A stretch of DNA of 42,518 nt, taken from the NCBI GenBank assembly GCA_020832345.1, contig JAFIEY010000044.1:1-42518 (forward strand). The letters are read 5' to 3'. The translations under genes were made by a program, and so were the position numbers. A model generated the notes under the pieces. The model saw only the letters and a program-made list of their open reading frames with translations. It was not told where the DNA came from and searched no databases. Positions 1 through 42,518 of the stretch are shown here, piece after piece; the stretch's first letter is position 1, and every line of letters starts with the position of its first letter. The stretch is from Cryomorphaceae bacterium (GTDB lineage Bacteria > Bacteroidota > Bacteroidia > Flavobacteriales > Schleiferiaceae).

Positions 1-140
1 GTCTGCTCTAAAAAGTCCCTTTCTGCCAAAATCTTCCTTGTCGGTAGATTTTTGAATCCTCACTAACAGCTGGTTAGCTCCGGTTCAAAAATCCCCTCCG
101 CGTCGATTTTGATTGAAATCATCCTTTTTAGAGTGGACTC
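1..140 (+). repeat. MITE-like palindromic repeat, copy A (left end cut by window)
   Basis: First of seven copies of a repeat whose full form is 142 bp. The left end reads GAGTCTGCTCCAAAAAG in intact copies, and the right end is its near-perfect inverted complement, CTTTTTGGAGTGGACTC. This copy lacks the first two bases (GA), probably because the window starts inside it. The centre holds a nested palindrome: GATTTTTGAA pairs with TTCAAAAATC, and inside that CTAAC pairs with GTTAG. No transposase is encoded. Confidence 0.85.
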
Positions 141-173
141 AGTAATATAAACTGCATAACTGTTGACTCTGTC

Positions 174-329
174 ATGATGTCGAAAAACCATGAATTTCAA
201 TTTTACATTTTTTCTTATGGAAAAGATGAGGTTCCTGTACGAGCTATTATTGTTGATATGAAACATGACAATGTTGATTCCGGGCAAATGAGAAAAATGT
301 ATGTCGAAGAAACATTTTTTGTGAAGTAG
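174..329 (+). CDS. small hypothetical protein (51 aa) or gene remnant
   Basis: An open frame starting with two consecutive ATG codons (174, 177) and ending at TAG 327-329, lying between repeat copies A and B. The product is charged, with a protein-like composition: it starts MMSKNHEFQFYIF and ends MRKMYVEETFFVK. It has no signal peptide, membrane segment or motif I recognise. It could be a real small protein, the tail of a larger gene destroyed by the flanking repeats, or chance. The rest of the stretch to 425 has only a 25-codon frame (335-412) that I do not support. Confidence 0.3.
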   Translation: MMSKNHEFQFYIFSYGKDEVPVRAIIVDMKHDNVDSGQMRKMYVEETFFVK

Positions 330-425
330 GGGTAATGCTCCAAAGTGAAGCAGGAAACACGATGTTTGATTTCCACTTAAATACGAATACTTTGAAAACA
401 GCCGGTTATTGATTGCTTTATTATT

Positions 426-567
426 GAGTCTGCTCCATAAAGTCCCTTTCTGCCAAAATCTTCTTTGTCGGTAGATTTTTGAATCCTCACTAACAGATAG
501 TTAGTTCCGGTTCAAAAACATCCTGCCCCTCGATTTTGATTGAAATCATCCTTTTTGAAATGGACTC
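426..567 (+). repeat. MITE-like palindromic repeat, copy B (full length)
   Basis: Full-length 142-bp copy in the same orientation as copy A, 285 bp away. It runs from GAGTCTGCTCC to GGACTC with the central palindrome present. The six bases on either side (ATTATT and AATCGT) do not match, so no target duplication remains. It lies in the leader region of the large secreted protein that starts at 680; positions 568-679 are AT-rich and show no gene. Confidence 0.9.
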
Positions 568-679
568 AATCGTGAAAATGGTATTTTATTTTTATTCGAC
601 AAGTGTTAATTTTTCTTTTGTATATTTACACTTTAATTTTTCAAATTAAATGTGTTAACACCTTATCTGTAAATTCAAA

Positions 680-3600
680 GTGAATGTAAATAAAAGTTTA
701 ATTGTCGTTTTGCTGCTTTCCCTCTTTGGAGTTTCTATTTGGGGAACCAAAACTTATTTTGACAACTCCCAAACTTTTTTCTCATACACCCAAACAACTG
801 AATCCAATTTACCGGAAATCAACCAGGGGCAACCATACCCTATGGGGAAAAGACAACTTCTCTTTGAGGAAAATAAAGGACAAATAAAGGACCAGTTTGG
901 AAATCCCACACCGGATGTTTTATTCAGTGGGGAAAATAATGGTTTGACCTACTTTCTCAAGCGATCCGGGCTGAGCTTTCAATTACAAAAGCCACTCAAT
1001 CCAAAAAATCCAACAACGGAGCCGGAGGATCCACACGAGTTTGTGCTGCCCGAACCCGATTCTCTAATTATCCATCGCGTTGATATTGAATGGTTGTCTG
1101 ATAACCAGTCCTATGTGCAGACCGGAAAAGCTGTGCCCGGTGAAATATCCCATTATTACAATGTTGCTGAAGGAAACAATCCTGCCCTCAATGTCCGGAA
1201 ATATTCGAGTATAACTTATAAGAGTGTTTGGAAAGGTATCGATTTTTATTGTTTTGGAAAAAACGGAAAATTCGAGAGCGATTGGTTGGTTCACAAACCC
1301 AAGGACTATAAGAAAATTCGGTTTCGGGTTAGTGGGGCTTCAGTTTCAGTGGACGAAGCAGGCTACTTGATATTGGAAACAGATATCGGTATCCTTAAAG
1401 AAGGCGCATTGCAAGTTTATCAAAACGCTTCTCAAATCCCCGCTACTTGGGTGGTAGATGGAGATGTTGTCTCTTTTGATATCCCCAATTACGACAAAAA
1501 CATCCCCTTGCGCATCGATCCGCCATTGCAGGTTTGGGGCACCTATTACGGCGGTAGTGCCTCGGAGCAGGGCGCAGCCGTGGCGCTGGACTTGGGTGGA
1601 AATGCGCATGTTGTAGGTCGAACTTCTTCGGTGAATCAAATTTCTACCGTGGGCGCGCATCAGGATACTTTAGCGGGTATTTACGATGTCTTTTTGGCTA
1701 AATTTGATGAAGATGGTGTGCGACTTTGGGCGACTTATTTGGGCGGTAGCCAAATGGACTTTGGATTTGGATGCGATGTTGATTCTATGAGTTATGTCTA
1801 TATCACCGGCCATGCTTTTTCAAATTCAGGAATTGCAACATTCGGTTCCTTTCAGCCCATTAACAACGGAGATGGAGATGCGTTTTTGGTGAAATTTACC
1901 CCAACCGGCATTCGGGAGTGGGGCACTTTTATTGGCGGAGCAGAATTGGAAATGGGACATTCTGTGGCCACCGATATCAACGGTGATGTTTTTGTTGCCG
2001 GACAAACATTATCGAGTACCAATATTTCCACTCCCTTAACATTTATGCCAACCTATGCCGGAGGAAGTGATGCCTTTTTGATGAAATTTGATGCCAATGG
2101 AAATCGCCTATGGGGAACATATTTCGGCGGTCCATCTACAGAAACAGGCTACAGTTGTACCTCAGATAATTTCGGGCAAGTATATCTCTCCGGTGAAGCC
2201 AGTTCGTTTACCGGAATTGCTTCCCCGGGTGCTCATCAAACTGCTTTTGGCGGCGGAATACGCGATGCCTTTCTGGCCAAATTTACCGCAACCGGACAAA
2301 GAATTTGGTCAACGTATTTGGGTGGAGCCAATAATGAAGTAGGGTGGACTTGCACAACCGTAGATTCCGGCGTGATTTATCTTGGGGGATCAACCAGCTC
2401 ATCGCAGGGAATTTCGACTCCCGGTACGTACCAAACTTCTAATGCAGGTTCCAGTGATGGATTTTTAGCCAAATTTAGCAGCAACGGAACCCGACTTTGG
2501 GGCACCTATTACGGCGGGCCTCAAAACGATATTGGGTATGCATGCGCAATGGATTATACCGGAGAAATATTTTTGGGCGGAAGGACTTGGTCAACTACCG
2601 GTATTTCTACCCCAAATGGAAATCAACCTACCTTTGGCGGAGGAATAAACGATGGCTTTCTTGCGAAATTTGATGATACCGGAAATCTCGTTTGGGGCAC
2701 GTATTACGGCGGCGGACAAGAGGACATCGTCAATGACGCAGCTGCCGACTATCGGGGAGGCGGGGTCATTGTGGGAAATACCAATTCATCCAATCAAATT
2801 GCCACCCCAAACGGCCACCAAACCGTTTTTGGCGGAGGCACCATGGACGCCTTGGTAGCTCGTTTTGGTCTCGATTGCTACCCACCGGATGTCATCTGTG
2901 TTTCGCGATTGCCATATTCCAATGAGGTGGATATCACTTTTATACCCAGTACGGATACCGGTGCGTTTTTCTATTTTCATATCTTAGAAGTCGATACATC
3001 CTTAACCGGGGACTTTTACATCATCGACACCATTCCAGAATTTGATCCCGAAACCTACCGGGCAACCATTCCACATAACCAGTCACTGTACCTGCAAATT
3101 CGTTCCGTTTCGGGCGATAGTTGCGTTTCCAATCCATCGGTCATTATCGGCACACTTGACCTAAATCTCGTGCCACGACCGATAAATAGTCCGCACAAGG
3201 ACACCGCAGATTTGTCTTGGAACAATCCGAGACCCGGGAATCCCGCGAATATTTTGTATGTCATTGAGGGGGAATTCCCTACAGGTAGTGGGAACTGGAT
3301 CGCTTTGGACTCAACAACGGCTTTGTCCATTCGCCAGAAAATTTACCACTGTGATATGGATGTGACTTTTCGAGTTACCTATCGTTCTTATAGCCAAGAT
3401 TCTACCCAGTACTGCACCAATTATTCAAATCTGGTAAATGCGGTATTTTCCAATAAAATAAACAACGATACGATTGATATTAATTTTGTTACCATCAATA
3501 CTTTGGGGCAGGCCGTAATTGATTTTGAACCTTCCCAAAAGGGAGATATTGTTGCCTATCTCGTCATGCATTTTAATACCAATACCGGCAATTGGGAGGT

Positions 3601-4912
3601 CATTGACACGGTTGGAGCAATGGCGGCATATACTTGGCAACAATCTTTGGCCGATGAACGGGTTGAAAGGTTTAAAGTCGTTTCTCTTGACAGTTGCGGA
3701 AATGCCAGTAGTGAACTTTTGGCTACAGCTCACAATACCATTTTATTGGAAAATACCCTAAATATTTGTAATAAGACGAACCTCCTTCGCTGGAATAGCT
3801 ATCGGGATTGGGGCAGCAAGTTACAAGGCTATGAACTGCGCGTAGATATCGACGATTTGCAGGGAAATGTGGTCAACGATGTCCTGCTTTATTCAGGCAC
3901 AGACACCACTTTTTTACACGATGAAAATCTTGGAGAAGCCAGATACTGTTATCGGGTAAAGGCCATTCACGCCGACAGCGTTTGGGAGAGTGAATCCCAG
4001 TCCGTATGTATAGATCCCAATCGAATGACGCCTTCAAAATTCCTCACCATTAGTAGAACAAGGATTCGTGGAGATGGCGTGGAAATGCTGGTGTATGTGG
4101 ATACCAATTCCGGTGCAGATCAAGTTTTAATCGAAAGGGCAACTTCACGTCATGGAACCTACTTTGAGGTGGCCGTCGTTGCCAAGCCCAAAACCCGTCC
4201 CTTTTCGTTTGCCTATATCGACTACCTCGCACAACCCAACGATGGCGTTTATTTCTATCGCGCCATTACGCAAGACAGTTGCGGAAATGTTGACACCATA
4301 TCCAATATCGTCAACAACATTCTAATCAATGTCGAATCTAAACCCAATGAGCAAAATTGGGTAAGTTGGAGCGCTTATGAAGATTTTGCGGGTGAATTAG
4401 ATCGCTATGAATTGTATAGGGCCAACGGAAGTACCGGTTCATTTAGACTAATCGCCGATGATTTATCCCCAAATGACACCTTTTTTATAGATCAAACAGA
4501 AAAACTAAATAGTTACGACAACACCTTTTGTTACCGGGTGCAAGCCGTGGAGCGAAACAACCCCCATGATTTGCCCTCACTTTACCAGCCATTTAGAAGC
4601 AGGTCAAATGTGGCGTGTGTAACAAAACAGGCAAAATTAATGCTGCCCAATGCCTTTCGTCCCGGTTCGCCCATCGCCGGAAATCAATATTTTGGAATAG
4701 GGAATCGGCATTTAGATTTCGATCGCTTCTCCATGGTCATCATCGATAGGTGGGGTAAAGTTGTATTTGAAACCAAGGATCCCAATGTGTTTTGGGACGG
4801 CAATATAAACGGCAAATCTGCACCCATGGGCGTGTATTCCTACGTGGTGCATTACAGATCGGTGGGCGGAATGCCACTTGAGGAAAAAGGAACTGTGACC
4901 CTTATTCGATAA
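680..4912 (+). CDS. secreted SBBP-repeat beta-propeller protein with type B T9SS C-terminal signal
   Basis: A 1410-aa exported, probably surface-bound protein. The start is GTG at 680: this places a signal peptide (hydrophobic LIVVLLLSLFGVSIWG) at the N-terminus, and no in-frame ATG is close. Residues ~57-280 resemble the DUF7948 domain that commonly precedes SBBP repeats (ENKGQIKD motif). Residues ~285-735 hold seven SBBP units, each with a W-[GAS]-T-[YF]-[YLIF]-GG core about 64-65 residues apart, usually followed by a DAFLAKF-type strand; seven units would fit a seven-bladed propeller. Residues ~740-1310 look like FN3/Ig-like beta-sandwiches. Residues ~1320-1410 are a gliding-motility-associated C-terminal domain (MLPNAFRP, DRWGKVVFE, FWDGNINGK, GVYSYVV), the type B signal for T9SS export. 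The ligand or function is unknown. The gene stands alone and converges on the small lipoprotein at 4919. Confidence 0.85.
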   Translation: MNVNKSLIVVLLLSLFGVSIWGTKTYFDNSQTFFSYTQTTESNLPEINQGQPYPMGKRQLLFEENKGQIKDQFGNPTPDVLFSGENNGLTYFLKRSGLSFQLQKPLNPKNPTTEPEDPHEFVLPEPDSLIIHRVDIEWLSDNQSYVQTGKAVPGEISHYYNVAEGNNPALNVRKYSSITYKSVWKGIDFYCFGKNGKFESDWLVHKPKDYKKIRFRVSGASVSVDEAGYLILETDIGILKEGALQVYQNASQIPATWVVDGDVVSFDIPNYDKNIPLRIDPPLQVWGTYYGGSASEQGAAVALDLGGNAHVVGRTSSVNQISTVGAHQDTLAGIYDVFLAKFDEDGVRLWATYLGGSQMDFGFGCDVDSMSYVYITGHAFSNSGIATFGSFQPINNGDGDAFLVKFTPTGIREWGTFIGGAELEMGHSVATDINGDVFVAGQTLSSTNISTPLTFMPTYAGGSDAFLMKFDANGNRLWGTYFGGPSTETGYSCTSDNFGQVYLSGEASSFTGIASPGAHQTAFGGGIRDAFLAKFTATGQRIWSTYLGGANNEVGWTCTTVDSGVIYLGGSTSSSQGISTPGTYQTSNAGSSDGFLAKFSSNGTRLWGTYYGGPQNDIGYACAMDYTGEIFLGGRTWSTTGISTPNGNQPTFGGGINDGFLAKFDDTGNLVWGTYYGGGQEDIVNDAAADYRGGGVIVGNTNSSNQIATPNGHQTVFGGGTMDALVARFGLDCYPPDVICVSRLPYSNEVDITFIPSTDTGAFFYFHILEVDTSLTGDFYIIDTIPEFDPETYRATIPHNQSLYLQIRSVSGDSCVSNPSVIIGTLDLNLVPRPINSPHKDTADLSWNNPRPGNPANILYVIEGEFPTGSGNWIALDSTTALSIRQKIYHCDMDVTFRVTYRSYSQDSTQYCTNYSNLVNAVFSNKINNDTIDINFVTINTLGQAVIDFEPSQKGDIVAYLVMHFNTNTGNWEVIDTVGAMAAYTWQQSLADERVERFKVVSLDSCGNASSELLATAHNTILLENTLNICNKTNLLRWNSYRDWGSKLQGYELRVDIDDLQGNVVNDVLLYSGTDTTFLHDENLGEARYCYRVKAIHADSVWESESQSVCIDPNRMTPSKFLTISRTRIRGDGVEMLVYVDTNSGADQVLIERATSRHGTYFEVAVVAKPKTRPFSFAYIDYLAQPNDGVYFYRAITQDSCGNVDTISNIVNNILINVESKPNEQNWVSWSAYEDFAGELDRYELYRANGSTGSFRLIADDLSPNDTFFIDQTEKLNSYDNTFCYRVQAVERNNPHDLPSLYQPFRSRSNVACVTKQAKLMLPNAFRPGSPIAGNQYFGIGNRHLDFDRFSMVIIDRWGKVVFETKDPNVFWDGNINGKSAPMGVYSYVVHYRSVGGMPLEEKGTVTLIR

Positions 4913-4918
4913 TAATAA

Positions 4919-5149
4919 TTACTCCAAGTCACATTTTGTTACCATTTCAAATTCGCCATCCGTCATTGAACTTTCCATTCCTGAACACCATCTTCCACCA
5001 ACTCCCTTAGTAGTGTGTTTCATTGTATGACGGTAAACTTCAACACCATCTTCGTATTCGACAGTTTCACAAACACACGTGCGTTCACGAAAGCAGGAGG
5101 TAATGGTTAAAAGTATAATAGCGACCACAAAAATTCGATATAATTTCAT
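4919..5149 (-). CDS. small cysteine-containing lipoprotein (76 aa)
   Basis: The N-terminus has a basic start, a hydrophobic run (IFVVAIILLTI) and a lipobox TITSC with Cys19 as the predicted lipidated residue, so the protein is predicted to be membrane-anchored outside the cytoplasm. The mature part holds four more cysteines (25, 27, 55, 73), enough for two disulfides. I do not recognise the family. Its stop is 6 bp from the stop of the convergent gene at 680-4912. It may share a transcript with the minus-strand membrane protein upstream (5227-5601), 77 bp away, but nothing links their functions. Confidence 0.7.
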   Translation of the reverse strand: MKLYRIFVVAIILLTITSCFRERTCVCETVEYEDGVEVYRHTMKHTTKGVGGRWCSGMESSMTDGEFEMVTKCDLE

Positions 5150-5226
5150 TTGATAGATTTTTAAAATTTAGGACAAATGTAATAAAATTTTGGTTTTTTA
5201 AGATGAATAAAACTATGGGTAGTACT

Positions 5227-5601
5227 TCAATTTCTATCAGTATAACTTTCTCCCGCAAATCCTCCCTTTTCCAAATGAAAAGTAAAATACCCGGCCAATG
5301 TTACAGCGAAAAGAATCATCAGTGGTAAATCAGGGAAAACTTCATTCGGGCGAAGATATTCCCTAAGGTACATGGTGACGAAAAAAAGCATTACGCCGCC
5401 CAGATAAATCCAAATCTTGCGGTTTCTAGGGAAACGAAAAGCGAGGGCAATGCCAAACGCAACTTGAATTAGCCCCACTATCGCTGCGGAAAACATACCG
5501 CAAATTACCAGAGTAAATCCAAAATCGCGATTGATGAAAATGGCACCTAAACCAACGAGGATAAAGGGCAGGAGGACAACTATCCGGTTGCTTTTTGTCA
5601 T
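5227..5601 (-). CDS. small integral membrane protein, unknown function (124 aa)
   Basis: Four hydrophobic segments are visible at about residues 8-23, 29-52, 64-79 and 92-108, joined by short charged loops (FRFPRNRKIW, REYLRPNE). This predicts a small four-helix inner-membrane protein ending in a hydrophilic tail (EKGGFAGESYTDRN). I do not recognise the family. The start ATG at 5601 is 106 bp from the divergent yceD start, so the two genes share a divergent intergenic region. Confidence 0.65.
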   Translation of the reverse strand: MTKSNRIVVLLPFILVGLGAIFINRDFGFTLVICGMFSAAIVGLIQVAFGIALAFRFPRNRKIWIYLGGVMLFFVTMYLREYLRPNEVFPDLPLMILFAVTLAGYFTFHLEKGGFAGESYTDRN

Positions 5602-5690
5602 GAATGCAAATTTGATGCGAATGGAAAACAGCGCTTTTAGGGAATCAAAAATACATCACAAAAAATCTTTTTCAATAAATAAAATCATTG

Positions 5691-5698
5691 TACATTTG
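5691..5698 (+). promoter_or_regulatory. putative Bacteroidota -7 box (TACATTTG) for yceD-rpmF
   Basis: TACATTTG fits the TAnnTTTG consensus of the main Bacteroidota sigma factor. It ends 9 bases before the yceD ATG, which would leave only a few bases of 5' leader. The expected TTTG about 20 bases upstream is represented only by TCTTTTT. Confidence 0.4.
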
Positions 5699-5707
5699 CC
5701 GCCCGCT

Positions 5708-6277
5708 ATGAGAAAGGAAAACCCACGCTGGCGAAATGCCTATCGTCTTAATTTTTATGGACTACGGGATGGCGAGCACCAACTTTCTATTCCCATAGCA
5801 AAAACGTTCTTTGCGAATTTCCCCGTTGATGATATTTTAGAAAGCCAACTTTCTGTGGATATTCATCTCACCAAAAACGACCGTCATTTGCGGTTGCTGA
5901 TGCAGTTTCATGGTACGGTAAAAGTTGAATGTGATGTAAGTCTGGAAGATTTCTGGATGAATATCGATTTCAATACCGAATTAATTGTGAAGTTTGCCGA
6001 AGACAACAACTTTGAAGATTTTGACGTTTGGACCATCAACAGAACAGCCCATCACGTTGATCTGGCAGATTACTTTTACGAAACTGTTGTGGTAAATATG
6101 CCGGTAAAACGCGTCAACCCCGATGTTGTAAATGGAGAGAAGGATTCCCCGGTATATCGGGCCTATTTAGAGTATTTGGAACAGCAAGAAGCACAAGAAC
6201 CAGAAGATACCCAGCCAGACGATGAACCCATTGATCCGCGCTGGCAAGCATTGAAACAATTGAAAAAAGATAAGTAA
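5708..6277 (+). CDS. yceD: YceD/DUF177 family protein
   Basis: A 189-aa cytoplasmic protein recognised by its position directly before rpmF and by the DUF177-like central stretch [17 protein letters not shown]. In many homologues this motif is CxRCL; here only one Cys remains. DUF177 proteins are linked to 23S rRNA metabolism in some bacteria and plants; that role is from the family, not seen here. The C-terminal 35 residues are acidic and Q-rich ([17 protein letters not shown]), followed by a basic end. I chose ATG 5708 rather than an in-frame ATG at 5531, because the longer version would overlap the divergent membrane-protein gene and the -7 box. Only 2 bp separate it from rpmF, so the two are co-transcribed. 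Confidence 0.85.
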
Positions 6278-6279
6278 CC

Positions 6280-6477
6280 ATGGCACATCCCAAGCGCAAA
6301 ATATCCAAAACGCGTCGCGATAAACGCAGAACCCACTACAAAATTGAGGCGCCTACTATCGCTGTTTGTCCTACCACCGGTGAGGCCCACCTGTGGCATC
6401 GGGCCTACTGGCACGAAGGAAAAATGTATTACAAAGGACGCGTAGTTGTTGATAAAACTGTCGAAGCTGAAGCTTAG
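6280..6477 (+). CDS. rpmF: 50S ribosomal protein L32
   Basis: A 65-aa protein with the typical L32 start [20 protein letters not shown], followed by [15 protein letters not shown]. The single Cys means this is the form without a full zinc-ribbon cysteine set. It is a component of the large ribosomal subunit. It sits 2 bp after yceD and is followed by an intrinsic terminator (6505-6536), so the yceD-rpmF unit appears to end here instead of reading into the fatty-acid genes. Confidence 0.97.
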
Positions 6478-6504
6478 ACACATGTTTATAGACATTGAAC
6501 AGAG

Positions 6505-6536
6505 AATCCCCGGTCTTATGACCTGCGGGATTTTTT
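6505..6536 (+). terminator. intrinsic terminator after rpmF
   Basis: AATCCC pairs with GGGATT and an inner GGTC pairs with GACC around a TTAT loop, followed directly by TTTTTT. It lies 27 bp past the rpmF stop and separates it from fabH. Confidence 0.7.
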
Positions 6537-6719
6537 GTGTTTGATGTGGAAAATCAACATTTAGTCCGCCGTTTCAATCCCGATATTTTTATTCAAATTA
6601 GTTTTGTTTGAAAAAGTACAAAAAGTCTAACTTTTATTTGGCCTAAATCTTTTCCAATTCCACATTTCTCCTTTTCTTTGCCTACTGACTTTGCCTTTTA
6701 CCCGCAAACCCATTTACAG

Positions 6720-7718
6720 ATGAACAGACCAAAAGCAGCTATTACCGCATTAGGTGGTTACGTGCCTGAATTCCGACTGACCAATCAGGTTTTGGAAACG
6801 ATGATTGATACCTCGGATGAATGGATTACCACCCGAACCGGAATTAAGGAACGCCGAATTCTCAAAGGCGATGGCGCAGGATTGTCCATTATGATTCTGG
6901 AAGCGTTAAAGGATTTACAAGAAAAATCCGGTGTGGAATTGCACGATGTTGACGCCGTTATTGTTTCTACCGTGACGCCGGATATGCCTGTGGCCAGTAC
7001 CGCTGCTTTTATCTGTCACAAAATAGGTGCGAAAAACGCTTTCGGCTTCGATTTACAGGCTGCTTGTTCGGGATTTGTTTTCGCGATGGGCACGGGAGCG
7101 TCCTACATCGAATCCGGTCGTTACAAAAAAGTCTTGGTCATTGGTGGGGATAAAATGTCCTCTATTATTGATTACACCGATCGCACAACTTGTGTTATTT
7201 TTGGAGATGGCTGTGGAGCTGTGCTGCTCGAACCAAATGAAGAAGGTCACGGGATTCAGGATTTTATTTTGCGAAGCGACGGAATTGGTCGTCCGTATCT
7301 GAAAATCAAAGCCGGCGGATCCATGTATCCACCAACTGCGGAAACGGTGGCCAACAACGAACACTTTGTTTACCAGGAAGGACAGGCAGTTTTCAAGTTC
7401 GCTGTGACCAATATGGCGGAGATTGCGGCCCAAATTATGGAGCGAAATAATCTCACCGCAGATACGGTAAACTGGCTCGTTCCACATCAAGCTAACAAAA
7501 GAATCATTGACGCCACCGCCAAGCGCATGGGCGTGAGTGATGAAAAGGTGATGCTTAATATTCACCGATATGGTAACACCACCAACGGAACACTTCCGCT
7601 CTGTCTGTGGGATTACCAAAATCAACTTAAGAAAGGAGATACGCTTATTTTCGCTGCATTTGGCGGAGGTTTTACTTGGGGATCTCTGTATCTCACCTGG
7701 GCGTATGATGCCAAATAA
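6720..7718 (+). CDS. fabH: 3-oxoacyl-ACP synthase III (beta-ketoacyl-ACP synthase III)
   Basis: A 332-aa condensing enzyme that starts type II fatty-acid synthesis by joining an acyl-CoA primer to malonyl-ACP. The catalytic triad is visible: Cys116 in DLQAACSGF, His in LVPHQANKRI and Asn in HRYGNTTNGT. The usual N-terminus SDEWITTRTGIKERRI is also present. I chose ATG 6720; the frame is open upstream to a TTG at 6678, but that extension is not FabH-like. A possible promoter is TTTG (6607-6610) with TAACTTTT (6628-6635). accB follows after 37 bp and accC after that, so FabH is clustered with malonyl-CoA production. plsX, often located between rpmF and fabH, is absent. Confidence 0.95.
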   Translation: MNRPKAAITALGGYVPEFRLTNQVLETMIDTSDEWITTRTGIKERRILKGDGAGLSIMILEALKDLQEKSGVELHDVDAVIVSTVTPDMPVASTAAFICHKIGAKNAFGFDLQAACSGFVFAMGTGASYIESGRYKKVLVIGGDKMSSIIDYTDRTTCVIFGDGCGAVLLEPNEEGHGIQDFILRSDGIGRPYLKIKAGGSMYPPTAETVANNEHFVYQEGQAVFKFAVTNMAEIAAQIMERNNLTADTVNWLVPHQANKRIIDATAKRMGVSDEKVMLNIHRYGNTTNGTLPLCLWDYQNQLKKGDTLIFAAFGGGFTWGSLYLTWAYDAK

Positions 7719-7755
7719 TTTCTCATTACATTTGTACAACTAAATTTTAACCGTT

Positions 7756-8247
7756 ATGGATATAAAAGAAATCCAAAATCTCATTCGCTTTGTCGCTAAA
7801 AGTGGTGCTTCAGAAGTGAAGTTAGAAACCGATGATTTTAAAATCACCATTCGGACGGGTTCTGATGAAGAGGTGAGAACCCAGTACGTTGCGCCGCAAA
7901 TGATGCAGCCCGCACAACCTGTTCAGTCCGCACCTGCACCTGCAGCGCCCGCCGCACCTTCACCTGCACCAGCTGCGGGAGAATCAGCAGAAGCCGCCAC
8001 GGGCAATGAGATCATCATCAAATCGCCGATGATTGGAACCATTTATCGTCGTCCTTCCCCCGATAAAGACGTTTTCGTTAAGGTCGGTGATGTGATCAAG
8101 CCCGGTGACGTGGTTTGTATTGTTGAAGCGATGAAATTATTCAACGAAATCGAAAGTGAGGTAAGTGGTAAAGTTGTAAAAGTGCTGTTTGACGACCAAA
8201 GTCCGGTTGAATACGATCAGCCACTTTTTGTGATAGAGCCCGCTTAA
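7756..8247 (+). CDS. accB: acetyl-CoA carboxylase biotin carboxyl carrier protein
   Basis: A 163-aa protein that carries biotin between the biotin carboxylase and the carboxyltransferase of acetyl-CoA carboxylase, the committed step of fatty-acid synthesis. The biotinylation site is Lys127 in VEAMKLFNEIE, within a C-terminal biotinyl/lipoyl domain (residues ~83-163). The N-terminal part (KEIQNLIRFVAKSGASEVKLE) is the usual AccB start, and a flexible Pro/Ala-rich linker spans residues ~50-77. A TACATTTG box at 7727-7734 lies 21 bp before the ATG and could be a secondary promoter. accC follows after 30 bp. Confidence 0.96.
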   Translation: MDIKEIQNLIRFVAKSGASEVKLETDDFKITIRTGSDEEVRTQYVAPQMMQPAQPVQSAPAPAAPAAPSPAPAAGESAEAATGNEIIIKSPMIGTIYRRPSPDKDVFVKVGDVIKPGDVVCIVEAMKLFNEIESEVSGKVVKVLFDDQSPVEYDQPLFVIEPA

Positions 8248-8277
8248 TTTTGCTTCTGATCTCGAAAAACAACTGTT

Positions 8278-9615
8278 ATGTTTAAGAAAATTCTCATAGC
8301 CAACCGCGGCGAAATCGCCATGCGCGTTATTCGTACTTGCCGGGAAATGGGCATCAAAACGGTTTCGGTTTACTCTACCGCCGACCGCGATAGCCTTCAC
8401 GTAAGATTTGCGGATGAGGCCGTTTGTATCGGGCCGCCCAGCAGTACCGATTCATATTTAAAAATCCCCAATATCATCGCCGCTGCGGAAATCACCAATG
8501 CCGATGCCATTCATCCGGGATATGGATTCCTTTCTGAAAATGCGAGGTTCTCAAAAATATGTGCCGAACACGGCATTAAATTTATCGGTGCATCTCCAGA
8601 AATGATCGACCGAATGGGGGACAAGGCTACCGCCAAAGCCACTATGAAAAAAGCCGGTGTGCCTACCGTTCCGGGTTCCGAAGGCATTTTGAAAGATTTC
8701 GAGGATGCGAAAAAAACCGCAAAAAAAATTGGATACCCTGTAATGCTAAAGGCAACAGCCGGCGGGGGCGGGAAGGGAATGCGGGCCATTTGGAAGGAGG
8801 AAAACTTGCAAAAGGCCTGGGAAAGTGCTCGTCAGGAATCTAAAGCTGCCTTCGGAAACGATGGCATGTACATGGAAAAACTTATCGAAGAGCCTCGACA
8901 TATAGAAATTCAAATTGTAGGTGACTCCACCGGTAAAGCATGTCATCTTTCTGAAAGAGATTGCTCCGTCCAGCGCCGGCACCAAAAGCTTACCGAAGAA
9001 ACCCCATCGCCGTTTATGACCGATGAACTTCGCGAGAAAATGGGCGATGCCGCCGTGAAAGCTGCGGAATTTATTAAATATGAAGGCGCGGGAACCATCG
9101 AGTTTTTGGTGGATAAACACCGAAATTTTTACTTCATGGAAATGAATACCCGGATTCAGGTAGAACACCCCATCACGGAACAAGTTATCGACTATGACTT
9201 AATTCGGGAACAAATAAAGGTAGCTGCCGGTATCCCTATTTCCGGTCGGAATTATTATCCGAAATTACATTCCATCGAATGCCGTATCAATGCCGAAGAT
9301 CCCTATAACGATTTTCGTCCAAGCCCAGGAAAAGTTACCACTTTTCACGCACCGGGCGGACATGGAGTTCGTCTCGACACCAACGTTTATGCGGGATATG
9401 TCATTCCTCCGTACTACGATTCGATGATTGCAAAATTGATTACCACCGCGCAAACGCGTGAAGAGGCCATTAATAAAATGAAACGTGCCCTTGATGAATT
9501 TGTCGTAGAAGGTGTGAAAACAACCATACCTTTTCACCGTCAATTGATGGATCACCCCGATTACGTGGAGGGTAATTATACGACGAAATTTATGGAGGAT
9601 TTTAAAATGAAATAA
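8278..9615 (+). CDS. accC: acetyl-CoA carboxylase, biotin carboxylase subunit
   Basis: A 445-aa ATP-grasp enzyme that carboxylates the biotin on AccB using ATP and bicarbonate. Visible are the N-terminal signature [20 protein letters not shown], the [10 protein letters not shown] motif, the glycine-rich ATP loop ([11 protein letters not shown], residues ~158-168), the catalytic-site segment [16 protein letters not shown] and the C-terminal domain. Length is normal for the family. The gene lies 30 bp after accB and is followed by an intrinsic terminator (9646-9689), so fabH-accB-accC is likely one unit. The carboxyltransferase genes accA and accD are not in the window. Confidence 0.97.
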
Positions 9616-9645
9616 TTTCCTTTATCGTTTTGTGTGAAAATTTAT

Positions 9646-9689
9646 GCGACCCGCCCCGATTGTTTTCAGGGTGGGTCGTTTAGTTTTTT
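9646..9689 (+). terminator. intrinsic terminator after accC
   Basis: GCGACCCGCCC pairs with GGGTGGGTCG across a loop of about 12 bases and is followed by a T-rich tract (TTTAGTTTTTT). It lies 30 bp past the accC stop. Confidence 0.75.
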
Positions 9690-9767
9690 AATAGTGACTG
9701 ACTATAAAGGCCCGATTGCTGCGTTATGCTGGAATGTCCTGCTCTCGAACTTTCTAACACGGCTATT

Positions 9768-9909
9768 GAGTCAGCTCCAAAAAGTCCCTTTCTGCCAAAA
9801 TCTTCCTTGTCAGTAGATTTTTGATTCCTCACTAACAACTAGTTAGCTGCGGTTCAAAAATCACATCCGCGTCGATTTTGATTGAAATCATCCTTTTTGG
9901 AGTGGACTC
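9768..9909 (+). repeat. MITE-like palindromic repeat, copy C (full length)
   Basis: 142-bp copy running from GAGTCAGCTCC to GTGGACTC in the same orientation as copies A and B. The terminal inverted repeat and central palindrome are intact (CTAAC and GTTAG around ..AACT..). The flanking hexamers GCTATT and AGTTAT do not form an exact duplication. It lies between the accC terminator and the GC-rich element at about 9930. Confidence 0.9.
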
Positions 9910-9929
9910 AGTTATTTAATTTATAGACG

Positions 9930-10144
9930 GTTACTAACGCGCCAGGGACGGAAGCGGTAGCCCACAAGCGCAAGCGCCCATACAGTGATGTGGGCGGCGG
10001 AGGCTGTGAGGTCACGAACAGACCCCGTACGCCCCAACACTGTGGGCGCGGCGATTGTGGCTATTAGCGGACGGCCCGGTGCCGCCCGGTTGAATGCTTT
10101 GCGATTGTCCGTAGGTTTAGTAGGCGGCAGGCGCCCAAAAAAAA
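9930..10144. repeat. GC-rich structured element 1 (hairpin-rich, non-coding)
   Basis: A sharply GC-rich stretch in an otherwise AT-rich intergenic region, with no credible ORF. Internal inverted repeats include GCCCAC...GTGGGC and GCGCCCATACAGTG against CACTGTGGGCGC. Its left end (GGAAGCGGTAGCCCACA) and its right part (CTATTAGCGGACGGCCCGG, then GGCGCCC followed by an A-run at 10132-10144) resemble the ends of the reverse-complemented element at 15861-16018, while the middles differ. Elements with GATTGAAGCGG-like and TATAGCGGAAAGCCCG-like ends are, from memory, widespread in Flavobacteriia genomes. Function unknown. Confidence 0.55.
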
Positions 10145-10190
10145 CGTAAGCTTTATTTGATATTGTGGATGCGAAGGTTGTTGTGGAAAA

Positions 10191-11645
10191 TCACCGAACT
10201 ACTTTGGGGTTGATCCCCCGATATTCTGCGGGCATCATTCCTATATCCGCGCCAAAATAGGTGGGGTCGCAATACACGTATTGTTTTCCGTCATATTCAA
10301 TGATGGCCTCAAACTCATCTTGATTGGGCAAACGCACCGCCATGGTCATGTGCCCCGGATAGTGCAGTCCAATGGTTTCCAAACCCAATGTGACGCGGAT
10401 AAAATAGTTGAGCAAAAAGGTGCGGTCTTCGCAATCTGCATAAGGGTAAAGTAAAACTTCTTCGGGAAGACAAAATTTCTCATATCCAAACTGTTCATCA
10501 TCGGTTTGGTACGGAATGCTGTAAGTCACCATGCTGTGTAAAAACCTGACCTTTTCCGTCATGTTTGGGAATTTCCTTAAATATGGCGCCAAGATTTGTT
10601 GTACTTCTGAATCGAATCGGGGGTCAGCCGGTTCCGAAAAATAATACGCCAAATCCAACTGGGGTAGGGTTTGGTACATTCTGACTGAGGGGGCATTAAA
10701 TGGTAATTCAATTTTGTACTTTTCGCCACGGTGTTCAAACGAAAACTCTCTGAATTTTTGACGATCGGGAACGGTAACTTTGGTGAGCTTATGCATACTC
10801 AATATCGATTGGGCATTCTCGTGCTGCTCGGAATAGGTGTATAATCTTGTCCGCTTTGAAGGTCGTAGCAAATAATACCGCTCATTGTCGAAAACGAAAT
10901 AGGTTTTGGCATAAACGGTTTGGTCGAAAGGTAAGGCCAGGTGAAGCTCATCTTCGGCAAACATCAGACGTACATCAAATCCGGATTGAACCAAAACAAA
11001 CCACAAAAAGGCTTCTTGTTGATATACATCCTTAATGGACGTTTCTGCTATTTTGTTGAGCATTTGAAAATATGCCCAATCATTGAGTTGAAAATTTTCG
11101 CGGAGATAGGCTGCATAGCCTAAAAATTCCGTGTGATCTTCAGCGGTGACATTTTTCCAATAGCTTGCAATGGCTTTTTGGTTAAAGGGCTTGGAAACCT
11201 TTGGCCATTTACTAACATCCGGATAATAAATCGCAGACTCAAAAAAGGTAGAGGCAATAAGGTTTAGTCCAGCTCCAAAATCTTCAGCTTCTTTGGGAGG
11301 CGGCGGAAAGGGTGGTTTTTTGGGGTCAATTGTTATTTCAGGCGGCGGTGTCTTGTCAATCGGGGGTTTATCGTCTTTGGTTCTACATGGAGGAGAAGGT
11401 GGTTTGGGATTTTCAAATGCATCGGGGGTTTTTAATAACTGGCGGTATTCCCATTCCTGCTGAAGCATGCGTTCAAAAGCGTGGTTTTGTCGCTCCCTCA
11501 AAGAATCCATTCCCGCTTGTTGTCGGCTTTGAAATTGCTTCATCCGTTCCTCTTGTTGTCGGCGAAACTCCTCCATTTGGGTTCGGTTTTGGGCGACCAA
11601 AGTGAGGGAAAACAGGGCGATACATAATGTGAATAATTGCTTCAT
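10191..11645 (-). CDS. secreted transglutaminase-like protein with coiled-coil and Pro-rich N-terminus
   Basis: A 484-aa exported protein. The signal peptide is MKQLFTLCIALFSLTLVAQ. Residues ~20-70 are a Q/E/R-rich predicted coiled coil (FRRQQEERMKQFQSRQQ). Residues ~77-117 are rich in proline and lysine (PPEITIDPKKPPFPPPPK). The C-terminal part carries a probable transglutaminase/cysteine-protease-like triad: Cys405 in YPYADCEDRTF, His432 in YPGHMTMAV and Asp460 in YVYCDPTYFGADIG. Substrate and reaction (crosslinking or proteolysis) cannot be told. No outer-membrane sorting domain is seen, so a periplasmic location is most likely. The gene stands alone; downstream is the GC-rich element. Confidence 0.75.
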   Translation of the reverse strand: MKQLFTLCIALFSLTLVAQNRTQMEEFRRQQEERMKQFQSRQQAGMDSLRERQNHAFERMLQQEWEYRQLLKTPDAFENPKPPSPPCRTKDDKPPIDKTPPPEITIDPKKPPFPPPPKEAEDFGAGLNLIASTFFESAIYYPDVSKWPKVSKPFNQKAIASYWKNVTAEDHTEFLGYAAYLRENFQLNDWAYFQMLNKIAETSIKDVYQQEAFLWFVLVQSGFDVRLMFAEDELHLALPFDQTVYAKTYFVFDNERYYLLRPSKRTRLYTYSEQHENAQSILSMHKLTKVTVPDRQKFREFSFEHRGEKYKIELPFNAPSVRMYQTLPQLDLAYYFSEPADPRFDSEVQQILAPYLRKFPNMTEKVRFLHSMVTYSIPYQTDDEQFGYEKFCLPEEVLLYPYADCEDRTFLLNYFIRVTLGLETIGLHYPGHMTMAVRLPNQDEFEAIIEYDGKQYVYCDPTYFGADIGMMPAEYRGINPKVVR

Positions 11646-12029
11646 TGGTTCAAAGTATTTTTGTAATCAGATGAAAATTGCGCGTCCTATCGTTGTGGCA
11701 AACCTCAAGTGCGGATTCTAGCAAAGTCTTCTTTCGACTGGTTTTTTACGCTTGAAACCCTAAATTTTCAGAGCTTTGTTTTGCGCATATTATCAAGCAG
11801 TAAATGTACCATTTTTTTTTGAAATTGTCCGGGGTGGTTTTTTATTGGTGGTGTAGTTTTGTCGCAACAATTTTGAGTCCACTCCAAAAAGGAAGATTTT
11901 TGCAGAAAGGGACTTTTTGGAACATACTCATTTTTTGAATCGGAGAAGAACCTCCTTTTTACAATGTGCTTTATGGCTTTTGGAAAATCTTTCTGTTTAT
12001 GGGCCAATAGACAATCTGAAAAATATCAA
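11646..12029. other. divergent intergenic region between transglutaminase-like gene and porin
   Basis: AT-rich spacer holding the short repeat copy D. I see no other gene, RNA or clear promoter. An in-frame upstream ATG for the porin exists at 11964, but the extension is not signal-peptide-like. Confidence 0.5.
11875..11929 (-). repeat. MITE-like palindromic repeat, copy D (internally deleted)
   Basis: A 55-bp derivative in reverse orientation: GAGTCCACTCCAAAAAGGA is joined directly to AGATTTTTGCAGAAAGGGAC and ends in ATACTC. Both termini are kept while the whole centre is lost. Flanking bases AATTTT and ATTTTT match at five of six positions, a possible worn target duplication. Confidence 0.8.
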
Positions 12030-13310
12030 ATGAATACGCGAAGCATCAGTTCTCAATTCAGGTTTAGTCAAATAGGTTTAGTCTTTTTGTTTGTCCTTTT
12101 TAGCAAATTTTCAGTTGCGCAAATTTATCCGGTTCCCCCGAATAAAAAAAACTTAGCGGATACTGCCGCATATATGGAATCCATTCCTCCGGCTTTTGCG
12201 GAAGTACCGTATTTTACTTTTGGACAAGGAATTGGCATTCATTCGCCCGATAGTTTGTTCTCGTTTAATTTGAGATTTAGGATTCAAAATCGTGCGGGTT
12301 TCACTTTTGAAGATGAGGGTTTGTCAGAAATTGAAGCCCGAGTCAGGCGCTTGCGACTTCGTTTTGATGGTTTTGTTTGGAGTCCGAAAATATTTTATGT
12401 GGTTCAACTTTCCTTTACCCGTGGTGATATGGACTGGGAAAACACCTTTTTCCCCAATGTTGTTCGAGATGCGATGATTTTTTACCGACCGACGGAAAAG
12501 TTGCAATTGGGTTTTGGTCAGACCAAACTACCCGGCAATAGGCAGCGGGTTAACTCTTCGGGTGACTTGCAATTTGTTGACCGCAGTATTGTAAACGCGG
12601 GTTTAAATATCGACCGGGATTTTGGAATTCAAATGGCCTATACGGAAAATCTGTTTCGTGATTTTTATGCTGTGTTCCGGGGCGCAATTACTTCAGGCGA
12701 AGGGCGAAACATCATAGCAACCGGAACCGGACTGGCCTATACCGGTCGTATCGAGATTTTACCCATTGGCCTCTTCGAGCGATTTGGTGATTATTTTGAA
12801 GGCGATTTATTGCGCGAACAAAGACCCAAACTATCTGCGGGTTTTACCTATAGTTACAATGCACAAACCTTAAGGACCGGCGGACAAATTGGGCTACCGC
12901 TTTTTGCCCCTCGCGACATGACTACCTTGGGAACAGATTGGTTGCTCAAATACAACGGTTTTGCATTTGCCGCCGAATTATTGTATCGCCACAGTGAAGA
13001 ACCCCTTACCACAAATGATATTGGTGAAATGCGGTATATCTATACTGGGCTGGGACAGAATTTCCAAGCGAGTTATATCTGGCCTTCTGATTATGAAGTT
13101 GCCCTGCGTTATAGCCAAATGCAACCCGAAGGCGTAATTTTGGACTTTGAACCAACAGTGCGCCAATACACCATTGGGTTAACCAAATACCTAAAAGGTC
13201 ACCGACTCAAACTACAGACGGATTTTACATTTGAACAACGGGCCTTTGAAGTTTCCGGTGTGCCAAAGGATAATTTTCAGTGGCGGTTTCAAGTTGAATT
13301 AGGTATTTAG
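12030..13310 (+). CDS. outer-membrane porin (phosphate-selective porin O/P-like)
   Basis: A 426-aa predicted beta-barrel porin. From ATG 12030 it has a signal peptide ending FSKFSVAQ. The mature start (YFTFGQGIGIHSPDSLFSFNLRFRIQNRAG) followed by RVRRLRLRFDGFVWSPKIFYVVQLSF is typical of Bacteroidota OprO/OprP-like porins. Alternating aromatic strands run to the end (FQWRFQVELGI). I preferred ATG 12030 over the in-frame ATG at 11964 because the signal peptide then sits at the N-terminus. The solute is unknown; phosphate is only the family name. Its stop overlaps the stop of the convergent TamL-like gene by 4 bp. Confidence 0.8.
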   Translation: MNTRSISSQFRFSQIGLVFLFVLFSKFSVAQIYPVPPNKKNLADTAAYMESIPPAFAEVPYFTFGQGIGIHSPDSLFSFNLRFRIQNRAGFTFEDEGLSEIEARVRRLRLRFDGFVWSPKIFYVVQLSFTRGDMDWENTFFPNVVRDAMIFYRPTEKLQLGFGQTKLPGNRQRVNSSGDLQFVDRSIVNAGLNIDRDFGIQMAYTENLFRDFYAVFRGAITSGEGRNIIATGTGLAYTGRIEILPIGLFERFGDYFEGDLLREQRPKLSAGFTYSYNAQTLRTGGQIGLPLFAPRDMTTLGTDWLLKYNGFAFAAELLYRHSEEPLTTNDIGEMRYIYTGLGQNFQASYIWPSDYEVALRYSQMQPEGVILDFEPTVRQYTIGLTKYLKGHRLKLQTDFTFEQRAFEVSGVPKDNFQWRFQVELGI

Positions 13311-15583
13311 AAGGGATACCCCAAGGCAAAATTCACCATCAACCCATCCCGATACCAGGCGCGTTCCAAAGGATTAAAGTTTTGAATCACCCAGACATTA
13401 TCATCAGAAGCGTGCAAGCGAATCGGTGTAGCAAAATCGAAGCGCAGCACAAAGAAATTTACGTCCACCCGAAGTCCAAAGCCCCCGCCCATGGCCAGTT
13501 GGTTAAACCAATCGTTGCTGAATGCGCCATTGGGGAGCGCGGGATTGTCGCGCAAAAGCCACACGTTACCCACATCTAAAAACCAGGCGCCTTTGAGTAG
13601 GGATACCAGCGGGAATCTGTATTCGAGGTTTGCTTCCAGTCGAATATCCCCCGATTGGTCAAAAAATGCACCAATACGTGTCGGATCGGGATTTATATAA
13701 CCGCCAGGGCCTAATGACCGAATTCTAAAAGCGCGAACACTGTTTGGCCCACCCGCAAAATATTGCTTCACAAAGGGCAGACTTTGCGAGTTGCCATAAG
13801 CATATCCGTAGCCCGTAAAAATCCTTCCCACCAAATTCCTGTCCTTTCCCGCTTTGGCATTTAACCTTAGATCTAACTCACCCTTTACAAACTGCGCAAA
13901 AGGTAATCCGAGTAATTCCGGGTCGGCATTGAATATGGCATAACCACCGCCCAGAAGATTCCCCGAACTTTCGGCGTGCAGCATGAGAAATTTCCGGACG
14001 GATCTTTTGTTTTCACTAAGCTCGGAATAGGTAAACGAGTAACTAATCGCCGGAATAAATTGTCGTTCAAATGATCGTCTTAAAAATGGATTGGCATTGA
14101 GGACAGCTTCAAATTCTCCAGTTGTGCTGAGCAAATTACTGTACATGATGTCGAGCGCTTCAATATCGTGGGTGATCCGCGCTGATGATTGCCACAGATA
14201 GCCGTATCGGGCCGAGAAATTATTTAGGGTGTAAAACCCCGCACGACGTAAAAAATTGACCCCGGTACTGATTTTGGTTTTCGGCAAGTTGTAGCTGGCG
14301 TATTTTGAAAGTTTTGGACGAAACAATAATCGGGGAATGTCCAATTCGCCCATCACGCCAAATTCATAGGAATAGGCCCCGTCGAATCCGTCGCCCAATT
14401 GCGTTTCAAAGGAGAAATTGGTCGATAATCGAAAGGTTTCCCCACCTTTAAAAATATTTCGGTTTGTGTAGGTGAGCCTGGCTGCCGGACCAGCGAAATT
14501 ATTAGATCGGGTGACCGCCTGAAGTTCAGCGCGAAAACTTCGCCTTGAAGCCGGAGACAGGTAAATGCCCAAATCCAAAAGTTGGGGATTACTATCATTT
14601 TGCGAAAATCTCAAATTCGCATGGGTATATGTACGCAGACTGTTGAGGTATCTGGAGGTTCTCCTTTGGTCGTGCAAGCGAAAGGTGGCTCCGGGTTCAA
14701 AAAGCACCAGGTTTCTCAAGTGTTTGGGGTAGAAAAAATCATCTCTATCAAAATAAATATCTCGGTATTTAACCGAAATGTTTCCGGTATCTGACTGCGA
14801 ATAGTTGGTGAAAACATTTATTTGTCCAATTTGGTAAGGCACTTTTGCGCGTTCAGAAGTTTCCGGTTTTAGTCGCAAAAACAAATCAAAAGTCCGGGGA
14901 TTATTATTATTCACCGTATCCATTTCAAAAATCAGGTGGTCGCTGTGGAAATAGTAAAACCCCTGCTCCCGCAACTCATCTTGTATGCGATTGGTTTCCA
15001 CTTTCAATGCGGATAGTCGAAAAACATCTCCGGGTTTAATGGTTGTATTTTGCACGGCGACTTGCAGCATTTTTTGAAGGTTTTCATTTTCATCTGGAAT
15101 ATCGAGTGTGTAATTATTCAAACGATAGGGGGCGGAAGTCTGTATGCTAATGACCAATTTTTTGGTTTTTTTCCCCGTTCGCTTCAATTCAAAATGAATA
15201 TCAGAAAAAAATAATCCATTATTTTCCAAGCGATTAACTAGGATGGTGCGAATTCGATCCAGGTTGACATCGGTGACATACACCGGTTTTTGTCCGTATC
15301 TTTTATTGAGATATTTCGTCAGCCAACGGCCTTTTTCAGCCTCGGTACGATACCGCGCCCACAGACCGGGTCGCATGCCCAAAAGCATTTCGTTGGGATT
15401 CGGTCGTACAGATTCTTCCATTTCGCCCATTACCGCTCGCCGGTGTTCGTAATCAGACGGTTGCCATTTCAGTTCGTACCCGTCGAGTAAGTCCTTTTCC
15501 TCGGGTACATACTTTAGGCTATTGCATCCCGAAAATAGCATCAGGAGGAAAAATAGGAGAGAAATGCGGTGAATCACCAACAT
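13307..15583 (-). CDS. tamL: TamL-type outer-membrane lipoprotein, Omp85/BamA family
   Basis: A 758-aa lipoprotein of the Omp85 superfamily. The signal sequence ends in the lipobox LFSGC (Cys20), which matches the Bacteroidota TamA-like lipoprotein TamL, not BamA. Residues ~30-240 contain POTRA-like stretches (for example VNLDRIRTILVNRLENNGLFFSDIHFEL). The C-terminal half is the 16-strand barrel with the conserved region GGPNSVRAFRIRSLGPGGY, then IRLEANLEYRFPL, and a terminal aromatic (LGYPF). In the family, TamL pairs with the periplasm-spanning TamB in envelope biogenesis; tamB is not in the window. The gene name rests on lipobox plus architecture. Confidence 0.82.
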   Translation of the reverse strand: MLVIHRISLLFFLLMLFSGCNSLKYVPEEKDLLDGYELKWQPSDYEHRRAVMGEMEESVRPNPNEMLLGMRPGLWARYRTEAEKGRWLTKYLNKRYGQKPVYVTDVNLDRIRTILVNRLENNGLFFSDIHFELKRTGKKTKKLVISIQTSAPYRLNNYTLDIPDENENLQKMLQVAVQNTTIKPGDVFRLSALKVETNRIQDELREQGFYYFHSDHLIFEMDTVNNNNPRTFDLFLRLKPETSERAKVPYQIGQINVFTNYSQSDTGNISVKYRDIYFDRDDFFYPKHLRNLVLFEPGATFRLHDQRRTSRYLNSLRTYTHANLRFSQNDSNPQLLDLGIYLSPASRRSFRAELQAVTRSNNFAGPAARLTYTNRNIFKGGETFRLSTNFSFETQLGDGFDGAYSYEFGVMGELDIPRLLFRPKLSKYASYNLPKTKISTGVNFLRRAGFYTLNNFSARYGYLWQSSARITHDIEALDIMYSNLLSTTGEFEAVLNANPFLRRSFERQFIPAISYSFTYSELSENKRSVRKFLMLHAESSGNLLGGGYAIFNADPELLGLPFAQFVKGELDLRLNAKAGKDRNLVGRIFTGYGYAYGNSQSLPFVKQYFAGGPNSVRAFRIRSLGPGGYINPDPTRIGAFFDQSGDIRLEANLEYRFPLVSLLKGAWFLDVGNVWLLRDNPALPNGAFSNDWFNQLAMGGGFGLRVDVNFFVLRFDFATPIRLHASDDNVWVIQNFNPLERAWYRDGLMVNFALGYPF

Positions 15584-15653
15584 ACCATGTTTTCAATCAA
15601 AATATTAAAATCAATCATTGCAGGATCTTTGCGTCAAAGGAGTTTAATTTTGC

Positions 15654-15803
15654 ATGAATATGGTCATCCAACCTCATAAATCAAACCAAACCCCGTTCGC
15701 GAATTTAGGTCAAAATTATTTGAAATCAACAACTTGTAAGAATGTCATCACTCCATCTAAAGCCAAAATCGTATTGGCAAAAGTAGGGAATCAACAGGAT
15801 TAA
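15654..15803 (+). CDS. doubtful small ORF (49 aa)
   Basis: An open frame from ATG 15654 (MNMVIQPHKSNQTPFANLG...) to TAA 15801-15803, preceded by AAAGGAG 11 bases upstream. There is no signal peptide, membrane segment or recognised family. Strong Shine-Dalgarno sites are uncommon in Bacteroidota, so the site is weak support. It may be chance coding in the spacer upstream of tamL. Confidence 0.18.
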   Translation: MNMVIQPHKSNQTPFANLGQNYLKSTTCKNVITPSKAKIVLAKVGNQQD

Positions 15804-15860
15804 TTTTTAATAAGTCTTACAGAAACCCCATGGCTTTTGTTCATGACTTTTTTTATTTTG

Positions 15861-16018
15861 TTTTTTTGGGCGCCAATTCGCGCTTTCCGCTGTAGTCCTC
15901 GTCCAAAAACGCTGTGGACGCATCAGCCTGCAAGGAGCTCCTATCGTCGCTCTTGCAGGCTGGAGTCCACTAGCGTTTTGGCCTGTGGGCTACACGCTTC
16001 AATCGCGGGCGCGGTGTG
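15861..16018. repeat. GC-rich structured element 2 (hairpin-rich, non-coding)
   Basis: Reverse-oriented relative of element 1. On the minus strand it begins CGCCCGCGATTGAAGCGTGT, continues AGCCCACAGG, and ends with ACAGCGGAAAGCGCG and GGCGCCC followed by an A-run, matching the order of end motifs in element 1. The middle forms one long hairpin: CCAAAAACGCT...AGCGTTTTGG outside, GTGGAC...GTCCAC next, and GCCTGCAAG...CTTGCAGGC at the tip. That middle has no similarity to the middle of element 1. No credible gene lies here. Confidence 0.6.
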
Positions 16019-16042
16019 ACCATTTTGGAAAATATAAAGATT

Positions 16043-16173
16043 GAGTCCACTCTAAAAAGGATGATTTTAATCAAAATCGACGCGGTGGGGATTTTTGAAC
16101 CGGAGCAAGTGAGGATTCAAAGATCTACTGACAAGGAAGATTTTGGCAGAAAGGGACTTTTTGGAGCAGACTC
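16043..16173 (-). repeat. MITE-like palindromic repeat, copy E with 6-bp target duplication
   Basis: 131-bp reverse-oriented copy from GAGTCCACTCTAAAAAGGA to GGAGCAGACTC. It is flanked by an exact direct repeat AAGATT (16037-16042 and 16174-16179), as expected for a transposition target duplication. The central palindrome is slightly shortened. Confidence 0.92.
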
Positions 16174-16325
16174 AAGATTTTTAAACCAAAAAAAATGATG
16201 GTAACTCGCTTTAAATCAACTCATTTTCTTGGTCGATTCAGATCAGAAACTTCTGGGAAATTTTATTATCTTGACTGAGATATGAGATGGCTGAATAAAC
16301 ATCCATAATAATTACCAAAAAGACT

Positions 16326-16356
16326 TTTGTGGTTTTTCTCTTTTCCCGTAGGTTTA
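16326..16356 (+). promoter_or_regulatory. putative promoter for the pspC-like gene and RmlD-like gene
   Basis: TTTG (16326-16329), a 19-base spacer and TAGGTTTA (16349-16356) fit the Bacteroidota TTTG/TAnnTTTG promoter with one mismatch. It would start transcription about 10-15 bases before the ATG at 16376. Confidence 0.45.
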
Positions 16357-16375
16357 CAGTCCAAAATTTAATGTC

Positions 16376-16552
16376 ATGAACGATGTGAAAATTCTCGGTG
16401 TTTGTGCATATCTGGCAAACCGGTTTAAACTCGATGTGCTGGGGGTTAGAATTGCATTTATTATTGGAATTGTATTCACCGCAGGTACTGCCTTGGTGAT
16501 TTACTTGCTGATTTATTTATTAATTCCCAAAGACCAAAGAAGGCAATGGTGA
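16376..16552 (+). CDS. PspC domain-containing small membrane protein
   Basis: A 58-aa protein starting MNDVKILGVCAYLANRFKLD, with the PspC hallmark of a glycine-containing N-terminal turn and an amphipathic stretch (GVCAYLANRFKLDVLGVR), then a single strong membrane helix (IAFIIGIVFTAGTALVIYLL) and a short basic tail (IPKDQRRQW). PspC proteins belong to envelope-stress signalling in Proteobacteria; stand-alone mini-PspC proteins are common in Bacteroidota with unclear roles. Its stop overlaps the next gene: ATGGTGA holds the ATG of the RmlD-like gene and the TGA of this one, so translation may be coupled. Confidence 0.75.
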   Translation: MNDVKILGVCAYLANRFKLDVLGVRIAFIIGIVFTAGTALVIYLLIYLLIPKDQRRQW

Positions 16553-17448
16553 AAATGAAAATACTCGTTACCGGTGCAAATGGCCTTTTGGGCAATGCTA
16601 TTTTTAGACTTTTTGGCGACACTCACGAAATCGTCGGAACGGGTAGGGGCGATCGACGTCCTGGCGTTTTACCCAATATTCCCTATTTTTCCTGTGATTT
16701 GGAAAGTGAAGAATCTGTATCGGATTTGATGAATGAAGTCGCACCCGATGTTATCATTCACGGTGCCGCCATGACGCAGGTGGATCAGTGTGAGTTGAAC
16801 CCGGAGGATTGTCATCGCGCCAATGTTACTGCCACAAAAAATTTAATTTCCAATTGTAAGTCTTCCGTTCGTTTTGTTTTTCTGTCCACCGACTTTGTTT
16901 TTGACGGCACCGAACCTCTTTATAAGGAAACGGATGTGCCGAATCCGGTTAGTGTTTACGGGAAATCTAAACTGGACGCGGAGGTTTTGGTGGCCAATTC
17001 CGGTCTGTCTTATGCAACTTTGCGAACCATGCTGGTTTATGGTTATGCGCCAGAACTTTCGCGAACCAATATTGTACTGTGGGTGAAATCTTCGTTGGAA
17101 GCAGGGAAAACCATTACTGTAGTAGATGACCAGTTTAGAACCCCAACCCTAGTTGATAATTTGGCAGAAGCCTGTCTCTTGGCAGCCAATTCAAAGGCTT
17201 GTGGTGTTTTTCATATTTCCTCCGAAACGTATTTGAGTATGTTTGACTTTGCCAATCAAGTAGCAGATTTGTGGGGATTGGACAAGGGGTTAATCAAGCG
17301 AATCGACACGCCTTCTTTAGGACAACCGGCGAAGCGCCCCCCGGCTACCGGGTTTTCCGTAGAAAAAGCTAAAGCAGATTTGGGATTTGTTCCCGTTTCC
17401 GTAGCGGATGGACTGGCCATGCTGAAATCGCGAATGGAGTTAGCGTAG
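16546..17448 (+). CDS. RmlD-like NAD(P)-dependent sugar-nucleotide reductase (SDR family)
   Basis: A 300-aa extended short-chain dehydrogenase. It has the Rossmann motif GANGLLG near the N-terminus, HGAAMTQVDQCE, FLSTDFVFDG and the catalytic YGKSK (YxxxK). The order and spacing fit the RmlD substrate-binding family (dTDP-4-dehydrorhamnose reductase and relatives). No other rhamnose-pathway gene is nearby, so the true substrate is open. The start may be ATG 16546, overlapping the pspC-like stop, or ATG 16555, which gives the common family start MKILVTGANG; AGAAGG lies at 16538-16543. The next gene starts 60 bp after the stop. Confidence 0.85.
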   Translation: MVKMKILVTGANGLLGNAIFRLFGDTHEIVGTGRGDRRPGVLPNIPYFSCDLESEESVSDLMNEVAPDVIIHGAAMTQVDQCELNPEDCHRANVTATKNLISNCKSSVRFVFLSTDFVFDGTEPLYKETDVPNPVSVYGKSKLDAEVLVANSGLSYATLRTMLVYGYAPELSRTNIVLWVKSSLEAGKTITVVDDQFRTPTLVDNLAEACLLAANSKACGVFHISSETYLSMFDFANQVADLWGLDKGLIKRIDTPSLGQPAKRPPATGFSVEKAKADLGFVPVSVADGLAMLKSRMELA

Positions 17449-17508
17449 TATGGTAAATGATTGTTGTGTATTTTTGGCCACTTAATGATAAATTAATGTT
17501 TTAGCTTT

Positions 17509-19569
17509 ATGCAAAAATTTCTTTGGTCGCTCGTGATGTTGGTCGGATTTTCTCCGATTTATGCAGAGGATTTACAAGTTCAGTACAGGGTGTTGAACCC
17601 GTCCAAAGATATCAACAATGCGTCCATTGTGTTGGATGTTTCCGGAGGGCAATCCCCGTTTTCATTTTACTGGTCTGATCAGGCTACATCCACAACTTCT
17701 TCCCGCGCACGTGGGCTGACCGAGGGATTGACCTATACAGTGGTGGTAGAAGATGCCAGTGGGCAGTCGGTAGAACTGGTTGTCCCTATAAGGGCCGAAT
17801 CCATGGCCGAAAAATTCAACGGAACATTCAAGCCATTGGTGGGTAAAATTGGTTCCGTTTTATTTTGGGATATGTTTGCCGCCTTAGGACTTCACGATCC
17901 CATTGTTTACGAAAAGGAAAAATTCTTATTTGCCCCGGGTTGGGATCCAGAAACCAAGGATGTTTTTTTCGTGGAAGAATGGTTGGTTTCGGATGGAAGT
18001 TCCATTCAAAAAGGTGATTCCATTGCGATAATTCAACAAAGTGGCGTGGGTTCGGTGTCTGTGATTGCGCCGGCAGAGGGAGTTCTTCGGCAAAATGTAT
18101 CTGCCGGGGAAGCCATTTATGATCCCGAAAACCCCGAACACATCATTGCGACCAACGCACATCAGTTTGCGACTTTAATATTTCCCAGTCCTACGCCAAT
18201 TACACATCCCAACGGAGATCCGGTGAAAAAGGGAATTCCATTCATCGTGGTTTGGCTCATTTTTGGCGCGGCATTTTTCACCCTTCGCATGGGCTTTATC
18301 AATATACGCGGGTTTCGTCATTCATTGGATTTGGCGCGGGGCAAATACGATGATCCGGACGCCCCCGGTCGCATCACGCATTTTCAAGCTCTCGCAACCG
18401 CAGTTTCTGCCACGGTGGGATTGGGGAATATTGCGGGCGTGGCCATTGCGGTTTCCCTCGGTGGTGCCGGCGCTACTTTTTGGATGATCTTGGCCGGATT
18501 GCTTGGTATGTCGTCGAAGTTTGTGGAGTGTACACTGGGCGTAAAATACCGTTTCATCAGTAAAGAAGGTCGAATTTTCGGCGGGCCGATGAACTATTTG
18601 CGATATGGTCTTGAGAAGAGAAATATGAAAGGCTTTGGAAAAGTTCTGGCCGGTTTCTTTGCCATTTTGGCCATTGGTGCTTCCTTTGGCGGTGGTAACA
18701 TGTTTCAAGCCAATCAGTCATTTGATATTCTAGCCGGACAAATGCCCATTCTGGTTGGAAATCGTGTCCTTTACGGGGTGATTCTCGCCATCTTGGTGGG
18801 TACGGTAATCATTGGGGGAATTAATAGCATTGCGAAAGTTACCGGGAAGGTTGTGCCTTTTATGGCGGCGGTTTATATTCTGGGCGCATTGGTGGTTATT
18901 GGTTTAAACATCAGTAATATAGGCCCTGCATTTGAAGCCATTATCAGCGGGGCTTTTTCGCCTTCGGCCATCAAGGGTGGGTTTATCGGTGTCATGGTCG
19001 TCGGGTTTCAACGGGCGGCATTCTCCAATGAGGCCGGGGTCGGTTCAGCTGCAATTGCCCATAGCGCTGCCAAAACCAATCATCCGCCGTCTGAAGGCTT
19101 TGTTGCCCTCCTCGAACCTTTTATCGACACGGTAGTTGTTTGCACCCTGACTGCATTGGTGTTGATTTTTACCGGAAAACACGAAATCAGCGGGCTCTCC
19201 GGGGTGGAGTTAACTTCATCCGCCTTTGGCAGTGTCATTTCCTGGTTTCCTTATGTGTTGTCGGTGGCTGTTTTTCTTTTTGCCTTTTCCACCATGATAT
19301 CCTGGTCGTACTACGGTATGCGTGCCTGGACCTATGTTTTTGGAAAGAGCAAGCGAACCGAATTTATTTATAAAATTGTCTTTTTACTGTTTGTGGTTTT
19401 AGGTGCTTCGGTAAGTTTAGGCGCTGTACTCGATTTCTCAGATATGATGATTTTGGCTATGTCATTCCCCAATATTATCGGCTTGTACATCATGTCGGGT
19501 GAAGTCAAAAAAGACCTTAACACATATTTAAGAGATTTAAAGGCAGGAAAATTATACATTAAAAAGTAA
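17509..19569 (+). CDS. AGCS family Na+/alanine-type symporter with Ig-like and lipoyl-like N-terminal domains
   Basis: A 686-aa fusion. Residues 1-20 form a signal peptide (FLWSLVMLVGFSPIYAE). Residues ~21-98 look like an SprB/Ig-like repeat (VLDVSGGQSPFSFYWSD, GLTYTVVVEDASGQ). Residues ~138-228 resemble a biotinyl/lipoyl-type barrel as found in membrane-fusion proteins (VEEWLVSDGSSIQKGDSIAI, SVIAPAEGVLRQNVSAGEAI), but lack the usual modified lysine motif. From ~residue 240 to the end is a full amino-acid carrier of the AGCS family, with the signature TAVSATVGLGNIAGVA, GGPMNYL, and AFSNEAGVGSAAIAHSAA. It would import alanine or glycine with Na+ at the inner membrane, with the extra domains in the periplasm. 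The extra domains are unusual for AGCS carriers as I know them. Confidence 0.88.
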   Translation: MQKFLWSLVMLVGFSPIYAEDLQVQYRVLNPSKDINNASIVLDVSGGQSPFSFYWSDQATSTTSSRARGLTEGLTYTVVVEDASGQSVELVVPIRAESMAEKFNGTFKPLVGKIGSVLFWDMFAALGLHDPIVYEKEKFLFAPGWDPETKDVFFVEEWLVSDGSSIQKGDSIAIIQQSGVGSVSVIAPAEGVLRQNVSAGEAIYDPENPEHIIATNAHQFATLIFPSPTPITHPNGDPVKKGIPFIVVWLIFGAAFFTLRMGFINIRGFRHSLDLARGKYDDPDAPGRITHFQALATAVSATVGLGNIAGVAIAVSLGGAGATFWMILAGLLGMSSKFVECTLGVKYRFISKEGRIFGGPMNYLRYGLEKRNMKGFGKVLAGFFAILAIGASFGGGNMFQANQSFDILAGQMPILVGNRVLYGVILAILVGTVIIGGINSIAKVTGKVVPFMAAVYILGALVVIGLNISNIGPAFEAIISGAFSPSAIKGGFIGVMVVGFQRAAFSNEAGVGSAAIAHSAAKTNHPPSEGFVALLEPFIDTVVVCTLTALVLIFTGKHEISGLSGVELTSSAFGSVISWFPYVLSVAVFLFAFSTMISWSYYGMRAWTYVFGKSKRTEFIYKIVFLLFVVLGASVSLGAVLDFSDMMILAMSFPNIIGLYIMSGEVKKDLNTYLRDLKAGKLYIKK

Positions 19570-19590
19570 TTTTTTCCTACTTTTGTCCTC

Positions 19591-20682
19591 ATGTGGAGGA
19601 AGATTACAGATTGGTTCTATATGAGTCCGCGCGAAAGGCGAGGGGCTGCTGTGCTTTTTTTGCTGCTGGGTTTGGTGATTGGGATGAAATTATTCCTTCA
19701 CACAAGGGATATGGCAGAGGGGGAGCGATGGCGTGCTGAGCTTTTATCGCAAATTAGTCTGAATGAAGACATTCCCGCCAATGAAAAAACTTCCACAGAA
19801 AATAAGAGTAATTCCACAACCCATATATCATCCTCCCGCTCAGTTGTTTTTTCCGAAGCTGGCAAGTTTGATCCCAACAAAGTAGAAAAGGCAAAACTTC
19901 AAGAAATGGGTTTGCCGGATTACGCAGCAAAAAATTGGATTCGTTATCTGGAAAAAGGTGGTGTTTTTTACAAGCCTGAAGATGTTCTGTATATATATGG
20001 TATGGATACGCTGTGGTGGGCATCCGCAAAAAAGCACATGTATTTTTCCGAACCGGAGAAATCCGAAATCCCAAAAATTGAAATTCCATCCTTTGATCCC
20101 AATTCGTTGGATTCATTATCTGCACTTAAAATAGGATTCTCACCCTGGCAATTTTCCCAATTAAAAACGTACCGGGAAAAGTTTGGGGGCATAACCCGGA
20201 CTGAGGATTTGTTGTCGGTCCATGGAATGGACTTTTACCTGTATCGCCAAATTTCCCCGCATGTAAAAATTTCAAATTTAGAAAAATACATTGTGGACTT
20301 AAACCATGCGGATACCACAAAATTGAAGCGGGTACGGGGTATTGGATCATATTACGCCCGCGAAATCGTTTCAATGCGGGAGGTTTTGGGGAAAATAGCT
20401 TCCTTCGATCAATTGCTTGAAATTCACGGAATGGATAGTCTTCGTTGGGTGTCTATTTGCAGTCAGGTAAAACTCGACACCTCTGGAATTCAAAAAATTT
20501 CCATTAACCATGCTGATGTCAATGCCCTTGCGGCTTTGCCGTACGTAAATAAATCATTGGCAAAAGAAATAGTTGAATTTAGGGAGAACTTTCAGCCATT
20601 TGTTTCGGTTGATGAGATTGTTCAATTATCTTTGTTCCCCAAATCGAAACAACGGTTTATACTACCGTACTTAACTTTATGA
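19591..20682 (+). CDS. membrane-anchored helix-hairpin-helix (ComEA-like) protein, four HhH units
   Basis: A 363-aa protein with an N-terminal membrane anchor at residues ~17-35 (GAAVLFLLLGLVIGMKLFL) followed by four ComEA-like units at about residues 93-139, 168-214, 235-282 and 300-346. Each unit has the order [FIV]-D-x-N, an L-x-x-[LMV] turn, a helix, and F-x-x-x-[ED]-[DQE]-[LI]-L-x-[IV]-[HY]-GMD; the GMD end is clear in the first three. HhH units usually bind DNA without sequence preference; ComEA handles incoming DNA in competence. No other competence gene is nearby, so a DNA-uptake role is unproven. A TACTTTTG box (19578-19585) ends 5 bases before the ATG. It ends 3 bp before the acyl-CoA dehydrogenase gene. 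Confidence 0.8.
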   Translation: MWRKITDWFYMSPRERRGAAVLFLLLGLVIGMKLFLHTRDMAEGERWRAELLSQISLNEDIPANEKTSTENKSNSTTHISSSRSVVFSEAGKFDPNKVEKAKLQEMGLPDYAAKNWIRYLEKGGVFYKPEDVLYIYGMDTLWWASAKKHMYFSEPEKSEIPKIEIPSFDPNSLDSLSALKIGFSPWQFSQLKTYREKFGGITRTEDLLSVHGMDFYLYRQISPHVKISNLEKYIVDLNHADTTKLKRVRGIGSYYAREIVSMREVLGKIASFDQLLEIHGMDSLRWVSICSQVKLDTSGIQKISINHADVNALAALPYVNKSLAKEIVEFRENFQPFVSVDEIVQLSLFPKSKQRFILPYLTL

Positions 20683-20685
20683 TAT

Positions 20686-21852
20686 ATGTCTGAAACACTT
20701 AGCTCTGCAGGAATGGATTTTTCCACCACAGAAACCCAAAAAATGATTGCTGAAACGGTTCGTGATTTTTGCGAACACAACATTCGTCCATACATAATGG
20801 AATGGGATGAAGCACAACATTTCCCCGTTGACGTAATGAAAAAACTCGGTGAACTTGGATTGCTGGGCGTTTTGGTACCCGAACAATACGGTGGTGCAGG
20901 GCTTGGTTACGACGAATACGTCACCGCGATTTCCGAACTCGGCAAGGTTGATCCGTCAATAGCTTTGTCTATGGCGGCGCATAATTCACTTTGTACGGGT
21001 CATATTATGCAGTTTGGCAACGATACCCAAAAACAAAAATATTTACCCAAGCTCGCAACCGGTGCATGGATTGGTGCGTGGGGATTGACAGAAGTAAATA
21101 CCGGAAGTGATGCCGGGGGAATGCATACCACAGCTGTAAAGGACGGGGGTCACTGGATCATCAACGGTTCCAAAAACTTCATTACCCACGGCGTTTCCGG
21201 GGATGTAGCAGTTGTTATTGTGCGTACCGGAGAAAAGGGAGATTCTCACGGCATGACCGCTTTTGTCGTGGAAAAGGGCACACCGGGATTTAGCGGTGGT
21301 CGCAAGGAGAATAAGTTGGGCATGCGTGCCAGTGAAACCACCGAATTAATTTTTGAAAACTGCCGTGTGCCCCATGAAAATATGTTGGGAAATGAGGGTG
21401 ATGGTTTTATTCAAGCCATGAAAGTTTTGGATGGAGGCCGGATTTCCATTGCGGCACTTTCACTAGGGGTCGCAAAAGGCGCTTACGAAGCCTCTATAAA
21501 ATACGCCAAAGAACGCGAGCAGTTTGGTCAGCCCATTGCCAATTTTCAGGCCATTGGTTTTAAACTTGCCGATATGGCCACCCAAATTGAAGCTGCTGAA
21601 TTATTGACATTTCAGGCAGCAGCCAGAAAAAATGCCGGACAAAAAGTGACCACCGAAGGTGCAATGGCCAAGCTTTACGCCAGTGAAGTATGTGTGCGTG
21701 TTGCCAATGAAGCCGTGCAAATTTTTGGCGGATATGGATTTACCAAAGACTTTCCGGTGGAGAAATTTTACCGCGATGCCAAGTTGTGTACCATCGGAGA
21801 AGGCACCTCAGAAATACAGCGCTTGGTCATTTCAAAGAACATTTTGAAATAG
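20686..21852 (+). CDS. acyl-CoA dehydrogenase
   Basis: A 388-aa flavoenzyme that introduces the alpha-beta double bond into acyl-CoA thioesters. Visible are the FAD-contact motif GAWGLTEVNTGSDAGG, the GMRASETTEL segment, GRISIAALSLGVAKGAYEAS, EREQFGQPIANFQ, and the C-terminal FRD-like end YRDAKLCTIGEGTSEIQ, where Glu372 is the predicted catalytic base. Sequence order suits the short- or branched-chain type; chain specificity cannot be fixed by eye. It starts 3 bp after the HhH protein stop, so they are probably co-transcribed despite unrelated roles. Confidence 0.94.
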   Translation: MSETLSSAGMDFSTTETQKMIAETVRDFCEHNIRPYIMEWDEAQHFPVDVMKKLGELGLLGVLVPEQYGGAGLGYDEYVTAISELGKVDPSIALSMAAHNSLCTGHIMQFGNDTQKQKYLPKLATGAWIGAWGLTEVNTGSDAGGMHTTAVKDGGHWIINGSKNFITHGVSGDVAVVIVRTGEKGDSHGMTAFVVEKGTPGFSGGRKENKLGMRASETTELIFENCRVPHENMLGNEGDGFIQAMKVLDGGRISIAALSLGVAKGAYEASIKYAKEREQFGQPIANFQAIGFKLADMATQIEAAELLTFQAAARKNAGQKVTTEGAMAKLYASEVCVRVANEAVQIFGGYGFTKDFPVEKFYRDAKLCTIGEGTSEIQRLVISKNILK

Positions 21853-21873
21853 CAGATTTTTTTTAAAACTTAA

Positions 21874-21905
21874 TTTGAGTAGATAAAAAAAGTTGGCTAT
21901 ATTTG
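21874..21905 (+). promoter_or_regulatory. putative promoter for rpsU
   Basis: TTTG (21874-21877), a 20-base spacer and a perfect TATATTTG -7 box (21898-21905), the best match in the window to the Bacteroidota consensus. It lies 36 bp upstream of the rpsU ATG. Confidence 0.6.
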
Positions 21906-21941
21906 CCGACCCAAAATAGCAACATATTTAATTGATATATA

Positions 21942-22136
21942 ATGATTGTAGTTTCATTGAAAGAAGGCGAATCCATCGACCGTGCCCTCAAGCGTTATAA
22001 GCGTAAATACGACCGCATCGGTGTGGTTCGCAAATTGCGTTCAAACCAACACTTCACCAAGCCCAGTGTTACTCGGCGAATTGAAGTTTTGAAGGCAGCT
22101 TACATCCAGAAGAAAAACGATTCCGAGCAAGGATAG
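21942..22136 (+). CDS. rpsU: 30S ribosomal protein S21
   Basis: A 64-aa basic protein starting MIVVSLKEGESIDRALKRYKRKYDR, the S21 signature, with the RRIEVLKAAYIQKK C-terminal helix. It is a small-subunit protein that helps base-pairing between 16S rRNA and mRNA, and in Bacteroidota it takes part in hiding the anti-Shine-Dalgarno sequence (established for Flavobacterium ribosomes). It leads the unit rpsU-xerC-hpf common in this phylum. Confidence 0.96.
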   Translation: MIVVSLKEGESIDRALKRYKRKYDRIGVVRKLRSNQHFTKPSVTRRIEVLKAAYIQKKNDSEQG

Positions 22137-22229
22137 TTTTTTCTGAGATTGTTGGGACAAATTTATTAGTCCATCAGTATATCTTATTGTATATTGCGGA
22201 ATGCTTAATTGTGTTCCGCAATATTTTTT

Positions 22230-23114
22230 ATGGAAGAAAGTGTAATGCGTTTTATCCGCTACCTGAAATTGGAGCGGCGATATTCATCCCATTCCGTCAA
22301 AGCCTATCAAAATGACTTGACCACCTTTGTCTCCTTTATACAGGAGAACCACGAGGGTATTGGTTTGGAGGAAATACATCGTCATTTGATCCGGGACTGG
22401 ATTATCGAACTTTATGACGAGGGTTTGGCAGCTCGCAGCATTTCCAGAAAGCTATCGGCGATTAAATCATTTTTTACATATTGTTGTGCCGAGGGTGTAT
22501 TAGAAAACAACCCCGCGAGTCATTTGCGTACCCCAAAGGGGCAGAAGGATGTTATAAGTGTATTGTCGGAGCGGGAAATTGAAAAACTTTTTGCGCTGAA
22601 ATTCCCGGACGATTTTGAGGGAGATCGCGACCGATTGATTTTGGAAGTACTATATGGATGTGGTTTGCGACGTGCCGAACTGATCGCTTTAAAGACGACA
22701 GACGTCCAGGGGAACTATATCAGTGTATTGGGAAAGCGCAACAAAATGCGGCAAGTTCCTCTTAACCCTACCTTAAAAAATCAAATTGAGAATTATTTAA
22801 CCAAGCACGGTAAATTCTTGGATGACAGTGGTAGTGGACTTTTGTTCCAAACCAAGCGCCAAAAAAAAATGAATCCGAGGGTTGTGTATGAAATTGTTGT
22901 GAAGTACATTAGTCTCGTCTCAACGGTGACATACCGGGGACCGCATATCCTCCGCCACAGTATGGCTACACATCTGTTAAGTCGCGGTGCCGACATCAAT
23001 GCCATCAAAGAAATATTGGGGCATTCTAGTTTGGCCGCAACACAGGTTTACACCCATATGTCGGTGGAAAAATTAAAAACCGTTTATAACCACGCCCATC
23101 CAAGGGGCAATTAA
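22230..23114 (+). CDS. xerC: tyrosine recombinase XerC/XerD
   Basis: A 294-aa tyrosine recombinase that resolves chromosome dimers at dif together with a partner. The N-terminal SAM-like core-binding domain (RFIRYLKLERRYSSHSVKAYQNDL) is followed by the catalytic domain with Arg147 (GCGLRRAEL), a Lys in LGKRNKMRQVPL, His239 and Arg242 (PHILRHSMATHLL), His265 (LGHSSLAATQVY) and nucleophile Tyr274 (VYTHMS). I chose ATG 22230; the frame is open up to a TTG at 22209. The chromosomal context (rpsU before, hpf after) argues for the housekeeping recombinase and against a phage or integron integrase. C versus D assignment is tentative. Confidence 0.9.
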   Translation: MEESVMRFIRYLKLERRYSSHSVKAYQNDLTTFVSFIQENHEGIGLEEIHRHLIRDWIIELYDEGLAARSISRKLSAIKSFFTYCCAEGVLENNPASHLRTPKGQKDVISVLSEREIEKLFALKFPDDFEGDRDRLILEVLYGCGLRRAELIALKTTDVQGNYISVLGKRNKMRQVPLNPTLKNQIENYLTKHGKFLDDSGSGLLFQTKRQKKMNPRVVYEIVVKYISLVSTVTYRGPHILRHSMATHLLSRGADINAIKEILGHSSLAATQVYTHMSVEKLKTVYNHAHPRGN

Positions 23115-23125
23115 ATCTGAACGTT

Positions 23126-23425
23126 ATGGAAGTTAACTTGCAAAGTGTGAATTTTAATGCCGATGCTAAATTGGTGGATTTCATCCACAAGAAAATTGGC
23201 AAGCTTGAACAAGTGTTTGACCGCATTACCGCGGCAGACATTTATTTGAAGGTAGAGAATACTTCAGCTAAGGAAAATAAAATTGCTGAAATAAAAGTCA
23301 GTGTTCCCGGTTCGGAATACGTATGCAAAAAGCAGTGTTCCTCTTTTGAAGAGGCTGCTGATAGCAGTATAGATGTATTGCGCAGGCAATTGCGAAACCA
23401 CAAGGAAAAGGTTAGGATCGCCTAA
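23126..23425 (+). CDS. hpf: ribosome hibernation-promoting factor, short form (HPF/RaiA family)
   Basis: A 99-aa protein starting MEVNLQSVNFNADAKLVDFI, with FIHKKIGKLEQVFDRI and DIYLKVENTS typical of the HPF/YfiA alpha-beta fold. It lacks the C-terminal dimerisation domain of long HPF. It binds the 30S subunit in slow growth. It follows xerC by 11 bp and is closed by an intrinsic terminator at 23451-23477. In many relatives a tRNA cluster and tuf follow; they are missing here and the giant-protein array begins instead. Confidence 0.9.
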   Translation: MEVNLQSVNFNADAKLVDFIHKKIGKLEQVFDRITAADIYLKVENTSAKENKIAEIKVSVPGSEYVCKKQCSSFEEAADSSIDVLRRQLRNHKEKVRIA

Positions 23426-23450
23426 TCCTTATTAACGATCATTTTTTTGA

Positions 23451-23477
23451 AACCACCCAATGCGGGTGGTTTTTTTT
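23451..23477 (+). terminator. intrinsic terminator after hpf
   Basis: AACCACCC pairs perfectly with GGGTGGTT across a five-base loop, followed by eight Ts. It marks the end of the rpsU-xerC-hpf unit. Between it and 23770 is AT-rich sequence with no gene. Confidence 0.85.
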
Positions 23478-23732
23478 GTTTTTGGCAAACGATATATTTA
23501 TGTTATTATATGGTTACTTTTCTGATTTTACGAAATTTTTTTAATAGGTCTGTGTCAAAGATTATCAAATATAAAAGTTGATTATGTATTTTAGTTTTTG
23601 TCATCAAATTTTGCCTTAGACTTGTTTACTAAATTGTTGTGATTTTAATACCATTTTATTACCCGGGAAAAAAATAAACGTTTTTAACTTTTAAATTATT
23701 GGTTTTGTGTGCTTTGAGTTATTTGTTTCGAC

Positions 23733-23740
23733 TATATTTA
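23733..23740 (+). promoter_or_regulatory. putative -7 box (TATATTTA) of giant gene 1
   Basis: An ACTATATTTA string 29 bases before the start codon. The same ACTATATTT occurs 24 and 27 bases before giant genes 2 and 4. It is one mismatch from TAnnTTTG. A TTTG lies 16 bases upstream, a short spacer. Confidence 0.4.
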
Positions 23741-23769
23741 ACCCGTTGAATAATCAAAAAACTCAAACA

Positions 23770-26700
23770 ATGAAGAAGATTTACAAAAGCACAACTCGGT
23801 CAATACGAAATTCCGCCGGTGTTGTTGCTGCCTGCCTCGGACTTTTCCTTGGCTTAAGTACAACCAATATGCACGCACAGTGTATTCGAACATCCGATTG
23901 GGGGACACTTACGGTGTCGGACCAAACAACAACGGCTACAAACATTAACACCTGTATTTATACAGATGAATATTCAGTAATTACTGTAAATGATCCGGGT
24001 CAATACGAGTTTGCCATTGTCGGAACGCCTACTTATTTGACGTTTACGGATGCTTCAAATGCAGTCATAGCACATGGTGCTAGTCCTTTGACAGTTTCTG
24101 TACCTGCAAACGGAGTTTACCGAGTTCATTATGCGGAGAATGCTGCATGTGGTTCCGTTGCCCTATGTCGCACTTCAACAGCTCAGTATATTGGGCCTTT
24201 GGCGCAAGCTTTAACGGCTGTAGTTGGTACGGGGACGTTGACTGGCGGAACAACTCAAAACGGCTCACCAATTTACCGTTCATCTACGACGAGTGGTTTC
24301 GACTATGCAATGAGCGTTCAATTGATGACACAAGCTGACCTGGCCGCTGCTGGTGTTTTTCCGGGTGTTGATATTACACAAATTGCGTATTTCAAGACCA
24401 CAGTACATACAATGGCTGATCGCGATGCGACGTACAGAGTTTATGTAAAGAATTCTAATGAAAATGCCCTTGTGTCTGGAAGTCCTTTCTCTACATATAT
24501 AGCAGGTTCAACATTGGTGTATGAGAATTTAGCCATGGATGATACCGATATTCCTAATACTGTTGGTTGGATGCCTTTACCATTCTCCGCTCCTTTTACT
24601 TATACAGGAGGTAGTATTGAAGTTGCGCTGGAATGGTCAGTAAACCCAGGTGCAACCAATAACAGATCTACTGGAGCTTTTCAGTGGGAGTATGGGGTAG
24701 TAACCAATGCTCAAGCCATTGGTTGGTCCAGTTCTGCAGCTCCTACACCAACAACTAATTTGACTACATCTACAAACTTTTTGTATAATTGTGAAGTTTC
24801 CTTCTTGCCAGCTGCGGGTACAGATTTAGGTATTTCAGAATTTGTTAATCCTGTTGCAGCATGTCCAGGTTCTACACCGGTTACTGTTGCCATAATTAAT
24901 TCAGGAGGTGAAGCCATTACATCGGCTACCATTGGATGGACATTAAACGGAATTACGCAAACGCCAATTAGTTGGACTGGTAATTTGGCTGTTGCCGGAG
25001 ATACCGCGCATGTAAACCTTGGGTCTTTCACTTCTGTTGCCGGTACAAATTACAGTATCGAAGCATTTTTAAGTGCCGTAGGTCCGGGAACCGACTCGAC
25101 CACTTTAAATGATTCATTGGCAATGGCTTTCACCCCAGCGCTTAGTGGCACATATACTGTAAACGCGGCTGCACCTGTTAGTGCTACCAACTTTCAATCG
25201 TTGGTAGATGTTGCCAATACTTTAAATTCTGCGGGTATTTGTGGACCGGTCATATTTAACGTAGCGCCAAATAGCGGGCCATATATTGGTCGTGTTGAAT
25301 TGTTGGAAATCATGGGTTCAAGCGCAACCAATACGATTACCATAAACGGAAATGGTAACTGGCTAACCAATGAAGCTACTGCAACAGATTTACGTGCGGC
25401 CTTAATGCTCGATGGAACAGATTACCTCACCATAGACAGTTTAAATATTGAAGCAACCGGTACATGGGCATGGGGTGTTCAGTTGATGAATGAAGCAGAC
25501 CATAATACCATAAAGAACTGTAAAATTGAAGTTCCCATGACTTCTACTTCTACATTCTTTGCCAACGTGGTAATGAGTGGAAGTACAACGGGAGGAACAA
25601 CTGCCGGGGCTTCTGGTAGCTTCAATACCTTTGAAAACAACCATCACATTGGAGGTTATTACTCCTTTACCATGATGGGTGAAAATGCAGCAAATCGCTC
25701 ACAGGGCAACAAAATCCTAAACAGCGTATTGGAAGATATGGCTTTATACGGTATTTACTGTTCACAACAAGCAGGAACTGAGATTATCGGAAATGTACTC
25801 AACCAATCAACCCGTACAAATGGTAGTACCTTTTACGGAGTGTTTTTTACTGCGAGTGAACCTTCTGAAGTTTCCGGAAATCACATCTACGATATTGCAG
25901 CAAACTATTCAGCCACAATTTCTGCTTATCCTTTGTACTTTACCGGTTCGGGAGGAGCAAGTGCAGCCAGTCCGCTGAAAATTCACAACAATGCCATATA
26001 CAACCTATATAATAATGGACTTCAGTATGGTATTTATCTGTTGGGTGTGACCAATAACGTTGAGTTATATCACAATACCGTGGCTTTGGAAAACTTGAAC
26101 CAGACAGGAGCCAGTACGCTGGCTTGTTTGTACCACACAGGCGTTGCAACCAATGTTGATGTGAGAAACAACATTTTCCATATCAACAACAGCAACACCG
26201 GTACACAGTACAATATCTGGTTTAGTAATGCCAACCCCGGATTTAGCTCAAACAACAATGCGTTTTACAATTCTAATCCCAACGGAATTGTTGCACGTCG
26301 CGGTACAGTCAACAGCAATACGCTAGCCGACTGGCAAGCATCTAACGGTAATATTTATGATCAAAACTCGGTATTTGCCAATCCGGTATTTGCCAATCTT
26401 TCATCTGGTTTAATTGCCCCACTTTCCTCAGTTATTGATAACATTGGTACTCCTTTGGGTATAACCTCGGATATAAATGGCGCTCCCCGTTCAACGACTA
26501 CGCCGGATCCGGGTGCTGTTGAATTTGCCGGTATTGCAGCTGATATAGCTTTAATTGATTGGGAAATTTTACGGGGCGGTTGCTTATCAAATAGCGATAC
26601 CCTAGCGCTGACCATTCGCAATGTGATAGGACCTACTGTAAATCTTGCTACTAATAATGTTGTTGCAAACTGGCAAGTTACCGGTCCGGTAACTTCAAAT

Positions 26701-28923
26701 GGCACCATTACTTTTAATTCAGGTACGCTTTCTCCTGACGCAACCCTAACAGGTTTTGGTCTCGGTGTAGATATGTCAGTTGCCGGTGTTTATACCATCA
26801 ACGCTTGGTTAGATACTTCATCGGTGAACCTAGTCGGGATAAATGACACCATAAATGGAGGTCAGTTTGAAGTTCGGCCAATTATTAGCGTAACTCCTCA
26901 AACCGTTACTGTTGGCAATCCAAACGATACTATAGAGATTTCTGTAAATTCTCCGTTTATGCCCGGTGGTGGTGTATTTATTACTGAGATTTGCCATTTC
27001 CGTGGCTCCGCAACCGGTGCTATGGTTGGTGGTTGGCCTGCTTACCTTTTAGCCGATGACTATATCGAACTTACTGGTGTGCCAAACTCCGACATCTCAG
27101 GATATACCATTGAAATGTGGTCTGCCACTGCGCTCACCAACGCCTCTACCTTAGATCCCGGAACTATTCTGAGTCCTCAAGGTACTGCGGTAATTGCTAC
27201 AGGTCAATTGGGTTCAAGTGTACCAAGTCCTGCAAATTATTATTACCATTCAGGATATACCGGAACCATGGGATCCACAACAGCTCAAGGATATGTCATT
27301 AAAGACCCTGGGGGAAATATTGTAGATGCCGTTATGTACGGTGGTATCACCTTTCCGCCTGCCGCAAATGTTTCTCCAGCAGATTGGACTGGGATTACCC
27401 CTTCCGTGGGAAGTGCCGGTAATAGGTTGGAGGGTGCATATACTAAGGATGCGACCAACTGGATTAACTCGGGAGTTTCACCTCAAGATCCAAACTTGGT
27501 CAATAATTTAGTAACCGTTCCTGTTCCCGGAAACTTAACCGGATTGGAGTGGAGTCACCAAGGTGTAGTTCTTGATACTGTAGCAGCCATTTATGTAGGT
27601 CCATGGTCAGTTCCAGGGACATATTATTACACAGCGACTTATCAATCGCCTTGTGGCCCACTGACTGATTCAGTTGAGGTTATTGTTGATTTTCCATACT
27701 GCTTTGAAATCGATAGCTTAATGGTTGATGCCGCTTGTGTTGAAGCAGAGGTTAGCTGGATTTCCGGGCCTTGGTCAAATTCCTCAACCATTGAATACGG
27801 TGTAGCAGGATTTACACCTGGAACAGGAACAACAGTTTTTGGTGCTAGCAGTCCGTATATGTTAACAGGGCTATCGTCTTCTACGACTTATGATGTTTAT
27901 GTAACTGATACTTGTGCAGGATTTTTATCAACTGCTTTGGGTCATGACTCTACATTGAGTAGCGAGATTTCGAGTGAATATAACTTCGCGCCCACAACGA
28001 GCACAATCAGCGCTTGTGCAGGTTCACTTTCTGTCAATATTCCTGCCGGTGCTAATATCGATAGTATTGCAGTGGAATACGACTTTACTGCCGGAGGTGG
28101 TGCATGGATGAGTGAGCAATTAAGCTATTTGGTTTGTACAAGTCCCGGTGGAACCGCTGAGGCTTCAGTGACCCCGGGGCCGGGCGTTAGTTCGGCAGGA
28201 ACTGCCACTTATACTCGCTCTGGTTTAACCATTGCCAATGGTGTTGCAGGAGGAGGTGCAATTAACTTCCAATTACACGCTTTCCGTTCGTGGGGAGGTG
28301 CAGGATGTGATAACATTTACAATGTTGTTGATGCCAATAGCTTCAAAGTAACTGTTTACACTACCGATTCAGTGTTTACCCAAATCGGTGAATCTGCACC
28401 CGCAATGACTAACTTTACCACACAAGAGCTACCCGTTGCCGTAGGTTTTTCTTATGTACACAACGGTTCAGGTGGCTATGACTTTGTAGCTGATACCGGC
28501 TCTGTGGGTAATCTATCATGGAATTTTGGTGATGGAAACTCTGCTATGGGCGACAGTGTTACCAATCAATATGCAAGTGAGGGCACCTACTCGGTTTTAC
28601 TCATTGCAACCAACGATTGTGGTTCAGACACGGCCATGGTACAATTGGTATATACAAGTGTTGAGCATTTTGGTCTCAATACCATAGCGCTTTATCCCAA
28701 TCCTTCAACCGGAGTATTTAGTTTAAGCCAATTGCCAATTGATGGAGGTAAACTCACTCTCGTGTTGAACGACATGCAGGGTAGAGGTGTAATGACCAAG
28801 GTATATGAGGAAGGTCTAAATAAGATTGAACTCAATATTGAACACCTTAGGGCAGGCACATATTACCTAACCATTTCTAATGGAGTGGGTCAGGTGGTTA
28901 AGCCGGTTATTTTGGTAAAATAA
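23770..28923 (+). CDS. giant modular secreted protein 1, T9SS type A substrate
   Basis: 1717 aa from ATG 23770, chosen because the signal peptide (MKKIYKSTTRSIRN..., ending STTNMHAQ, residue 37) then starts the protein; the frame is open further up. Modules by residue: N-terminal beta domain 38-140 (CIRTSDWGTLTVSDQ), second beta domain 140-345, CARDB-like 350-455 (AACPGSTPVTVAIINSGGE), right-handed beta-helix 457-920 with N-rich turns, second CARDB-like domain 920-1040, lamin-tail-like domain 1063-1255 (FITEICHF, DDYIELTG, GTAVIATGQLG), Ig-like and FN3-like 1255-1385, extra module 1413-1535 (CAGSLSVNIPAGA), PKD 1560-1630 (WNFGDGNSAMGD), C-terminal type A sorting domain 1633-1717 (LYPNPSTGVFSL, RAGTYYLTIS, KPVILVK). 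No catalytic site was recognised; an adhesin or surface-layer role is an inference. The repeat copy F abuts the stop codon. Confidence 0.88.
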   Translation: MKKIYKSTTRSIRNSAGVVAACLGLFLGLSTTNMHAQCIRTSDWGTLTVSDQTTTATNINTCIYTDEYSVITVNDPGQYEFAIVGTPTYLTFTDASNAVIAHGASPLTVSVPANGVYRVHYAENAACGSVALCRTSTAQYIGPLAQALTAVVGTGTLTGGTTQNGSPIYRSSTTSGFDYAMSVQLMTQADLAAAGVFPGVDITQIAYFKTTVHTMADRDATYRVYVKNSNENALVSGSPFSTYIAGSTLVYENLAMDDTDIPNTVGWMPLPFSAPFTYTGGSIEVALEWSVNPGATNNRSTGAFQWEYGVVTNAQAIGWSSSAAPTPTTNLTTSTNFLYNCEVSFLPAAGTDLGISEFVNPVAACPGSTPVTVAIINSGGEAITSATIGWTLNGITQTPISWTGNLAVAGDTAHVNLGSFTSVAGTNYSIEAFLSAVGPGTDSTTLNDSLAMAFTPALSGTYTVNAAAPVSATNFQSLVDVANTLNSAGICGPVIFNVAPNSGPYIGRVELLEIMGSSATNTITINGNGNWLTNEATATDLRAALMLDGTDYLTIDSLNIEATGTWAWGVQLMNEADHNTIKNCKIEVPMTSTSTFFANVVMSGSTTGGTTAGASGSFNTFENNHHIGGYYSFTMMGENAANRSQGNKILNSVLEDMALYGIYCSQQAGTEIIGNVLNQSTRTNGSTFYGVFFTASEPSEVSGNHIYDIAANYSATISAYPLYFTGSGGASAASPLKIHNNAIYNLYNNGLQYGIYLLGVTNNVELYHNTVALENLNQTGASTLACLYHTGVATNVDVRNNIFHINNSNTGTQYNIWFSNANPGFSSNNNAFYNSNPNGIVARRGTVNSNTLADWQASNGNIYDQNSVFANPVFANLSSGLIAPLSSVIDNIGTPLGITSDINGAPRSTTTPDPGAVEFAGIAADIALIDWEILRGGCLSNSDTLALTIRNVIGPTVNLATNNVVANWQVTGPVTSNGTITFNSGTLSPDATLTGFGLGVDMSVAGVYTINAWLDTSSVNLVGINDTINGGQFEVRPIISVTPQTVTVGNPNDTIEISVNSPFMPGGGVFITEICHFRGSATGAMVGGWPAYLLADDYIELTGVPNSDISGYTIEMWSATALTNASTLDPGTILSPQGTAVIATGQLGSSVPSPANYYYHSGYTGTMGSTTAQGYVIKDPGGNIVDAVMYGGITFPPAANVSPADWTGITPSVGSAGNRLEGAYTKDATNWINSGVSPQDPNLVNNLVTVPVPGNLTGLEWSHQGVVLDTVAAIYVGPWSVPGTYYYTATYQSPCGPLTDSVEVIVDFPYCFEIDSLMVDAACVEAEVSWISGPWSNSSTIEYGVAGFTPGTGTTVFGASSPYMLTGLSSSTTYDVYVTDTCAGFLSTALGHDSTLSSEISSEYNFAPTTSTISACAGSLSVNIPAGANIDSIAVEYDFTAGGGAWMSEQLSYLVCTSPGGTAEASVTPGPGVSSAGTATYTRSGLTIANGVAGGGAINFQLHAFRSWGGAGCDNIYNVVDANSFKVTVYTTDSVFTQIGESAPAMTNFTTQELPVAVGFSYVHNGSGGYDFVADTGSVGNLSWNFGDGNSAMGDSVTNQYASEGTYSVLLIATNDCGSDTAMVQLVYTSVEHFGLNTIALYPNPSTGVFSLSQLPIDGGKLTLVLNDMQGRGVMTKVYEEGLNKIELNIEHLRAGTYYLTISNGVGQVVKPVILVK

Positions 28924-28928
28924 GCCAT

Positions 28929-29012
28929 GAGTCCACGCTAAAAAGGATGATTTCAATCAAAATCTACCGACAAGGAAGATTTTGGCAGAAAGGGACTTTT
29001 TAGAGCAGACTC
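28929..29012 (-). repeat. MITE-like palindromic repeat, copy F (deleted) with 6-bp target duplication
   Basis: 84-bp reverse-oriented derivative from GAGTCCACGCTAAAAAGGA to AGAGCAGACTC. The centre is lost at an AAATC junction that also occurs on both sides of the missing part in full copies, suggesting deletion by short direct repeats. Exact duplication AGCCAT flanks it (28923-28928 and 29013-29018); the left copy includes the last base of the giant gene 1 stop codon. Confidence 0.92.
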
Positions 29013-29050
29013 AGCCATGTAATAGCTCGATTAGATTTTCTTGTATTAGA

Positions 29051-29087
29051 AAACGCTCCGGGATTTAATCTCGGAGCGTTTTTTTTT
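29051..29087 (+). terminator. intrinsic terminator after giant gene 1
   Basis: AACGCTCCG pairs with CGGAGCGTT, with GA/TC extending the stem inward around TTTAA, followed by about nine Ts. The repeat copy F is inserted between the stop codon and this terminator. Confidence 0.85.
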
Positions 29088-29329
29088 GCCATGTTTTCTA
29101 ATGATCATTTCAATATTTGTGGTAAGTATATGTGTGGGATTTATTAAATAAAGTAAAACTATTAATGAAACTGTTAGTATAGCGAACTAAAATATGTGAT
29201 TTTTTTAATGCAAATCACTTTTAAACAATACACTAACATTCTTTTAAATTCTCAAAAATAAGGGATTTCAATTTGCTTTATTGGGTTTTGATTGACCTTT
29301 GTTTTGTAAAAATAGTGAATATAGCAAAC

Positions 29330-29337
29330 TATATTTG
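29330..29337 (+). promoter_or_regulatory. putative -7 box (TATATTTG) of giant gene 2
   Basis: Perfect TAnnTTTG match 24 bases before ATG 29362, in the shared AACTATATTT context. TTTTG (29302-29306) lies 23 bases upstream, slightly more than the usual spacer. The rest of 29088-29361 is AT-rich with no gene. Confidence 0.45.
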
Positions 29338-29361
29338 GAGCAAACTAATCATAAAAATTTA

Positions 29362-32300
29362 ATGATGAAGAACTACAAAAACACAGAAAAGAGATTTAGT
29401 CCAAATCGATGGTTATCCTTTGCCATAGCTTTAATGGTGGGACTATTCTCCCAATCGTCTTACGCCCAAATCGTTTTATCAACCGCCACAGGGACCAATT
29501 ACACAGGAGCCAATGGAGTAGGTGGTGATGCAGCTGTCACTTTTGTGATAGAAAATACCAATAGTGACTCATATCTGTTAAATGATATTGATGTTTACTG
29601 GATAACAGGTAATGACAATGCCAACGTTGAACTTTGGGTGAGTAGTACGGATTTGTCCGGTTTGCCTAGTATTTCTACCCCTTCTTGGACTCAAATCACC
29701 ACTGCTGGCCCTATTAGTGTGCCTTCCGATGGTTATTATCCCACATTTAATAATATTGGATATACCGTTCCGGGAAATACCACTTTGCGCTTTGCCGTTC
29801 GCTCTTCCAACGGTATTAGGTATAGTGGTGCAGCGGGTCCACCAGCACCCAGTACATTTACCCAATCTGGAATTTCACTGCACTCCGGTGATTACCAAAT
29901 TGGTGGTCAAGATATTGGATACGGTGGCTCGTTTACAAACCCTTCCAATAACCCCAGATGGTTTACGGGAATTGTTCAATTATTTCCCACAACAGGAACA
30001 GATTTAGCCATTACAGAATTTATTGAGCCTGTGGCATCATGCCCCGGTTCATCTAATGTTTCGGTAGCCATCCGAAATGTGAGTGGAGATGATATTACTT
30101 CTGCAACCGTTGGCTGGTCATTAAACGGGGTTGCACAAGGAAGCACCAATTTCTCAGGTCTTTTAGAAACAGGAGATACCGCCCACGTTAACTTAGGCGG
30201 CTTTACTTCAGTTAGTAGTGTGACCTACGATATTGAGACATATTTAACCAGCGTAGGGCCTGGGAATGACGTAAACTCTTCAAACGATACGTTGGTATTT
30301 AATGATTATCAATCTGCTTTAGACGGCAACTTTACCATTGATCCGAACATTCCTTCGAGTGTTACTAATTTCCAAACTTTTTCAGATGCTATAAATGCAT
30401 TGAATACTTTTGGTGTTTGTGGGCCGGTAGTCTTTACCGCCTCAGCAGATACCTTCAATGAACAAATTATTTTAGGAGATGTTGTCGGTTCCTCAGCCAC
30501 AAATTCCATTACCTTTATTGGTTCAGGTGCCGGAAACACCGTATTGACATTTGAGCAAAATGTGAGTGATGATAGATTTACATGGCGATTTGAAGGTGCT
30601 AGTCATGTTACTGTTGACAGCATGAGTATTATTGCTGCAGATGGAGGTACCTACGGTTGGGCGCTTCATATCACAAGTGGAGCCAGTGATTTGACAATAA
30701 AGAATTGTAGTATTGAAACCAACGGTACTTCTACTTTGTATAATGGTATTGTTTTGTCCAATACTAATACCGGTTATACTACGCAATCAGCAGGGCATAG
30801 CAATATTTTTATTGAAAACAATGTAATTATTGGTGGATATACTAATATTCGCTTAAATGGAAGCTCAACTGATAAGTTGTCTAATGTTGTTATAACCAAT
30901 AACACACTTTTAGAGACAAATTATTCGGGAATTTACCTGCTTCAGGTTGAGAATGTTGAGATAAATGACAACTATTTTGAATCGATGACAGGAAATACAA
31001 CTGGAGCTGGAATTTGGTTTAGTAGCGTTGACAATTTCCAAATTTTGCGAAATGATATTTATGACCAAGGTCAGTACGGAATTTATTTCACCGCTTCTAA
31101 CGGAACTTCTGCAAATCCTTCACTTATTGCTAATAACGCCATATCAGGTGTTGGAAACACTGGGAACTTTGGAGCTGCAATTCGCGTTGTAGGCAATTCT
31201 AATTTTGTTGACATCATTCATAATAGCTGTCTCTTAACCTCCGGTACAGGAAGAGTTTTCCAAATTACCGTTACCACACCGGATGACATTCGGGTTTTAA
31301 ATAACTCATTTGTTCATACGGAATCTGACGGGTATGCTATGTATGTTTCCAACAATAGTGTCATTTCGGAAATCAACAACAACAATTACTTTAGTACGGG
31401 TTCAAATTTTGTTTACTACGATTCTGACCAAGCAAACCTGGCTGCATTACAAGCTGTAAATTCACCAGTGGGAAATGATGCGAATTCTGTTTCAGCTGAC
31501 CCATTGTATATTGCTGTTGATAACCTAATGCCTTTAAATGGTGCGTTGGATGGAGCAGGTGTAACGTTTCCGGGTGTAACAACAGACAAAACCGGAGCAA
31601 CAAGAGCAACGCCACCGGATATCGGTGCTTATGAATTTACCCCGGTAAATAATGATGTTGCACTTATTGAAGCAAATATCCTGGGCGGTGAATGTTTGTC
31701 ATCAAATGATTCCATTGAAGTTCTTATTGTCAATACCGTTGGTTCAACCATCAATTTTGCCAACGACACAGTCATTGCCACCTGGGAGGTCACAGGTCCA
31801 AATAACTCAAATGGCACCGTGGTCTTTGGTTCAGGTACACTAGCAGAAGGTGATACGGCCATCGGATATGGTGTTGGTGTGGATTTGTTAATCCCCGGAA
31901 TTTATACCTATGATGTTTATATAAGCATCAATGCGGTAAATGAAAGTGGAGCAAATGATACTTTAACCGGACAAATGTTCGAACGAAGAGATGTATTTGA
32001 AGTTTCTCCAACCTCAGTTACTGTAACCAATAATATGGATTCGGTTGAGATTTCTGCAAGCTCTCCTTTTCTTCCAGGCGGAGATGTATTTATTACTGAA
32101 ATATGTCATTTTAAAACTGGAAATGGAGCTCCTGCGGCTGGATGGCCTTCTTACTTAGCTGCTGATGATTATATCGAAGTAACAGGTGTTCCAAATTCAG
32201 ATATTTCCGGGTTTACAATTGAAATGTGGTCAGCTACAGGTCTAACTAACGCCTCTGTTTTAAGTCCGGGTACAGTATTAAGTCCTCAAGGAACAGCTGT

Positions 32301-33582
32301 AATTGCAACTGGGCAACTTGGTTCAAGTGTGCCAAGTCCAGCAAACTTTTATTACCATTCTGGATATACCGGGACAATGGGTTCAACCACAGCTCAGGGA
32401 TATGTTATTAAAGATCCTAATGGGGTAATTGTTGATGCAGTAATTTACGGAAATATTTCCTTTCCGGCTGCTTCTGGTGTCACTGCAGCTGATTGGAGTG
32501 GAACAACGCCAGCTTTGTCTAGTTCAGGTAACCGTTTAGAAGGCGCTTATACGAAAGATGCTACCAACTGGACCAATTCAGGAACAGGCGGAAACAATAA
32601 CGGTCAAGATCCAAATGTTGTCAACCAAAATGTAAATGTTCCTTCACCAGCTCCTTTAACTGGATTTGAATGGAGTCATCAAGGAACTCTTGTTGATACT
32701 GTTGTAACGATTAAAGTAGGCCCTTGGACTGTACCAGGAACTTATTATTACGTAGCCTCCTTACAATCACCTTGTGGTGTTTTAACAGATTCAGTAGAAA
32801 TCATAGTTGATTTCCCATTCTGCTTTGGAGCGGATAGTATCATGGTTTCCGATGGTTGTGAAGAAGTTGATGTTACATGGATTGAGGATACACAATCGGT
32901 TTCCAGTGATATTGAATATGGCCCAGCTGGTTTTACGCCCGGCACCGGAACCGTTGTTTCTGGTGTGTCCAGTCCGGCGACTATTACCGGTCTTAATCCA
33001 GCGACAGACTATGAATTATACATGATTGATTCTTGTTCAGGTGCTGGTATTGGGATGTCTGATGCCGTGCCATTCACTACGGATGTTGCACCGGTTGCCG
33101 GCCCTATAGACTTTGTAAATGCGGGTAGTGGATTGTTTGAATTTACAACGGATTCAACTTCTTTTGGTGATTTAACATGGGATTTTGGAGATGGTAATTC
33201 AGCAACAGGAGATAGTGTTTCAAACCAATACGCTGTTGGAGGAACCTATACGGTTATGCTTATTGCATCCAATAGCTGTGGTGCCGATACGACCACCATT
33301 CAAGTGACTTTTACTAGTATTGAGAAATACGGAGTACAAGCTATTTCCATGTACCCTAATCCAACCACTGGTGTGTTTACCTTAAATCAATTGCCAACTG
33401 ATGGCGGTGAGGTAACCTTGATTTTGAACGATATTCAGGGTCGAACCGTCATGACAAAAGGTTATGATGAAGGTTTAGAAACCATTGAGGTTAGTATTGA
33501 GAACTTACCAGCAGGAACGTATTATTTGAACATTTCCAATAAGAAAGGAAATGTGGTTAGACCGGTTATTTTGGTTAAATAA
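29362..33582 (+). CDS. giant modular secreted protein 2, T9SS type A substrate
   Basis: 1406 aa from ATG 29362 (a second ATG follows at once); signal peptide ends LFSQSSYAQ (residue 36). The N-terminal region (37-210, starting IVLSTATGTNYTGANGVGGD) differs from that of the three paralogues and resembles a jelly-roll-like domain found in other secreted Bacteroidota proteins. Then CARDB-like 212-313, beta-helix 322-760 (many N/G turns, IFIENNVIIGGY, SNVVITNNTL), second CARDB-like 762-875, lamin-tail-like 906-1093, Ig/FN3-like 1095-1240, PKD 1245-1318 (WDFGDGNSATGD) and type A C-terminal domain 1322-1406 (MYPNPTTGVFTL, PVILVK). It lacks the CAG-LSVNIP module of proteins 1 and 3. No catalytic residues recognised. 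Confidence 0.88.
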   Translation: MMKNYKNTEKRFSPNRWLSFAIALMVGLFSQSSYAQIVLSTATGTNYTGANGVGGDAAVTFVIENTNSDSYLLNDIDVYWITGNDNANVELWVSSTDLSGLPSISTPSWTQITTAGPISVPSDGYYPTFNNIGYTVPGNTTLRFAVRSSNGIRYSGAAGPPAPSTFTQSGISLHSGDYQIGGQDIGYGGSFTNPSNNPRWFTGIVQLFPTTGTDLAITEFIEPVASCPGSSNVSVAIRNVSGDDITSATVGWSLNGVAQGSTNFSGLLETGDTAHVNLGGFTSVSSVTYDIETYLTSVGPGNDVNSSNDTLVFNDYQSALDGNFTIDPNIPSSVTNFQTFSDAINALNTFGVCGPVVFTASADTFNEQIILGDVVGSSATNSITFIGSGAGNTVLTFEQNVSDDRFTWRFEGASHVTVDSMSIIAADGGTYGWALHITSGASDLTIKNCSIETNGTSTLYNGIVLSNTNTGYTTQSAGHSNIFIENNVIIGGYTNIRLNGSSTDKLSNVVITNNTLLETNYSGIYLLQVENVEINDNYFESMTGNTTGAGIWFSSVDNFQILRNDIYDQGQYGIYFTASNGTSANPSLIANNAISGVGNTGNFGAAIRVVGNSNFVDIIHNSCLLTSGTGRVFQITVTTPDDIRVLNNSFVHTESDGYAMYVSNNSVISEINNNNYFSTGSNFVYYDSDQANLAALQAVNSPVGNDANSVSADPLYIAVDNLMPLNGALDGAGVTFPGVTTDKTGATRATPPDIGAYEFTPVNNDVALIEANILGGECLSSNDSIEVLIVNTVGSTINFANDTVIATWEVTGPNNSNGTVVFGSGTLAEGDTAIGYGVGVDLLIPGIYTYDVYISINAVNESGANDTLTGQMFERRDVFEVSPTSVTVTNNMDSVEISASSPFLPGGDVFITEICHFKTGNGAPAAGWPSYLAADDYIEVTGVPNSDISGFTIEMWSATGLTNASVLSPGTVLSPQGTAVIATGQLGSSVPSPANFYYHSGYTGTMGSTTAQGYVIKDPNGVIVDAVIYGNISFPAASGVTAADWSGTTPALSSSGNRLEGAYTKDATNWTNSGTGGNNNGQDPNVVNQNVNVPSPAPLTGFEWSHQGTLVDTVVTIKVGPWTVPGTYYYVASLQSPCGVLTDSVEIIVDFPFCFGADSIMVSDGCEEVDVTWIEDTQSVSSDIEYGPAGFTPGTGTVVSGVSSPATITGLNPATDYELYMIDSCSGAGIGMSDAVPFTTDVAPVAGPIDFVNAGSGLFEFTTDSTSFGDLTWDFGDGNSATGDSVSNQYAVGGTYTVMLIASNSCGADTTTIQVTFTSIEKYGVQAISMYPNPTTGVFTLNQLPTDGGEVTLILNDIQGRTVMTKGYDEGLETIEVSIENLPAGTYYLNISNKKGNVVRPVILVK

Positions 33583-33630
33583 TGCGCCTTTTCAATTAAT
33601 TTACAACTGTTTTTTCATGTTGTTGATGTT

Positions 33631-33663
33631 AAAGCCGCCCCATTTATGGGGCGGTTTTTTTTT
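33631..33663 (+). terminator. intrinsic terminator after giant gene 2
   Basis: CCGCCCCA (33635-33642) pairs perfectly with TGGGGCGG (33647-33654) around TTTA, followed by nine Ts. It is the strongest terminator in the window. Giant gene 3 starts only 57 bp later without the ACTATATTT motif seen before the other three. Confidence 0.9.
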
Positions 33664-33719
33664 GCAAAACTCACACTTTAAAAACCAAATACGTTCTTAA
33701 TGTAACTAAATTTTTTGAA

Positions 33720-36700
33720 ATGACGCCTACATCTATTCAAAAGTTCTTTTTGACCGGGATATTCTTTTTCTTGATGAATAACAATCTGTTAGCCCAATGT
33801 TTGTTTGCAGATTCTGTTCAAGGTGGCTCTTTATCTGCCATCAATACGCAGCCTCTGGATTTACACACTTGTATGCCTGCCGGCCAATTTTCCTCTTTGC
33901 AAATTACAGCCCCTGGCATGTATTATTTTTCGGCCAATATTCCCACAGATTATATAACGGTGACTGATATGAACAACTCCGTTATTCATTACGGACGGTC
34001 GCCTTTGGCCGTGCCTATAACAGCAGCCGGAGCTTATCGAATGCATTTGTCGGCCAACAGACAATGCCAAATAGATTCAACCTGTCGCCTGGTGCGGGGA
34101 GAATATCTTGGTACATTGACGGATTCCTCAAAAATAGCACAAATTGGATTTGGAACTCCGGCCACCAACTCTGTTGCATTTGTGCCTACATACCGGGTAA
34201 ATGCGTCACATATTGTTAGATATAATCGGGGATTTACGGTTTTTACGCAACATGAATTGCAGGTGGCAGGTATTTCCCATGGCGCGGAAATCACAGAATT
34301 ATTTTTTGAAAAAACGCCCACAGGAGGAACCATACCGGGAAAGGATTACGCCATTCGCTTATGGATGCGCCATGGAAATATGTCTTTACCCCTAGGGACG
34401 AATTCCTGGGCAAATTTATTGGCTAATTCAACCCAGGTAATGAATGCAAGCAGTTGGAACATTACCGAAACCGACCGCTGGGTTCGATATTCACTAGACA
34501 CACCCTTCCTTTATCAAGGCGGTAATTTAGAAATGGCTTTTGAAAATGAAATAAGTGGCGCGGCACCTTTTATGACTGGGGCTCTGCAATGGGTTCATGA
34601 TACTATTTATGGAACGGATTACGTCATTGGCAGCATTAGTACTTCAAATACGTTTAATGATAATCTAGGTAGTGCCATTTCCTTTACCCAAAGACCCAAT
34701 ACCAGATTTCAATATGTAAACACCAAGGAAACGGATGCGGCTTTATTGGGTTTTGTTTCGCCCGGATCAACCTGCGCCTCACAAGCTGAAGTCATCGTTT
34801 CATTGGGAAATACAGGATCACAACCTATTGATAGTGTTTTTGTTTCCTGGACACTAAACGGTAATCCCCAATCCGGAACTGCTTATTTGGGCTTTCTGGG
34901 TGTGGGGGATACGGCCCATTTACATTTAGGTTCATTTCCCGTAGTCTCCGGGGCGCCATACGATATTGTAGCATTTATTACGGGCGTGGGCGCCGGAGTG
35001 GACACCACCTTTAGCAACGATACCATTCAGCTTAATGGATTTACTTCCGCCATGTCCGGAATCTACACCATAAATCCTTTGCTCCCGGCATCTCCTTCAA
35101 ACTTTCAAAGTATCGATAGCGCCATAAACACTTTGGTTGCCCATGGTGTTTGCGGTCCAACCATTTTGCATATTGCGCCCGGACAGTACAATCAGCAAGT
35201 TGTTGTCCCCGATATTTCCGGAGCCTCGAGCATCAACACCATAACTTTTAAGGGCGCAGGACAATCGAGTGTTATATGGTTTACACCCACAATCACCGAT
35301 CAAAGACATGTGATTCGATTGGATGGCGCTTCGCATATTATTCTGGATAGCCTCACCATAAAGACAGATACCCTCGCTACTTTCGGTTGGGCGGTTCACC
35401 TGACCAATGGTGCGCATGATATCGTTGTCAAACAATGTACCCTAGATGTTCGATATCATATCGCTAATATAAATTTTAGAGGGGTAGTGGTCAACGGGAA
35501 TGGTCAGTTTACTGGTACCGGAGCATCGGGTTTTAAAAACCTTTGGTTTGAGGATAATTATTTTTTGGGCGGATTTGGGGTTCAGGTTTCTGGCCTTTCC
35601 GTTGGTACTGATGGGCCTGCCGACAATTTGACTTTTCAGAATAATATTTTTAGCGATTTGAAGGCAAGTGGGATTCAAATTTCTCAAGCTAGAAATGTTT
35701 TGATCAAAGGGAATATAATGAGTGCCCCAAACGGGATGGCTAGTTCAGGTAATGGCATCAATTTAATACAAACCTTACAATACCAGATAATTGGAAACGA
35801 GATTTACGAGTTTGGCCAAACTGGGATAAACATTGGTCAGCACCCTGCCGGTGTACCCCCTCAAAATGCGCTTATTGCCAATAATGCCATCTCAGGAATT
35901 CGCGGTACAGGTACGATTGCAGGAGGGATTTTGATATTTGGCGCTTCCGCCTCATACATAGATATTGTTCACAATAGTGTTTTGATAGAAACGGGAACAG
36001 GAGCAGCTTTGCGCGTAAATTCGACCGCCTCACAAAGTATTAGAATTTTGAACAATTCCTTTGTTCATACAGGTGGCGGACATGCCATGCATATCAATAA
36101 CACAGTTTCTGTTTTGTCATGTGACCACAATCTTTACTTTACCGGAAACACACCATTTGTGTTTTACAATGGATCCAATAGAACCACTTTGGCCGCTTTA
36201 CAAAGTGTAAACACACCTTTTGGAAACGATATCAATTCTATCTCCGGTAATCCACTCTATTTAAGCAACACATTTTTATATCCACAAAATCCAGTTATGA
36301 GTAACGCGGCAATGGTGTTTCCCGGTGTAGATGTTGATATTACCGAGACCACCCGCGCCAACCCACCGGATATTGGCGCTTATGAATTTGCGCCTATATC
36401 CGGAGACATACAATTGATGGCAGGTGGCAGGGTCGATCATATTTGCTATACTTCCTCAGACTCCCTATTTGCCACTTTGGTAAATATTACCGGATTACCT
36501 TTAAACCTTGTCACCAATCCTATATCGGTACATTGGAATATTACAGGTCCGGTCAACGCAAACGGCACTCTCGTTTTTAGTTCCGGAACTTTTGCTGTGG
36601 AAGATACCCTTACGGCCTTTTTTGTCGGGGTTGACTTTTCCGTATTGGGAGACTACACTTTGGATATGTATATCGATAGCAATGCCTTTAATAATGCAAC

Positions 36701-38792
36701 TTCCAACGATACCCTAAATTCAATTTTAATAAAAACTTTCCCAGATCTTTGGGTTCAACCAAAAACCATTTATATTGATAACCCTGTGGACACGGCCATG
36801 ATTTCAGCCAACTCCAGATTTTTTCCAGTTCCCCAAATTTATATTTCAGAAATAGTGCAACAGCGGAGTAGTGCCAATGGTTTTCCCGTTGGAGGGTGGC
36901 CATCCTATTTATTGGCCAATAACTATATCGAAATTACCGGTCCTCCAAATGCAGATATTTCCGGAATTTTATTGGAACAGTGGAATGCCGTTGAAATGTT
37001 GGGATCATATAGATTTCCCAGGGGCACTATTTTAAGTCCTGAAGGAACTGCGATAATTGCTGTAGGAGGAGTGAATTTTAGTGTTGAGCAAACGGATAAA
37101 TACTATTACCACGGCAACGGAGATTTTGCTTTTTTATTTACCGGTGGTGCAGTGTCCGGTCGAATTCTAAAAGCGCCAAACGATTCCATTATAGATGCAG
37201 TATGGTATGGAATGCTCAACTTTCCCGCAGCAGCCGGGGTTTCATCTGCTGATTGGTCGGGTACCATTCCATCAACTTTTAATGTTGGGGTAAAATTAGA
37301 CGGATCTTATACCAAGACCGCTTTGAATTGGTCGGAAATGAGTGCGACAAATCCGGCTACTCCAAATATACTCAATGTGGGAATTGTAAATCCTCCACAA
37401 TACCCTGCCTTACCCACGCTTACATGGTTACTCGACGGGGCCTTTCACGACGATCATCCGGTAACTCATGTCGGGCCATTTTCAGCGCCTGGAACGTATT
37501 TGGCAACCGTTTCTATTCCTACACCCTGTGGAGTTAGGTACGACACCGTCACCATTATTGTGGACTTCTTGTATTGCGAAGCGCCGGATAGCATTTTGGT
37601 GATTCCGGCTTGTTCTACCGCAACAGTTTCCTGGATCAGTGCGGGTAATGCCTATGATCACGATGTGGAATATGGCCCTGCGGGTTTTGTGCCGGGTAGT
37701 GGAACGCGAATAACAAATGTAACTTCACCTACGGTTTTGACCGGACTTTCACCGGGTCAGGTTTATGATGTGTATGTTACTGATCATTGCGAAGGTTATT
37801 TTGCGGCGATTTTGCACTACGACAGCACGTATGCGCCGGCCATACAGAGTTTTAGAAATGTCAATGCCGATACGAGCACCCTGAGCAGTTGCGCGGGAAC
37901 ATTGTCGGTAAATATTCCCATGGGTGCAACCATTGACAGTGTTTCTTTGGAATATAGCATTACAGCCGGAACAGGGATGTACATTAGTGGATCTTTATCA
38001 TATTTAAGATGTGTAAGTTCCGGAGGAAATGCTGAGCCGCAGATTTATTGGGGGTCGCCGACCAATCACCCCGGTACGGGAATTTATAAGCGGTCTGGAC
38101 TGAACATTGCCAATAACGTTTCCGGTGGCGGGTTGATAGATTTTGAATTACATAACTTCAGGAATGAATTTAGTTCCGGTTGCATTTCCGGGGCAAGTGA
38201 TGTAGATCCTAATAGTTTTTCGGTGACCATATTCACCACAGACACCGTTTATCACGCAGACTCGATTACTGCAGCCCCGGTTTCTTTCACCACTGACGAT
38301 TTTCCCAATGCGGGGATTCCGACCTTTCAACACAACGGTTCGGGTGGGTATTCATTTCAAACCACACAATATCAAGGTTCAATTCGTTGGAACTTCGGAG
38401 ATGGAAATAATGGTATTGGCGATAGTGTTTTTCATCAATATCAAGTGGAAGGAAACTATACGGTTATAATAATTGCCGAAAACAGTTGTGGTTCGGATAC
38501 GGCAATTCTTCCCATTGCCTATGTATCCGTTGAATCTTATAATTTTGATAATATATCCGTATTCCCGAATCCCTCTATAGGTGTTATAACAATAGAGTCT
38601 CTGCCAACAATGGTTGGAGAAATCACCTTTCAGTTGAACGATGTTCAGGGACGAACAGTGTTTACGAAGATTTATTCTGAGCTGATGGATAGGGTAGAAA
38701 TCAATATTGAGTCATTGCGTGCCGGTACATACTTTCTAAAAATCTCCAACAACGCCGGACAAAGTATAAGGCCGATAATATTAATAAGGTAA
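33720..38792 (+). CDS. giant modular secreted protein 3, T9SS type A substrate
   Basis: 1690 aa; short signal peptide ending MNNNLLAQ (residue 26). Module order as in protein 1: N-terminal beta domain 27-125 (LHTCMPAGQFSSLQITAPG), second beta domain 130-340 (FEKTPTGGTIPGKDYAIRLW) closest to that of protein 4, CARDB-like 340-445, beta-helix 445-895, second CARDB-like 895-1010, divergent lamin-tail-like domain 1035-1230 (YISEIVQQ, NNYIEITGPPNADISG), Ig/FN3-like 1235-1360, extra module 1390-1505 (CAGTLSVNIPMGA), PKD 1535-1605 (WNFGDGNNGIGD), type A C-terminal domain to the end (VFPNPSIGVITI, RPIILIR). It is the most diverged of the four. Repeat copy G starts 5 bp after the stop. Confidence 0.88.
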   Translation: MTPTSIQKFFLTGIFFFLMNNNLLAQCLFADSVQGGSLSAINTQPLDLHTCMPAGQFSSLQITAPGMYYFSANIPTDYITVTDMNNSVIHYGRSPLAVPITAAGAYRMHLSANRQCQIDSTCRLVRGEYLGTLTDSSKIAQIGFGTPATNSVAFVPTYRVNASHIVRYNRGFTVFTQHELQVAGISHGAEITELFFEKTPTGGTIPGKDYAIRLWMRHGNMSLPLGTNSWANLLANSTQVMNASSWNITETDRWVRYSLDTPFLYQGGNLEMAFENEISGAAPFMTGALQWVHDTIYGTDYVIGSISTSNTFNDNLGSAISFTQRPNTRFQYVNTKETDAALLGFVSPGSTCASQAEVIVSLGNTGSQPIDSVFVSWTLNGNPQSGTAYLGFLGVGDTAHLHLGSFPVVSGAPYDIVAFITGVGAGVDTTFSNDTIQLNGFTSAMSGIYTINPLLPASPSNFQSIDSAINTLVAHGVCGPTILHIAPGQYNQQVVVPDISGASSINTITFKGAGQSSVIWFTPTITDQRHVIRLDGASHIILDSLTIKTDTLATFGWAVHLTNGAHDIVVKQCTLDVRYHIANINFRGVVVNGNGQFTGTGASGFKNLWFEDNYFLGGFGVQVSGLSVGTDGPADNLTFQNNIFSDLKASGIQISQARNVLIKGNIMSAPNGMASSGNGINLIQTLQYQIIGNEIYEFGQTGINIGQHPAGVPPQNALIANNAISGIRGTGTIAGGILIFGASASYIDIVHNSVLIETGTGAALRVNSTASQSIRILNNSFVHTGGGHAMHINNTVSVLSCDHNLYFTGNTPFVFYNGSNRTTLAALQSVNTPFGNDINSISGNPLYLSNTFLYPQNPVMSNAAMVFPGVDVDITETTRANPPDIGAYEFAPISGDIQLMAGGRVDHICYTSSDSLFATLVNITGLPLNLVTNPISVHWNITGPVNANGTLVFSSGTFAVEDTLTAFFVGVDFSVLGDYTLDMYIDSNAFNNATSNDTLNSILIKTFPDLWVQPKTIYIDNPVDTAMISANSRFFPVPQIYISEIVQQRSSANGFPVGGWPSYLLANNYIEITGPPNADISGILLEQWNAVEMLGSYRFPRGTILSPEGTAIIAVGGVNFSVEQTDKYYYHGNGDFAFLFTGGAVSGRILKAPNDSIIDAVWYGMLNFPAAAGVSSADWSGTIPSTFNVGVKLDGSYTKTALNWSEMSATNPATPNILNVGIVNPPQYPALPTLTWLLDGAFHDDHPVTHVGPFSAPGTYLATVSIPTPCGVRYDTVTIIVDFLYCEAPDSILVIPACSTATVSWISAGNAYDHDVEYGPAGFVPGSGTRITNVTSPTVLTGLSPGQVYDVYVTDHCEGYFAAILHYDSTYAPAIQSFRNVNADTSTLSSCAGTLSVNIPMGATIDSVSLEYSITAGTGMYISGSLSYLRCVSSGGNAEPQIYWGSPTNHPGTGIYKRSGLNIANNVSGGGLIDFELHNFRNEFSSGCISGASDVDPNSFSVTIFTTDTVYHADSITAAPVSFTTDDFPNAGIPTFQHNGSGGYSFQTTQYQGSIRWNFGDGNNGIGDSVFHQYQVEGNYTVIIIAENSCGSDTAILPIAYVSVESYNFDNISVFPNPSIGVITIESLPTMVGEITFQLNDVQGRTVFTKIYSELMDRVEINIESLRAGTYFLKISNNAGQSIRPIILIR

Positions 38793-38797
38793 TGGGT

Positions 38798-38921
38798 GAG
38801 TCTGCTCCAAAAAGTTACTTTCTGCCAAAATCTTCCTTGTCGGTTGACGAACAGATAGCTATCTTCTGTTCAAAAAAATTCCCTCGATTTTGGTTGAAAT
38901 CATCCTTTTTGGAGTGGATTC
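38798..38921 (+). repeat. MITE-like palindromic repeat, copy G (slightly deleted)
   Basis: 124-bp forward copy from GAGTCTGCTCCAAAAAG to GGAGTGGATTC, with about 18 bp missing in the central palindrome region. Flanks AATGGGT and AATGATT agree at five of seven positions, only suggestive. It directly follows the stop of giant gene 3, where no other terminator is visible, so its palindrome could form the 3' end of that mRNA. Confidence 0.88.
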
Positions 38922-39390
38922 AATGATTAAAAAGCATCAACACATAAACCTCGTTACATACTATTTCTACATAAATTAGCTTTTACTAGATTTATTTTTG
39001 TAAAAAACAAAAGGTTAAACTATTTTACGCTTACATTTTGATATGATGTTTATTAGCTTCAAATAAGCTTTGTGTTGGGTTATTTTTTTAATTAATTCTT
39101 ACATTTAATAATATGCGCAACAGTTGGTTTTGTCACCCAACATCCAAAATATACGATTTAAAAATTAATTTATTGTTTTAATAATACGCATCATTTACGG
39201 TTTACGTATGATTCTATTATATGATATTATTTTATTGTTAAATTATTAAAAACAGTGTATTTTATAATATTTATAAAACTTATTGGATATTGAATCTAAT
39301 TGGATTTAATTGATTATTTTTTTTGTAAACGTTATTAAAAGATGATGAAGTAAACTATATTTACGAATCGACAATTTAAAAAAACTAGTT
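38922..39390. other. AT-rich intergenic region before giant gene 4
   Basis: About 470 bp of very AT-rich DNA with runs such as TTATTGTTTTAATAATACG and several short inverted repeats. I see no gene, RNA or terminator other than the -7-like box near its right end. Confidence 0.5.
39356..39363 (+). promoter_or_regulatory. putative -7 box (TATATTTA) of giant gene 4
   Basis: In the string TAAACTATATTTACG, 27 bases before the ATG; same ACTATATTT core as giant genes 1 and 2. No TTTG at the ideal distance. Confidence 0.4.
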
Positions 39391-42300
39391 ATGATGAAAG
39401 TTTACAAAAAAGTAAAACATCCATTAAGGTTATTTAACGGATGGATTATCGCTTCAGCGATTTTGATTTTAGGTTTGACGAGTACGTCAATATCCGCTCA
39501 GTGTATTCGAACCGCTTCATGGGGGGCGCTTACGGTGTCAGACCAAACAACAACGGTTACGAATATTAACACTTGTATTTTTACGGATGAATATTCAAAT
39601 ATTACAGTAAATGACCCGGGTCAGTATGAGTTTGCTATTACAGGTGCAGCAACATACCTTACCGTTACAGACGCGAGTAATACCGTAATCGATCACGGCC
39701 CCAGTCCCTTAACTGTAAGTATTGTCACCACGGGCGCATACCGTTTACATTATGCTGAGGATGCGACTTATGCATCGGCTTCAACCTGCCGCACGTCCAC
39801 CGCTCAATATATAGGGCCTTTGGGTGGCGGAACAATTTCTGTGCAGGTTGGCTTTGGTACGACGATTTCAGGTATTACCCAATATGTGCCAGCTTATCGG
39901 TTTAGTGCCGCCTCTGGAAATAGATATAACAGGGCATTTGCCATTTATGAGGAGGCGGAATTGATTTCAGCGGGTCTTACACCTGGTGCAACTATTTCCA
40001 GCATGTCGTTTAATAAGGATGTTGGTGGAACAACAGCAGGAAATGATTTGGAAATGAAGATATGGATTCGCACTGGAACTCTTTCAGCTCCATTATCCGC
40101 AACACCTTGGGCAACCCTTACTGCGGGTTCTACTTTAGTATTGGATGCTAATAATATTACCTTTACGAATACCGACGATTGGGTGGAATTTGAATTTGAC
40201 ACGCCGTTTAATTATACTGGAGGCACACTTGAAGTCGCATTCGAGAATGAATTAAATGGCACCTCCCCTTACGGTACGGATGCGTGGAAATGGATTTATG
40301 ACCCGACTTTGAGCTATTTTCATTGTTTGGGTAATGTTTCTACCTTGAGTACTTTTTCAACGGCCAATTTAAATACCAGTGCCTCATATACTTTTAGACC
40401 AAATACACGTTTTGAAATTACCGCACCTACAGGTACTGATTTAGCGCTTTCGGAATTTATCGAACCGCTAGCTTCCTGCCCCGGCTCCACGGATGTTATT
40501 GTCGCCATTCTCAACGCCGGTAGTGAAGACGTGGATACTGCCACTATTGGTTGGACACTTAATGGCGTTGCGCAAACTTCGGTTACTTGGACTGGTAATA
40601 TAGGCACTGGCGATACAGCTCACGTCAATCTCGGAAGTTTTGCTTCTGTTGCCAGCACGCTTTACAATATTGAAGCTTATATACAAAATGTTGGGCCGGG
40701 TTTAGATACCAACACTTCTAACGATTCCATTGCTATGCCATATCAGCCAGCCTTGGATGGAAACTTTACCATTGATCCCAACATTGCAGCTTCGGGAACT
40801 AATTTCCAAACTTTTGAAGATGCGGTAGATGCGCTCAACACATTTGGTGTATGCGGGCCGGTTGTGTTTGAAGCTGTAGCCGATACCTTTAATGAGCAAG
40901 TTATTTTAGGTGAAGTTGCTGGAGGTTCAGCAACCAATACCATTACATTTAAAGGTGCAGGCGCGAACAATACAGTGTTGACCTTTGCTCAAAATCTTAG
41001 TGATGATAGATATACTTGGCGATTTGATGGTTCATCTTATGTGATCATTGATAGTATGAGCATCGTTGCTCAAGAAAGTGGAATCTACGGATGGACGATG
41101 CACCTCACAAATGGTGCGCACGATATTACAGTGAAAAATTGTAGTATTGTTACACATGCTTCAAGTACATCCACATTTTTTAATGGTGTAATTGCTTCCG
41201 GAACAAATACCGGTTATACTGCAACATCTGGCGGATTTTCAAATTATGTGTTTGATAATAATGTGTTTATAGGTGGGTACAACGCCATTCGATTAAATGG
41301 TTTGGCTGCTGATAGGGTTTCTAATTTACAGTTTACCAACAACAGATTAGAGGATATTCGATGGGCAGGTTTGTATATTACGCAAGGGGAAGACATCACG
41401 GTTGATGGAAATTATTTTATTGGTCAAACAGGCATTACCACAGGAGGAGGTATTTACTTACTCAACATAAATGGGTATGAAATTACCAATAATGAAGTTT
41501 ACGACCAAGGTCAATACGGAATTTATTTGTCAAACTGTGCGGGAACTTCTGCAGATAGAGCCTTGGTAGCTAATAATGCAGTTTCCGGTATTGGAAATAC
41601 AGGAACGCTGGGTTCTTCAATTCGGCTTTTGGGGAGTTCTCACTTTGTGGATATTATAAATAACAGTTGTTTGATAAGCTCTGGTCCCGGAAGAACGTTT
41701 CAAATATCTGTCGTTACACCCAACAACCTTAGATTGTTAAACAATACATTCGTACATACAGAGTCCACGGGATATGCTATGTACATCAACAATGGTAGTA
41801 TCTTTGATCAAATCGACTACAACAACTACTTCAGTCCGGGATCAAACTTTGTGTATTACGGTGCTAATCGTGCGGATCTCGCCGCGCTTCAGGCAGTTGG
41901 CACACCAACAGGTAACGATGCCAATTCTGTGGAGGCAGATCCATTGTACGTGGCCGATAACTTTTTGATGCCACTTAGTGGGGCATTAAGTGGTGCAGGA
42001 ACAGCGTTTGCCAGTGTTAATACCGACATTACTGGAGCAACCCGCGCCACACCACCGGATATTGGTGCGTATGAGTTTGTGCCGGTTAATGCTGATGTAG
42101 CTCTATTAGATGCTCGTCTAATTGACGGTGAATGTCTTTCTTCCAACGATACCATTGAAGTGAGCATTGTAAATACCCTTGGCTCAACAATCAACTTCGC
42201 TACGGATTCGATTGTTGCCACTTGGGATGTAGTTGGCCCTAATAATTCCAACGGAACAGTGGTCTTTAACAGTGGAACCCTTGCAGAAGGCGATACTGCC

Positions 42301-42518
42301 ACAGCTATTTCACTTGGTGTTGACTTATCCGTACCCGGAATTTACACTTTTAATGTGTATATTGATACCAATGCAATAAATGAAAGTGCGGTAAATGACA
42401 CGCTCTCGGGAATGATGCATGAGCGCCGTCCAGTTTTTACCGTTTCTCCGTCATCTGTGACAGTTTCCAATAACCAAGATTCGGTAGAAGTTTCTGCCCG
42501 CTCTCCATTTATGCCGGG
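39391..42518 (+). CDS. giant modular secreted protein 4, partial (3' end beyond window)
   Basis: An open frame from ATG 39391 to the last base, at least 1042 aa, with no stop. Signal peptide ends TSTSISAQ (residue 37). The N-terminal domain 38-145 (CIRTASWGALTVSDQTTT) is very close to protein 1, also at the DNA level. The second beta domain 150-345 is closest to protein 3. The CARDB-like domain 349-455, beta-helix 455-890 (FNEQVILGEVAGGSATNT) and second CARDB-like domain 893-1010 are closest to protein 2. The frame ends just as the lamin-tail-like domain should begin (SVEVSARSPFMPG). By homology, about 400-650 more residues ending in a T9SS type A signal are expected. Confidence 0.88.
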   Translation, partial: MMKVYKKVKHPLRLFNGWIIASAILILGLTSTSISAQCIRTASWGALTVSDQTTTVTNINTCIFTDEYSNITVNDPGQYEFAITGAATYLTVTDASNTVIDHGPSPLTVSIVTTGAYRLHYAEDATYASASTCRTSTAQYIGPLGGGTISVQVGFGTTISGITQYVPAYRFSAASGNRYNRAFAIYEEAELISAGLTPGATISSMSFNKDVGGTTAGNDLEMKIWIRTGTLSAPLSATPWATLTAGSTLVLDANNITFTNTDDWVEFEFDTPFNYTGGTLEVAFENELNGTSPYGTDAWKWIYDPTLSYFHCLGNVSTLSTFSTANLNTSASYTFRPNTRFEITAPTGTDLALSEFIEPLASCPGSTDVIVAILNAGSEDVDTATIGWTLNGVAQTSVTWTGNIGTGDTAHVNLGSFASVASTLYNIEAYIQNVGPGLDTNTSNDSIAMPYQPALDGNFTIDPNIAASGTNFQTFEDAVDALNTFGVCGPVVFEAVADTFNEQVILGEVAGGSATNTITFKGAGANNTVLTFAQNLSDDRYTWRFDGSSYVIIDSMSIVAQESGIYGWTMHLTNGAHDITVKNCSIVTHASSTSTFFNGVIASGTNTGYTATSGGFSNYVFDNNVFIGGYNAIRLNGLAADRVSNLQFTNNRLEDIRWAGLYITQGEDITVDGNYFIGQTGITTGGGIYLLNINGYEITNNEVYDQGQYGIYLSNCAGTSADRALVANNAVSGIGNTGTLGSSIRLLGSSHFVDIINNSCLISSGPGRTFQISVVTPNNLRLLNNTFVHTESTGYAMYINNGSIFDQIDYNNYFSPGSNFVYYGANRADLAALQAVGTPTGNDANSVEADPLYVADNFLMPLSGALSGAGTAFASVNTDITGATRATPPDIGAYEFVPVNADVALLDARLIDGECLSSNDTIEVSIVNTLGSTINFATDSIVATWDVVGPNNSNGTVVFNSGTLAEGDTATAISLGVDLSVPGIYTFNVYIDTNAINESAVNDTLSGMMHERRPVFTVSPSSVTVSNNQDSVEVSARSPFMP

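Follow-up and report, generated by a model that had tools for sequence, protein, structure and literature searches.

The protein encoded at positions 17509-19569 (+) of the window (the whole 42,518-nucleotide stretch of contig JAFIEY010000044.1 from a Cryomorphaceae bacterium that we analysed) is a member of the AGCS family (TC 2.A.25), above the curated cut-offs of both TIGR00835 and PF01235. Its single open frame (686 aa) begins with a signal peptide and an SprB/Ig-like domain, and is predicted to carry a lipoyl-type barrel without attachment lysine in the loop between a conserved pre-membrane helix and the first membrane helix (Table 1). That this is an exported, extended AGCS carrier in which the barrel acts as a periplasmic docking or stabilising module is, in our view, an evenly balanced proposition.

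Table 1. Features of the AGCS gene of the window and of its neighbouring genes
Feature	Position	Strand	Basis or remark
Signal peptide, residues 1-19	17509..17565	+	K3, hydrophobic core, IYA|ED cleavage-like site; read from the translation by eye; hydropathy peak 4-22
SprB/Ig-like beta domain, residues 21-98	17569..17802	+	SprB 27.0 bits when scanned alone; strands in predicted model
Pre-membrane helix segment, residues 99-129 (MAEKFNGTFKPLVGKIGSVLFWDMFAALGLH)	17803..17895	+	Aligned in 16/16 rows
Predicted lipoyl/biotinyl-type barrel insert without attachment lysine, residues 130-232	17896..18204	+	Model, fold matches, profiles
Linker HPNGDPVKKG, residues 233-242	18205..18234	+	Counterpart present in SprB-only relatives
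AGCS (putative Na+:alanine/glycine symporter) core, residues 243-686 and stop codon	18235..19569	+	First membrane helix ~244-264; Pfam, TIGR00835, 6cse, hydropathy
RmlD-like reductase, upstream	16546..17448	+	PF04321 2.8e-64; family F10, also in L032, L033, L152
Helix-hairpin-helix (HHH) protein, downstream	19591..20682	+	PF12836 7.8e-38
Acyl-CoA dehydrogenase	20686..21852	+	PF00441 2.9e-53; family F2, 19/21 neighbourhoods
Tyrosine recombinase (XerD-like)	22209..23114	+	PF00589 1e-33; family F3, 18/21 neighbourhoods

The assignment to the AGCS carriers, made in an earlier note on this DNA from the letters alone, was borne out by profile and structure-based searches. The window protein scored 390.8 bits against TIGR00835 (cut-off 272.65; 7.4e-117; residues 246-673) and 411.8 bits against PF01235 (cut-off 24; 4.7e-123; residues 284-681), and its residues 244-672 aligned to residues 17-441 of the 453-residue AgcS chain in PDB entry 6cse (7e-94). 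By sequence homology, the core is a putative LeuT-type Na+-coupled alanine/glycine importer, and it shares the GNIAG, FSNEAG and VVCT stretches with AgcS (6cse/6csf, from Methanococcus maripaludis). Unlike the window protein, however, the 6cse chain has 16 residues before the aligned start, which leaves no room for a signal peptide, an Ig domain or a barrel. A PF01235 search revealed no second AGCS gene in the genome of the window. PMC10862720 counts AGCS among the LeuT-fold families and names AgcS as its one solved protein.

The signal peptide proposed in the earlier note was likewise recognisable by eye in the translation. Its further statement that the modules precede the carrier held for their front-end location, but the barrel is in fact placed between the conserved helix (residues ~99-129) and the first membrane helix, ending ~12 residues before the latter. 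Within the pre-membrane helix, residues P109, V111 and D121 were invariant in the 16 aligned rows, and the same helix was also found in AGCS proteins without Ig domain or barrel.

The Ig/SprB-like beta domain (~75 residues) was supported as well. Pfam SprB (PF13573) matched residues 36-60 of the window protein at 7.1e-05 (22.8 bits, below the curated cut-off of 28), and scanning the Ig domain on its own raised the score to just under that cut-off. Across the family, all 21 scanned AGCS Ig domains yielded an SprB match at E<=0.1, the best at 4.4e-11. The Ig region of the full-length model displayed strands (block pLDDT 36-78), and its best structural matches, obtained with the model of the N-terminal part alone, were Ig/PKD-like and middling (Z 5-6). 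SprB repeats are known from surface adhesins; in the AGCS proteins the domain occurs just once and is attached to a carrier of the inner membrane.

Structure prediction supported the lipoyl-type barrel that the earlier note had proposed, and the insert is predicted to adopt a lipoyl/biotinyl-type barrel-sandwich fold. In the full-length model, block pLDDT was 67-85 for residues 141-210 of the barrel and dropped to 43-55 at its edges. Residues 133-228 could be superposed on 66-85 residues of biotin carrier and lipoyl domains (Z 8.2-9.7), with rmsd values of mostly 1.8-3.6 and up to 5.3; Foldseek itself returned just three matches at E<=0.001. The barrel was the best part of this model, which was built from an input alignment of five rows and failed on the AGCS core, so that no contact between barrel and carrier was predicted. 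Modelling the N-terminal region alone gave a poor result (mean pLDDT 52.2), with the barrel part reaching Z 6.7 at most.

Profile comparisons pointed to the same fold. Pfam PF00364 matched the window protein at 0.0037, below its curated cut-off, and was matched at E<=0.1 by 17 of the 20 barrel members (best 1.3e-8); 11 of them also matched PF13533 (Biotin_lipoyl_2), seven gave weaker matches to M23 peptidase (best 0.00072) and one matched HlyD_2, at 0.029. An hhalign comparison of the barrel profile with the three E2 lipoyl domains of the same genome gave 96.8% probability over 49 columns, compared to at most 1.0% for 30 column-shuffled profiles. When the profile of the 20 barrels was searched against PDB sequences, E2 lipoyl and biotin carrier domains ranked first, at E 0.0039 at best.

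The barrel nevertheless differs from the E2 lipoyl and biotin carboxyl carrier domains (PF00364) in being fused into a membrane carrier, in the greater length of the segment that leads up to the last strand, where an IYxxxNxxxVIxxxAH pattern recurs, and in the absence of the lysine. As the earlier note had read from the sequence, the attachment position is occupied by a glycine (G179) in the window protein, and a lysine is found there in 2 of the 20 members, which points to a dead carrier domain. In the 20-row alignment A88 was invariant and H89 nearly so. The earlier note associated such barrels with membrane-fusion proteins or decarboxylase pumps; the top fold matches were carboxylase and dehydrogenase carrier domains. 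Membrane-fusion proteins do contain lipoyl-type barrels, and BesA, a membrane-fusion or adaptor protein, was present among the fold matches too (Z 8.5 and 8.4; ranks 37 and 43), so that the fold alone does not separate the two groups. In contrast to membrane-fusion proteins of the HlyD/AcrA/BesA type, however, the barrel has no alpha-hairpin at its tip: the tip loop was short in all 20 members, the insert amounts to one barrel of ~95 residues, and the model of residues 133-228 contained no helix pair of the membrane-fusion hairpin type.

The orientation of the protein was approached via its charge distribution. In 79 of 95 AGCS ORFs K+R residues were denser downstream of the first membrane helix than upstream of it (the other 16 did not show this bias), and the C-terminus was basic, with a mean of 5.66 K+R in the last 22 residues (95 ORFs, a few of them cut by the end of the locus). 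The bias suggests that the N-terminus of the carrier probably lies outside, which agrees with the position of the GxGN stretch in LeuT-fold helix 1. Given the signal peptide, this in turn suggests that the Ig domain and the barrel are periplasmic, provided that the hydrophobic segment 110-128 (mean hydropathy 1.52) does not cross the membrane. A cytoplasmic barrel, resulting from a membrane-crossing segment 110-128, was set aside as less likely because this segment is shared with relatives that have only the signal peptide and the helix, and because the charge bias suggests an N-out carrier.

Barrel-bearing AGCS proteins were detected with profile A6 in 20 of 395 Flavobacteriales genomes, spanning 11 genera and three families. 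The 22 strong matches (E<=4.3e-26) corresponded to ORFs of 690-715 aa without internal stops and fell in families f3, f6 and f1, the last represented by the genus of the window only; all five genomes of this genus carried the barrel, next to 15 further genomes. Two genomes (G677 and G727; loci L138 and L139) each harbour two barrel-type AGCS genes ~5 kb apart. The next match (1.3e-6) was a frame-broken copy in genome G045 of family f10 (L017, L127), still similar to the SprB plus barrel type and either a decayed gene or an assembly error. Across the phylum, 9 of 390 genomes gave a match at E<=1e-6, eight of which were AGCS-sized ORFs; the ninth (G189) was SufC-like by reading and was discarded. 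The barrel-AGCS proteins found are thus all in Flavobacteriales, while AGCS as such occurred in 217 of the 395 genomes sampled across the phylum and in 179 of the 395 from the order. A plasmid search with the N-terminal 251 aa gave no match, and outside Bacteroidota the search consisted of one contig scan with two peptide patterns from the Ig region, by which divergent forms are undetectable.

Candidate barrels outside AGCS were rejected. Weak A6 matches (E 2.2e-5 to 0.01), many of them to ORFs of ~250-265 and 400 aa, were attributed to chance because the four loci that were opened (L132-L135) held three SufC-like ABC ATPases and one 2-oxoacid-oxidoreductase-like ORF (named by reading). Three more weak matches in the genome of the window itself (E 0.0016-0.022) were E2 enzymes by reading.

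Seven architectures were assigned by eye from the printed front-end sequences: short (no extension), helix only, flavo540 (helix-like, with a loop insertion in the core), lipocalin-like plus helix, other beta insert, SprB plus helix, and SprB plus helix plus barrel. The lipocalin-like type (L100-L106, family f7) has its N-terminal domain placed before the helix; among four scanned members, Lipocalin_4 matched L101 at 0.0063 and L100 at 0.33, none of the four exceeding the cut-off. Proteins at L022:1420-1863, L028:235-678 and L023:1279-1866 (families f2 and f12) have no SprB domain and carry, by reading, a different small beta-type insert in the loop that elsewhere holds the barrel, for which the three scanned yielded no convincing Pfam match. 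These decorated carriers and the SprB-only proteins of f1, f14 and f4 share the core and, by reading, the signal peptide and helix with the window protein, but have another module or none in the loop that holds its barrel. Front-end modules differ between AGCS lineages at the same end of the protein.

The relationships between these proteins were examined in an IQ-TREE tree of 86 rows, based on a core alignment that starts slightly ahead of the first membrane helix and leaves out the insert. The 80 regions fetched gave no ORF under the filter for L051, L055, L056, L122, L125 and L127 (including the additional barrel gene of each of G677 and G727 and the broken one of G045), and seven earlier loci were likewise without ORF; the tree then comprised the window and 85 of 95 ORFs, ten being left out by hand (L048-L050, L052-L054, L075, L076, L078 and L119). 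All 20 barrel rows formed one side of a single branch (100/99; 100% of 200 bootstrap trees), which was nested within an SprB-bearing group of 37 rows (100/100). The seven architectures required six changes on this tree, which is the minimum possible. Provided that the tree is rooted outside these groups, the SprB domain would have been gained first and the barrel once, later. The earlier note had allowed that this N-terminus might already be described as a regular part of an AGCS subfamily: it indeed proved regular in a Flavobacteriales AGCS clade, but no earlier description was found among the matches listed in the open-access literature.

Within this tree, the five members of the genus of the window (g1), four of which are named MAGs of Cryomorphaceae or Flavobacteriales, nested in the barrel clade of f3, a family that looks Flavobacteriaceae-like, next to g39 (100/93). 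The other f1 rows on the tree were SprB-only, helix-only, flavo540 or short AGCS proteins. A constraint tree keeping the 15 barrel rows of f3 and f6 together was rejected (p-AU 0.0175, for a group chosen after seeing the tree). Quick trees of the neighbouring HHH protein and recombinase each supported f3 without g1 (99 each). The acyl-CoA dehydrogenase tree grouped g1 with f14 (93), with very long branches splitting two groups and with one f3 row (L144) and the f6 row on the side of g1; this tree probably mixes paralogues. Since the HHH-protein and recombinase trees both leave the genus of the window outside the supported f3 group, we do not favour a transfer of the whole gene cluster. Together, the trees are hinting at replacement in place of the AGCS gene by an f3-like copy, with hidden paralogy as a possible alternative because G677 and G727 each carry two barrel copies.

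The gene neighbourhood was compared across 21 loci, from which 209 neighbour ORFs were grouped and 30 families found to recur. The HHH gene came immediately after AGCS, in the same orientation, in 18 of the 21 neighbourhoods; three f1 genomes had it on the opposite strand, one of them with an intervening gene. The order AGCS, HHH protein, acyl-CoA dehydrogenase, XerD-like recombinase and ribosome-hibernation factor is widely kept (window 17509-23114, L032, L033 and L136-L153), without obvious functional link. Pfam scans of one representative each for 26 of the 30 families (all except F7, F16, F23 and F24) revealed mostly housekeeping genes and no outer-membrane factor or membrane-fusion protein. 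Among the families scanned were the ribosome-hibernation factor, DUF2851, a GDSL lipase, a rhodanese, a PALP enzyme and thioredoxin-like proteins. A TrkA-type potassium channel was present in 6/21 neighbourhoods and an FtsX-like permease (F19) in 2/21, and an ABC exporter-like family (F13) adjoined SprB-only AGCS genes in 3/21. The window also contains convergent Porin_O_P-like and Omp85-superfamily genes (11964-15583), ~2-5.5 kb upstream of AGCS, that had no counterpart in the fetched flanks of the other 20 neighbourhoods. The regions 680-4912 and 23707-28923 encode large proteins that bear type IX secretion signals (CHU_C; Por_Secre_tail with PKD).

We propose that the window protein would be a Sec-exported AGCS family member extended at its amino terminus, whose signal peptide would let the folded domains sit on the periplasmic side of the carrier. 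In Flavobacteriales, an SprB/Ig-like domain would have been added before the pre-membrane helix, followed later by one insertion of a barrel into the loop between this helix and the first membrane helix. Without its lysine and probably away from the cytoplasm, where lipoylation happens, the barrel would be unmodified, and would most likely serve over the outer mouth of the carrier as a docking or stabilising module, in contact with the carrier itself, with a second copy or with some general component of the envelope.

Other roles for the barrel can be set against the same observations. It might, as the earlier note had also considered for gating, act alone or with the Ig domain to gate or regulate the carrier by sensing a periplasmic signal or by capping the outer vestibule and so altering the transport rate. 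Its closeness to the first membrane helix would fit such a role, as would the other small insert in the same loop of L022, L023 and L028, which indicates that this site tolerates, and could transmit from, added domains. However, relatives with the same core and neither module are common (15 helix-only rows on the tree) and no obvious ligand site emerged from the barrel alignment despite its A88 and H89, so that we consider gating unlikely. The modules could also be near-neutral ornaments that are retained as harmless, as their fast divergence, their absence from sister lineages and the presence of different modules at the same end would allow. Between the window and L003, identity was 51% for the barrel and 58% for the Ig domain versus 88% for the core, and the modules evolve much faster than the core, as is also expected of weakly constrained ornament. 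Where computable, on the other hand, dN/dS was well below 1 for the barrel (0.043, 0.043 and 0.230 in 3/8 pairs) and the Ig domain (0.02-0.11 in 5/8 pairs), with 0.007-0.020 for the core (6/8 pairs); these values are rough, dS being near saturation, yet suggest that the modules are under constraint. The consistent presence of the barrel in the genus of the window and beyond it, with no stop in any of the 22 strong matches, argues in the same direction, notwithstanding the frame-broken copy in G045, and makes the ornament explanation rather improbable.

Coupling of the carrier to an outer-membrane partner in the style of membrane-fusion proteins, as the earlier note had considered, is disfavoured. 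The BesA fold match, the PF13533 matches and the upstream porin-like and Omp85 genes would be compatible with it, but a barrel of this size without a hairpin-sized tip insertion in any of the 20 members, the single HlyD_2 match, the absence of the porin-like and Omp85 genes from the fetched flanks of the other neighbourhoods and the lack of an outer-membrane factor among the scanned recurrent families leave such coupling very improbable. Finally, the fold is that of biotin and lipoyl carriers, and a working carrier domain might supply the transporter with a chemical group or a substrate; with the attachment lysine replaced in nearly all members and the barrel probably exported away from the cytoplasmic ligases, this is hardly credible. 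Substrate delivery, which the earlier note had raised as well, found no support in the analysis. The docking or stabilising module thus remains the reading that we prefer.

More generally, it is possible, though tentative, that the loop which joins the pre-membrane helix to the first membrane helix is a site for domain insertion, and that exported modules placed there or before the helix tune or position a LeuT-fold importer. AGCS carriers are usually regarded as bare membrane proteins, and here one clade within a large bacterial order appears to have a folded, non-catalytic barrel right at the first membrane helix. If the insertion-site reading is true, a lipoyl-type domain would have taken on the new task of regulating a secondary transporter from the periplasm, of which we know no other case. 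The natural series on one conserved core (helix only, SprB, SprB plus barrel, and other inserts) would make the effect of such modules on a Na+-coupled importer measurable.
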